Shown here: positions 1-64,000 of the stretch, one piece after another
How the letters are laid out: the number at the start of each line of letters is the position of its first letter
Numbering within the stretch: the stretch's first letter is position 1
DNA from: Serripes groenlandicus
Lineage: Eukaryota > Mollusca > Bivalvia > Cardiida > Cardiidae
Length of the DNA: 64,000 bases
Direction of reading: 5' to 3'
Assembly (NCBI GenBank): GCA_031761405.1
Contig: JASEVX010000011.1
Coordinates: 42,016,411-42,080,410, forward strand
Made by a program: the position numbers and the translations under genes
Notes under the pieces: model-generated
What the model was told of the DNA's origin: nothing
What the model saw: the letters and a program-made list of their open reading frames with translations, nothing else
The model's database searches: none

Positions 1-639
1 CTATTTGATTGTTGGATTGACTACCGTTTACTTGCTCTAAATAAAGGGCATTGTTTATATTCTAAAATCCCCATTTGATACTCAAGTTACGACAGCATAG
101 GGTTAGGTTGCGTCAAAGACTTGGGAGGGGAAAGACCCCCCACCCCCCTCCCCCAACACACACACACACACACACACACTAAAAAGACGGATTGCCCTTT
201 GTTAGGTCGTTTCGACTGCAGAATAGAGGACAACGACATAGAAATATGTATGCATAGTATATAGGTCATATGTCCATGACAACATATTGTAACAAAGCAG
301 TAACACTCATAATACATTCAAATTGTTTATTATAGAGAAGTAGCATGTCCCCGGCCACGAACTTTCACAGGGTTTATATACTGCCAGCTTTAAGGAAGTC
401 GGTCAATTAATTATTGGTCAAATCTAAAAAACAATATAACAAGTGAACAGAGGGTGATAAATACAAATCATTTTATAATACAGACTCATGTCCCCTAAAA
501 CAATTATAATAGAGTGAGTGTTTTGGTCTCCGTAGCTGTTTAAACATGACCTTTGACCTAGCTTTATTAACCATTCAGGTAAATGGTTATATTGCAGATA
601 ATGTCGTTGATACATGTAAAAGATGGCGGCGGAAGCACA
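1..639. other. Sequence upstream of the sulfotransferase gene
   Basis: No coding region is supported here. It contains a short CA microsatellite at about 158-178 next to a C-rich tract, and otherwise low-complexity AT-rich DNA. The sulfotransferase promoter should lie here, but I see no convincing TATA box or initiator. Confidence 0.5.
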
Positions 640-778
640 ATGGAGCTCGTCGACGTTGATGGATTGCGTATATGTACGTTCCTACGGTCGCCCGATGAGA
701 TGGCCACATCTGTAAGGGAATTAAAGAATTTTAATTGCAGGGTGGATGATATTTTTGTCTGTGCTTCCATGAAGTCGG
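640..778 (+). CDS. Sulfotransferase exon 1
   Basis: Codes residues 1-46 and the first base of Gly47. It ends inside the PAPS-binding P-loop (CASMKS-G) at the donor GTATGT (phase 1). Confidence 0.88.
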
Positions 779-3700
779 GTATGTCTTAATGTGACTTTGC
801 TTATCTTTTTCATAACGCAAACGACTTAAGTCGTCATAACGCCAGAGAGAATTTTGAAAATAGTGTGGCAAAAATGGAAATCGCATTGCTCTGAATAAAC
901 AGTTTCCCACATTCATCAAATCTGCAGCAGACGACTTTGGGAAACATTTACTCAAGATCTGAAAAATCTCTTGAAATTTGCAGCAGACGAATTTGGGAAA
1001 CATTTACTCAAGATCTGAAAAATCTCTTGAAATGAAGGTATACTTACTAAAAAAAAGGTTGAAAACTTATTAGCAAAAGGAGAAATTGCTCGTTTTGAGC
1101 AATTTCTCCTTTTGTCATAATGTTTTCAATAGTTGTCTGCTGTAGATGCGTCAACATGTGTCTATATATGGGAAAGGGATAAGTAGTCCTTACGAGCTGT
1201 CTCTCCAGAAATCGGAATTGTTTGTCACAAGAAAAATGGAGTGGTCCAATGTTCAACAAAGAAGAGTCGACTTTGTAAAATCGAATGTGTCTTTGCTAAT
1301 CGTTAACCGTATACAGACGGCCTTCGTCATCACTGCGGCAGACGGAAATTTGAAAACAGTTTGGAAAAACGACATTTCAAATGCTAAATGATCAATTTCG
1401 CATTTTCTAAAATATTCGACACTGTTGTTAGGATATATAGAGTATGAACGTTTGTTTCGGTGTACGTTTTCGGACATTTGTTCGCTGAAAGAGCATAAAA
1501 TGTGATCTTTTTACGAGTGACTGGCTGTTTGGTTGAACAAAATATCTATATGGTGCTTTCGAATGGAAATATAGCTCGTGATCTTACATCTAAAAACACA
1601 ATTGATTTCCTCGATATAGTTACTGGCGACGTGTAGATACTGGATAAGGGAGGAGTAAATAGTAAAACCTATTAGATGTTATTATACCTCACGTGACTTT
1701 GTAATGTTAAATTCTCATATACTCATCATGGGCAATTTCTTACTGTTTCATGCTAACAGTACGTTTTTGACCGGTTAACAGTATACTGTTACACGGCAGG
1801 CGCGTGAAAATGTTGGTTATGCACGTGCATGACGTCATTTCAAACAATAACGTCACCTTTTAGATGCGCGTGCGTGCCATGTAACAGTATACTGTTAACC
1901 GGTATATTCATATGTGTGTGTTACATTGTTGTAGATCTACCCATGTTCACCTCCCCTACAAAGGTACAGAATAAATTAAATAAACGTGTAATTTTGTTCG
2001 GTATAATAAAATAAATATTGCATGGCTTCCAGTGTGACAGTACATATTGTCAACATTCGGTAAAATACTGTTAACCTCGGCTTCGCCTCGGGTAACAGTA
2101 TTTTCCTCATGTTGACAATATGTACTGTCACACTGGAAGCCATGCAATATTTATATAATAACACCATTTACTTGAAACCCTTAGTTTATCGGGATGAATC
2201 CACTGGTATTTCTAAACAATCATTTGCAAAAATCATGTTATAAGTCAGTTTGTATTCTCAGATGTATTTGAAGTAAAAGAACTCAATCATAACGATATAA
2301 GGAAAATAAAACCCGTATTCTGCTATTTCGGCCTACAACTACACTCATCATCATTGACTTTACACTATGGCTTTACAGGAATGCAGAGTAATGATTCCCG
2401 AAACAGAAAAACCACAGGAGGCGAAAAGTGTCTGTCCGGGTTAGCCTGCCCGGCATTGCTTAGGCTGATCTGGGTCGATACTTTACGCAGAGTTCATAAA
2501 GTTCGTGTTCTCGTGGAACGGCTTAAATGTCCCAAAATGCAGCTGCGGCGATACTCATCTGCGTAATGTATCGACCAGATCAGCCTGCGCTGTCCGCGCA
2601 GACTGATCCGGCCGACACATTCCGTCTAAGGGGGGATAGATAGAGTAGTAATTCCTGAAACAGAAAATCCACAGGAGGCGAAAAGTGTATATCCGGGTAG
2701 GCCTGTGTGGCATGCTTAGGCTGATCCGGGTCCATACTTTATGCAGAGTTCATAAAGTTTTTTTTTTTTTCGTAACTCGGCGCATATTATTTTCAAAGCA
2801 GTCAGTCTTCCTGTGACGAGGTCTGTTTTGTTTTGTTGTCAACAATGTTGAAGGAAGGAAAAAAAATAGTGTAGTCAGCAAATGCAATAACAATAATCCT
2901 GCAGCATTATATAAATATGGCATGGCTTCCATTGTGACAGTACATATTATTATACCTCACGTGACTTTGTAATGTTAATTTCTCATATACTCATCATGGG
3001 CAATTTCTTACTGTTTCATGCTAACAGTACGTTTTTGACCGGTTAACAGTATACTGTTACATGGCAGGCGCGTGAAAATGTTAGTTATGCACGTGCATGA
3101 CGTCATTTCAAACAATAACGTCACCTTTTAAATGCGCGTGCCATGTAACAGTATACTGTTAACCGGTATATTCATATGTGTGTGTTACATTGTTGTAGAT
3201 CTACCCATGTTCACCTCCCCTACAAAGGTACAGAATAAGTTAAATAAACGTGTAATTTTGTTCGGTATAATAAAATAAATATTGTCAACATGAGGAAAAT
3301 ACTGTTAGCTGAAGCCGAGTATATGTACTGTCACACTGGAAGCCATGCAATATTTATTTTATTATACCGAACAAAATTACACGTTTATTCAATTTATTCT
3401 GTACCTTTGTAGGGGAGGTGAACATGGATAGATCTACTACAATATAACACACACATATGAATATACCGGTTAACAGTATACTGTTACATGGCACGCGCGT
3501 CTAAAAAGTGACGTTATTGTTTGAAATGACGTCATGCACGTGCATAACCAACATTTTAATGCGCGTGCCATGTAACAGTATACTGTTAACCGGTCAAAAA
3601 CGTACTGTTATCATGAGACAGTAAGAAATTGCCCATGATGAGTATATGATAATTTAACATTACAAAAGCACGTGAGGTATAATAAGTATGTATGCTGATC

Positions 3701-6700
3701 CGGGTCGATACTTTACGCAGAGTCCAAAATGTTGGTTTTCTCGTGATTCGGCTCGTGTGGTTAGTTTGCGTACAGTACTAAGCAATAGCAATCTGGGATG
3801 ATGCTCGTGTATATCTGGATCTACAATTGTCGCAATGACCCAAGAGTTGTTTTTTCCTGGAGCAAGATTCATTTATAGTGTGGTGCATAGCGTGACTTGA
3901 GGCCCTGTTCGTATAAGGCGTGTGTTGTCCCTAAGTTGATGGTTAGACTGGGGTCAATCTCATTAAAAGCAGATCTTTTAAACTCGTACACTCGTACTAT
4001 ACCTTTGTAAATCGCCTTTAGATCCGTTGATGCCCTGATACGATGCACTTGATCTTCCATCAATGACACCAATGGGCAACAAACGATAATTTTTCCATAT
4101 GACTGATTTTCAAGGCTCTTTGCAGAAATTATTGTCTGATATGGTAACGATTTCCCGAATCCTGTAGGCAAAACAGCTATGCAATCTCTACCGAACCAAA
4201 TGCAGTCAAATATCTGCTTTTGTTCGGGCTTAAACTGTTGCACTTCGAATTGATGTAAAACATTCTCTATCGTTTCTATAGACGCAGCCATTTTGAAGCA
4301 AAACCGAGCGTTTGTTGTATCGTGCGATTTCATTGGACAAAAAAACGAGCACCGGCTTATGATTATTTAAATGAGTTGGGTCAATTTGAGACGACCTAAT
4401 TTGACATGTAGTCAGATCCAATATAATTCTGATTTTAATGAGATTGGACTGGGGTCAAAGTAACAACGGAGCTCTTGTTATTGTACTTTTCGTTGCGTGG
4501 CAACCGATATCTCGCGAAGCAGAAGGTACCATACAAACCAAGCTATACCTAGTTTAACGTTTAAGACAGAACGAAGACAAAGTATACACATTTCTAAATT
4601 CTCAATAACGAAGTGACACAATTGATACATTAATTCAAATGCATGAATGACCCCCCCCACTTCCGAATTTTGAATTCTATGAAATCTTATTTGAATTAGG
4701 TCACATCACATTTTAGTCAGGTCTACTTACGATATATTGTACCTTGTTAAATATGGACTTTTATTCCATCGTGCTGTATTTTGTGCGTGACAATCTGCAT
4801 GTATATATATACGACAGAAAATGTACAGGTATATATAATACTTAATTTGTATAATGGTCTTTGGTTGAATTGTCATGAAATGCAAAGAAATTGTTCAATC
4901 ACACTTAACCCTTTCCCTCATACGACAATTCTGCAGCAGACGACTTTGAACATATTTTGTCAAAAAATAGAAAATCTCTATAATTGAATGTATCACCTAT
5001 GACTAAAAGTGGTAAACATTGTGGCAAAAGAAGAAATTGCTTGTTTTGAGCAATTTCTTCTTTTGTCACTATGTTTTCAAAAGGCCGTCTGCTGCAGAGG
5101 CGTCAGAAAGCGTCTATATGAGGGTAAGGGTTAACTTATATATATATATATATATATATAATGAGTTTTGATTGTGTGCATAATGTGCTATTACTAATAG
5201 AAATGGTCCCTACTCGTCTAATGCGAGCGTAATTCTGTAATTAAAACATCCGAATATGTATTGTCACATGTCAAAAGTCGGAAAAGAAATTGCTAGGTTG
5301 TCAGATTGATTGTGCAGAGCGCAGTCTTATAAGAATAAGCATACACCATCGAACATTCTGATTAGTGTTTGTAGGGGATTTGTGAAACATATAAATGTTG
5401 ATAGGACTGTGTAGAATCTCAGGCGTCTACACTGTTCTCAAATGCTACGTTGTACTTCATGCATGGGCAAGCTTAACCCTTTCCTCATATAAACGCTTTC
5501 TGACGCCTCTGCAGCAGACGTCTTTTTGAAAACATAGTGACAAAAGAAGAAATGGCACAAAACGTGCAATTTCTCCTTTTGCCACAATGTTTTCCACTTT
5601 TTGTCATAGGTTAACCATTCAATTATGGAGATTTTCTATGTTTTGACAAAATACGTTCAACGTCGTCTGCTGCAGAATTGTCGTATGAGGGAAAGGGTTA
5701 ACATGTCAGCTTTTATTTTAGCTGAAACGCAATCTTTGGTTATTTTTCAGGGACGCACTGGTTGTGGGAAATCATATCCATGTTATACAATGGCAAAGCT
5801 GAAGTTATTCCAAAATCAAAAGTCAAGTATATGCTAGAGGTAAGAATGGCCTCGCATTCAGCTACATGGTGTTCACGAAGCTTAGTCCGAAGAGGTGTAT
5901 AATCAATGTGTCTTATATTAGGTAACATGGACTGTCGCCTTCAAGTGCATGCAAATAATTTGGTCAGGGAACACTTAATGGTTCTATATAAACTGACTGT
6001 TGTAACCCTTTCACGCATACTGCATTTCTGCAGCAGACGGCTTTGAAAAGATCTTAGCAAATCTATGGCATCTCTCTATAAATTGAAGTAGAATTATGAA
6101 ATAAAATTGAAAACATTGTGGCAAAAGGAGACATTGCTCAAAATGGGCAATTTCTCCTGTTGCCGAAATGTGTTTCGTCTGCGACGGACGCGTCTAAATG
6201 CGGTTGCTTGTGGAGAAGGGTTAATTATTCATCACGACCGTTTAATGTACGATGGATATACAGCGGAACCTGTGTATAAAGACCATTTCCACATTTTATA
6301 ATTCAACAAATAGTTTCGGTTTATAATATAAATCTGCATGGGCCAAATAAATGCGATCGCGCTCTGGCGCCTTATATATGTACATGGCTCTCCAAATTGG
6401 ATGAATTCATTTAAAAAGAAGATTGACGTAGTATAAGAGGGGCTACACTTCTAGTTGTGTGTCCTAAGCTACATATGACAGTATAAAATGAATGTGGACA
6501 ATAAAGCATCTAGTGAGACAGTGTGTTAGATAAGAGGGATAAGCAACTCCATCTGTACACCTGTTATCTGGTTAAAATATCGCATGGAGAAATAAAATTG
6601 TCCAAATTTTCACATTTTGTAGCAAATAAAACTTTAATGTCATATTTGGCACATAAAAACAACATACATATTCTGAAAGCTTAAAAATTCAACTAAAGTA

Positions 6701-9700
6701 ACAGATACATTGAAAAACTGGAATTTCATTGTAATTTTGATAATGAATGCTTTAAAAGACACAGGTATTGTGATTTTTGAATTTTGATAATTTTATTCCA
6801 AATATTAATAGTCTGACATTAGTCATAAGGATAAAAGATTATCAAAATATGTAATGTATTCGAATAGTTTTATCTATTGCAATAGAAGTATGTTAAAACG
6901 TCCAGACAATATCTTTGTTATTGTCATATCTTCAATAATGCTTGAGTCTTACTTGCTACAAATGTTGGGACGGGTGATATTTAAGTGTACAATGTAATAC
7001 CTTATTCATCTTATCTACGTCCCTGGATAAATCTATGACTTTATAAAATGTATATAGACAATAGAGCTTCTGGTGAGACTGCATTTCCACTAGTTGTTGA
7101 CCTGAGTCTTCATTGCTAAGAACCCAAATCGTAAGCCAGGAGGAATAAGTAATAGCACTTTCACATTTCCCTATGTCTTCAATAGTTCTCGGTTGTTCGT
7201 AACACTTTCTCACATACAACAAATCTGTAGAAAACATAGTAAAAAACCTGAAAAATCTCCATAAAAGATATCTTTATTGTTAAATAAAGATGAAAACATT
7301 CTGGCCAAGGGAAAAACTGCTCATCATGAGCAAATTCACCTTTGGCCACAATGTTTTCACAAGTCGTCTGCGGCTATTGCGTCAAAATGCGTATACAGGT
7401 GAGAAAGGTTTTCTCACGTTTTCTCACGACAAAGCAGTCGATATTTGCACATATCGGATCTGGGAAACAAGAGCACAATATGGACTGGTATACATACTAC
7501 ATACATCTACATTAGTATTAACAGTAATCATTTCTATTTCAGGCCACATCGGTCGATGATTTAAAGGCGTTACCTTCCCCGAGGGTGTTGAACACCCACA
7601 TGTTTTTCAAAGACATGCCGACGGACATTATCAAGTTAAAGTGCAAAATTGTGTTCGTTCTTAGAAATCCAAAGGACGTCATTGTCTCTCACTATAATCA
7701 CGTTGTAGGCTGTAAAGCATATAGATATGATGGTAAATGGGAAGATTTCTTTGAGCTCTTTATGGATGGTAAACGTAAGTGTATTACAATATAACTAATA
7801 CGTGTGTCTGTATTAATTATTTGTATAGTATTTTATAAGTATATTTATTCAGAGGTGTTTCAGCGCAAATGGCAATATGGAGGTTTACCTATCACGTGGT
7901 CGAGATACTGGACATATACCTATAAGTCAATTACTGTATATACAATTGATTCATTGATTTGGGTTTTATGCCGTCTTCAGTCATATCACAGCGGCAATGT
8001 CACCTACCCATGTGTTTCCTGGTTCTCCACACAACAAATCGTTCCAAGCAACTGGCTGCTTTTCTATTTAGTTAAATAGTCTAGACAGTTAACCCATTGG
8101 TGGAAGACGAATGCGCTTATCGCATTGACTGTTATCAAATGCTGTAAAGAATGATGGCCGCGCTGGTGTCCGAACTCACAACCCCTGGATCGACAGCCCG
8201 GGTCCTTACCGACTGAGCTACCGGGCCAATGTATATACACGTGCACACAATGTCATAACTTTTACAACTCTTTGATATACTTTTATCATATCAAACAATA
8301 ATATATCATAACTCACGAGGGAGTCCCTGTAATGCCTGTTATATCTGAAACTTGTTATACCCCCAGATACATAGTATATGGGGGCTATATAGGAGTCACG
8401 CATGTCGGTTTGTCCGTCGGTCGGTCCATTGGTCGGTCCGTTAGTCTGTGGACATTTCTTGTGAACACTATTTCTCAGCAAGCCTTGGTCAGAATTCAAT
8501 ATAACTTCACACGAATGATTGATACCAAGCCTAGTTGTGCATATTGTCGGCGTGTTGCACTGGAATTATTTTTAAATGAGTTATGGCCCCTTGAATTTAT
8601 TTCTCATGCATATGTATACTGTCAGGCACCAGGGGGGGGGGTATTCATCACCTTCAGTGATATTTCTAGTATAAGATAGCTTACATTTGTTTCTTGATAG
8701 ATTAGCCCTTTCCCACATACAACAAATGTGCAGCAGACGATTTTGAAAAACATCTGGGCAAAACTATGGAAACTCTCTATAGATGAAAGTATAACTATTG
8801 AAAAGAGTTGCGAGCAATGTCCCCTTTTGTCATAATGTTTTCAAAATCGCCTGTTGCAGTGGCGTCAGAAAGCGTCTTCTTTAATGAAACGGTTTATTTA
8901 ATAACTTTTATTTACATTAAACATATTGAATTGTTCACAACATATACATAAATAATAGAATTCAGATTTACAGATTTAAACATGTTATAGGCAAAAGGGT
9001 CTGGCCACAAGTTCTCACAACTTAGATACTTAGATGTATCTCTGTTAACACTTTCCCTTAATTAGACGCTTTCTGACGCCTCTGCAGCAGATGTCTTTTT
9101 GAAAACATAGTGACAAAAGAAGAAATTGCTCAAAACGAGCAATTTCTCCTTTTGCCACAATGTTTTCCACTTTTAGTCATAGGTTACCATTTAATTATAG
9201 AGATTTTCTATTTTTTGACAAATATATGTTCAAAGTCGTCTGCTGCATAATTGTTGTATGAGGGAAAGGGTTAAGTACTGTTATTTTATACGATACCTTA
9301 CCTATGTACTGCTATATAGTGACACAGAAGATTAACGACTTTGAGTGTTTACATTCACTAGAAGTTAAACATGTGCTATAATATTTGGAATACCCATCAA
9401 AGATGTTCATATGTTAATTTTACTAGACGAGGCGAGTGGGGCTTTTTGTGTATGACAGTATTATTTCATGTGTGTAAGGTTAATATTGAATATGGTGTTT
9501 ATTGCACAGGGCTTGTTGAACTTTATTAATTATTCCATTAGGCAACGCGAAGATTGATTAATTGATTGATTGGGGTTTAACGCCGTTTTTAATAATTTCT
9601 CCGTCATATCACGGCGGCCAGCTCACCTACTCATGTGTTTCCTGGTTTTTCTCACACCAGTACTCCACATAACAATCTTCCCAAGCAACTGGCTGCTTTT

Positions 9701-12700
9701 CCACATAGACTTAGCCCACTGTTGGAAGACGAATGACGCATATCGCAATGACTTTTGTCAAACGTCGGAAAGAAAGTTGGCCGAGCCGAGATGCGAACTT
9801 ACAACCCCTGGATTGACAGCCCGCGTCGTTACCGACTGAGCTACCGGGACTCGAGGCAACGCGAAGAACTAAGGGCATACGAAAACGAGACAAAGAGTGA
9901 TAGAGTACCATTACAGTTCCTTGTTTGATCAACTAACCACACACCTGTACTCGAAAGCTATCATATATCGTATATTATTCAAGGATACTACTCTTTTTAT
10001 TTTCGCCCAGTGGAATATGGTAGCTGGTTCGACTACACGAGGGAATGGTATAATGAAATACAGAATAATAAAGACCTAAATATTCACGTCGTCTATTACG
10101 AGGACTTTAAACAGGTACTCAATGAATTATAATAGGAGCTATTCGAGACGACCTTTTATGCTGTGTCGTCAGATCCAATATACACACGTCTGGTTTGAAT
10201 GAGATTGCTTAGCTATCTACCTGATTTTATTAACGAACTACACATCTGATATCTAAACCCTTTCCAATATACAGCAAATATACAACAGACGACGTTGCCA
10301 GGCCAAACACGAAAAATCTCTATAAATAAAAGCTTACTGTATTAACGGAGTTGAACACATTGTTGCAAAAGGAGAAATTGCTCATTATAAATGTTTCGAA
10401 AGCGTCTGCTGTAGAGGCTTTAAAACATCTGGTAAATCGCCATAAAAGAAAAAAAAATTATCTTTTAAAAAAGAGTTGAAAACAATGTGGCAAAAAGAGA
10501 AATTGCTCATTATGAGTAATTTCTCTATATGTGTCCACAATGTTGCGGAGACGTCAGAAAACGTCTTCATGTAGGAAAGTGTTAACTTGTTTACTTTTGA
10601 ATGTTTTTCTTACGGAAACGTAAACAAGTAAAATGGAAACGGCCAATAGTTTATGTGATACATAAACAGCAGAAAAATAACAATAACAACTGATTTGGAA
10701 CAGTGTTCGAGGTCACCAGTTAAAATTGGAAACACAGTGTACTTTCTGATGAATTGTCTGTGCATATATTCATCATGTTAAAATATAACCTTCGTACTCC
10801 CGTAATAACCGTTTCGAACTATTGCTGGAACTGAAAATACGAAGTTAGGTTTTAACGCGGTTTTCAACAATTCTCAGTCATATCACGGTGGCCACTTCAC
10901 CTACACATGTGTTTCCAGGCTTTCTCTTACCTATAATCCACACAACAGTCTTTCTTCTCCAATCAACTAGACTGTAAGCCAAATGGTGGAAGACGAATGA
11001 AGCTTGTTGCATTGACTTTTGTCAAACGTCGAAACGAATTCGGCTTAGCAGGCGTTTAAACTCACAACCCCTGAATTGACAGCCCGCGTTGTTACCGACT
11101 CAGCTTCCGGTACTCAGCGATACGTGGATGGACACATGTGTTTACGAATGGAAGGATAAAAAAGGGGGGGGGGGGGGGTTGTCATTACCAAATATCTATC
11201 TATAGCTTGCATTTCCTTTTTTAATTACAGAATACACTCGATGAGGTCAGACGACTCGCTAGCTTTTTGGGAATAGATAACAAAAGTAATTTATTTGAGG
11301 CAGTTACTCAGAAATGCCAATTTGACGAAATGACCAGAGAAAAAGAGGCCATAATAACTGCCGATGAGAGAGAACTCATTTTCAATAATGGGTTTACAAT
11401 GTACAGAAAAGGTATACATGTTGTTAAATGTAGTGCAAACCGTTGTCGTTGTATGAATGTCACCAGCAAATGAGCCCTCCCACGAGTTAACCAACATTGT
11501 GGAATCTGCGTAAACTTTCGACCCGGATCAGCCTAAGCATGCCGCGCAGGCAAACCCGGATGGACGTGTTTCGTCTTCTGTGGATTTTCTGTTTCAGGAA
11601 TAATTACTCTATACATATATCCCACTGAGACGGAATGTGTCGGCCGGATCAGTCTGCGCGGACAGCGCAGGCTGATCTGGTTGATACATTACGCAGATGT
11701 CTTTTGCCGCAGCAGACATCTATCCCTCTGAGACGGAATGTTTCTACCCGGATTAGCTTACGTGAACTGCGCAGGCTTATCTGTGTCGATGTATGACGCA
11801 GAATCTATAATGTTGGTTTTATCATGGAACGGCTCAAATAAGGTTTAAATGTTTGGTCTTTCATCAGTGATGTTTTTTTTTAATCCTTTCCCGTACAACA
11901 CATCCGCTGCAGATGTAGACAAGAATACGGAACACAGCTTTCCTTCAAATAAAAAGTGCAATAATAAGGTGGGATATTGCTCTTAAGCATGTCTCCTTTT
12001 TCCAGAACATTTTCAAACTCCTCAACTGCAGAGGTGACAAACTGCACATACGCATGAGGGTTAGGGTCGATTGAATAAATACTTGTTCCGCCGTTGTTAA
12101 ATAATTAATTAAAAAATGATTTCTAACAGGACTGAATATACATGGGTGGCGGAGTAATGGATTCTTACTTAACCTTGTCCACATACAGCAACTTTGCAGC
12201 AGCCGACCTTGACAATTGCTGGGCAAAAAAAGAAATATCTCTTTATAAGCTATGTTGATAATTAGAAAGAATTGAAAACATTAAGCATTTATTATTTTAA
12301 CACGATGATATCAAATGTCGTTTGCTGCAAAGACGTCTGTTTGAGGGAAATTAATCCTCAACTAAACAAAATCAGGCCCTACACATTGAAGATTATGTGA
12401 CTGGTAAACTTGATCTAACTACACCGATCGCCTCGGTGGAGTTGTGGGAGAGCGTCCGCCTCGAGTGTGGCAGGTCGTGGGTTCGATCCCAGGCCTGGTC
12501 ATCATGACCAAATACTATAAAAATGGTAGTAATGCTTCCCTCCTTGGCGCTCATGGTTTCCGGGTTAGCATGACGACTGACTGACTGGTGGAAGGTTATA
12601 TAGACCCCCAGTAGCACTGGTTACTTACCTAAGAAACGCCGTGATGTAACAGACACATTGTTGAAAGCGGCGTAAAACACCAAACAATCTAGATACACTA

Positions 12701-13761
12701 GACATGTTAGTTATGCTAATATAACTTGACACTCGCACCCCGCGATATGATTTTAACTCAATATGGTTAAATTTATGTTTTACATGCTTCTGGTTATGTC
12801 TTAGAATTTTACAGTATTCAATGAAACATTAAGTCCTTTGAACGAAATTTAATAGCCCTTTCCCACATATAGACGCTTTCTGACTGACGTCTCTGCACTA
12901 GACAACTTTTGAAATCATTGTAACAGAAGAAGAAATTGCTCAAAACAAGCAGTTTCTCCTTTTGTCACAATGTTTACATCTTTTCCCAGTAAATATACTT
13001 TTATTCATAGAGATTGTCCATGTTTTTGCCAAAATGTTTTAAAAGTCGTCTGCTCAAGATATGTTATATGTGGGAAAGGGAAAGTTCTTACTCAAAAGAA
13101 GCTACTCAATCCTGTGTATATTTATATTTGATATGAAGTGTTATCAGATGAACATGTAAATTAGAATATAAATAAAATAGTGTTTAAACCAAAAGAAGCT
13201 ACCTGTGTGTATCATCCGAAATTATAATTTTTACCTGGACTTTTCGAAGAAAATGTTAGCTATCCTACCGGCGTTGACGTCACACCTTGGTTAAGTTTTT
13301 TGTATCTTCCGATTTTATAGTTTTTGATATTTATGTCGTCATGATACGTCATGATTTAGATCAATAGGCACGTACGTCATTGGTCGTCGTCATTTGTTGA
13401 TTTGAATATTTTAATAGCAGGCATTCGAATTATTAATGGCGGATCATGTTGGGCAATGTCACATTCTGCTTGTGTCACTTATTTCAACTGTATTCGACTG
13501 TTGCATTTTCGTTTTTAGAGGATTCTATATGTTTGCCTTATCATCTGCTACATATTTTCTATATTGGGGAAAAGGGAGTACAACAAGAAGTTGGTATATC
13601 TGTTGGAGCTAAAAAAGTATTTTATATTTTATGTGTTTCCAGGACAACATGGTGACTGGACGAACTGGTTCACAGTTGCACAGAGTAACTATTTTGACAA
13701 AGTGTACGAGGAAAGAATGGCGAATGTCAAGTTCAACTTCCGGTTCCGTCCCGATCAATGA
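640..13761 (+). CDS. Cytosolic sulfotransferase (SULT family), six exons, complete
   Basis: Predicted to transfer the sulfuryl group of PAPS to a hydroxyl or amine acceptor in the cytosol. Coding exons: 640-778, 5751-5839, 7543-7774, 10011-10114, 11231-11411, 13643-13761. All introns are GT-AG and all phases agree, giving 864 nt, that is 287 residues plus TGA; SULTs are usually 280-300. Seen in the protein: PAPS 5'-phosphosulfate loop SMKSGTHW (residues 44-51, catalytic Lys45), PSPRVLNTHM with the expected catalytic His95, 3'-phosphate motif RNPKDVIVSHY (117-127), YGSWFDY (156-162), and the C-terminal RKGQHGDWTNWFT (247-259). No signal peptide or membrane segment, so it is not a Golgi sulfotransferase. 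The ATG at 640 was chosen because it gives a normal N-terminus; in-frame ATGs at 583 and 601 would add 19 or 13 residues. The substrate cannot be read from sequence. Introns carry many MITEs and SINEs and one helicase relic. Confidence 0.93.
905..1179. repeat. CCCTTTCCC/TTAA MITE, degenerate, with internal tandem duplication
   Basis: Has the family's GCAGCAGACGA end motif, the central hairpin GGAGAAATTGCTCGTTTTGA with its inverted partner, and GGGAAAGGG at the right end. About 57 bp near the left end is directly duplicated (about 922-978 and 979-1034). Confidence 0.7.
1680..2162. repeat. Palindromic repeat E, copy 1
   Basis: Starts TTATTATACCTCACGTG and includes the self-complementary GTTAACAGTATACTGTTA block twice. 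The right half is a hairpin whose arms (about 2017-2060 and 2108-2152) carry GCATGGCTTCCAGTGTGACA and its complement. Lies in sulfotransferase intron 1. Confidence 0.75.
2372..2760. repeat. GCCGTCC-ended palindromic family, two joined fragments
   Basis: Two partial copies in a row, each with the GGCTGATC(T/C)GGGTCGATAC and CAGCCTGCGC cores. The second breaks off in a T-run at 2760. The same family recurs at least twelve times in the window. Confidence 0.75.
2920..3686. repeat. Palindromic repeat E, copy 2: full foldback
   Basis: Arm 2944-3290 (from TTATTATACCTCACGTGACT) is mirrored by 3345-3684 (ending CACGTGAGGTATAATAA). The centre resembles the hairpin half of copy 1. Each arm contains the internal palindrome GTTAACAGTATACTGTTA, so it can form nested hairpins. 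No coding capacity. Confidence 0.85.
3660..4460. repeat. Repeat carrying a helicase-derived ORF, inside intron 1
   Basis: Contains TTGTTGTATCGTGCGATT and GAGACGACCT...GTCGTCAGATCCAAT...TTTTAATGAGATTG motifs. Non-coding relatives of these occur at 10141-10210, 23865-23940, 24085-24125, 44885-44975 and 54655-54730, so this is a dispersed family. Only this copy keeps an ORF. The 5' part (3690-3765) overlaps a fragment of the GCCGTCC-ended family. Confidence 0.55.
3869..4333 (-). pseudogene. Truncated RecQ-type DEAD/DEAH helicase fragment
   Basis: An open frame of 154 codons on the - strand. A likelier start is the Met at 4291 (MAASIETIENVLHQF). It shows an N-terminal Q-motif-like region (FKPEQKQIFDCIWFGRDCIA), Walker A/motif I (VLPTGFGKSLPYQ) and motif Ia (VCCPLVSLMEDQV), an arrangement typical of RecQ-like ATP-dependent DNA helicases. 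After about residue 110 the resemblance stops: motif II (DEAH) and motifs III-VI are absent and the frame ends at 3869. A functional RecQ core needs about 350 residues, so this cannot be an active helicase. It lies antisense inside the sulfotransferase intron within a dispersed repeat, which suggests a helicase fragment carried by a mobile element. An exon of a spliced gene is possible but less likely. Confidence 0.7.
4905..5134. repeat. CCCTTTCCC/TTAA MITE
   Basis: TTAA at both ends, inverted CCCTTTCCCTCATA ends and a central hairpin (AGAAATTGCT / AGCAATTTCT). Confidence 0.9.
5143..5164. repeat. TA dinucleotide microsatellite
   Basis: Uninterrupted TA run just outside the MITE end. Confidence 0.85.
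5473..5701. repeat. CCCTTTCCC/TTAA MITE
   Basis: TTAA at both ends, in opposite orientation to the copy at 4905. It stops 49 bp before the exon 2 acceptor site's exon start at 5751. Confidence 0.9.
5751..5839 (+). CDS. Sulfotransferase exon 2
   Basis: Acceptor TTTTTCAG at 5750, donor GTAAGA at 5840. Completes Gly47 and codes residues 48-76, beginning THWLWEIISMLYNGKAEVIP, the helix after the P-loop. Confidence 0.92.
6003..6224. repeat. CCCTTTCCC/TTAA MITE, diverged
   Basis: Has CAGCAGACGGC, the hairpin GGAGACATTGCTC...GGGCAATTTCTCC, and a right TTAA. The left TTAA has mutated. Confidence 0.75.
6300..6955. other. AT-rich unique intron sequence
   Basis: Inside sulfotransferase intron 2. No coding signal or recognisable repeat seen. 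Confidence 0.5.
7190..7412. repeat. CCCTTTCCC/TTAA MITE, heavily decayed
   Basis: Keeps the centre (AAAACTGCTCATCATGAGCAA) and GTCGTCTGCGG; the ends are lost. Confidence 0.55.
7543..7774 (+). CDS. Sulfotransferase exon 3
   Basis: Acceptor CTATTTCAG, donor GTAAGT. Codes residues 77-153 plus the first base of codon 154, including PSPRVLNTHM and the 3'-phosphate-binding RNPKDVIVSHY strand-loop-helix. Confidence 0.95.
7935..8228 (-). repeat. tRNA-derived SINE, family A
   Basis: On the - strand it begins with a tRNA-like head (CCGGTAGCTCAGTCGGTA-type A box, GAGTTCG-type B box) and ends in GGCATAAAACCCAAATCAATG-like tail sequence. Confidence 0.75.
8704..8892. repeat. CCCTTTCCC/TTAA MITE, partial
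   Basis: Left end GCCCTTTCCCACATAC is clear; part of the central hairpin and the right end are missing. Confidence 0.65.
9045..9274. repeat. CCCTTTCCC/TTAA MITE
   Basis: TTAA at both ends; the hairpin GAAATTGCTCAAAACGAGCA and the right end GAGGGAAAGGG are intact. Confidence 0.88.
9556..9853 (-). repeat. tRNA-derived SINE, family A
   Basis: Complete copy: tRNA-like head at the 9853 end, tail of ATTGATTGATTGGGG type at the 9556 end. Lies in sulfotransferase intron 3. Confidence 0.85.
10011..10114 (+). CDS. Sulfotransferase exon 4
   Basis: Acceptor CGCCCAG, donor GTACTC. Codes the rest of codon 154 and residues 155-188, including EYGSWFDYTREWY and VVYYEDFKQ, the conserved SULT block before the C-terminal helices. 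Confidence 0.9.
10254..10585. repeat. Two fused CCCTTTCCC/TTAA MITE copies
   Basis: Two partial copies run together near 10430, sharing only one outer end each. The right TTAA is at 10582-10585. Confidence 0.7.
10838..11117 (-). repeat. tRNA-derived SINE, family A, diverged
   Basis: Tail GTTTTAACGCGGTTTTCAAC and head region GTTACCGACTCAGC are recognisable. Confidence 0.75.
11162..11180. repeat. Poly-G tract
   Basis: Run of about 15 G, 50 bp upstream of exon 5. Confidence 0.8.
11231..11411 (+). CDS. Sulfotransferase exon 5
   Basis: Acceptor AATTACAG, donor GTATAC. Codes residues 189-248 (LDEVRRLASFLGID ... GFTMYRK) plus the first base of Gly249, so the RKG motif straddles the splice. Confidence 0.93.
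11506..11838. repeat. GCCGTCC-ended palindromic family, rearranged
   Basis: Two GACGGAATGT blocks and three GCGCAGGCT(G/T)AT-type cores; ends GGAACGGCTCA. Lies at the start of intron 5. Confidence 0.75.
11882..12352. repeat. Two decayed CCCTTTCCC/TTAA MITE copies
   Basis: Copies at about 11882-12065 and 12173-12352 keep CTGCAG and GTCGTTTGCTGC end motifs, but the ends and hairpins are mutated. Confidence 0.5.
12418..12690 (+). repeat. tRNA-derived SINE, family B
   Basis: tRNA-like head CGGTGGAGTTGTGGGAGAGC with B box GGGTTCGATCCC, a body ending GAAAGCGGCGTAAAACACC and tail AAACAATC. Lies in intron 5. Confidence 0.85.
12850..13083. repeat. CCCTTTCCC/TTAA MITE
   Basis: CCCTTTCCCACATA at the left, TATGTGGGAAAGGG at the right, with the central hairpin. 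TTAA survives only on the left. Confidence 0.8.
13643..13761 (+). CDS. Sulfotransferase exon 6 (terminal)
   Basis: Acceptor GTTTCCAG. Codes residues 249-287 (GQHGDWTNWFTVAQ ... FRFRPDQ) and TGA at 13759-13761. This is the classical C-terminal PAPS-binding GDWTNxFT block. Confidence 0.94.
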
Positions 13762-14086
13762 CCATCGTACTAAAGTTATCCAGAGGGTGTCCTGTGTGGA
13801 TATTATTGAGTCTTAAAGTCATGTAAAAAATGGTCTCTCGATGCCCACTGTAGGACAACGGGTAGAACCTGATATTTTACTGGTTTTTATTGGATGAGCT
13901 GTCAGCCAATCAAATTAAACGTTACAGATAACGTTTGGCGGTATTTCAAAACTATAGAATGAAGCATTGGATTTCGGTTGCAAAGAAAGCTTATTATATA
14001 CAATATTTACTTGTCTGTGATAACGTTTTGTAGTTCTATGAAACCTGTTAAGTTTCGTGTATCAGGAGCGCTTAACATGGATATAT

Positions 14087-14092
14087 AATAAA
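14087..14092 (+). terminator. Candidate polyadenylation signal of the sulfotransferase
   Basis: AATAAA about 325 bp after the stop codon. The position is plausible; no other support. Confidence 0.35.
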
Positions 14093-14099
14093 CTTTCCG

Positions 14100-15080
14100 C
14101 GAAATGTCAAGAATCGGTGTTTACATCAACTGCGCAATCGCCTCAACCTCTCTTCTCAGTAATCTCGGAAAATCTCGCGAGCAGAGTTCCGCAAGCAGTG
14201 TTGTCACATGACTGCCACTTAACATTTGAACCAGAAGGAAAATGCAAACATAAAACCAATACTGAGAACTTACTTATCACATTCATAAACATTTTAACAA
14301 AAAAAAGCAAAAAATAACTATTTACCCACAAATTTAACTAAAATTTACTATTTATCATTATTTCTATTTTTTACCATTTACAAAATCCGAATATTCCTGT
14401 CACCTTATTATCGAAACGGGCAGAATTCGGCGTGAATTTAGAGATAAATTCGATTACCAGTGATTGCAAGGGAGCTGGGAACAGGCTATTTCTGAGAGCA
14501 TTTGTTTTGAGAATCTAAGCAACCCTTCAAGTTCACACAAATCCCTTGAATTTTTTGTGAGGAGATTTTTGTAGTACAGGGTAAAATTGATCTTTTTGTC
14601 CTACTTTTTTCACCCTGCTTCATACCACTTGTTTGTGTCAATTGTTTTCATTGTATTGACCGAGAGTGTGAATTCTAGTCATTTTCTAATAATTTTACCT
14701 TTCATTGATTCATTAAAAGCCTTTTTAAGTTTTACCAAAATTGATATTATGAGAACAATTGAGAGAATAAAAGTGTGGTTGTCCGCGGGTTACAGAACAT
14801 CAGCTTTCATCTTTGTATTGCCACCTTACCCTGTATAAATATATATAATTATAATATGCGATAACGTGATATCAAGGGAGGTAGTATAGGTCAGAGGTCA
14901 AGATAAGGAGGGGTATTCAGCTCTTTTTCCAACAATTTCTCTCTAGAGGGTCGAATAAGGATTTTAGAACATGCAAAACGCCCCATATCTGGAGCTCTGA
15001 TAGGTTACCTCGTTTTTCAGTTTCAACTGAATTGCGTATAGAATGCTTACAGAACAGTTTGAAAGACAACACATTTTAGC
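14100..15080. other. Intergenic DNA downstream of the sulfotransferase
   Basis: No gene supported. The stretch about 14915-15000 (GGGTCGAATAAGGATTTTAG) has a diverged copy at 26480-26655. Confidence 0.5.
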
Positions 15081-15082
15081 CG

Positions 15083-15222
15083 TTCCACGAGAAAACCAAC
15101 AGTATGGTCTCGGCGTAATATATCGACCGGGTTAGCCTGCGCGGCAAGCTTAGGCTGATCCTGGTCGATACTTATACGTATTGTTCACAATGTTGGTTTT
15201 CACGTGGGACGGCTCATATATG
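15083..15222. repeat. GCCGTCC-ended palindromic family, short deletion form
   Basis: Inverted ends GCCGTTCCACGAGAAAACCA and GTTGGTTTTCACGTGGGACG flank only about 90 bp of core. Confidence 0.8.
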
Positions 15223-15320
15223 GAACATGTCTATAAATTATTGTACAATTATGAATTTTGTTGGAAAAAACTAGCAAAATTGTAAATGGTAAAATTGCTT
15301 ATTTTGAGACAATATTATTG

Positions 15321-15533
15321 TTAACTCTTTCAGCGCCAAAGGCAATATTGAGGTTTTTGCAAACAATACTGATTCAGGCGAGTCAGCTCGTAACGAGCTG
15401 TCTCACCTGAAATCAGCATTGTTTGCCTTTTAGTTATCAAAATAATCCAAACTTTAATTACATTAGAAATGGAGACGCCCGATTTTGAACTTGGAAGAGT
15501 CTACTTTAAACAATTCGGCGCTGAAAGGGTTAA
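15321..15533. repeat. CTCTTTCAGCGCC/TTAA MITE
   Basis: TTAA at both ends, inverted CTCTTTCAGCGCC ends, and an inner hairpin GCTCGTAACGAGC flanked by GAGTCA-type arms. Confidence 0.9.
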
Positions 15534-15559
15534 AGGTCGTCTGTGGTAATTCGGTAAAT

Positions 15560-15935
15560 AGCCTCGTTTCTGTTCCAGGAATCATTACTTCATACATCTA
15601 TCTTAGCGTCGGGGATTTCGAAACCGGGTGTCCCGGATTCGATCCCCAGTCGCGGCACTACGGTCATGGTGGAGTGCCCTTTGGCAAGGCACATTTTCTA
15701 GCCTAGTACTGGTTTGTTTACCCAGGGATCATGAATAATTAAATTTAATTGCGCGCTAAATGACCTTAGTTGTCGATGCGCCATAAAACAATATACATTC
15801 ATTCATACCTCTATCCACCTGACACGGAATATGTCGGCCCGGTTTAGCCTGCGTGGACTGTGCAGGCTGATCTGGGTCGATACATTACGCAGAGGCCTTA
15901 ATGTTGGTTTTCTCGCGGGACGGCTCATGTTTAGC
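15560..15935. repeat. GCCGTCC-ended element interrupted by a SINE
   Basis: The element runs 15560-15600 and resumes about 15808-15935. Between them sits a family C SINE. Confidence 0.75.
15601..15808 (+). repeat. tRNA-derived SINE, family C, nested
   Basis: Head GGGGATTTCGAAACCGGGTG with B box GATTCGATCCCC, body GGTGGAGTGCCCTTTGGCAA, tail ending CATTCATTC. Bounded by a near-perfect repeat of ATACATCTATC / ATACCTCTATCC, a plausible target-site duplication. Confidence 0.8.
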
Positions 15936-15963
15936 TAAATGTCTTCAAAGGTGTCTCTGCCGA

Positions 15964-16260
15964 GCCCCCGGTAGCTCAGTCGGTAGCGACGAGGGCTGTC
16001 GATTCCAGGGGTTGTGAGTTCGAATCTCAGCTCGGCCAAGATTCTTTCCGACGTTTGACGAAAGTCACTGTGACCTGCGTCATTCGTCTTTCAACAATAG
16101 GCCGTTTAACAGTTTATGTGGAAAAGTAGCCAGTTGCTTGGAAAGTATGTTGTGTGGTGTACTGTTGTGGGAAAACCAGGAAACGCATGAGTAGGTGAAC
16201 TGGTCGCCGTGATATGACTGAATTCTTTTTCAAAACGGAGTTAAACCCCAATCAATCAAA
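15964..16260 (+). repeat. tRNA-derived SINE, family A
   Basis: Complete + strand copy from CCCCCGGTAGCTCAGTCGGT to AACCCCAATCAATC. Flanked by CAAAGGTGTCTCTGC and CAAAGATGTCTCTGC, a probable 14-15 bp target-site duplication. Confidence 0.87.
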
Positions 16261-16563
16261 TCAAAGATGTCTCTGCAATTATGTTTTATTTGTTGACATG
16301 GTTAAGAAAACAAATATCGGCAGACAACTTTTGAAAACCAATTGTCTAAAAATTAGCAGTTTCCCATTTAGCCAGTTCTTCCATCAATATTAAATTATTG
16401 TACAGGTTGGATGAGCCCTGAGTTTTTGGTGCTGTAATGGTAGATATAAAAATGGACTTTGATGTAATACATGTATGTGTGTGGCTTCATTGAGATGTTT
16501 GGAAAGAACCATAACCCATAATGCTACAATGGTCGCCTATGAAAACGAATTGCTTCCCTTTAA

Positions 16564-16740
16564 CCACTAAAGTTATCCAGACAGGTGTCCTGTGTGATTA
16601 TTATTGAGCCTTAAAGTCATGTTAAAACTAGTCTCCCGATGCACACTGTAGGACAACGGAATGTGTTGGCCCGGATTAGCTTGCGTGGACTGGGCAGGCT
16701 GATCTTAATGTTGGTTTTCTCGCGGGACGGCTCATGTATA
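16564..16740 (+). repeat. Duplicated sulfotransferase 3'-flank plus GCCGTCC element fragment
   Basis: 16564-16655 matches 13772-13860, just after the sulfotransferase stop codon (AAAGTTATCCAGA, CACTGTAGGACAACGG). It passes directly into a GCCGTCC-family fragment matching 15830-15935. Confidence 0.75.
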
Positions 16741-16794
16741 CCTGAATGTCATCAAAGATGTCTCTGCAAAAGTGTGTGAAGTTGGCAGAGCATT

Positions 16795-19700
16795 AGACGT
16801 TAGACATTAGACATTCAAAAAAAATATTCGAATGTCTAATTAGACGTTAGACATTCGATTAGACATTCGCTAATTTTGATTATCGAATGTCTAATTAGAC
16901 ATTAGACATTCGATTAGACATTCAGAAAAATCGCAAATGTTAAATATTGAATGTCTAATTCGACATTAGACATTCGATTAGACATTCGCAAATTACAAGA
17001 TCTATAACCCAAATTCGTCGAAGGTCATTGTACATTCAAAAAACGAATGTCTAATTGGTCAGTTAGACATTAGACATTCGATTAGACATTCGCAAATTAA
17101 GCGATTTAAGTACCAAATTCGTCGGAGGTCATTGTACATGCAAAAAACGAATGTCTAATTGGTCAGTTAGACATTAGACATTCGATTAGACATTCGCAAA
17201 TTAAGGGATTTAGGTACCAAATGTGTCGGAGGTCATTGTACATTCAAAAAACGAATGTCTAATTGGTCAGTTAGACATTAGACATTCGATTAGACATTCG
17301 CGAATTACGATATTTAGGTTCCAAATACGTCGAAGGTCATTGTACATTCAAAAAACGAATGTCTAATTGGTCAGTTAGACATTAGACATTCGATTAGACA
17401 TTCGCAAATTAAGCGATTTAAGTACCAAATTCGTCGGAGGTCATTGTACATGCAAAAAACGAATGTCTAATTGGTAAGTTAGACATTAGACATTCGATTA
17501 GACATTCGCAAATTAAGGGATTTAGGTACCAAATTCGTCGGAGGTCATTGTACATGCAAAAAACGAATGTCTAATTGGTCAGTTAGACATTAGACATTCG
17601 ATTAGACATTCGCGAATTACGATATTTAGGTTCCAAATTCGTCGTAGGTCAACGTACAATCAAAAAACGAATGTCTTATTGGTCAGTTAGACATTAGACA
17701 TTCGATTAGACATTCGCAAATTAAGAGATTTAGGTACCAAATTCGTCGGAGGTCATTGTACGTGCAAAAAGCGAATGTCTATTTGGTCAGTTAGACATTA
17801 GACATTCGATTAGACATTCGCAACTTACTATACTTAGGTTCCAAATTCGTCAGAGATCATTGTACATTCAAAAAACGAATGTCTAATTGGTCAGTTAGAC
17901 ATTAAGACATTCGATTAGACATTCGCAAATTACCAAACTTAGTTTTCAAATTACTCGGAGGTCAGTGTACATTCAAAAAACGAATGTCTAATTGGTCAGT
18001 TAGACATAAGACATTCGATTAGACATTCGCAAATTACTATACTTAGGTTCCAAATTCGTCAGAGATTATTGTACATTCAAAAAACGAATGTCTAATTGGT
18101 CAGTTAGACATTAGACATTCGATTAGACATTCGCAAATTACCAAACTTAGTTTTCAAATTACTCGGAGGTCATTGTACATTAAAAAAACGAATGTCTAAT
18201 TGGTCAGTTAGACATTAGACATTCGATTAGACATTCGCAAATTAAGAGATTTAGGTACAAAATTCGTCGGAGGTCATTGTACGTGCAAAAAACGAATGTC
18301 TAATTGGTCAGTTAGACATTAGACATTCGATTAGACATTCGCAACTTACTATACTTAGTTTCCAAATTCGTCAGAGATCATTGTACATTCAAAAAACGAA
18401 TGTCTAATTGGTCAGTTAGACATTAGACATTCGATTAGACATTCGCAACTTACTATACTTAGGTTCCAAATTCGTCAGAGATCATTGTACATTCAAAAAA
18501 CGAATGTCTAATTGGTCAGTTAGACATTAGACATTCGATTAGACATTCGCAAATTACCAAGCTTAGTTTTCAAATTACTCGGAGGTCATTGTACATTCAA
18601 AAAACGAATGTCTAATTGGTCAGTTAGACATTAGACATTCGATTAGACATTCACAAATTAAGAGATTTAGGTACCAAATTCGTCGGAGGTCATTGTACGT
18701 GCAAAAAACGAATGTCTAATTGGTCAGTTAGACATTAGACATTCGATTAGACATTCGCAAATTAAGGGATTTAGGTACCAAATTCGTCGGAGGTCATTGT
18801 ACATGCAAAAAAACGAATGTCTAATTGGTCAGTTAGACATTAGACATTCGATTAGACATTCGCGAATTACGATATTTAGGTTCCAAATTCGTCGTAGGTC
18901 ATTGTACATTCAAAAAACGAATGTCTAATTGGTCAGTTAGACATTAGACATTCCATTAGACATTCGCAAATTACAAGATCTATAGCTCAAATTCGTCGGA
19001 GGTCATTGTACATTCAAAAAACGAATGTCTAATTGGTCAGTTAGACATTAGACATTCGATTAGACATTCGCAAATTAAGAGATTTAGGTACCAAATTCCT
19101 CGGAAGTCATTTTACATTCAAAACACGAATGTCTAATTGGTCAGTTAGACATTAGACATTCGATTAGACATTCGCAAATTAAAAGATTTAGGTACCAAAT
19201 TCGTCAGAGATCAATGTACATTAAAAAAAACGAATGTCTAATTGGTCAGTTAGACATTAGACATTCGATTAGACATTCGCAAATTACAAGATCTATAACC
19301 CAAATTCGTTGGAGGTCATTGCACATTAAAAAAACGAATGTCTAATTGGTCAGTTAGACATTAGACATTCGATTAGACATTCGCAAATTAAGGGATTTAG
19401 GTACCAAATTCGTCGGAGGTCATTATACATGCAAAAAACGAATGTCTAATTGGTCAGTTAGACATTAGACATTCGATTAGACGTTCGTAAATTAAGAGAT
19501 TTAGGTACCAAATTCATCAGAGATCAATGTACATTAAAAAAACGAATGTCTAATTGGTCAGTTAGACATTAGACATTCGATTAGACATTCGCAAATTACA
19601 AGATCTATAACCCAAATTCGTCGGAGGTCATTGCACATTAAAAAAAGAATGTCTAATTGGTCAGTTAGACATTAGACATTCGATTAGACATTCGCAAATT

Positions 19701-20046
19701 AAGGGATTTAGGTACCAAATTCGTCGGAGGTCATTATACATGCAAAAAACGAATGTCTAATTGGTCAGTTGAACATTAGACATTCGATTAGACATTCGCA
19801 AATTAAGAGATTTAGGTACCAAATTCATCAGAGATCAATGTACATTAAAAAAACGAATGTCTAATTGGTCAGTTAGACATTAGACATTTGATTAGACAAT
19901 CGCAAATTAAGAGATTTATGTACCAAATTCATCAGAGATCAATGTACATTAAAAAAACGAATGTCTAATTGGTCAGTTACACATTAGACATTCGATTAGA
20001 CATTCGCAAATTAAGAGGTTTAGGTACGAAATTTGTCTGAGGTCAT
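16795..20046 (+). repeat. Left satellite arm, ~104-bp monomer, about 29 copies
   Basis: Monomers share ACGAATGTCTAATTGGTCAG and a variable spacer of several types (GAGATTTAGGTACC, TATACTTAGGTTCC, AAGATCTATAACCC, CAAACTTAGTTTTC). A three-unit block near the outer end appears twice here but once in the other arm. Confidence 0.95.
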
Positions 20047-20522
20047 TGTACACGCAAAAAAATCGAGATATCGAAAAGTTCGAGATATCTCGAACTTTCC
20101 AATATCTCGAACTTTCGATGTCTCGATTTTTTTTTTCTCGATATCTCGAACTTTTCGATATCTTGATTATTATTTTTTTCTCGATATCTCGAACTTTCCA
20201 ATATCTCGAACTTTCGATATCTCGAATTTTTCGGTATCTCGAACTTTTCGATATCTCGATTTTTTTTTTTCTCGATATCTCGAACTTTTCGATATCTTGA
20301 TTTTTTTTTTTCCTCGATACCTTGAACTTTCGATATCTCGAATATTTCGGTATCTCGAACTTTTCGATATCTCGAACTTTCTGATAAAAAAAATAATAAT
20401 CGAGATATCGAAAAGTTCGAAATATCGAAAGTTCGAGATATCGAAAAGTTCGAGATATCGAAAAGTTCGAGATACCGAAAAAAATCGAGATATCTCGATT
20501 TTTTTTTTTTTGCGTGTACAAT
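20047..20522. repeat. Core of the giant palindrome: GATATC-rich short units
   Basis: Built of CGATATCTCGAACTTT-type units in both orientations, with A and T runs. Symmetric about roughly 20283, bounded by GTACACGC and GCGTGTAC. Confidence 0.92.
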
Positions 20523-22645
20523 GACCTCAGACAAATTTCGTACCTAAACCTCTTAATTTGCGAATGTCTAATCGAATGTCTAATGTCTAACTGACCAATT
20601 AGACATTCGTTTTTTTAATGTACATTGATCTCTGATGAATTTGGTACATAAATCTCTTAATTTGCGAATGTCTAATCGAATGTCTAATGTCTAACTGACC
20701 CAATTAGACATTCGTTTTTTTAATGTACATTGATCTTTGATGAATTTGGTACCTAAATCTCTTAATTTGCGAATGTCTAATCGAATGTCTAATGTCTAAC
20801 TGACCAATTAGACATTCGTTTTTTTAATGTACATTGATCTCTGATGAATTTGGTACCTAAATCTCTTAATTTGCGAATGTCTAATCGAATGTCTAATGTC
20901 TAACTGACCAATTAGACATTCGTTTTTTGCATGTATAATGACCTCCGACGAACTTGGTACCTAAATCCCTTAATTTGCGAATGTCTAATCGAATGTCTAA
21001 TGTCTAACTGACCAATTAGACATTCGTTTTTTTTAATGTGCAATGACCTCCGACGAATTTGGGTTATAGATCTTGTAATTTGCGAATGTCTAATCGAATG
21101 TCTAATGTCTAACTGACCAATTAGACATTCGGTTTTTTTAATGTACATTGATCTCTGACGAATTTGGTACCTAAATATTTTAATTTGCGAATGTCTAATC
21201 GAATGTCTAATGTCTAACTGACCAATTAGACATTCGTGTTTTGGATGTACAATGACCTCCGACGAATTTCGTACTTAAATCTGTTAATTTGCGAATGTCT
21301 AATCGAATGTCTAATGTCTAACTGACCAATTAGACATTCGTTTTTTGAATGTAAAATGACCTCCGAGGAATTTGGTACCTAAATCTCTTAATTTGCGAAT
21401 GTCTAATCGAATATCTAATGTCTAACTGACCAATTAGACATTCGTTTTTTGAATGTACAATGACCTCCGACGAATTTGGGCTATAGATCTTGTAATTTGC
21501 GAATGTCTAATCGAATGTCTAATGTCTAACTGACCAATTAGACATTCGTTTTTTGAATGTACAATGACCTACGACGAATTTGGAACCTAAATATCGTAAT
21601 TCGCGAATGTCTAATCGAATGTCTAATGTCTAACTGACCAATTAGACATTCGTTTTTTGAATGTACAATGACCTCCGACAAATTTGGGTTATAGATCTTG
21701 TAATTTGCGAATGTCTAATCGAATGTCTAATGTCTAACTGACCAATTAGACATTCGTTTTTTGAATGTACAATGATCTCTGACGAATTTGGAACCTAAGT
21801 ATAGTAAGTTGCGAATGTCTAATCGAATGTCTAATGTCTAATTGACCAATTAGACATTCGTTTTGTGAATGTACAATGATCTCTGACGAATTTGGAACCT
21901 AAGTATAGTAAGTTGCGAATGTCTAATCGAATGTCTAATGTCTAACTGACCAATTAGACATTCGCTTTTTGCACGTACAATGACCTCCGACGAATTTGGT
22001 ACCTAAATCTCTTAATTTGCGAATGTCTAATCGAATGTCTAATGTCTAACTGACCAATTAGACATTCGTTTTTTGATTGTACGTTGACCTACGACGAATT
22101 TGGAACCTAAATATCGTAATTCGCGAATGTCTAATCGAATGTCTAATGTCTAACTGACCAATTAGACATTCGTTTTTTGCATGTACAATGACCTCCGACG
22201 AATTTGGTACCTAAATCCCTTAATTTGCGAATGTCTAATCGAATGTCTAATGTCTAACTGACCAATTAGACATTCGTTTTTTGCATGTACAATGACCTCC
22301 GACGAATTTGGTACTTAAATCGCTTAATTTGCGAATGTCTAATCGAATGTCTAATGTCTAACTGACCAATTAGACATTCGTTTTTTGAATGTACAATGAC
22401 CTTCGACGAATTTGGGTTATAGATCTTGTAATTTGCGAATGTCTAATCGAATGTCTAATGTCGAATTAGACATTCGATATTTAACATTTGCGATTTTTCT
22501 GAATGTCTAATCGAATGTATAATGTTTAATTAGACATTCGATAATCAAAATTAGCGAATGTCTAATCGAATGTCTAACGTCTAATTAGACATTCGAATAT
22601 TTTTTTTGAATGTCTAATGTCTAACGTCTAATGCTCTGCCAACTT
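20523..22645 (-). repeat. Right satellite arm, ~104-bp monomer, about 18 copies
   Basis: Inverted counterpart of the left arm. The variant ATTTATGTACC at about 19914-19925 in the left arm is mirrored by GGTACATAAAT at about 20642-20652. Confidence 0.95.
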
Positions 22646-22656
22646 CACACACTTTT

Positions 22657-22768
22657 ATTTGTTGTCTCTGCAATTATGTTTTATTTGTTGTCTCTGCAAT
22701 TATGTTTTATTTGTTGTCTCTGCAATTATGTTTTATTTGTTGTCTCTGCAATTATGTTTTATTTGTTG
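22657..22768. repeat. 26-bp tandem repeat, four copies
   Basis: Unit contains TGTCTCTGCAATTATG. One copy of the unit exists at 16268-16293, and its first half abuts the left end of the giant palindrome at about 16758-16767. Confidence 0.9.
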
Positions 22769-22924
22769 AAATGGTTAAGAAAACTAATATCGGCAGACGT
22801 CTTTTGAAAACCTATTGTCTCAAAATGAGCAGTTTCCCATTTAGCCAGTTCTTCCAACAATATTAAATGAGTGTACATTTCACCAAACTAAAAATTGGAA
22901 GGGTATTAACGCATGAATTACATC

Positions 22925-23130
22925 TTTCCTTCGTACATTACAACTTGCATTCGTACATTCACATCTTGCATTCGTACATTCACATCTTGCATTCGTACAT
23001 TCACATCTTGCTTTGTGACATTCACATCTTGCTTTGTGACTTGCACATCTTGCTTTGTGACTTGCACATCATGCTTTGTACATCTTGCGTTGTGACATGC
23101 ACATCTTGCTTCCGTACATTTACAGTTTGC
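22925..23130. repeat. ~21-bp tandem repeat
   Basis: About nine copies of CATCTTGCATTCGTACATTC and relatives. The overlapping open frames are repeat artefacts. Confidence 0.85.
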
Positions 23131-23960
23131 GTTCATACATTCAATATTACATTCGGTTATCTGACATTAGGATCGTCCTTGAACATTTTGCTTCATGGCA
23201 TGATGCATTTTTTTATTTAATGTTTTAGCCTTATTTCAAATTCTTCGCTAGATCGGCGATTCATCGTCTAACTGTAAACAAATAATAGAACATGTTACAG
23301 AACAGAACGCGACCAACACGGTTTTTGACAGCAGAAGGCGCATGTTCGGAAACTGTCGGGCTCTGGACGGAAACTGCCGACAATATACGAGTATTTTTGG
23401 AAAATAAGATGCAAAAGTCGCGTCCCTAGTTTCAAATTTAGCCATTTATAAAACGTTTTTTCATTTGGATCAACGCTGTTGCACAACGTCAGTTTCATTT
23501 CTGGTTACGGTAAGGCTTTTGTATACTGCATTGAAAAAAATGATATTTTATGTAAAAATTAATGGATTAGCCTGCGCGGACTGCGTTGGCCGATCTAGGT
23601 CGATGCATAACGCAGAGACTATAATGTTAGTTTTCTCGAGGAACGGCTCATATAGATCTGCTGACAGCCCCATTCATGTCGTCTCAGAATGGCCGTTCCG
23701 TCATCCAATCAAATTGTCGTTTACCAGATTTGACGGATAACCATTAAGGTGCTCGCCAAATAGTTAACTCTGCATGGCGAGGGAAAACAAAAAGAATGAA
23801 TGAATATGATTAAACGCGGAGATTGTCGAGCGCGGAGATTGTCGAGCGCTCAGATTGTATATCACGAGCGCTTGTTGTATTGTGCGATTAAAATGGACAT
23901 AAAAACCGAGCACGTGCTCATAAGATTCTAAGGGTTCTAGGCACGTGCCTACACATTTTT
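23130..23960. other. Intergenic, mostly unique
   Basis: Holds a fragment of the GCCGTCC family at 23571-23655 and part of the TTGTTGTATTGTGCGATT repeat at 23865-23940. No gene seen. Confidence 0.5.
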
Positions 23961-24070
23961 TCTCAAAATGCAGCTGCGGCGATGGACATCTGCGTAATGT
24001 ATCGACCAGATCAGCCTGCGCTGTCCGCTAAGACTGATTCGGCCGACACAATACGTCTTAGGGGGATAGA
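23960..24070. repeat. GCCGTCC-family fragment
   Basis: Contains ATGCAGCTGCGGCGAT and ATCAGCCTGCGCTGTCCGC; the same truncated subtype occurs at 2530-2630 and 26125-26210. Confidence 0.7.
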
Positions 24071-24272
24071 TATACGTACAGCGAAGTATTTTGGCCCGTA
24101 CTTTAATGAGATTGAATAGACTTATAACGGGGTGCATTACAGTGTTTAAAGTAAGGGGCAGGTCAACAAAAGTCATAAATCAATGTAGGATGAATAATGT
24201 TCAATTTATTTATATTATAAAGCATGGCAAGGTTTCAATATTTCAATCGACAAAAACTATACAAAATATTAC

Positions 24273-24770
24273 TTAACCCTTTCCCACGAACAACAAATTT
24301 GCAGCAGACGCGGTTGGAAATGTTTGTCAAAATAATGAAAAATTATGGATAAACATGAAAGGATATATACCTTTAAAAACAACAACATTGTGGCAAACGG
24401 AGAAATTGCTATTATGAGCGATATTCCCCTTTTTCAGATGCGTCTTCAAGCGCAAAATGGTTAGGATCAAAATTAAGCAAGACATTACTTCCGTGGTTTT
24501 ATAGAGCTGAAAATGCGCTGAAAGAATTGTACGGGGCCACATAGTACATGATAAAGACATAACTATATATATATGTATATATATATACACCTAATACGGA
24601 TATGGATTATCATCCCTTTTCCACATAAAGACATTTTTTTGGACGCCTCTGTAGCAGGCGACTTTTGAAAACGTTGTGACAAAAACAGAAATTGCTTTCA
24701 TTTATAAATTATTTCCTAATTCTTGATGTTTTCAATGTCGTCCACTGCAGATGTTGTGTCTGTGTGGACT
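24273..24770. repeat. Two decayed CCCTTTCCC/TTAA MITE copies
   Basis: About 24273-24470 and 24613-24770. Left ends CCCTTTCCCAC and CCCTTTTCCACAT are visible. Confidence 0.65.
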
Positions 24771-24999
24771 GGTGGTTATAGTAACATCGTGCATTGCAAA
24801 TATTATCAATTCTATTAGGAACGAATATATAAGAACGTCCCTGAATCCACAACAATTCTAATTATTTGTTCAACACATCTATTTTTTAGACCAATCCTCG
24901 TTAGCCAGTCCCCTTTAGGAACTAGAAGAAGAAATGTGGCTATGTTGACAGTTTCCAGCAATAACATAGATAAACGAATAACTCCAATCAGCTACAAAT

Positions 25000-25240
25000 A
25001 ATTGTAGTGGTAGAGCGTTCGCCCCGGTTGAGTGAAGTCGCGGGCTTCATCCCCGGCTGGGTCATCATACTAAATGCTTTAAATGTGTTGGCATTGGCTT
25101 TCCCTGCCTGGCGTCAAGGGTTTTGAGTAAGCATTATCACTTACTCGCTGGTATCAGGATAAATTGACCATGTATTTTGTATATTACACAGAAAACGTCG
25201 TGATATAACGGATGATTTGTTGAAAGCGGCATAAAACAGC
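25000..25240 (+). repeat. tRNA-derived SINE, family B, diverged
   Basis: Head GTGGTAGAGCGTTCGCCCCG with CGGGCTTCATCCCC in place of the B box; body ends AAAGCGGCATAAAAC. Confidence 0.7.
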
Positions 25241-25264
25241 ATACGAACAAACACATTCTAAACA

Positions 25265-25505
25265 GGCATATGAGCCGTCCCACGAGAAAATCAACATAAT
25301 AGCCTCTGCTTAATGTATCGATCCAGATCAGCCTGCACAATCCGCGCAGGCTAATCCGGGCCGACATATTCCGTCTCAGGGCGCTAGAGGTATACAGTAA
25401 TGATTCTTGAAAGAGAAAATCCACAGGAGGCGTAAATTATGCTGATCCGGATCGATACTGTACGCAGAGTCCACAATGCTGGTTTTCTCGCGGGACGGCT
25501 CATAT
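25265..25505. repeat. GCCGTCC-ended palindromic element
   Basis: Inverted ends GAGCCGTCCCACGAGAAAA and TTTTCTCGCGGGACGGCTC enclose the usual AATCCACAGGAGGCG body. Confidence 0.85.
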
Positions 25506-25555
25506 GTTCATTTTATTACAATGAGAGGTTACATTAGTTTGAAACGGTGACATTT

Positions 25556-25990
25556 AATCCTTACCCACATACAACCAATTTGCAGCAGACGACATTAACA
25601 GATTGTGCCCAAATTATGGAAAATCTATATAAATTAAAGCATCTATATTCAATGGAGTTGAAAACATTGTGTGTAAGGAAGATGTTTCTCTTAATGAGAA
25701 ACTTTTGCTTTTGCCATGATGTTGTTTAAAGACGTCTACTGCAGATACATCAAAATGCGTCGCAAGGTGAACATATTTAACCATGTCTGTTTTACAGATG
25801 ACTTTTGAAAACAGTATTACCAACAATAAACTGTTTGTCTACGGAATTGTTCCCCCATACAGCTAATCTGCAGTAGACAACTTTGAAAAGATGAAAGTAT
25901 AATTATTGAAAATAGTTGAAAACATTATGAGCAATTTCTCCTTTTGCCATAGTGTTTTCAGAAGTTGTCTGCTGCAGAGGCGTCAAAATG
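25556..25990. repeat. Two partial CCCTTTCCC/TTAA MITE copies
   Basis: About 25556-25770 and 25847-25990, with CAGCAGACGAC and CTGCTGCAGAGGCGTC end motifs. Confidence 0.65.
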
Positions 25991-26099
25991 ATTGTACGTT
26001 CGAATAGAGACATATCGCCTTCATGAACGGGGACTATGAAGACTCCTACATGTAGACGCTTTCTGACGCCACTGCAGCCAGGGGCGTAGCTCCCTTTAT

Positions 26100-26360
26100 A
26101 GTCATATACACATTTTTTCACAAAATGCAGCTGCGGCAATAGATATCTGCGTAATGTATCGACCAGATCAGCCTGCGCCGATCCGGCCGACACATTCCGT
26201 CTTAGGGGGATATATGTATAGAGTAGTGATTTCTTAAACAGAAAATCCACAGGAGGCGAAAAGTGTCTATCCGGGTAGGCCTGTGTGGCATGCTTAGGCT
26301 GATCCGGGTCGATACTTTACGCAGAGTCCACAATGTTGATTTTCTCACGAGTTGGCCTCA
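26100..26360. repeat. GCCGTCC-family copy, truncated subtype
   Basis: Includes GACCAGATCAGCCTGCGC, the GGAGGCGAAAAGTGTC body and GGCTGATCCGGGTCGATAC. Confidence 0.75.
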
Positions 26361-26513
26361 GACACATTGATTATTGCAAACCTACGCCCCTGGCAGCAAA
26401 CGACTTTTGAAAACATACTACCATCATGAGCAATTTCTTAAATTGCTAAAGTTTATCAGAGGTCCAGAAGGAGAGGTATTCAGCTCTTTTTCCCACAATG
26501 TCTCTCTTATCAT

Positions 26514-26596
26514 TAAAGCAAACCCTATGCTGTGGGTGCTCAAAAGAATCGTCTCACTGAGACGATTCTTTTGAGTACCCACAACATAGGGTTAAA
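26514..26596. repeat. ~80-bp near-perfect hairpin, possible mini-MITE
   Basis: AACCCTATGCTGTGGGTGCT is mirrored by AGTACCCACAACATAGGGTT, with the stem continuing through AAAGAATCGTCTC to a tiny loop. The diverged paralogue at 14915-15000 lacks it. Confidence 0.8.
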
Positions 26597-26764
26597 GGGT
26601 CGAATAGGGATTTTAGAACATGCAAAACGCCCCTTATCTGGATCTCTGGTGTTTTCAACTATTTTCAATATTTGCACATTCGTTTTTAGAGGTTTCTATA
26701 TATTGCTCATACGTTTTCAATATCGTCTGCTGCATATTTGTTGTATGCGGGAACGTGTAACCTT

Positions 26765-27000
26765 TTAACCCTTGTCCTCATATACCGGTAGACGCTTTCT
26801 GACGCCTCTGCAGCAGACAGCTTTTTGAAAACATAGTGACAAAAGAAGAAAGTGCTCAAAACGAGCAATTTCTCCTTTTGCCACAATGTTTTCCACTTTT
26901 AGTCATAGGTTATCCATTCAGTTATAAAGATTTTCTATTTTTTGACAAAATATGTTCAAAGTCGTCTGCTGCAGAATTGTCGTACGAGGGAAAGGGTTAA
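26765..27000. repeat. CCCTTTCCC/TTAA MITE
   Basis: TTAA at both ends and full internal structure; the hairpin pairs AGAAAGTGCTC with GAGCAATTTCT. Confidence 0.88.
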
Positions 27001-27229
27001 CACAAAGACGCTTTGTTGATTGGTGTAACTTTACCCTTTCTTTAAAGCAGACGAATCTTGACGCCTCTGTAACAGGCGAGTTTTGAAAACATTATGAGGG
27101 AAAATGATGAATTTCTCATTATGAGCAATATTACCAATGGATAAGACTCCCTTTCATTTCTAGAGAAGTTGAAGTTGCCGAATCCCAAAACGCCATAATA
27201 AGTAAAAGATGTAACATCCGATATTGTAT

Positions 27230-27500
27230 ATGAGCCGTCCCGCGAGAAAACCAACATCATTGCATCTGCGTAATGTATCGACCCAGATCAGCCTGCGCAG
27301 TCCGCGCAGGCTAATCCGGGCCGACACATTCCGTCTCAGGTGGATAGAGGTGTAAAATAATGATTCCTGGAACAGAAAATCCACAGACGACGAAAAGTGT
27401 CTGTCCGGGTTAGCCTGCGCGGCATGCTTTGGCTGATCCGGGTCGATACTTTACGCGGAGTCAATAATGCTGGTTTTCTCATGGAACGGCCCAGATATTT
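27230..27500. repeat. GCCGTCC-ended palindromic element, full
   Basis: GAGCCGTCCCGCGAGAAAACC at the left and TCTCATGGAACGGCC at the right. It sits within about 50 bp of the first GPCR's stop codon side, so it may overlap the gene's 3' UTR. Confidence 0.85.
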
Positions 27501-27546
27501 AGATACTCCAGCCACTTAATTCTACTTCGAATACCAACACGGATGT

Positions 27547-28878
27547 CTAGCCGGAAACTGGCACATTCCGCCCGTTCTCATCAAAGTTATACAGTTTCAT
27601 TTCAACCGCTTTTGATGTCGTCTCGTCCGATTGCGGGCTATGGTGTCCGCTCGGGACATCAGAGTGCAGGGTTCGTATGCCACTCGTGACGCTCTGGCGG
27701 CGACTATTTTTGTCCGAAGACTTGCTTCCCGTTCGGAAAAGTGCCGAGCATGCATCGAAAATACACGGAAGCATCGATTTAAGTCCCTGGCGAAATTTCC
27801 GGTTCATTATTAAGTAGACCCAGAAGTTTGCATGAAACGACAAAACCATCAGTACCTCGTAGGTGCACACGAACGCCCGGTTATGTTTAATATCAGGCAT
27901 TGCTTTTCTGGCATGGTGGAGAGATACGTTGAGTACGAGATAAATTGAGTACGGTATTTCTGGTACGAGAAACAGAATAACAATCACTATTACAATCAAC
28001 GATATACGACGGTTTTCAGCATTTCTTCGTCTCATGTTGGCCTCATTAGAAATCATATTAGCATGAGTCATTTTCTCCGTTGCCTTACGCAGCTTTATCA
28101 CCATGATAACAGTAAATGAAACGAGAAGAAGACACGGGATGAAATGGGCGAGGTAAAACGTGACCCATATATAAACACATCCACCCTCACAGGGCTCCTT
28201 TAAGTGCCACCCACATTCGTCCTGCCAGGTTTTCTCCTCGGTGAGTTGGTAAATATGTAACACTGGTGCGCTGATAAATACGAAACCAATCATAATAAGC
28301 GTCTTTGTAATCGAGAACATGGACTGGGCCCTGAATGGACAGGAGACGGAGATGAGTCGCTGGAAGCCGAGTACCAGCGTCAACCAAACGGAAATTGTAT
28401 GAAAAGCACGCGTCAAGAACAGCTTCGTCACCATGAAATACTCGCACCAAAACCGTGACAGCTGTAAATGAAGGCCGCTCCGCTGTCTGTACGCGTGTAT
28501 GTACGCTGGCAGGGTGACCACTCCAGTCAGGGTATCCGACATCGCTATTGCGATTAAGATTATGTTTGTCGACGTTCGCATGTTCTTACCCATCAGTACC
28601 AAGATCACAAGACCATTAGTGATAGTTGTTAGTATTACAAGTAACGGCCAAACATATAAATAAACAAATTCTTCAAATGGGAACACGCGGTGATAAAACG
28701 TTTCATAAGCGGGATCGTCACCATAAAACTCATAATCATAATCACTATAAGGATCGTAAGTGTCATGACCAGATGTGTTCGTCGAATGGTTTGTGCCAGT
28801 ATCATTTATACCGTGATTGTCATCGCCATAAGCATAAGCTTGATAACCGTCATCTCCATAATACGTTGACGAAGCCAT
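27547..28878 (-). CDS. Rhodopsin-like GPCR, neuropeptide (myosuppressin/sex-peptide receptor)-like, intronless
   Basis: 443 residues, ATG at 28878, TAG at 27547-27549. A seven-helix receptor: TM1 about 72-97 (with TNGL, Asn88), TM2 about 104-126 (SD, Asp114), Cys145 at the top of TM3, TM5 about 236-262, TM6 about 291-315 (FLVPEIPY), TM7 about 336-358. The usual DRY at the end of TM3 is replaced by FQR (172-174) and the NPxxY of TM7 by NFWVY (351-355). FHTISVWLT at the start of TM3's second half and the QR motif recall the invertebrate FMRFamide-like/myosuppressin/sex-peptide receptors, which also lack a standard DRY; that assignment is inference. The long N-terminus (1-70) is acidic and Tyr-rich with N-glycosylation sites near Asn25, Asn30 and Asn34. 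The Ser/Thr-rich tail suits arrestin control. Ligand unknown. Confidence 0.92.
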   Translation of the reverse strand: MASSTYYGDDGYQAYAYGDDNHGINDTGTNHSTNTSGHDTYDPYSDYDYEFYGDDPAYETFYHRVFPFEEFVYLYVWPLLVILTTITNGLVILVLMGKNMRTSTNIILIAIAMSDTLTGVVTLPAYIHAYRQRSGLHLQLSRFWCEYFMVTKLFLTRAFHTISVWLTLVLGFQRLISVSCPFRAQSMFSITKTLIMIGFVFISAPVLHIYQLTEEKTWQDECGWHLKEPCEGGCVYIWVTFYLAHFIPCLLLVSFTVIMVIKLRKATEKMTHANMISNEANMRRRNAENRRISLIVIVIVILFLVPEIPYSIYLVLNVSLHHARKAMPDIKHNRAFVCTYEVLMVLSFHANFWVYLIMNRKFRQGLKSMLPCIFDACSALFRTGSKSSDKNSRRQSVTSGIRTLHSDVPSGHHSPQSDETTSKAVEMKLYNFDENGRNVPVSG

Positions 28879-28899
28879 TTCTGCGTATTATTAAACTAT

Positions 28900-29495
28900 A
28901 GTTTAATGTGTTTGTTATATCTTTTAGGATCTATGCATACTGTGTCGGCTTTACATCGTCATTGCAATGCCACATGCATCCATTCTACACTAAAATAAGT
29001 ATTCTTTGTAAAGGTGCCTCTTTCAAAAATGTCTCGTTTGAATTAAATTGTGATCTGAAACAGTTTCCTTTCAATGTGTTTAAATGAAGCAGTGTTTACG
29101 AGTTGTCATTAAACTTTACATTTACTTTCAGTCTTTCTATATGTATCGGTCGCAGACGACATTGAAATCCCCGTGCTGACGTCGTGAATGCGTTATCTAG
29201 TACTTGCTGGAACTGAAAATACAAAGTTATGAATTTAACCTTTATCCCACATTAAATTATTACTTGTGGAAAATATCTATAGATGAAGGGTTAATTACTG
29301 AAAAAAGATCGTGGCAAAAGGAGAAATTGTTCTTATGATTACTTTCTCTTTTGATCACAGTGATTTCAAACGCTGTCTGCTGCATAATCATCGAAGTGCG
29401 TCTGCATATAGGAAACATGGGAATAGTTTATACTTAGCATTCGTGTACATACTTGAGCTATTCTGTACAAAGTATAACCATTGTTATTGACGCCC
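28900..29495. other. Upstream region of the first GPCR
   Basis: No gene. A decayed CCCTTTCCC MITE lies at about 29238-29415. The GPCR promoter or a 5' non-coding exon could lie here; no clear core promoter seen. Confidence 0.5.
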
Positions 29496-29499
29496 AAAG

Positions 29500-29757
29500 A
29501 CGACCCTGACATGTACATGTGTGACGTCTTAGCGGGATGATCACTACTGACATGTACATGTGTGGCGTCTTAGCGGGATGATCACTACTGACATGTACAT
29601 GTGTGACGTCTTAGCGGGATGATCACTACTGACATGTACATGTGTGACGTCTTAGCGGGATGATCACTACTGACATGTACATGTGTGACGTCTTAGCGGG
29701 ATGATCACTACTGACATGTACATGTGTGACGTCTTAGCGGGATGATCACTACTGACA
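29500..29757. repeat. 41-bp minisatellite, about six copies
   Basis: Near-identical units, each with the palindrome ACATGTACATGT followed by GTGACGTCTTAGCGG; TGACGTC resembles a CRE half-palindrome. Confidence 0.95.
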
Positions 29758-30129
29758 TAACGAGTACTAAAGCTAGATATCAAGAAACATGTACCGAGGC
29801 CCGGTAGCGACGTCGGTTGTCAATCTATATTTTCGTCCCACTAAACAATGAAGTATATTTCAATGCGTAACGGAGTTCACGAATCTGGTGCTGGATCTAC
29901 ATTCGTTTCAGCTCCAAGTTCATATCGGTATTGACTATCGATTATCGAATATCGAACTTCGTGCCAACTTCACATACCTAATAATAATTTTAGAAATCCG
30001 TGACGGTGTGAATTCGATAAGTGGGTTAAATAAGTCCAAACAAGTTACAACATCATTTTGGGGATGCATATACATATTTATTTCGCCTCCCACGAAATTC
30101 TAGCAATTTCATTGGTTAAAGCCTGTCAC

Positions 30130-30835
30130 GTGCACACCCCCTATATTTCTATAGGGGGTGAGTAAATTCCATAGGGGGTGAGTAAATTCAATATGGCGTC
30201 TATTCTCAGATCAAGCTGACTGGAAGTTTTTTTCAGTTGCCTATGTTAAAATAGATCTGTATACACTGTATATATTTATAACAGCGATTTGTTTACAATA
30301 TATATATCTTAACGACTACGAAGTTGAATATCATGCAAAGTAACTTCCCTTTCCATAGAAAAAAAAAAATCAATGCATGTCCTACGCTTGTTATTTTTTT
30401 TTTCCGTAGTGGGTCAGTAACAGACCATATATAACTGATTTATTTCATCAACCACCTTTCATGAACAAAACAAATTGATTTATTAAAGTGGGTTTAGTAC
30501 TAGGAATTTTAAAAATACTGGGAACAAATACTAGGAAAATGACGTCACGTCATCGGTTTGACGTCATAACGCTAGTGATTTGGCGCCAAAACCCGTAAAT
30601 TTCAACTAGAAATATTGTAAATGATAATGTAAATGAAAGAGTATCATTTATTTTTTGCTCATGAAAGGTGGTCGATGAAATAAATCAGTTATTTGGTCTG
30701 TTACTGACCCACTACGGAAAAATAGGGGGTATGTTGAATGTATAGGGGGACTCGGCTAACGCCTCGCCCCCTATAAATTCCACAGACCCCCTATTTTTCC
30801 GTAGTGGGTCAGTAACAGACCAAATAACTAATAGT
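30130..30835. repeat. Foldback element with CCGTAGTGGGTCAGTAACAG ends
   Basis: Left arm 30394-30470 and right arm 30655-30727 are inverted copies (GTAGTGGGTCAGTAACAGAC, then TTTCATCAACCACCTTTCAT). A third copy of the end follows at 30787-30832, and short TATAGGGGGTGAGTAAATTC repeats lie at 30137-30192. Confidence 0.8.
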
Positions 30836-31050
30836 ATATTCATATTATAGAATGAAATATTTTAAATGCAATGAAAATTATGATACAAAGTGTGTAAAGT
30901 AGAAGAAGCAGTAATTTAGAACTGATTTGATGCTTTATTATCTGCATAACAAAGACCTTGACTACGCATTGGTGAAACCACTTGTAGCTGCTACCATGTC
31001 AACGATAAAATGGTTTCAAAACGAACCTGGGAGCCACATGTCAACTATAG

Positions 31051-31347
31051 ATTGATTGATTGATTGGGGTTTAACGCCGTTTTTAACAATTGCTCAGTCA
31101 TATCTCGGCGGCCAGTTCACCTACTCATGCATTTCCTGGTTTTCTCACACCGGTACGCCACACAACAGTCTTCCCAAGCAACTGGCTGCTTTTTCTACAT
31201 AGGCTTAGCCCATTGGTGGAAGACGAATGACGCATGTCGCATTGACTTTTGTGAATCGTCGGAAAGAAAGTTGGCCGAGCCGGGATTCGAACTCACGACC
31301 CCTTGATTGACAGCCCGCGTCGCTACCGACTGAGATACCGGGGCTCG
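31051..31347 (-). repeat. tRNA-derived SINE, family A
   Basis: Well-preserved: head CCCCGGTATCTCAGTCGGTA on the - strand, B box GAGTTCGAATCC, tail of ATTGATTGATTG type. Confidence 0.88.
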
Positions 31348-31440
31348 GCATGTCAACTATAGATGGTTTAATGAATGATCTCGTAACCAAACCATTTAAC
31401 TTCAAACATAACAATTATATCATTTAGTGAATTTTTTTAA

Positions 31441-31580
31441 TGAGGTATTTATTTATTTATTTATTGGGGTTTTACGCCGCTTTCAACATTATTTCAGTTA
31501 TATCACGGCGACAGTTCACTTATTCATGAGTTGGTAAACAAACCAGTACTAGTCTGACGAATGATTATGACCAAAAGCCG
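31441..31580 (-). repeat. tRNA-derived SINE, family C, 3' part
   Basis: ATTTATTTATTTATTGGGG tail and CGCCGCTTTCAACATTATT; the tRNA-like head is missing. Confidence 0.7.
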
Positions 31581-31614
31581 ACAATAAGTGTAAGCACTTT
31601 TATCGTAAATGTAT

Positions 31615-31882
31615 ATGAGCCGTTCCACGAGAAAACCAACATTATGGCCTCTGCGTAATGTATCAACCCAGATCAGCCTGCACGATTCGCGCAGGCTAAT
31701 CCGGGCCGATACATTCCGTCTCAGGGGTATAGAAGTATAGATTAATGATTCCTGAAACAGAAAATACACAGGAGGCGAAAGGTGTCTGTCCGGGTTAGCC
31801 TGCGCGGCATTGCTTAGGCTGATCCGGGTCGATACTTTACGCAGAGTTCACAAAGTTGGGTTTCTCGCAATGCGGTTCATAT
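31615..31882. repeat. GCCGTCC-ended palindromic element
   Basis: Left end GAGCCGTTCCACGAGAAAAC; the right end is diverged. Sequence just after it (31885-32010, with TTCCTGTGACGAGGTCTG) matches 2790-2910, so the flank was copied with the element. Confidence 0.8.
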
Positions 31883-32019
31883 TATTTTCAAAGCAGTCTT
31901 CCTGTGACGAGGTCTGTTTTGTTTTTTTTGTCAACAATGTTGAAGGTAGGAAAAACTTTAGTGTAGTCAGCAAATGCAATAACAATACTCTTGCAGCATG
32001 TATGTACTGTACAATATGA

Positions 32020-33720
32020 TGCCATCATCATAGTATTGTATCAAAGATTCAAATAAAAATTCAGGCTACTCATTCAGAAAAGGATATTTAAATGATATGC
32101 CAACTTTTGATACACATTTAAAAACATTGTTGGTAAAGTAGAAATTCATTTTCATCAATTTCTCATTTTCCCAGAATGTTTTTAAATACGCAGTCATCCA
32201 ATTGATCCTTATGGGTCTTTCTTTCTAATAAAATTCAGAGTTGTAAATAAGAAAATCTTAAGTCCTTATCAGACTTGCAAATCCTAGCATTCTTTTGAGC
32301 ATTTATTATACTTTTGTTTTCATCTATATTTTAAATACGAATCTTGTTTACAATTAGTAAATGTATATATGTGTTCCGTTATATGAAGGCGTTTCCTGGG
32401 TAAGTTCCAGTACCACTGGTCCATTCATCCTGACACCAGCCAGTCAGTCGTAATGCTAACCGCCGCAACCCTGAGCGCCTAGTAGGCCAGCCACTATAAT
32501 ACCATTATTAAAATGTTTGGTTTGACCCGGTCGGGGATCGAACCAGCGACCTCCCGCTTCCGGGTCGGACGCGCTTCCACTACACCACCGGGGCTGTATT
32601 ATAGCACATTGGCAGTACAGATTAGATTCAAAATTAATAACATTTTGAGAAAAAGAAGAAATTACTTATGAACACTTTCTTCTTTTTACGTATATGTTTC
32701 AAAAGTCGTTTGCTGCAGATGCGCCTTGCAAGTGACAATTTTTTAACCAGATTCCTGTTACGCTAGCGTAAAAGTACGTAAATGAAATATTACGCTTTTG
32801 TAAATGCATGGCTTTCCACAGTTAAGAACGTGGATTAATAAAATAAACACGACTATTAATCAATAAGTAGTTTAAAACCAAATCTAAATTCAATAAGTTC
32901 ATCTTCAGGTACTTCAGATGTTAAATTGCAAAAACTTCCATTTTACTATTTTGGAATAGAAGTATGACGTTGAATTATGTTTTGTTTACGCCAACGGTGC
33001 GAGCTTATGATAAGATGGAGCAGATGTACAGACTGATCCAAACCCACACAGTTCAGAAATGCAAACTTATACTAGCTCATATAATTAGTCGTTATCTGAC
33101 GATATATTTAGAGTTTGCCTGCTTATGAAAAAAAATAAAAATAACATATATGTAAAATTTAAAGAATGGTTTCCAAACAATGTTGAAGATGTATGTATTG
33201 TTGGAGAGAGGAAGTCTCTGGTGCAGTGGTAGATCGTTGACCTCTCGAACCAAAGATCCCGGGTTTGAATCCTGTGACTAACGGATTCTGCATTTTGGGA
33301 TTTTTACCCACAAACAGCTAGAGTTTAGTCTCCAGGAAGCAGACATCGAGCGTGGTTAATAAAAGCTTAACGCTTGTTTCGCAATCGATGTAAAATAAAT
33401 AAGTTAAAAACTAAACTAATGCAAAATTAAAGGATTTACCGTATCCGCAAACTGAAATTCTCTGCCTTTTTCCCACCTCGCTATATCCACATATCCAAAC
33501 ACGGTTAACTCACCACAACTAGAACGCATATTGTTTAGTGTATCCTGTTTCCCCCATAAGTAGTCACGTGGTGACCTTGCTAGTTTGGACCCTCGACAGC
33601 GCGCCAAAATAGACGCGTTTACGGGCGATGTCATATTGTGGTTGTAATGTAAGCTGCCCCGGTGTTATGTAAGTGTGCAGAGGATTTAATAATAACCATC
33701 TTTACCCTGCGTATAGCGAC
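32020..33720. other. Intergenic, no gene recognised
   Basis: Contains a family B SINE (32380-32600), a decayed MITE (about 32640-32740) and a tRNA-like SINE remnant at 33205-33300 (GGTGCAGTGGTAGATCGTTG; B box GGGTTTGAATCC). The rest is AT-rich without coding signal. Confidence 0.55.
32380..32600 (-). repeat. tRNA-derived SINE, family B
   Basis: On the - strand starts CCCCGGTGGTGTAGTGGAAG with B box GGTTCGATCCCC. Confidence 0.8.
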
Positions 33721-33727
33721 CGTTAAC

Positions 33728-34160
33728 CCGTTCCCATCTGCAGATGCATTTTCAGCAGAAATATTTTAAAAAACATTGCGGCGAAAGGAGAAAATGCTCG
33801 TTCATAATGAGCAATTTCGCCTTTTGTCATAGTGGTTTAACTCTTTCAGCGCCAAAGGCAATATTGAGGTTTTTGCAAACAATACTGATTCAGGTGAGTC
33901 AGCTCGTAACGAGCTGTCTCACCTGAAATCAGCATTGTTTGCCATTTAGTTATCAAAATAGTCCAAACTTTTATTACATAAGAAATGGAGACGTCCGATT
34001 TTAAACATGGAAGAGTCTACTTTAAACAATTCGGCGCTGAAAGAGTTAAACTCTATTAAATAATTACACTTTAATTTATTGAGATTTCCCTTGTCTTTGC
34101 CGAGATGTTTACGTAGTCGTCTGCTTCTGGCTGGATGCATGCGGGGGAAAGGATTACACG
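33728..34160. repeat. CCCTTTCCC MITE split by a CTCTTTCAG MITE
   Basis: Host halves 33728-33840 and 34046-34160. The guest starts at the TTAA within GTGGTTTAA. Confidence 0.8.
33837..34049. repeat. CTCTTTCAGCGCC/TTAA MITE, nested
   Basis: TTAA on both sides; about 95% like the copy at 15321-15533. Confidence 0.92.
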
Positions 34161-34544
34161 GTACTATCGTCTCCTGTTTTATCTGTTAATAACATGTGAG
34201 ATCAGCCTGCACATTAGTGCAGTTTATTTGTGGTCGATACAGTTCGTTATTAATGTACTTATTCTTAGAAATGGCTGCTCAATGAATAAGAGGCAATTCG
34301 TCAAAAGTTGTTAAGTAGTGAAAGGAGCCTACCAGGATATTTATGTATTTTATTTCCTTTTGACAGTTGGATACCAGATTTCTCCCGGGCAGAAGTGATG
34401 TTTACGCGAATGTACCGAGTGCTTCTGCATTAACCAGGATGGACAATTACTCTGGTGTTAAACGTCCAATTGTAGATCAATCATATATCACATTCACGAT
34501 CGATGAGCTGTTTTTTTAATGGCGCTTTCATGGTTCGTTAAATG

Positions 34545-35375
34545 ATCGAGGTAGATGGTGACACAATGTACGTGACGTAGATGGTGACACAATGTACGTG
34601 ACGTAAATAGTGACACAATGTACGTCACGTGTATAGTGACACACTGTCTGGACGTAAATGGCCATACATGGTGACACTATGTACGTGACGTAGATGATGA
34701 CACTCTGTACGAGACGTAGATGGTGACACAATGTAGGTGACGTAAATGGTGACACACTGTACGTGGGTGACACAATTTACGTGACGTAGATGATGGCACA
34801 TGTCTGGTGGTAAAATTGTGACACATTGTACGTAGAGAAGATAGTGACACAGTGTACGTGACGTTTAAAGTGACACACTGTACTTGACGTAGATAGTGAC
34901 ACAATGTACGTGGCGTAGATAGTGCCACAAACTCTTGACGTACATGGTGACACATTGAAGCAAGTGATACAATGTTTTTGATGTAGATAGTGACACACTG
35001 TACGTGACGTATATAGTGACACAATGTACCTGAGGTAGATCGTGACACACTGTTCGTGGCGTAGATAGTAACACATTGCACGTTACGTATATAGAGACAC
35101 ACTGTGCGTGACGTAGATATTGACACACTATACGTGACGTATATAGTGACACAATGTATGTGACGTAGATAGTGACACACTGTACGTGACGTATATAGTG
35201 ACACAATGTATGTGACGTAGATAGTGACATAATGTACTTGACGTATATAGTGACATATTGTACGTGATGTAGATAGGGACACACTGTACGTGACGTAGAA
35301 AGTGACACAATGTACCTGAGGTAGATCGTGACACACTGTCTGGACGTAAATGGTGACATATTGTAGGTGACATCA
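34545..35375. repeat. 26-bp minisatellite, about 30 copies
   Basis: Unit of the type GTACGTGACGTAGATAGTGA followed by CACAAT. Long open frames on the - strand are a by-product of the repeat having no stops in several frames. Confidence 0.95.
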
Positions 35376-35459
35376 TTGCATTATCGCATAATTTCAATGG
35401 AAAATTATGATTTTTCTCGTCTACGGATATTACTATAATTCGTAATATACATGTATATC

Positions 35460-35568
35460 GAAATTGAATTCGCAGGCTATATATAGAGTTTTAATTCGCA
35501 GTCTAAGTGGTATAGAGATTTAATTCGCAGTCAGTGCAATAAAGAGTTATAATTCGCAGTCATCTCAT
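35460..35568. repeat. Small array of the TTTTAATTCGCAGTC monomer
   Basis: Three to four diverged copies of the monomer amplified at 37800-38470. Confidence 0.8.
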
Positions 35569-35577
35569 GAGAAGAGC

Positions 35578-35680
35578 CTCCTAGCTCATCACAGACGTGT
35601 GCCTGGCAATGCCCCAGCATTAATATAACACATTTCCTGGCGCGTCTTGATATCAATCCAGCCTCTTTCAGTCGGTCGCG
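35578..35680 (-). pseudogene. Decayed Tc1/mariner-like transposase fragment
   Basis: The - strand reads RDRLKEAGLISRRARK then a stretch like the GHCQAH segment, resembling the second helix-turn-helix of Tc1-type transposases (RLKEAGL.SRR). Only about 35 residues are recognisable, with no catalytic domain nearby. Short and uncertain. Confidence 0.4.
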
Positions 35681-35699
35681 AATGGTCTAAGATGACACA

Positions 35700-37175
35700 A
35701 AACAGCCATGTCTGCTGCCAAAGTAATGATGGCAAGAAACTGTTCATTGTTCATTCTAGTTATTTTGCTTGTTGGAAGCCGCCAGGAGGCGGCTTCCTGT
35801 AGGGATGCTTAGAAATTTCGAACAAGGAGAATATTTAGACCTGCCAGCTTGACCACATATCTTGATCTCTCTTTGTCCTTACTAAGTACATTAATTTAAG
35901 TTAATGACTTTTAAAACATCCCTTTTACACTCTATAATATATACATGTGTGAGTTTTATAAATTAAAAACAAAAGACAAAGGCCAGTATATTAATTGAAT
36001 ATATGTACATTTTCATTTAAGCGAAATTCATACTGTATCTTGTCTAAACATTAAACTGAATTGTTACCTGCCTCATACGCTTTTTTAGTTCGATAGTATG
36101 TTAAACCGGGAACCATGAGCAAGAGAAGGCACGCAGTAAATGTTATCTGTTTCTTGTTGTTGTTGTTGTTGTTTGGCGTTGTTTACCCTCGCGCTCGGCA
36201 TTAATGCCATTCCGTTCCTTACATGCTATCATATATTACGCAGTAATTCTAGATGAAGAAGTGCAGACATGAACATATATAAACCACAGAAATATCTGTT
36301 TCACAATAAATGTTGCCGTCGAGTTGAAATGTTAATGTTTATCAAACTTATTCATACGAATCACAAGAAAAAATCCTGGTAGTACTTAAAGGGAGGTAAT
36401 TTGAAGTATATACGCACAATTTAACTAAGTTCCCATTTGATCTGACACCTTTGTCTAATAATACACATGTATGACGATTTAAATAAACAATTTAAAGGGA
36501 ATACAAATATTTAACACAGTTAAACATTTAAATACATGTTCAGCAGCTAACCGTTTCCCACATACAACAACCAATTTGGGAGAGGAAAGTTTACGTCGTG
36601 CCGGGTTAGCTAGTCTCAATATAAAATCGCAAATATTGGAAATATACTTATACACAAACGGACGTTTCTAGTTTCAGTACATACAAAAACGGTTCATACT
36701 TTAATTTACTTGTTGGTATATTGAAACGGGTGTTTCTGTGAGATTCACAGACTTAGTACGTTGAAATGAAAATTTGTTTATAACTTTATAAATTTTATAT
36801 TGATACCTATACATTAGGGTATCTACAAACAATGAATGAAATGTGTACACATTTATCTTGGCTTAAATTTGATTTTGATGTTGTTACTAATTTAAATAAT
36901 TGTTTTCATTCATATAATTTCAATGTTTATTAATCTTATTCATACGAATCACAAGGTAAATATCCTTGTATTGCTTAAAGGGAGGTAGTTTGAAGTATAC
37001 AACAGTGGTCAAAGGGATAAATATGTCAGCGTATTACCGTCTACAGTTGTTTGTGGATTTAAATGTTCTGTTTTCTTATTTCTACATGAACAACGAAAAA
37101 TTGCGGCTTCTCTTTGACGCAAAGCGTCAAACATTCGTCTTGTTTTTTCTGGTATCGCTATCGATAGAGTTACAT
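35700..37175. other. Intergenic, AT-rich
   Basis: No gene. A direct repeat of about 90 bp occurs at 36327-36415 and 36918-37006 (ATTCATACGAATCACAAG, TTAAAGGGAGGTA). Confidence 0.55.
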
Positions 37176-37422
37176 GCCGAGGGCTCGGCGTGAAACGGTT
37201 TTTACTAAAATTGGTATTTTTTTACCAAGGTTAATCACCTCGCCATAACGTCTTTAAAAGCGTTAAAGCATTTTTCTTGGTAAACAATGGAAATGTAGGT
37301 GCCATTGCTCGTTCTGAGCAATGGCACGCAAATTGTTTACAACAGTGTCGAAATTGCCCCTAAACCAGGGTTTTCGAAATAGGTTTTTAGTTACAACCGT
37401 TTCACGCCAAGCCCTCGATGTA
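37176..37422. repeat. Palindromic element with CGAGGGCTCGGCGTGAAACG-type ends
   Basis: Left GAGGGCTCGGCGTGAAACGG and right CCGTTTCACGCCAAGCCCTC face each other; an inner hairpin pairs GCCATTGCTCG with GAGCAATGGC. Confidence 0.85.
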
Positions 37423-37512
37423 CACACTTTTCATTGCAAACTTTGTAATGCACGAGCAACGCGCTTCGAAAAGGTCGAATAAATAAGTCGTTCACGGGTG
37501 AATGGTTTTATC

Positions 37513-37513
<1 letters not shown>

Positions 37514-37550
<37 letters not shown>
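37514..37550. repeat. CA microsatellite
   Basis: About 17 CA repeats. Confidence 0.95.
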
Positions 37551-37617
37551 CATCAAGAACTTAATAATGAATCATAATGCAACATATTGCTTATTTCATA
37601 TTGCCAGTTTCAACGAA

Positions 37618-37766
37618 GAAGGGTCATGGTGGAGTGCCCTTGGGCAAGGCACATTTTCTAGCCTAGTAGTGGTTTGTTTACCTAGGGATCATGAATAATT
37701 AAATTTAATTGCGCGCTAAATGACCTTAGCTGTCGATGCGCCATAAAACAATATACATTCATTCAA
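37618..37766 (+). repeat. tRNA-derived SINE, family C, 5'-truncated
   Basis: GGTGGAGTGCCCTTGGGCAA through ACAATATACATTCATTC, nearly identical to 15660-15807. Confidence 0.85.
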
Positions 37767-37799
37767 CGAAGAAGACTTTTCAAAAGAGACCAATTTGAA

Positions 37800-38466
37800 A
37801 TTGTGAGGAGTGTATAGAGTTTCAATTTGCAGACTATGTTATAAAGAGTTTTAATTCGCAGACTTTGTAACATAGAGGTTTAATTCTCAGATTATGTACT
37901 GTCGAGTTTTAATTCGCAGATTATTTACTGTAGAGTTTTAATTCACAGACTATGTAGTATAGAATTTTAATTCGCAGACTTTGTAATATAGAGTTTTAAT
38001 TCACAGACTATGTAATATAGAGTTTTAATTCGCAGACTTTGTATTATAGAGTTTTAATTCACAGACTATGTTATATAGAGTTTTAATTCACAGACTTTGT
38101 AATATAGAGTTTTAATTCGCAGACTTTGTAATATTGAGTTTTAATTCGCAGATTATGTACTGTCGAGTTTTAATTCGCAGACTATGTACTGTCGAGTTTT
38201 AATTCGCAGACTATGTACTGTCGAGTTTTAATTCGCAGACTTTGTACTGTCGAGTTTTAATTCGCAGACTATGTACTGTCGAGTTTTAATTCGCAGACTA
38301 TGTACTGTCGAGTTTTAATTCGCAGACTATGTACTGTCGAGTTTTAATTCGCAGACTATGTACTGTAGAGTTTGAATTCGCAGACTATGTACTGTAGAGT
38401 TTTAATTCGCAGACTATGTACTGTCGAGTTTTAATTCGCAGACTATTTACTGTAGAGTTTTAATTC
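37800..38466. repeat. 29-bp minisatellite, about 23 copies
   Basis: Unit of the type GAGTTTTAATTCGCAGACTA with a TGTACTGTC spacer. The 3' copies are almost identical; the 5' copies are diverged. Confidence 0.95.
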
Positions 38467-38498
38467 ATTGTACATGTCGCTTGTCAGTAAAGAAATCC

Positions 38499-38650
38499 GC
38501 GGTGGTCGAGTATTTGGCGTGGAGGATTTTGATAAGGAGTTTCGGACTCGATACTCGCACGCGGCGGTTATGGTTAGAATCTCTTAGACCGGACATATTC
38601 TCTAGCCTATTACTGGTGTGTCATTCACGGATCATGACTTAGTTTTATGC
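38499..38650 (+). repeat. tRNA-like SINE remnant
   Basis: GCGGTGGTCGAGTATTTGGC resembles a tRNA-derived head; the body shares CTAGCCTATTACTGGTGTGT with family C. Confidence 0.55.
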
Positions 38651-38689
38651 AACCGTGATTAAATGTTGAAATATATAACCCCAGTAAAA

Positions 38690-38830
38690 GAAAGCCGTCC
38701 CGCGAGAAAACCAACAGTTCGGCCTCTGCGCAATGTATCGACCCAGATCAGCCTGTGCAGATCCGGGTCGACAACATCCATTTCAGAGGGATAGAGATAT
38801 AGAGTAATGATTCCTGAAACAGAAGTCCAT
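38690..38830. repeat. GCCGTCC-family fragment
   Basis: GCCGTCCCGCGAGAAAACCA then GACCCAGATCAGCCTG; truncated. Confidence 0.8.
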
Positions 38831-38884
38831 ATTATGAGAACAGGGCACCAGTTGTTCTTATTGCTCATCTGTTTTCAAATTGGT

Positions 38885-39175
38885 TGATTGTTTGGTGTTT
38901 TACGCCGCTATCAACAACTGTTCAGTTATATCACGGCGTTGCCCGGGAAAGTTGCCAGCACTACTGGTCCATTTATCCTGACACCAGACAGTCAGTCGTA
39001 ATACTAACTCCCACGCGTAATGCCTTTGGTATGATCCGGCCGGAATCGATCACGCTACCTCCCGCACCCGAGGCGGAGTGGTTAGAGTGCGGACTCTTGG
39101 ACCGAGAATCATTGGTACGATACCCGCTCGCGGTGAGCAATGCATAGTTTACTAGCCTAGTTAGTGATATGTCGG
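38885..39175. repeat. Family B SINE (-) joined to another tRNA-like SINE head (+)
   Basis: 38885-39065 is a - strand family B copy (TTTGGTGTTTTACGCCGC). 39070-39165 starts CGAGGCGGAGTGGTTAGAGT, like a tRNA-Leu/Ser-type head. Confidence 0.65.
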
Positions 39176-39182
39176 CGTGAAT

Positions 39183-39407
39183 TTAACCCTTTCCCACATA
39201 CAAATCTGCAGCGGACGACTTTAAAAACTTATGAACAAAAATATAGAAAATACCTTTAAGTGAGGGTTCATTTATTGGAAAAGGTTGAAAACATTGTGGC
39301 AAAAGGAGAAATTGCTCGTTTTGAGCAATTTCTTCTTTTGTCACAATGTTTTCAAAAGTCGTCTGCTGCAGAGGCGTCAGAATGCGTCCATATTAGGGAA
39401 AGGGATT
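39183..39407. repeat. CCCTTTCCC/TTAA MITE
   Basis: Left TTAA present; hairpin GGAGAAATTGCTCG/TGAGCAATTTCTTC; the right TTAA is mutated to ATTA. Confidence 0.88.
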
Positions 39408-39654
39408 ACTAAAAGTGTTGCAAACGGCGTAAATCCCCATCGAAACAATATACAGCGGATGTAGTTCAAGTGTTATTAGTCTTATGATACACGCACAGAT
39501 CAAGTGATCAATTGTTGAATAACTTCCAATTAGTCGTAACAAAGACCGAATATTATTAGGTCTTTGGTCGTAAGTAAACATTACAGTAAATCGAGCCACG
39601 TAGAACGAAACCGTCCTTCGGAGCGTTGCATCCGGCGGTGATCAGCTCAATCAG

Positions 39655-39830
39655 CTAAATAGAGAATAATAGGTTGGTGCCGTGGATTTAGAAAGTTAAT
39701 CTGGCAAGGTGGAGCAATTTATCGGGTGAGCCGAAGGCGAATCATCGAGTCGATAAATTACGGTGCCGAGCCAGATAAACTTTCTCAATCCACGGCACCA
39801 AGCTATTATTCTATTTATCCTGTCGCATTT
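39655..39830. repeat. Palindromic element with GGTGCCGTGGATT ends
   Basis: Left AATAATAGGTTGGTGCCGTG is mirrored by CACGGCACCAAGCTATTATT; the middle arms hold AGAAAGTTAATCTGGC and its complement. Confidence 0.85.
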
Positions 39831-40059
39831 ATTTTTTATTTTTATGGCAGCTTTAAGTCAATTTGTCGACGATAGTTGCTGTTTTTATCGATCGAAGTTG
39901 GAATTTACAGCGACGCTTGCTAAAGAAAAGTAGTCCCGGCTAACAGGTGCCCGCCACAGCTTATCACGTGACCAACTGACGTAGTTCAAAAGAAATATAC
40001 GGCACCCTGTCATCGGGTCGAAATTGCTAGATACCCATAACTTACTACAAATCGTCATG

Positions 40060-40336
40060 AGTTTGATGCCGGCTGCTCACTCGATAGTGACGCGTGCTGT
40101 CAAACCCCAGCTCGGCCAACATTATTTCCGACGTTTGACAAAATTCAATGCGACAAGCGACATTCGTCTTCCACCAATGCGCTAACAGTTTATATGGAAA
40201 AGCAGTCAATTGCTTTGAAAAACAATTATATGGAGTACTGTTGTGAGAAAGCCAGGAAACATGTGAGAAAGCCAGGAAACATGTGTGAAAGCTAAACTGA
40301 AACCCGTGATATGACTGAAAATTGTCGAAAACGGTG
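40060..40336 (+). repeat. tRNA-derived SINE, family A, diverged
   Basis: CAGCTCGGCCAACATTATTT through GTCGAAAACGGTGTTAA. It contains a small local duplication of GAGAAAGCCAGGAAACATGT. Confidence 0.75.
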
Positions 40337-40566
40337 TTAACCCTTTCCCTCATATAGACGCTTTCTGACGCCTCTGCAGCATATGGCTTTTTGAAAACAT
40401 AGTGACAAAAGAAGAAATTGCACAAAACGTGCAACTTCTCCTTTTGCCACAATGTTTTTCCACTTTTTGTCATAGGTTATCCATTCAATTATGGAGATTT
40501 TCTATTTTTTGACAAAATATGTTCAAAGTCGTCTGCTGCAGAATTGCCGTATGAGGGAAAGAGTCA
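40337..40566. repeat. CCCTTTCCC/TTAA MITE at a SINE end
   Basis: Left TTAA coincides with the GTTAA at the SINE tail, so it probably inserted there. Confidence 0.85.
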
Positions 40567-40727
40567 AACCTCAGTCAACCAATCAAAAGGCATTAATTTC
40601 ATGATCTGGGTTTTGTTCTGTCACGTGGCACAGACAAAATCACGCCATATCAACTTAAGCCATCATGGAGTGCTTATACGTTTGACCCTATTAACCCGCA
40701 TCCCGCCCCACTCCACTTTAACCAACA

Positions 40728-41280
40728 TTAACCCTTCCCTTCATACAACAAATCTACAGCAGACGACTTTGAAATATAGTTTTCAAAAAACTCTGAAAAA
40801 TCTCTATAAATGAAGGTTAAACTACTGTAAAAGGTAGAAAACATCGTGGCAAAAGGAGACATTGCTCGTTTTGTAGCAATTTCTCCTTTTGTCATAATGT
40901 TTTCAAAAAGTCGTCTGATGCAGAGGCGTCAGAAAGCGTCTATATGTAGGAAAGGGTTAATTCAGCATAGTGCTAACGTTTATATGCAAACAAAATAGGC
41001 ACAGATCGTCCTCCTTGCTAGTGTATGTACATGGTCTACTGTGTTTGTTCAAAACTACCCTTTCTCACATACAAGAAATCTGCAGCAGCCATATAAGAAA
41101 TTGTTTTTGCCAAACCTATTGAAATTCTCTACAGTATAATGATTGAATATAGTTATAAAAACATTGTGGCAAGATTAAAACTTGCTAATTGTGAGTAATT
41201 TCACGTTTTGTCACAATGTTATCAAAACAATGTCTGCTGCAGAGGCGTCAGAAGGCGTCTGCATGTGGGAAAGTCTTAGC
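40728..41280. repeat. Two CCCTTTCCC/TTAA MITE copies
   Basis: 40728-40960 is complete with TTAA on both sides; 41055-41280 is diverged. Confidence 0.85.
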
Positions 41281-41283
41281 AAA

Positions 41284-41563
41284 ACCCTTTCGCTGCCAAA
41301 GGCAATCAAAGGCTTTTTCAAACAACGCAGACTCAGGAGAGACAGCTCATAACGAGCTCATAACGAGTTGTCTCTCCTGAAATCTGCTTTGTTTGCCGCT
41401 ACTTTGACATTAACTTTTACAACATTTCCTGTTGGACTTAACTGGACTGGATCACTTTTTTCAACATGGAAGATTCGACCTTGAAAAGTGAACCAGTCCA
41501 TTTTAGACCAAGAGGAAATGTTGTAAAATTTAATGTGAGATTCGGCAGTGAAAGAGATATGAA
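41284..41563. repeat. Diverged CTCTTTCAG-type MITE
   Basis: Ends CCCTTTCGCTGCCAAAGGCA and CGGCAGTGAAAGAGAT; the central arms GAGAGACAGCTC / GAGTTGTCTCTC form a hairpin. Best seen as a sister subfamily. Confidence 0.7.
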
Positions 41564-41825
41564 CTGTTCCACGAAAAAAAAACACATTGTGGTCTCTGCG
41601 TAATATATCGACCCTGATCAGCCTGCACAGACCGCGCAGGCTAATCCGGGCCGACACATTCCGTCTCAGGGGGATATAGGTATAGAGTAATGACTCCTGA
41701 AACAGAAAATTCACAGAAAGCGAAAAGTGCCTGTCCGGGTTAGCCTGTGCGGCATGGTTAGGCTGATAAGGGTTGATACTTTACGCAGAGTCCACAATGT
41801 TGATGTTCTCGCGGGAAGGCTCATT
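41564..41825. repeat. GCCGTCC-ended palindromic element
   Basis: Diverged ends (ATGAACTGTTCCACG, TCTCGCGGGAAGGCTCAT) with the typical body. Confidence 0.8.
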
Positions 41826-42204
41826 TACGCATGAACTTGTCATAAACGAGTGTTGATGAAATCAGTTAGATATACACAGGGGTGTAGGCTTACTGGTTGA
41901 CAAGCGTCAACAAAACACTTGAAACTCTAGTCCTACTTTGATTGTTAATCTAATTGGTCTATACAACCTTATTATTGGTAATAGCTTCAAACGGATTTTG
42001 GAGGGCATTTAGTTCATGTACATTACAATAAGAATATTGTTTCAAATATTGGAGACGATAACTTTTGACAACCAGGAAAACGCATCAATGTCAAGCCATT
42101 TATAAACCGATATTCTGGAATTATGACCGTCGTAGATCCAGATCCGTCTCAGCATGGTCAAGTGTTTTGTTTTAAAACCCAACAGTAAAGCATTGATATC
42201 GTGC

Positions 42205-42258
42205 GTGCGTGCGTTCATGCGTGCGTGCGTGCGTGCGGTGTGCGTGTGTGCGTGTTTG

Positions 42259-42326
<68 letters not shown>

Positions 42327-42332
42327 CGTGTA
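42205..42332. repeat. GTGC/GT microsatellite
   Basis: Interrupted TGCG repeats followed by about 28 GT dinucleotides. Confidence 0.95.
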
Positions 42333-42359
42333 CGCGCCCCAATTGAATAGCTTACATGA

Positions 42360-44330
42360 ACATGAGCCCTGATGTTTTCCAACGTATATAACGCATTAAA
42401 AGATACAGCGACAAACATTACAGGACATTCTGCTTAAGTTATGTCTCTAATTACACAGGTTCCAGTTGATTGCTTTCTTCATTGTTGAAATGTATTCTGG
42501 GGCACGACCATGTATGAAATTATCATACAGATACATACTGGCGAACAGACCACAAATGAATATATGGTATGAAAATCGGCCCTGATATTTGTTATTGACA
42601 TGCTCAGGTTCTAGTTGAAGGCTTTCTTCATGAAATTTAATCTGAGGTGCACCTATGTATACATATTATCGCAAATACACACTGGTGTACTGGTGAACGA
42701 ATCCCAAATGCATAAAAGATGAGCCCTGATGTTTGTCGACTTATAAAACGCAAAGACATATGCGTTGACAAACATCGCAGCACATTCTACCTCAATTTTA
42801 TCTATTCATACACAGGTTTAAATTGATGGCTTTCTGCATGGAGAAAATGTATTCTGAAGCTCGTCCACGCATACAATTATCACATATAAACACGTACAGT
42901 TAAACAGACCCCAAATGCATGTCTTGCATGAAAATAGCCCTGGTGTCAAACGTATAAAATGTACCAAAATATACGTGGACAAACATTACAGCACATTCTA
43001 CTTCAGTTGAATCTCTATAAACACAGGTTCTAGTTGATGGCTTCCTCTATGGAATACTGTTTTCAGAAGTGACTCCACGCAATATATTATCACACCAATA
43101 CACGTTCTGACGAACATACCCAAAGTGCCTATATATTGCATGAAAATGAGCCCTGATATTTTTCAACGTATATAAGGCATCAAAATACACGTTGACAACC
43201 ATCCCGGCTAATTCTTCCTTCGGTTGAATCTCTTCATACACAGGTTCTTGTTAATTGTTTTCTGCATTGGTGTATTTTGGGGCGCGTCCACGCATTTATT
43301 TATCACATATATATACATATAGATACTTGTGAATGGATCACTATTCAATCTCTCCTTACACAGGTTCTGGTTGATGACTTTCTGCATCGGGGAGATGTAT
43401 TGTAAGGCGCGTACATGTATGAAATTATCACATATACTGACATCCTGGTGAACAGATCCCACATACATATCATGCATGAAAATGATCCCTGATGTTTATC
43501 AAAGTATAAAACTCTCCAAAGATATACGTTGACAAACATCACAGGACATTTTACTTAAGTTCAATCTGAAATACACAGGTTCTAGTTGATGGCTTCCTGC
43601 ATGAGGGAAATGTATTCTAAGGCACGTCCACGTATGAAATTATCATAGTTATACACATCCTGGTGAACAGTCCCTAAATACATATCATGCATGAAAATGA
43701 CACCTGATGGTTGTCAACGTATGAAACTCACCAAAATATACGTTGACAAACATCACAGGAGATTCTACTTAAGTTCAATCTCTCCTTACACAGGTTCTAG
43801 TTGATGGCTTTCTGCAAAGTGGATATGTATTGTAGGGCGCGTACACGTATACAAATTATCACATTTACACATACCGTTGAACAGACCCTAAATACATATC
43901 ATGCATGAAAATGACCCCTGATGGTTGTCAACGTATAAAACTCACCAAAATATACGTTGACAAACATCACAGGAGATTCTACTTAAGTTCAATCTCTCAT
44001 TACACAGGTTCTAGTTGATGGCTTTCTGTATGAGGGAGATGTGCCATAGGGCGCGTACACGTATGTAATAATCACATATACACACATACTGGTGAAATGA
44101 CAACACAGGAGATTCTATTTAAGTTCAATCTTTCCATACACAGGTTCTAGTTGAAGGCTTTCTTCATGAGGGAAATGTATTCTGAGGCACGTACACGTAT
44201 GAAACTTTTACATATACACACATACTGGTGAACAGACCCTAAATGCATATCATGCATGACAATGACCCCTGTTGATTGTTATCGTATAAAACTCACCAAA
44301 AGGTGATGTTTGTCATTTGTGTACTTTCAA
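42360..44330. repeat. ~210-bp satellite-like array, about ten diverged units
   Basis: Units begin near ACACAGGTTCTAGTTGATGG and contain ACGTTGACAAACATCACAGG. Starts occur at about 42458, 42604, 42811, 43019, 43229, 43358, 43573, 43788, 44003 and 44139. Most spacings are 207-215 bp; three shorter ones (129-146) are deletion forms. Confidence 0.9.
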
Positions 44331-44896
44331 CAAGTCAATATGGCTTGATCAAAACTATGTAGAGGGTCACTGAAAGGACATTTCTATGCAATTTACTTGA
44401 AATTAGACTTGCACTTTCATAAGAATGGAATTTTAAAATGTTGTCATTTTGCCCCTTTTCGGATGCTGCCTAGCTGCCATGATTTTTAAAACAATCAATA
44501 TGGCTATAACAATTATTGTAGAGTGTCACACAATGAACATTTCTACTAAATTATATAGGAATCTGACAAGAGAAGAGGAATTTTAAAGATTGGGCATGTT
44601 GCCCCCTTTGATGCCGAAGCAACCAAAGTTCTCCATAGAATTTGAATCTTTGAACAATTTTGAAAGAGGACCACTATTGTTAAAGGAACATTCCTGTGAA
44701 GTTTGCTTGAACTCTAATGTTTGTCAACAAATGTGACACCTGTCAATTTATAATTGCAACTCCTCCCACTTCATTGAATAAATTAAAATGTCCTGTGATG
44801 TTTGTCAAGGTTTAGAAAATGACCTGTAATGTATGCCAACAACGTATGCCTTCCGCTCGCGAATAAACAAATGTATCAGGTCAATTCGAAACGACA
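44330..44896. other. Intergenic spacer before the tandem duplication
   Basis: No gene. 44460-44700 has a diverged paralogue at about 61620-61870 (AACAATTATTGTAGAGTGTC, AACAATTTTGAAAGAGG). Confidence 0.6.
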
Positions 44897-45324
44897 TTTT
44901 ATGCGATGTCGTCAGATATCGTCAGAACCAATATGCGTTCAACGAAGTATTTCGGTCTGATTTTAATTAGATTGAGGTGGTTATAAGACGGAACATTCCC
45001 CGGAAATACCGGATATTGAATATAGATCAAACGAGCGTGCTTCCGACAGATAAAGAAAAGCGGCGATTGGGGATAATGGTTGCACTGCAAACAGCAAATC
45101 CTTTGTATACGCACGCACCACCCTCTCACTATAGTTGTTACTGTCCGTTTCCATGTACGGGCAAATCCAGATGTAACGTAACACTAGGATTTCATTTCAA
45201 ATTCGAAAATGAGTTATTGCTATTAAATAAATAAACATAATACACAATAATCAATTTTATTGTAATATAAGGCCTACAGCTCAGAATACGATTGAACTGG
45301 TCATTATTTCTATTCTATTATCAT

Positions 45325-46275
45325 GTTATTATGATTTACAACAGATACATACATACACATGTTATTATGATTTACAACAGATACATACATACACCTGTTA
45401 TTCTGATTTACAATACATACATACATACACATGTTATTATGATTTACAACAGATACATACACACTCACATGTTATTATGATTTACAATACATACATACAT
45501 ACACATGTTATTATGATTTACAATACATACATACATACATACACATGTTATTATGATTTACAATAGATACATACACATGTTATTATGATTTACAATAGAT
45601 ACATACATACACACATGTCCTTATGATTTACAATAGATACATACATACACACATGTCATTATGATTTACAATAGATACATACATACACACATGTCATTAT
45701 GATTTACAATAGATACATACATACACACATGTCATTATGATTTACAATAGATACATACATACACATGTTATTATGATTTACAATAGATACATACATACAC
45801 ACATGTCATTATGATTTACAATAGATACATACATACACACATGTCATTATGATTTACAATAGATACATACATACACATGTTATTATGATTTACAATAGAT
45901 ACATACATACACACATGTCATTATGATTTTTACAATATATACCTACACACACATGTTATTGTGATTTACAATAGATACATACATACACATGTCATTATGA
46001 TTTACAATAGATACATACATACACACCTGTTATTATGATTTACAACAGATACATACACACCCACATGTTATTATGATTTACAATACATACATACATACAC
46101 ATGTCATTATGATTTACAATAGATACATACATACACACATGTCATTATGATTTACAATAGATACATACATACACACATGTCATTATGATTTTTACAATAT
46201 ATACCTACACACACATGTTATTGTGATTTACAATAGACACATACACATGTCATTATGATTTACAATAGATACATA
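45325..46275. repeat. ~38-bp minisatellite, about 25 copies
   Basis: Unit contains TTATGATTTACAATAGATAC plus a variable ATAC tetranucleotide run. Copy B has a single unit at about 55088-55120, so the array grew after the duplication or shrank in B. Confidence 0.95.
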
Positions 46276-46428
46276 CTCATGTTTAACATTGACTATAGCA
46301 CAGTATAACGTTCCGGTATAATATTGTTATCAAATGACTAAGATATATAATGTATCAAATGACTAAGATATATAATGTATCCAACAACATTTATAAAATA
46401 AATTGTTCCCTCTCGTAAAATGCCTTTT

Positions 46429-46662
46429 TTAACCCTTTCCCCTCATACGGCAATTCTGTAGCAGACGACTTTGAACGTATTTTGTAAAAAAAATAGAAAA
46501 TCTCCATAACTGAATGGATAACCTATGACAAAAAGTAGAAAATATTGTGGCAAAAAGAAAAAAAATGCACGTTTTGTGCAATTTCTTCTTTTGTCACTAT
46601 GTTTTCAAAAAGCCGTCTGCTGCAGAGGCGTCAGAAAGCGTTTATATGAGGGAAAGGGTTAA
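46429..46662. repeat. CCCTTTCCC/TTAA MITE with an empty site in copy B
   Basis: Element 46433-46658 between TTAA duplications. Copy B has one TTAA at 55270-55273 in the same context (TTTTTAAGAAGTGAG). Confidence 0.95.
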
Positions 46663-46805
46663 GAAGTGAGCAACAGTCAATATGTTACTAGCTATGCTGT
46701 CAGACGTAATACTATACGTATAGCATATTGGTACACAAGTTGGTTTACTGAAACAGCTGACCTTGAAACATTCTAGTCTAAAGTGGCTATAAAGTTTACA
46801 AATTA

Positions 46806-46947
46806 TTAACTCTTTCAGCGCCGAATCGGGCGTCTCCTTTGCTCATGTAATAAAAGTTTGCTGATTTCAGGTGAGACAGCTCGTAACTGCCTGAATCAGT
46901 TTTGTTTGCAAAAACCTCAATATTGCCATTGGCGCTGAAAGAGTTAA
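46806..46947. repeat. CTCTTTCAGCGCC/TTAA MITE, short form
   Basis: TTAA both sides but only about 134 bp inside, with part of the central hairpin deleted. Absent from copy B at about 55400, though the B site is not a clean empty site. Confidence 0.88.
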
Positions 46948-47021
46948 GTTGCGTAGATGCAATAAGTTGCAAGAGGGGCTCAATTTAATTTCCGTTCGAT
47001 CTGTACTTCTTGGTTGAACAA

Positions 47022-47228
47022 TTCATTTATTTATTTATTGGGGTTTTACGCCGCTTTCAACATTAGTTCAGTTATATCACGGCGACAGATCACTTATCCA
47101 TGATCCCTGGGTAAACAAACCAGTACTAGGCTAGAAAATGTGCCTTGCCCAAGGGCACTCCACCATGATGACCGTAGTGCCGCGACTGGGGATCGAACCC
47201 GGGACACCCGGTTTCGAAATCCCCAACG
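47022..47228 (-). repeat. tRNA-derived SINE, family C, with 14-bp target duplication
   Basis: Flanked by TCTTGGTTGAACAA at 47008-47021 and 47229-47242. Copy B has this site once, unoccupied (near 55482-55495). Confidence 0.93.
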
Positions 47229-47347
47229 TCTTGGTTGAACAAGGGAATATGAGCTACGTCATGTGATGGCATGTGTACTGCAGTCATGTTTCAGTCAATA
47301 CTACCCCACTCATAGACGCATTTCCACGCATCAACAGCAGACGATTA

Positions 47348-47560
47348 TTAACTCTTTCAGCGCCGAATTGCTTAAAGAAAACTCTTCGATGTTCAAAATC
47401 GAGCGATTACATTTATATCTTATAGGAGTTTTGGAATATTTTTATAACTAAAAGCCAAACAATGCTGATTTCAGGTGAGACAGCTCGTCACGAGCTGTCT
47501 CACCTGAATATGTATTGCTTGCAAAAAGCTCAATATTGCCTTTGGCGCTGAAAGAGTTAA
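47348..47560. repeat. CTCTTTCAGCGCC/TTAA MITE with an empty site in copy B
   Basis: TTAA at 47348-47351 and 47557-47560. Copy B has a single TTAA at 55600-55603 (GACTATTAAAAACATTGTG). Confidence 0.95.
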
Positions 47561-48489
47561 ATCATTGTGAACAAAGAAAAAAATACTCTAAAATAATGAG
47601 TTTAAAGTACGTGCGAGAGGACCCGTGCGCTCGGTTTCACTTTAAACCCTTTACCAAATGTATCAGAATGTTGATGCGTCTGCGGCAGTATACTTTTGAA
47701 AACATTATGCGAAAAACAGATATTGTTCAAAGTGTGATTTTCAATAGGTTTGATTACATATCTTCCATTTCGTTTGCTGCATAATTGTTCGTATGTTGGA
47801 AAGGCAGGGTTAAAACATTGAGAACAAGGGTTAATAGCGAAAATAGAAATGGTCCATTTTATGATACTCTGTGGTTTCTTTGTGTACATGGATGAATTTC
47901 CTAAACGCGTATCCTGCTGTCATGCCTGAATAGAAACTGCAATTGCAAATAATGTAGAACAGGATTAGCCTGCACATAAACACAAGCTAATTTTGGTCTA
48001 CATTGTTTTCGCTTCTCAATAGTAAGTATAAATTATTCTTTAAATTTGACAGAACCTTATTATATTATGGTGATAATACAAGTTGATTGAATTCGTAGGG
48101 TTAAGAGTAAATATGAACTTTCGATGTGGTCTAGTTGTCGAATGATCGAAAATGAGAGTTACTTTCCAGCTCCTGATGTCCGTCGAATACATTTTTCAGT
48201 TATCGAACATCGAACAGATCGAGGAAAAGGGAGAAATTGGTAACTATGAGTTATTTTTACAATATTTTAAACTCAGGATTAAACTGAAACTTACCTATTT
48301 TCATATTAAACATGTTTTTAAAACTGGCTACAGTTACTGTAAAATACCATATCAATTTTAGTTTGTATGTTTTGCAAAAAAAAGTATATAAAATAATGTT
48401 TCATTGTTGGAATGGACTAAGATATGGAAGTTTACTCTTCACCGTGTAAGGAATTACTGCGTTTGACTCGCAGTTCAAGTGCGTATTTC

Positions 48490-48869
48490 ACCCTTTCAAA
48501 AACTAACAACAAATCTGCAGCAGATGACTTTGAAAACATGTAGGCAAAAACGGGGAAAATCTATAAAAATTGAATATTATTATCGATAAGAGTTTAAAAC
48601 ATTGTGCCAAAAGGAGAAACTGCTCCTTATATAAGTAATTTCTACTTGTGTTACTATGGTTTCAAAAGTCGTCCGCTGCGCATCTCTGCAGGCGGGAAAA
48701 AGTAGAAAACATCTCTATAAATGAGAGACGAATAATTAAATGAAGTTGAAAACATTGTGGCAAAAGGAAAAATTGCCCATGATGAGCAATTTATCTTTTC
48801 GTCACACTGCTTTTAAAATTCGTATGTTGTAGATACCTCATAAAGAGTCTGTATGTGGGAAAGGGTTAA
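48490..48869. repeat. Two CCCTTTCCC MITEs fused by a deletion
   Basis: Copy B keeps both elements apart (57190-57400 and 57456-57683). Copy A lacks about 110-130 bp spanning their junction. Confidence 0.8.
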
Positions 48870-49121
48870 TGACAAACATCAGACTTCATACATTGGCCTG
48901 TACTTGGAACATAATTCTCATCAACTTATTTCTATACAGGGTTTGTTTATTGATTGTAAATCAATGTAATGTTGACTGAACATTGCGAAATTAGCACAGC
49001 AGCAAGGATACAAAGTGTAAATAACATTAATAGATCAGGAGATACGGGATAAACATAGAATACAGTAAACACTTTGTTTTCGTCGACGACACTTCGCCTG
49101 TCCATAATCAATGCGATATAT

Positions 49122-49127
49122 TTTATT
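49122..49127 (-). terminator. Candidate polyadenylation signal of the copy A GPCR
   Basis: AATAAA on the - strand about 14 bp after the stop codon, conserved in copy B at 57935-57940. The very short implied 3' UTR makes this tentative. Confidence 0.3.
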
Positions 49128-49140
49128 AATATGCCTTTCT

Positions 49141-50484
49141 TTAGATATGACAGACTGGTATTTTATTCTCAACTTGAGTGTCAGCTGGCGAGTCCTCAAT
49201 GGTGTTACTCTTTGTGGTGTTCATGATACACAGTGAGGTTTTGGTACCTTTTCTTTGGAAGTTACTTCCCAATGACCTTGACCTTGCCCTTGATGTCGAG
49301 TCACTTGCACTTTCGCGTCGGTCGGGGATTCCCTTATATAGGTTACACAGTTTGAAGCATTTTAAACCGAAGATTAGTTGTTTGACACCTTGCCTGAACT
49401 TCTTATTCATGACTATATAGATCCAGAAGTTGGCATGAAAACTAAGAACGAGTAAAACTTCGTAAGCGCTCCTGAATCGCCGTCTGGTGATTAAGGTCAA
49501 CGGTGTAACACCGACCGCCTGGGCAAGGTGCTTTGATACTTCAACCAATCGGTAAATTCCGTACATCATTTCCGGGATAAGGAATACAATAACAATGGCA
49601 AGAACAACTGATAGTACCCGCTTGTTTTCCGCCTCCCGATTTTTAGCAGCACGTACGCTCAGCGACCTCTTTATTTCTTTCGAAGAAAACAGGCTTTTCA
49701 TCATCAATGCGGTCATCGTAAGCAATAAAACACATGGTATAAAATGCATCAGGTGGAATACCGACCACATGTAGTAGCAGCCATATTTACAATGAATTTC
49801 TAAATTCCAAACACATTGGTATTCATATTTAGCGTTTATAGAATTATAAACGCTTTTCAAGTGAGCTCCTACAGCGTGATATAGGTGGGCCAATGGAGAT
49901 AATCCAACAATGACTGCGATCATATAGCCGGTTTTCTTAATTCTGAAGTAGCGATTTGCCTTGAACGGATATCTGACCAGCACCATTCTTTGAAATGCTA
50001 GAAGCACGGTCAGCCAAATTGACATCGTATGAAATCCTCTGGACAGAAAGTACCTCAAAAACATAAAAGCTTTGCATAACGCGGCGGTCATTTCAACTCG
50101 GTCGAAAACTCCCGAGTTCCCTTCGTTGGCGTAGATGTAACCCATAGGGATGGTAACCAGCCCAGTGAGGGCGTCACTGCATGCAATAACAGTGAGAATC
50201 AAATTGGTGGACGTACGCATCTTCTTGTGGATGAGCACCAGGATGACCAGGATGTTGGCGATGGTTGTTAGACATATAAGCGGAGTCCAGAAGTAAAGAA
50301 ACAGTGGCCTTTCAAAGTTGAACGTCTTGTAGTAGTATATCTCGTGTGTTAGATCGTCGTCGTATCCGTCGTAGTAGTATTCGTCGTAGTAGTATCCGTC
50401 GTACGACGAGTCGTTCACTCCGTGATCAACATCGGGATCAACCGGTTCCTTGGAGTCGTTATAAGGTGCATGCGACATATTCAT
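49141..50484 (-). CDS. Rhodopsin-like GPCR, tandem copy A, intronless
   Basis: 447 residues, ATG at 50484, TAA at 49141-49143. Seven membrane segments: TM1 about 62-86, TM2 about 94-117, TM3 about 137-168 (Cys137, ending AFQR 163-166 in place of DRY), TM4 about 185-203, TM5 about 238-264, TM6 about 289-313 (FLIPEMMYGIY), TM7 about 338-360 with NFWIY (352-356) in place of NPxxY. The second extracellular loop (about 204-238) holds Cys224, the likely disulfide partner of Cys137. The N-terminus (1-58) is rich in Asp and Tyr (YYYDEYYYDGYDDD), a setting in which Tyr can be sulfated. It shares FHTxSxWLT, the N(R/A)EAEN(K/R)R block before TM6 and SFHANFW with the receptor at 27547, so all three belong to one family. 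Probably a neuropeptide-type or chemosensory receptor; ligand unknown. Confidence 0.93.
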   Translation of the reverse strand: MNMSHAPYNDSKEPVDPDVDHGVNDSSYDGYYYDEYYYDGYDDDLTHEIYYYKTFNFERPLFLYFWTPLICLTTIANILVILVLIHKKMRTSTNLILTVIACSDALTGLVTIPMGYIYANEGNSGVFDRVEMTAALCKAFMFLRYFLSRGFHTMSIWLTVLLAFQRMVLVRYPFKANRYFRIKKTGYMIAVIVGLSPLAHLYHAVGAHLKSVYNSINAKYEYQCVWNLEIHCKYGCYYMWSVFHLMHFIPCVLLLTMTALMMKSLFSSKEIKRSLSVRAAKNREAENKRVLSVVLAIVIVFLIPEMMYGIYRLVEVSKHLAQAVGVTPLTLITRRRFRSAYEVLLVLSFHANFWIYIVMNKKFRQGVKQLIFGLKCFKLCNLYKGIPDRRESASDSTSRARSRSLGSNFQRKGTKTSLCIMNTTKSNTIEDSPADTQVENKIPVCHI

Positions 50485-50589
50485 GTATTTGTTTCCTGCT
50501 TTTTAGAACTAATATACCTAGAAAAAATATACAACACAGAGGATTATTCTCCGAGCAAAAGCAATGAAAAAATATAAAGTTCTTTGTAA

Positions 50590-50770
50590 ACATATGATTG
50601 ATTGATTGTTTGGTGTTTTACGCCCGCTTTCAATAATATTTCAGTTATATCACAGCGTTGCCTTGGTAAATTACAAGTACTAATGGTCCATTTATCCTGA
50701 CACCAGCCCTGTCAGTCGTAATGCTAATTAAGCAACCCTGAACGCCAAGGTTGGAGCCATTACTATCATT
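50590..50770 (-). repeat. tRNA-derived SINE, family B, shared with copy B
   Basis: TTTGGTGTTTTACGCCCGC tail just upstream of the GPCR; counterpart at 59397-59575, so it predates the duplication. Confidence 0.8.
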
Positions 50771-50810
50771 GTTTTTGTAAATAAGCGTTGAGTAGAGATT
50801 TCGTGCGGGT

Positions 50811-51040
50811 TTTAACATTTTTCCACATATATACGTTTTCTGAGGCCTCTGCACCAGACGACCTTTGAAAACATTGAGGCAAAATGAAAAATTGCTAATA
50901 ATGAGCAAAATCTCCTTTTGCCACAACGTTTTCAAATATATTTAATAGCTTAATATCCATCTATGGAGTTGTTTATGCTTTTGACATGGTGGTTTCAAAG
51001 ACGTCTTCTGTATATTTACTGTATGTGGGAAATGGTTAAG
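50811..51040. repeat. CCCTTTCCC MITE, diverged, shared with copy B
   Basis: Left end lost; ends TATGTGGGAAATGGTTAA. Counterpart at 59611-59829. Confidence 0.75.
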
Positions 51041-51149
51041 ATCAAATCCTTAAACATTTATCTGCATAACAAGGTCCGCTTTCATAGTTATTTATGGTAC
51101 ACTGACCTTGTGATTTAGCTGAAAATACCTACATGAATTCAGCCTGTTT

Positions 51150-51427
51150 CGAGAGACCAATCGATAGCTCGAGACAATTACTGTAAATCCAGGGGTTGTG
51201 AGTTCGAACCCAACCTCGGCCAACATTCTTTCCGAAGTTTGACAAAAGGCATTGTGACAAGTGTCATTCGTTTTTAATGGAATTAGGGTCTATGTAAAAT
51301 AGCAGCCAGTTACTTGGAAATGAGTACTGGTATGAGAAAGCGAGGAAACACATGAGTAGGTGAGTAGGTGAACTGGCCGCCGTTGAAAATTGTTGAAAAC
51401 GGGGTTAAACCCCAACCAATCAATCGA
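51150..51427 (+). repeat. tRNA-derived SINE, family A, shared with copy B
   Basis: CCAGGGGTTGTGAGTTCGAA head and AAACCCCAACCAATCAATC tail. Counterpart 59960-60242. Confidence 0.82.
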
Positions 51428-51943
51428 GACGGTCCCATTCGACTTTTCGAGATATTGCGAGTTCAGCGTAGTAAAGCTAAACAGGAATCAACACCATCGG
51501 ATGTTTAAATTTCTTTAAGACACACAATGCTGATTTTAAGTGTTTGCAATAATCTCAATATTGCCATTGGTACTGAAAGAGTTTGTCTGCAATGTTTTCA
51601 AAAACCATCCGCGATGTCGTCTGTCTCCGGGATAGAATAAAATGAATACAATTGTTACATATATACGGAAAAGGTGTTTCCGTCGATAACAGTTTGAATG
51701 ACGGATTTCCTTACTATGCAGGGATAACACTTCATCTGAATGACCCTATGCGAAACAACTTTAGCTGAATATCATTTTGCGTACAGTTGCTACTTTTTTG
51801 CATGTACCCGTCCATAAGCTAGATTTAATGATACATCATATTTGAACCGCGTACCACGAAAAGGGATCTTAGTACATCTGCAAACAGCCAAGACCATACG
51901 GGTAATCTCGCCGGGGTCATCAATGTCCCAATCTGACCATATT

Positions 51944-52205
51944 TAGATTGATTGATTAGGGTTTAACGCCGTATTCAACAATTGTTCAGTCATATCGCGG
52001 CGACCAGTTCAGCTACTCATGTGTTTCCAGTAATCCACACAACGATCTTAACAAGCAACTGTCTGCTTTTCCACATAGACTATTGGCCCATTGGTGGAAG
52101 ACGAATGACGCTTGTCAAAATTACTTTTGTCAAACGAGCTGAGATTTTAAATCACAACCTCTGGATTGACAGCCCGCGTCGCTAACGACTGAGCTACCGA
52201 GGCTC
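51944..52205 (-). repeat. tRNA-derived SINE, family A, shared with copy B
   Basis: Tail ATTGATTGATTAGGG, head ending CTGAGCTACCGAGGCTCG. Counterpart 60694-60957. Confidence 0.85.
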
Positions 52206-52332
52206 GTACATATTAAGAAGAGCCGTAGATATAACTTCCGATGATTAGCAGGGGGTAATTCTTTCACTGCCACGCCCCTTCAAACGAGAACAGTGAATGC
52301 AAAAAGAACAGTTTGCGCCTGAATTGGTTCAT

Positions 52333-52700
52333 TTAATCCCCTTTCCGTCTTATAACAAATCTGCAGCAGGCGCCTTTTAAAACACCGAGACAAACCATAT
52401 GAATTGAAGTTACTTTACTGAAAATAGATGATAATTATTGCAAAATGGGACATTTTCACCTTTTGCCACGAGGTTTTCAAAGTACGTCTGCTGCAGATGC
52501 GTCTGCTAGTAGTAAAGGGTTAAAAGCAGTTTCAGATGCTTATGACGTTTTATTAACACAAGACTTGGGAGTGAATTACTTGGAAATGTTATAATGTAAC
52601 CCTTTCCCACATACGACGCTTTCTGACGCCACTGCATTAGACAACTTTTTAAGTCGATGTGGCAAAATGAAGAATTGGTCATAATGATTTCAGAAGCGCT
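52333..52700. repeat. Two CCCTTTCCC MITE copies
   Basis: 52333-52522 is full length; 52597-52700 is partial. In copy B the first is reduced to about 38 bp (61081-61118) by a deletion with GCAG at both breakpoints. Confidence 0.78.
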
Positions 52701-52924
52701 TCCACGCAAAGTATTATCACACTTCTATTGGTTGAAAGTAATCAATTGTGCTGATCCCTGAGAAAAATATTGAGCGTTTCAATATTCGTTACACCAAAAA
52801 TGACAATGGGACATAGTATCATGAAGTTATCAATATTGTCACCATTCACAAAAGTATAATCCAATTTACTAAAGCGAAAACAATTCTGAACAGAGTATGA
52901 GGAGTTTTAACCCAGATTGGGTTT

Positions 52925-53880
52925 TTTGTATGTCTATCGATTTTTCACTACGTGTCATCTATTAAACATGTACCAAACAACGTACCATGAACAGTATAAG
53001 CACGGTTTTTTCCTAGGACTATCAAGGACTTGAACCCCCTTCCTCCGGACTTTGCGATGATTACGTCTGTAGACTGATTCAAGTCCCGTCTGTATTGATA
53101 CACAGCCTAAACCAACACAGATTGTTCTTGTTTTAATTTTTATTTTTAATTTGTAAATATGCCTAATTAGTTGTTACTACCATTTTAATGGTTTCACCTG
53201 CCTGCGATGCACAAAGCCCAAAGTAACAAAAGTAGAAGTAAAAGGTAGCTGGTCTCTAAATCATCAAAGTTTGGATGAGAGCGCTTTGTAACGTTACTGT
53301 ATGGAAAATAATAGTTCCGTTCTTAGCAGCACGTGTAAAAGATCTGAGTGCAATATCAAAAAGGAACAATATCAAACTATACAATAAGACATTTTATTGT
53401 ATCCTTCCATGTTCCAGTTGGTAAAAGGATTCAATATCAGTTAATATTGCACGGGTTGATATTGCACGCATTGATAGTGCACTCGGATCTTTTTCACGTA
53501 ATGCTAAGGACGGAACTATGTCCATACAGTAACGTTACTAAGCGCTCTCATCCAACCGTTCATGCTTTAGAGACCAGCTAACTTCTCCTTCTACTTTGTT
53601 ATTGTCAAGGTTTAGTGCATCGCAGGCAAGTGAAGCCATCAAAATGGTTAAAACAACTAATTAGGCATATTTACAAATATAAATGAAATAAACATCTGTG
53701 TTGTTAAGGCCGTGTATTAATGTAGACGGGACTTGAATCAGTTTACAGATCTGCGCAAGGTTCGGCTTTCTGATAGTCCTAGGAAAAAGCTGTGCTTATA
53801 CGGTTCGTAGTACATTGTTTTGTACATCTTTTATAGATGACACGTAGTGAAAAATCAATAGACATACACAAAACTTATAG
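52925..53880. repeat. Large inner palindrome of the P foldback element, copy A
   Basis: GTATGTCTATCGATTTTTCA at the left is mirrored by TGAAAAATCAATAGACATAC at the right; arms of about 450 bp carry CGGGACTTGAATCAG, AATTAGGCATATTTACAAAT and ACGTTACTGTATGGA with their complements. Counterpart 62490-63412. Confidence 0.88.
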
Positions 53881-54519
53881 CGTTAGCTGTGCTAGTAAAT
53901 AGCTACGTCGTTTCTGACGTAATAATGTGACGTGTACATCAATACTATTGCTCGATTGTTGTTTTGATTGTAGTTGACGATCTATTATAAGTGTATCAAC
54001 AAATAAAGAGGGATTCATAACTGCTATGATGAATAAGCAAATGATTGTTTTAAAGGTAGGTCTTCAGATTTGTTTCGTTATCCTCCGATGTGAAGTTTAT
54101 CAATGCAGTAGCCTGTATATGTATATAAAAGATGTGTGTTCGCTTTACTGAACATACTGCTAGGTCAAAAGACCCTTTTAAAAGGGCATCTATATGGTAA
54201 TAAAAAAAATCCAGGCGTAAATACAAGAATATTTAAAGAGAATACACGAGTTCTTAATGGCAAACACTGTTAGAAAAGGTGTTACACATCATTTTGTCGA
54301 CGATTTAGTTTTGAGTCGACAACAATGGCGGTTCGTAAATCATATTTTCCACAACCTTGGCAACTATCGGAAAGGAGAGTATAATTGCGCAATATATCAT
54401 TAATGTGTATTTATCTTAACAATCCAAAACGTGTTAATTTTCTAAATTTGTGACATGTTTAAAACAAACAATACGATCAATTTTGAATAACCAATATCAA
54501 ATTATACAATAAAAAGGTT

Positions 54520-54653
54520 ATTGCATGATTATGGGAATCCATTGTGTTGGGACTCGTTCCTTCGGCGGAGTTCTGCCCTCGCAAGCTCGGGAAACTCAGC
54601 CGAAGGAACTCGTCCAACACAATATGTTCCCATATTGATGCAATAACCTATAT
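54520..54653. repeat. Terminal hairpin of the P element at the duplication junction
   Basis: GGTTATTGCATGATTATGGG and CTCGTTCCTTCGGCGGAGTT are mirrored before CCCATATTGATGCAATAACC. The tandem copy B starts right after it. Confidence 0.85.
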
Positions 54654-56231
54654 TATGCGATGTCGTCAGATGTCGTCAGAACCAATATGCGTTCAACAAA
54701 GTATTTTGGTCTGAATTTAATGAGATTGAGGTGGTTTATAAGACGGAACATTCCCCGGAAATACCGGATATTGGATATAGATCAAACGAGCGTGCTTCAG
54801 ACAGATACAGAAAAGGGTCGATTGGGGATATGGTTGCACTACAAACAGCAAATCCTTTATATACGCACGCACCACCCTCTCACTATAGTAGTTACTGTCC
54901 GTTTCCATGTACGAGCTAATCCAGATGTAACGTAACACTAGGATTTCATTTCCATTTCGAAAATAAGTGGTACTGCTATTAAATAAATAAACATAATTCA
55001 CAGAAATGAATTTTATTGTAAAATAAGACCTCTAGCCCAGAATACGATTAATCTGTTCATTATATCTATTCTATTATCATTTCATTATCATGTTATTATG
55101 ATTTACAATAGATACATAAACATGTTAAAACATTTGTCCATTTTTCAATTGTCGTGACTATAGCATAGTATCACATTCCGGTATAATATTGTTATCAAAT
55201 GACTTAGATATATGATTTATTCAACACCATTTATAATTATAAATTGTTCCCTATCGTAAAATGCTCTTTTTAAGAAGTGAGTACCACTATGTTACTATGC
55301 TGTCAGACATAATGAGCATATGTGTAGACAAGTTGTTTTATTGAAACAGCCGGCCTAGAAACATTCTCGTCTTATGTGGCTATAAATTTCACAAACTATT
55401 ATAACCTTTGTTGTGATCCCGTTGCGTAGATGCAATAAGTTGCAAGAGGGGCTCAATTTAATTTCCGATCGATCTGTATTTCTTGATTGAACAAGGGAAT
55501 ATGAGCTACGTCATGTGATGGCATGTGTACTGCAGTCATGTTTCAGTCTACACTACCCCACTCATAGACGCATGTTCACGCATCAGCAGCAGACGACTAT
55601 TAAAAACATTGTGAACAAAAAAAAATACTCTAAAATAATGAGTTAAACTTAATGTGTTATACTATCGGGTAAAGGGTAAATATTTTCAAGTACGCGCGAG
55701 AGGACACGTGCGCTCGGTTTCACTTTAAACCCTTTACCAAATGTATCAGAATATTCAGTATACTTTTAAAAACATTATGCCATAAGAAGATATTGTTCAA
55801 AGTGAGATTGTCAATAGGTTTGATTACATATCTTCCATTTCGTCTGCTACATAATTGTTCGTATGTTGGAAAGGCAGGATTAAAACCTTGAGAACAAGGG
55901 TTAATAGCGAAAATAGAAATGGTCCATTTTATGATACTTTGTCGTTTCTTTTTGTACATGGATGAATTTCCTAAACGCGTATACTTTTACCAGTATCCTG
56001 CTGTCATGCCTGAATAGAAACTACAATTGCAAACAATGTAGAACAAGATCAGCTAATCTTGATCTACATAGTTTTCGCTTCTCAATAGTAAGTATAAATT
56101 ATTCTATAAATTTAACGGAACCTCATTATTGTGATTATACAATGTGATTGAATTCGTAGGGATAAGAGTAAATATGAACTTTCGATGTGGTCTAGTTGTC
56201 GATTGTTCGAAAATGAGAGTTACATATGCCT

Positions 56232-56880
56232 CAGTCACATTTGCCGCGACGGCCGTGTGGTCTAAAATATCTACGGCCAACAGCAAATATAGGGCCACCG
56301 CAGCATTCCCACGGTCACATACGGTAGCAGTCACATATGTAGGTTAGCCACACGGCGTATACTTAATTTGAGAAGACAGAAAACCTGCGGCTGCCGTACG
56401 GTCTTTGGAGTGATGTCGCACGGTCGTCTAATGGTGTATATGCGGACAAAAACCAAGGTAGACGCAAAGTATATAACTGGTATATATACCTGCTCCACGC
56501 ATGGCGCAGACTGCCACGGGGGCCGTACGGATGGCGTGCGTCGGCCTTGCGTTGTCCGCAGGGTGTGCCACATACCACAAAGCCACCGTACAGGCACCGT
56601 AGGGCTGCCTTAATGCTGCCACGGCAATTGTTGGGGGGGGGGGGGGGGTGCTCCGCAAAAGTCAATTGTAATTCATAAGATCCAAGGGCAGTCGTACGGC
56701 AAATGTAAGGTCACCGTACGCCGCGCAATAATCCCAAGGTAACCCTACGGCCTGTAAAATATAGGGATACGCACTAGCGTGATTCTGAGGCCACCGCAGA
56801 TCTTCTGCGGCCGCCGCATGTATTTCTCGATTTCGGGGTTCTACGGTCGCTGTATCCTCGCCGTAGAGCAAATGTGACTG
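56232..56880. repeat. GC-rich element with CAGTCACATTTGC inverted ends, copy B only
   Basis: 649 bp, ending GCAAATGTGACTG. Copy A has no such insert at about 48165, but the flanks differ too much to read a target duplication. The interior is unusually GC- and CpG-rich, with many CCGTACGG- and CCGCAG-type words and a run of about 18 G at 56633-56650. No coding frame I trust. Confidence 0.75.
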
Positions 56881-57189
56881 AAATATTACAAGTACCTGAT
56901 TTCCGTCGAATACATTACCCAGTTACCGAATTTCGAAAAGATTGAGGAAAATGGAGAAATTGGTAATTATGAATTATTTCTCTTTTTTACAATATTTTAA
57001 ACTCAGGATTAATCTGAAACTTACCTATTTTCATATTAAACATGTTTTCAAAACTGGCTATGTTACTGTAAAATACCATATCAATTTAATTTGGTCATTT
57101 AATGGGTCATTGTTATAAAGGACTAAGATAGGGAAGTTTACTCTTCACCATATAAAGGATAACTGCGTTTGACTCGCAGTTAAAGTGTG

Positions 57190-57683
57190 TATTTCACCCT
57201 TTCAAAACTAACAACAAACCTACAGCAGAAGACTTTGAAAACATGTAGGCAAAAAAAGAGGAAAATCTATAAACATTGAAGAGTTTACAACATTGTGGCA
57301 AAAGGAGAAACTGCTCCTTATAAGTAATTTCTACTTTTGTTACTATGTTTTCAAAAGTCGCCCGCTGTGCAAGCATAGGAGCGCATCTCTGCAGGTGGGA
57401 TAACGTTTTATAACAGTTATTAACTTTACAAAACTGTAGATGGTACTTTTATTGTTTAACCCTTTCCCTCATACAATAAATCTGCAGCAGACGACTTTGA
57501 AAATATATTGACAAAAGTAGGAAACATCTCTATAAATGAGAGAACAATGATAAAATAACGTTGAAAACATTGTGGCAAAAGGTAAAATTGCCCATGATAA
57601 GCAATTAATCTTTTCGTCACACCACTTTAAAAGTCGTCTGTTGTAGAGACCTCAGAAAAAGTCTGTATGTGGGAAAGGGTTAA
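57190..57683. repeat. Two CCCTTTCCC/TTAA MITE copies, intact arrangement
   Basis: 57190-57400 (diverged) and 57456-57683 (TTAA at both ends). Confidence 0.82.
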
Positions 57684-58009
57684 TGACAAACATCAGACTT
57701 CATATATTGGCCTGTACTTGGAACATTATTCTTATCATCTTATTTTTATACAGGGTTTGTTTATTGATTGCAAATCAATATAATGTTGACTGAACATTGC
57801 GAAATTAGCACAGCAGCAAGGATACAAAGTGTAAATAACATTAATGGATCAGGAGATACAGGATAAACATAGAATACAGTAAACACTTTGTATTCGTCGA
57901 CGACCCTTCGCCTGTCCATAATCTATGCGATATCTTTTATTAATATGCCTTTCTTTAGATATGACAGACTGGCATTTTATTCTCAACTTCAGTGTCAGCT
58001 GGCGAGTCC

Positions 58010-59281
58010 TCAATGGTTACTCTTTGTGGTGTTTATGGTACACAGTGAGGTTTTGGTAGATTTTCTTTGGAAGATACTTCCCAATGACCTTGACCTTGAC
58101 CTTGATGTCGAGTCATTTGCACTTCCGCGTCGGTCGGGGATTCCCCTATGTAGGTTACACAGTTTGAAGCATTTTAAACCGAAGATTAGTTGTTTGACAC
58201 CTTGTCTGAACTTCTTATTCATGACTATATAGATCCAGAAGTTGGCATGGAAACTAAGGACGAGTAAAACTTCGTAAGCGCTCCTGAATCGCCGTCTGGT
58301 GATTAAGGTCAACGGTGTAACACCGACCGCCTGGGCAAGGTGCTTTGATACCTCAACCAATCGGTAAATTCCGTACATCATTTCCGGGATAAGGAATACA
58401 ATAACAATGGCAAGAACAACTGATAGTACCCGCTTGTTTTCCGCCTCACGATTTTTAGCAGCACGTACGCCCAGCGACCTCTTTACTACTTTCGAAGAAA
58501 ACAGGCTTTTTATCATCAATGCGGTCATTGTAAGCAATAAAACACATGGTATGAAATGCATCAGGTGGAATGCCGACCACATGTAGAAGCAGCCATCTTT
58601 ACAATGATTTTCTAAATTCCAAACACATTGGTATTCATATTTATAATTAATATAATTATAAACGCTTTTCAAGTGAGCTCCTACAGCGTGATATAGGTGG
58701 GCCAATGGAGATAACACAACAATAACTGCGATCATGTAGCCGGTTTTCTTAATTGTGAAGTAGCGATTTGCCTTGAACGGATATCTGACCAGCACCATTC
58801 TTTGAAATGCTAGAAGCACGGTCAGCCAAATTGACATCGTATGAAACCCTCTGGACAGAAAGTACCTCAAAAACATAAAAGTTTTGCATAACGCGGCGGT
58901 CATTTCAACTCGGTCGGAAACTCCCGAGTTTCCTTCGTTGGCATAGATGTAGCCTATAGGGATGGTAACCAGCCCAGTGAGGGCGTCACTGCATGCAATA
59001 ACAGTGAGAATCAAGTTGGTGGACGTACGCATCTTCTTGTGGATGAGCACCAGGATGACCAGGATGTTGGCAATGGTTGTTAGACATATAAGCGGAGTCC
59101 AGAAGTAAAGAAACATTGGCCTTTCAAAGTTGAACGTCTTGTAGTAGTATATCTCGTGTGTTAGATCGTCGTAGTATTCGTCGTAGTTGTATCCGTCGTA
59201 CGACGAGTCGTTGACTCCGTGATCAACATCGGGATCAACGGGTTCCTTGGAGTCGTTATAAGGTGCATGCGACATATTCAT
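58010..59281 (-). CDS. Rhodopsin-like GPCR, tandem copy B, intronless, shortened tail
   Basis: 423 residues, ATG at 59281, TGA at 58010-58012. About 94% identical to the receptor at 49141-50484, with the same seven segments, AFQR at the end of TM3 and NFWIY in TM7. Two length differences: five fewer residues in the Asp/Tyr-rich N-terminus, and a 2-bp deletion near 58016 relative to copy A (ATGGTTACTC against ATGGTGTTACTC) that shifts the frame and ends the protein at KSNH, losing 20 C-terminal residues. Substitutions gather in the second extracellular loop, while about 100 residues from before TM6 through TM7 are identical, so the gene looks functional rather than decayed. The missing tail could change arrestin binding or trafficking. 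Whether both copies are expressed cannot be told from sequence. Confidence 0.92.
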   Translation of the reverse strand: MNMSHAPYNDSKEPVDPDVDHGVNDSSYDGYNYDEYYDDLTHEIYYYKTFNFERPMFLYFWTPLICLTTIANILVILVLIHKKMRTSTNLILTVIACSDALTGLVTIPIGYIYANEGNSGVSDRVEMTAALCKTFMFLRYFLSRGFHTMSIWLTVLLAFQRMVLVRYPFKANRYFTIKKTGYMIAVIVVLSPLAHLYHAVGAHLKSVYNYINYKYEYQCVWNLENHCKDGCFYMWSAFHLMHFIPCVLLLTMTALMIKSLFSSKVVKRSLGVRAAKNREAENKRVLSVVLAIVIVFLIPEMMYGIYRLVEVSKHLAQAVGVTPLTLITRRRFRSAYEVLLVLSFHANFWIYIVMNKKFRQGVKQLIFGLKCFKLCNLHRGIPDRRGSANDSTSRSRSRSLGSIFQRKSTKTSLCTINTTKSNH

Positions 59282-59396
59282 GTATTTGTTTCCGGCTTTT
59301 TAGAACTAATATACCTAGGAAAAATATACAACGCAGAGGATTATTCTCCGAGCAAAAGCACTGAAAAAATATAAAGTTCTTTGTAAACATATGATT

Positions 59397-59575
59397 GATT
59401 GATTGTTTGGTGTTTTACACCCGCTTTCAACACTATTTCAGTTATATCACGGTGTTTCTTTGGTAAGTTACAAGTACTAATGGTCCATTTATCCTGACAC
59501 CAGCCCTGTCAGTCGTAATGCTAATCAAGCAACCCTGAACGCCAAGGTTGGAGCCATTACTATCATTGTCTTTTG
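59397..59575 (-). repeat. tRNA-derived SINE, family B (copy B counterpart)
   Basis: Same site as 50590-50770. Confidence 0.8.
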
Positions 59576-59610
59576 TAAATAAGCGTTGAGTAGAGATTTC
59601 GTGCGGGTTT

Positions 59611-59830
59611 TAACCTTTTCCCACATACATACGTTTTCTGAGGCCTCTGCACCAGACGACCTTTGTAAACATTGACGCAAAATGAGAAATTGCTAATAAT
59701 TAGCAAATTCTCCTTTTGCCACAACGTTTTCAAATATATTTAATAGCTTAATATCCATCTATGGAGTTGTTTATGCTTTTGACATGGTGGTTTCAAAGAC
59801 GTATATTTACTGTATGTGGGAAAGGGTTAA
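59611..59830. repeat. CCCTTTCCC MITE (copy B counterpart)
   Basis: Keeps TTTTCCCACATACATACG at the left and GTGGGAAAGGGTTAA at the right. Confidence 0.8.
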
Positions 59831-59959
59831 GATCAAATCCTTAAACATTTATCTGCATTACAAGTTCCGCTTGCCTAGTTATTTATGGTACAGTACACTG
59901 ACTGACCTTGTTATTTAGCTAAAAATACATACATGAATTCAGCCTATTTCGGGGGACCA

Positions 59960-60242
59960 CTCGATAGCTCGAGACAATTACTGTAAATCCAGGGGTTGTG
60001 AGTTCGAACCCAAGCTCGGCCAACATTCTTTCCGACGTTTGACAAAAGGCATTGTGACAAGTGTCATTCGTCTTCCATCAATGGAATTATAGTCTATGTA
60101 GAATAGCAGCCAGTTACTTGGAAATGATGTTGTGTTGATTACTGGTATGAGAAAGCGAGGAAACACATGAGTAGGTGAGTAGGTGAACTGGCCGCCGTTG
60201 AAAATTGTTGAAAACGGCGTTAAACCCCAACCAATCAATCGA
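59960..60242 (+). repeat. tRNA-derived SINE, family A (copy B counterpart)
   Basis: Slightly more complete than the copy A version: it retains CGTCTTCCATCAATGG, lost in part in A. Confidence 0.82.
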
Positions 60243-60693
60243 GACGGTCCCATTCGACTTTTCGAGATATTGCGAGTTCAGCGTAGTAAAGCTAAACAGG
60301 AATCAACACCATCGGATGTTTTAATTACTTTAAGACACACAATGCTGATTTTAAGTGTTTGCAAATATCTCAATATTGCCATTGGTACTGAAAGAGTTTG
60401 TCTGCAATGTTTTCAAAAACCATCCGCGATGTCGTCTGTCTCCGGGATAGAATAAAATGAATACAATTGTTACATATATACGGAAAAGGTGTTACCGTCG
60501 ATAACAGTTTGAATGACGGATTTCCTTACTATGCAGGGATAACACTTCATCTGAATGACCCTATAAGCTAGATTTAATGATGCATCATATTTGAACCGCT
60601 TACCACGAAAAGGGATCTTAGTACATCTGCAAACAGCCAAGACCATACGGGTAATCTCGCCGGGGTCATCACTGTCCCAATCTGACCATATTT

Positions 60694-60957
60694 AGATTGA
60701 TTGATTAGGGTTTAACGCCGTATTCAACAATTGTTCAGTCATATCGCGGCGACCAGTTCAGCTACTCGTGTGTTTCCAGTAATCCACACAACGATCTTAA
60801 CAAGCAACTGTCTGCTTTTCCACATAGACTATTGGCCCATTGGTGGAAGACGAATGACGCTTGTCAAAATTACTTTTGTCAAACGAGCTGAGATTTTAAC
60901 TCACAACCTCTGGATTGACAGCCCGCGTCGCTAACGACTGAGCTACCGAGGCTCGTA
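60694..60957 (-). repeat. tRNA-derived SINE, family A (copy B counterpart)
   Basis: Nearly identical to 51944-52205. Confidence 0.85.
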
Positions 60958-61454
60958 CATATTTAGAAGAGCCGTAGATATAACTTCCGATGATTAGCAG
61001 GGGGTAATTCTTTCACTGCCACGCCCCTTCAAACGAGAACAGTGAATGCAAAAAGAACAGTTTGCGCCTGAATTGGTTCATTTAATCCCCTTTCCGTCTT
61101 ATAACAAATCTGCAGCAGTTTCAGATGCTTATGACGTATTATTAACACAAGACTTGGGAGTGAATTACTTGGAAATGTAATAATGTAACCCTTTCCCACA
61201 TACGACGCTTTCTGACGCCACTGCATTAGACAACTTTTTAAGTCGATGTGGCAAAATGAAGAATTGGTCATAATGATTTCAGAAGCGCTTCCACGCAAAG
61301 TATTATCACACTTCTATTGGTTTAAAGTAATCAATTGTGCTGATCCCTGAGAAAAATAATGAGCGTTTCAATATTCGTTACACCAAAAATGACAATGCAC
61401 AAAAGTATAATCCAATTTACTAAAGCGAAAACAATTCTGAACAGAGTATGAGGA

Positions 61455-61880
61455 GTTAGCAATATTTTGTAAATGAAAATGCTGGTTAACGGATAAACAA
61501 ACATATACATATATATACTATGTGTAACAAACTAATTGTAGCATTTTTAAAACTGAACAATGAATACATGTATAATTATTATTTGTGTACAACTATATAA
61601 AAAGACCAAACAATAATTCCGAATTGGACGCAGCAGCCAAAGTTCTACATACAACTCATATCTTTAAACAATTTTGAAAGAGGGCCACAAAAAAACCATT
61701 CGTGTAAAGTTTGGTTAAAATGTGTGCAGTGGATTGGGAGGAGACGTCATTTTTACCCGTTTTCTAATGCCGCTTGGTTGCTATGTTTTACAAACAATCA
61801 ATATGTCTATAACAATTATTGTAGAGTGTCACTCACGGAACATTTCTACCAAATTATATAGGAATCTGACAATTCGATAC
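61455..61880. other. Copy B-specific spacer
   Basis: No gene. Absent at the matching place in copy A (about 52920); its second half resembles 44460-44700 upstream of copy A. Confidence 0.6.
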
Positions 61881-64000
61881 TATAGGTTATTGCATCAATA
61901 GGGGACAATATTGTGTTGGCCGAGTTCCTTCGGCTGAGTTGCCCGGGCTTGCAAGGGCAGAACACCGCCGAAGGAACGAGTCCCAACACAATAGATTCCC
62001 ACAATCATGCAGTAACCTTTTTATTGTATAATTTTATATTGGCTATTTAAATTTGTCGTTTTGTAGTTTAAACACGTCACCATTTAGAAAAGTAACACTC
62101 GTTTTGGGATTGTTGAGCTAAATAAACATTAACGATGTAATTATTCTCTCATTTCCGATGGTTGCTAGGGTCGAGGAAAATATAGTTTACGATCCGCCAT
62201 TGTTGTCATTGTTGTCGACTCGAAATTGAATCGTCGACAAAATGATGTGTAACTCTTTTTCTATACAGTGTTTTCCATTAAGAACTCGAGTATTCTATTA
62301 TTCTGGTATTTACGCCTGGATATTTGTGTTCTTTATTACAATTTAGATGCCCCTTTTGATCTCGCAGTATGTTCAGTAAAGCGAACACACGTTTTCTAAA
62401 GGCCTACTGCGTTGATAAACTTCACATCGGAGTATAACAAAACAAATCTGAAGACCTACCTTTAAAACAATCATTTGCTTAATCATGTATGTCTATCGAG
62501 TTTTCACTACATGTACGTGTCATCTATTAAAGATGTACCAAACAACGTACCATGAACAGTATAAGCACGGTTTTTTCCTAGGACTATCAAGGACTTGAAC
62601 CCCCTTCCTCCGGACTTTGCGATGATTACGTCTGTAGACTGATTCAAGTCCCGTCTGTATTGATACACAGCCTAAACCAACACAGATTGTTCTTGTTTTA
62701 ATTTTTATTTTTAATTTGTAAATATGCCTAATTAGTTGTTACTACCATTTTGATTGTTTTACCTGCCTGCTATGCACAAAGCCCAAAGTATCAAAGTAGA
62801 AGTAGAAGTTAGCTGGTCTCTAAATCATCGGAGTTTGGATGAGAGCGCTTTGTAACGTTACTGTATGGAAAATAATAGTTCCGTTCTTAGCAGCACATGT
62901 AAAAGATCTGAGTGCAATATCAAAAAGGAACAATATCAAACTATACAATAAGACATTTTATTGTATCCTTCCATGTTCCAGTTGGTAAAAGGATTCAATA
63001 TCAGTTGATATTGCACGCATTGATAGTGCACTCGGATCTTTTTCACGTAATGCTAAGGAGGGAACCATTTCCATACAGTAACGTTACAAAGCGCTCTCAT
63101 CCAGCCTGTCATACTTTAGAGACCAACTTCTCCTTCTACTTTGTTATTGTCAGAGTTTAGTGCATCGCAGGGAAGTGGTTAAAACAGCTAATTAGGCATA
63201 TTTACAAATATAAATGAAATAAAAAACATCTGTGTTGTTTAGGCCGTGTATTAATGTAGACGGGACTTGAATCAGTTTACAGATGTGTTCCGCGCAAGGT
63301 TCGACTCTCTGATAGTCCGAGGGAAAAGCTGTGCTTATACGGTTCGTAGTAAATTGTTTTGTACATCTTTTATAGATGACACGTAGTGAAAAATCGATAG
63401 ACATACACAAAACTTATAGCGTTAGCTTTGCTAGTAAATAGCTACGTCGTTTCTGGCGTAATTATGTGACGTGTACATCAATAATATTGCTCGATTGTTG
63501 TTTTGATTGTCGTTGACGATCTATTATAAGTGTATCAACAAATAAAGAGGGATTCATAACTGCTATGCTGAATAAGCAAATGATTGATTTAAAGGTAGGT
63601 CTTCCGATTGGTTTTGTTATCCTCCGATGTGAAGTTTATCAACGCAGTAGCCTTTATATGTATATAACAGATGTGTGTTCGCTTTACTGAATATACTGCG
63701 AGGTCAAAAGGCCCCTTTAAACGGGCATCTATATCGTAAATACAAGAATAAGAGAATACACGAGTGCTTAATGGAAAACACTGTTAGAAAAGGCGTTACA
63801 CATTATTTTTCTCGACGATTTAATTTCGAGTCGACAATAATGGCGGTTCGTAAATTATATTTTCCACGACCTTGGCAACCATCGGAAAGGAGGGAATAAT
63901 TGCGCGAAATATCGTTAATGTTTATTTATCTAAACAATCCAAAACGTGTTAATTTTCTAAATTTGTGACATGTTTAAAACAAACAAAACGACAAATTTAA
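61881..64000. repeat. P foldback element, copy B (right end outside the window)
   Basis: Left arm 61881-62485 is the reverse complement of 54030-54653 and of 63565 onward. Between the arms lies the inner palindrome 62490-63412. The outer end AGGTTATTGCAT is shared with the copy A right end. By comparison with copy A it should end near 64190. No coding capacity. Confidence 0.82.

Follow-up and report, generated by a model that had tools for sequence, protein, structure and literature searches.

The question raised by this locus is what kind of sequence a giant palindrome of 104-bp repeats represents, found in a 64,000-nt stretch of the genome of the bivalve Serripes groenlandicus (the window, by which the whole stretch analysed is meant), and how it reached its present form. 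A sequence-only reading had described two inverted and ordered arrays of about 29 and 18 monomers of ~104 bp around a core of short GATATC units, closed by matching unique ends at 16768 and 22656, with the potential to form a very large cruciform. This architecture was confirmed by a repeat finder, an inverted-repeat scan, segmentation into monomers, and order scores, but the exact ends had to be corrected to 16770 and 22654 by comparison with other copies. Tandem Repeats Finder placed the 104-bp arrays at 16962–20061 (29.8 copies) and 20506–22462 (18.8 copies), with units of period 17 to 99 between them, and the inverted-repeat scan paired 16768–17904 with 21520–22656 (95% over 1137 nt). Segmentation resolved 29 full monomers on the left and 18 on the right, with the same pair of shorter units, of 55 and 64 bp, at the outer end of each array. 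The left arm (16770–20006, forward strand) consists of a 22-bp terminal tip, AAGTGTGTGAAGTTGGCAGAGC (16770–16791, forward strand), whose end was set by the target-site duplications (TSDs) of other copies, the 55- and 64-bp units, and the 29 monomers (16989–20006). The right arm (20561–22654, reverse strand) contains the 18 monomers (20561–22435), the short outer units, and the right terminal tip (22633–22654, reverse strand). A scan with a 20-bp tip sequence, allowing up to three mismatches, detected two sites in the window, both at the palindrome ends, and none in 100 shuffles. Both strands of the GATATC-rich core (20059–20499) carry 17-bp units of the TCGATATCTCGAACTT type, with 22 matches at 20059–20478 versus 0.6 expected, and predicted folding of 20040–20540 was better than in 100 of 100 shuffles. 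Rfam and tRNA scans found no hits.

The earlier suggestion of a molluscan foldback element gained support from a large number of further copies with the same ends. A 36-bp end sequence has 1022 exact matches in the same 1.76-Gb genome, which GPCR homology assigns to a bivalve, and the reversed-pattern control has none. Among the 100 matches listed, 14 pairs of convergent ends lie no more than 8 kb apart, and 13 of these 14, plus copy L020, carry a perfect 9-bp TSD outside AAGTG...CACTT. The remaining pair, L021, was ruled out as a TSD-less copy: on its left side the element extends outwards for another 1.3 kb, and with this true end GTTTCGCTA is found on both sides. Perfect 9-bp TSDs were found in 15/15 of the other palindromic copies read, the window copy excluded. 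These 15 copies have lengths of 0.4 to ~8.5 kb, and the number of full monomers per arm ranges from 0 to 40 across all 16 palindromic copies (window copy included); they occupy different sites with mostly unrelated flanks, L021 and L029 sharing a target repeat. The window copy has the 9-bp sequence TCTCTGCAA on both flanks (16761–16769 and 22665–22673, both forward strand), as part of an 11-bp direct repeat, the right one being located 10 bp from the element end. This shift is caused by a 26-bp minisatellite (22653–22768, forward strand; 4.5 copies, 100% alike; Tandem Repeats Finder), which holds the displaced TSD. The possibility that the window copy has no TSD was discarded, since TCTCTGCAA lies within the 26-bp minisatellite and not beside the end.

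Repeat-filled long inverted ends, a TSD within the range of 8–10 bp at fixed ends, and dispersed copies, the features expected of foldback TIR transposons, were all observed. Because of the dispersed copies with the same ends and 9-bp TSDs, the window palindrome is interpreted as a member of a family of non-autonomous foldback TIR transposons, and we assign a probability of about 0.92 to this explanation as a whole, including the part concerning a second, HINE-type carrier of the array (see below). The family is abundant and high-copy, apparently non-coding, and apparently young. In agreement with the previously noted absence of a transposase, no transposase-like frame was seen among the frames of at least 80 aa in the 16 palindromic copies; there are 82 such frames, of which 78, including the longest (280 aa), are made of repeats and four others are 89–100 aa long. 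Such a bivalve family provides many natural palindromes of graded length, in which the genomic tolerance and the exchange of long inverted arms can be addressed.

A TIR DNA transposon would have expanded its inverted ends into arrays built from a satellite-like 104-bp monomer. Tandem duplication would extend these arrays and loss would trim them, and foldback copies probably exchanged arms. A transposase acting in trans, and probably of the Mutator type, would pair both tips and move the element by a cut-and-paste mechanism. TTAGACATTCG, a motif found in the tip region, occurs about three times per monomer and thereby probably multiplies putative transposase-binding sites; Galileo repeats of Drosophila are described as holding extra transposase-binding sites (PMC3688188). 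The assignment of the mover as probably Mutator-like is based on the 9-bp TSD, which is the length typical of the Mutator (MULE) superfamily and was found in 15/15 other palindromic copies, and on the closest match, the root-knot nematode family Tm1, which is classed as Mutator/foldback (PMC3169594). Tm1 resembles the bivalve family in its TIRs of variable length composed of internal tandem repeats, its mostly 9-bp TSDs, and its non-autonomous copies, whereas its repeats measure 13–15 bp and the two element sizes described are 1080 and 2593 bp, compared to 104-bp monomers and copies of up to ~8.5 kb here (PMC3169594). A transposase is known for Tm1, in contrast so far to the bivalve foldback, and the likeness between both families is one of described structure and TSD length (PMC3169594).

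TSDs of 8–9 bp are made by Merlin and of 7 bp by Galileo, whose transposase is of the P type, whereas the bivalve foldback shows 9 bp in 15/15 copies and thus differs from the length expected for Galileo/P elements. A non-Mutator transposase, for example Merlin or a Galileo/P-type enzyme with altered TSD, is accordingly a possible mover, though the less probable one: the 9-bp TSD is the sole pointer to Mutator, and foldback structures are known outside this superfamily, such as in Galileo (PMC4079207 and PMC3688188), but the combination of a 9-bp TSD with repeat-filled TIRs matches Tm1 (PMC3169594), and PMC4079207 describes the majority of foldbacks as Mutator elements. Tetris of Drosophila virilis is, like the bivalve foldback, non-coding with satellite-like TIR repeats and has TSDs of 8–10 bp; its TIR-220 repeats have spread as satellite arrays, whereas the bivalve arm has spread inside a HINE (PMC4079207). 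Long, internally repetitive TIRs are also shared with Galileo and FB of Drosophila (PMC3688188). In three papers on bivalve satellites, PMC7492417 among them, the foldback mentions seen either cite Tetris of Drosophila or give it a single sentence.

Of 20 long loci with the same 101-bp end, 18 belong to a different element, a Helentron-type HINE (carrier A). It carries the left arm and core of the foldback, joined exactly at the foldback tip, and the junction has 421 exact matches in the genome (control, 0). The 5′ end shows GACGCCGCG, a 6-bp spacer, and CGCGGCGTC in 14/18 loci (with one base variant in L013); of the other four, three have a 5′ end that is not fully covered, and L009 lacks the motif despite enough sequence. 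At the 3′ end, CGCGGCGTC is followed by TTTGATGC-TCT-GCATCAAA ~10 bp from the terminus in 18/18 loci (1-base variant in L027). Carrier A has sub-terminal inverted repeats, an adjacent inverted repeat, and a 3′ palindrome near the terminus, as in HINE/Helentron elements (defined in PMC4067079). Insertion occurs between two T residues, with 14/14 readable 5′ flanks ending in T and 18/18 3′ flanks starting with T, where the end positions could shift by one T, and no TSD was seen by eye at the 18 HINE loci. Core units occur in the HINE in either orientation, which is what an origin from a palindrome would predict. A pre-core of ~200 bp flanks the core on each side in foldbacks L020 and L021 and is absent from the window copy; in the HINE carriers L009–L011 it is 93.5–94.0% alike over 217 aligned bp, and in L012 it is matched over 51 bp only, among the matches listed. 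Carrier A resembles Cg_HINE of the Pacific oyster (PMC7492417) in the sub-terminal inverted repeats with a neighbouring inverted repeat, the 3′ palindrome, the T-T insertion with no TSD seen, and the central satellite-like array. Unlike in Cg_HINE (PMC7492417), the central array of carrier A is traceable, by an exact-tip junction, to an arm that belongs to a separate TIR transposon.

The mean p-distance in the tip region is 0.009 among HINE copies, 0.063 among foldback copies, a value raised by the single long branch L040_l, and 0.049 between both groups. In the tip-region tree, whose midpoint rooting is pulled by the same branch, the HINE copies show very little divergence from one another and branch among the foldback arms, with L024 (1/18) located outside the HINE cluster. 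L023 falls outside this cluster in a pre-core tree, which is weak as several foldbacks including the window copy lack the pre-core and non-homologous sequence was aligned. The near-uniformity of the HINE copies and their nesting among foldback arms suggest that the array probably moved from the foldback to the HINE, a direction that leans on midpoint rooting. One foldback would have become part of a Helentron-type HINE, with loss of the right foldback arm, a step that we regard as well supported, and the HINE would then have multiplied the left arm and core as its “central repeats.” The reverse order, in which a rolling-circle or template-switch product of the HINE folded the array back and the foldback arose second, could draw on the tip, array, and core common to both elements and on the abundance of the HINE with its 421 exact junctions. 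It is nevertheless improbable given that the foldback possesses ends of its own with 9-bp TSDs and flanks that are mostly unrelated, that the HINE copies are nested in the midpoint-rooted tree, and that their core units in both orientations fit a palindrome origin. With transfer from foldback to HINE as the preferred direction, it appears likely that a satellite-like array can be transferred from one transposition system to another, unrelated one, the array having been built by the foldback, acquired by the HINE in one insertion or capture, and spread hundreds-fold. The same array in two carriers with exact junctions makes the origin of satellite-like central repeats of Helentrons testable and, if the transfer is true, explains concretely where the central satellite repeats of HINEs, a large share of oyster satellitomes, come from.

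Within the window palindrome, the succession of monomer variants, read from the outside inwards, is the same in both arms. When the short units were included, 19 cognate pairs had a mean identity of 98.1% and the order score was 1.28; the reversed order scored 0.28, and none of 1000 shuffles exceeded 0.79. Full monomers only, the fairer order test, gave 17 cognate pairs with a mean of 98.2% versus 90.7% for all pairs, and a score of 1.13 versus at most 0.80 (100 shuffles) and 0.84 (200 shuffles); the all-pairs mean of 85% includes the short outer units and therefore sets the reference too low. The extra length of the left arm is due to internal duplications, exemplified by left-arm units 25–27 that resemble units 28–30, or to losses from the right arm. 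At a threshold of at least 97%, 17/18 right-arm monomers match copy L076, as opposed to 15/18 for the window copy's own left arm. The order is common to other copies and therefore mostly inherited, and the order shared with L076 (17/18) rules out a fresh one-step inverted duplication as a necessary origin of the window copy. Across the 16 palindromic copies, order within a copy exceeds that of shuffles in some but not all. An assembly artefact, in which one array was misjoined to its own reverse complement, comes to mind since long palindromes are hard to assemble and cognate monomers of both arms are on average 98% alike, but it is very improbable with arms as unequal as 29 and 18 monomers and TCTCTGCAA on both window flanks, and is refuted for the family by the 15 other palindromic copies with perfect 9-bp TSDs in 15/15.

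Ordinary satellite DNA inverted by chance would likewise consist of tandem monomers such as those of 104 bp, and free arrays without tips would have escaped since copies were located via tips, but this explanation has practically no probability left, the arrays read being short (0–40 full monomers per arm in 16 copies) and bounded by fixed ends and TSDs, which refute it for the window copy. All array-bearing sequences read, sampled via tips, lie inside elements (18 HINE and 16 palindromic). Exact tip and monomer patterns had 0 matches in the viral_contigs and genome_contigs collections of viruses and prokaryotes, as expected for a bivalve sequence. When part of the array was translated and used in a protein search, one match was returned, P0052 (73 aa, on a 2917-bp ENA contig); it can be read as two diverged monomers and therefore indicates related sequence on another public contig.

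The palindromic foldback copy of the window (16770–22654) has the architecture proposed by the sequence-only reading. Two arrays of 104-bp monomers, with 29 full monomers in the left arm and 18 in the right, lie in opposite orientation around a GATATC core, and both arms share the tip and the two short units that come before the monomers. The monomer variants also keep the same order across both arms: for full monomers only, the 17 cognate pairs had a mean identity of 98.2% between the arms compared with 90.7% for all pairs, and the arm-order score of 1.13 was equalled by 0 of 200 shuffles. The TTAGACATTCG motif near the tip occurs 144 times in the window, every time inside the element.

The sequence-only reading had called for a second copy with the same ends. 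Counting exact occurrences, the 36-bp end was found at 1022 places in the genome (1.759 Gb in 1739 contigs; reversed control, 0). A 101-bp end query yielded 1136 candidates; the best 40, which were the ones scored, were all 100% identical across the 101 bp, partly an effect of selection; the many identical tips suggest recent activity. Among 100 listed places (first 159 Mb, contig C1), 14 convergent tip pairs at most 8 kb apart were detected. Flanking sequence was examined for 13 of these pairs and for a further locus bearing a foldback end, L020, and a perfect 9-bp direct repeat was computed outside AAGTG...CACTT in all 14 cases. The fourteenth pair, L021, was ruled out as a copy lacking a target-site duplication (TSD) once its true left end, an additional tip located 1.3 kb outward, was used: the 9-bp GTTTCGCTA at this outer end is identical to the right flank. 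A perfect 9-bp TSD is thus present in 15 of 15 palindromic copies besides the window, and the palindromic family is a transposon. No obvious consensus was recognized among 15 tabulated TSDs (14 copies and the window). L029 and L021 are inserted in two copies of one repeat, at positions that differ by a single base, suggesting either site preference or a target repeat in common.

In the window, the left flank ends in TCTCTGCAA, and the same nine bases recur on the right, 10 bp past the element end, within a 26-bp minisatellite that begins at the junction. The simplest reading is that an ordinary 9-bp duplication would have formed first and that, as we infer for the last step, the right junction later underwent a tandem duplication and a small deletion.

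A structural comparison of 16 palindromic copies, including that of the window, revealed measured lengths of 0.4–7.9 kb (about 8.5 kb for L021 when the outer end is included). The GATATC core is present in nine copies and absent from seven, and the pre-core (about 200 bp beside the core) flanks the core at left and right in L020 and L021 and is missing at left and right in the window. Of 82 reading frames of at least 80 amino acids in these 16 copies, 78 consist of repeats, the other four (L021 and L076; 89–100 amino acids) have a different, repetitive-looking sequence, and none was seen to be transposase-like. Of the 15 testable copies, six (window, L069, L071, L072, L073, L076) had an order of their own arms that scored above every one of 200 shuffles; the order was matched by 1–2 of 200 in three (L020, L021, L079) and by 6–20 of 200 in six (L033, L070, L074, L075, L077, L078). 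Arms were frequently nearer to another copy's arm than to their own partner; in the window right arm, 17 of 18 monomers were at least 97% identical to the right arm of L076 and 15 of 18 to its own left arm. Because such cross-copy similarity often exceeds that between partners, monomer order is taken as inherited within a subfamily, with arms exchanged or drifted, and arm order in the window copy does not prove that it folded back recently.

A second carrier of the foldback end, element A, is distinct from the foldback and accounts for 18 of the 20 long loci retrieved from among the best 40 end matches. Its first feature is a hairpin (GACGCCGCG-6 bp-CGCGGCGTC); some 400 bp of element A sequence come next and join the foldback tip exactly; array, pre-core, and core follow, with core units in both orientations. 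Element A sequence then resumes for about 0.2 kb or more, and the right end has CGCGGCGTC and another hairpin situated roughly 10 bp short of the terminus. The left hairpin is present in 14 of the 18 loci (three are incompletely covered, and L009 is without it). The left flank ends in T in 14 of 14 readable cases and the right flank starts with T in all 18, and no TSD was seen by eye in the flanks of the 18 loci. Element A matches the definition of HINEs, non-autonomous Helentrons, in PMC4067079 and PMC7492417. The exact HINE/foldback-tip junction occurs 421 times in the genome (control, 0), and 16 further unpaired ends sampled had a HINE flank in ten cases and other flanks in six. At about position 3934 of L018, a HINE right end directly adjoins a stretch similar to the beginning of a further HINE left module, minus its hairpin, an arrangement resembling head-to-tail Helitron copies.

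Mean tip-region p-distances were 0.009 among HINEs (18 copies) and 0.063 among foldbacks (32 arms; partly inflated by the rearranged L040), and 0.049 between both groups. Midpoint-rooted trees of tip and pre-core, given without a support value for the HINE cluster itself, nested the HINE copies in the foldback diversity, with one HINE stray each (L024 and L023, respectively); of the two, the pre-core tree carries less weight, since this stretch is absent from several foldbacks. Among the matches listed, the L020 pre-core was 93.5–94.0% identical to HINEs L009–L011 over 217 bp, and the match to HINE L012 was limited to 51 bp. The HINE also includes core units beyond the palindrome centre. HINE uniformity, nesting, pre-core match, and these core units favour a transfer from foldback to HINE, with midpoint rooting as the weak point: the foldback would have entered a HINE a single time and lost its right arm, and the HINE would then have multiplied the remaining left arm and core.

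The foldback family is a mobile unit with 9-bp duplications and high copy number, and no transposase-like frame was seen in the 16 palindromic copies. We infer that a Mutator-like transposase would mobilise it in trans. According to PMC3688188, the TIR repeats of the Drosophila foldback Galileo hold extra transposase-binding sites, and a putative role of the recurring TTAGACATTCG motif as such sites is plausible. Among the listed titles and abstract openings of open-licence papers, neither a bivalve foldback nor a foldback arm within a Helentron was found, and foldback mentions in the portions of bivalve papers examined (including PMC7492417) were citations of Drosophila Tetris or a single sentence about it; this absence, covering open-licence papers, is weak evidence of novelty.

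The window contains further repeats and genes. A shorter palindrome at 2941–3692 (752 bp, 90% identical to its own reverse complement) has partial relatives at 1679–2047, and the motif scan of the window found no TTAGACATTCG in it. At 52921–53874 and 62486–63407 lie two palindromic repeats (78% and 73% self-complementary), each about 0.9 kb long, that are related to each other and have similar ends around TGTATGTCTATCGATTTTTCACTACGTGTCATCTAT. Tandem arrays are located at 34551–35371 (26/52-bp units), 37815–38466 (29 bp), 43344–44232 (214/136 bp), and 45322–46276 (38 bp), and a DEAD-box helicase fragment (PF00270) at 3869–4366 on the minus strand. A direct 3-kb duplication (48698–51749 and 57513–60564; 94%) contains two uninterrupted GPCR frames of the rhodopsin type that closely resemble one another (49141–50502 and 58010–59299). 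The third GPCR frame, at 27547–28887, points to a bivalve host, most likely a heterodont: among its 51 protein matches, those with species names were all from the bivalve genera Mercenaria, Mya, Ruditapes, Mactra, Dreissena and Sinanodonta, and most others were nameless.
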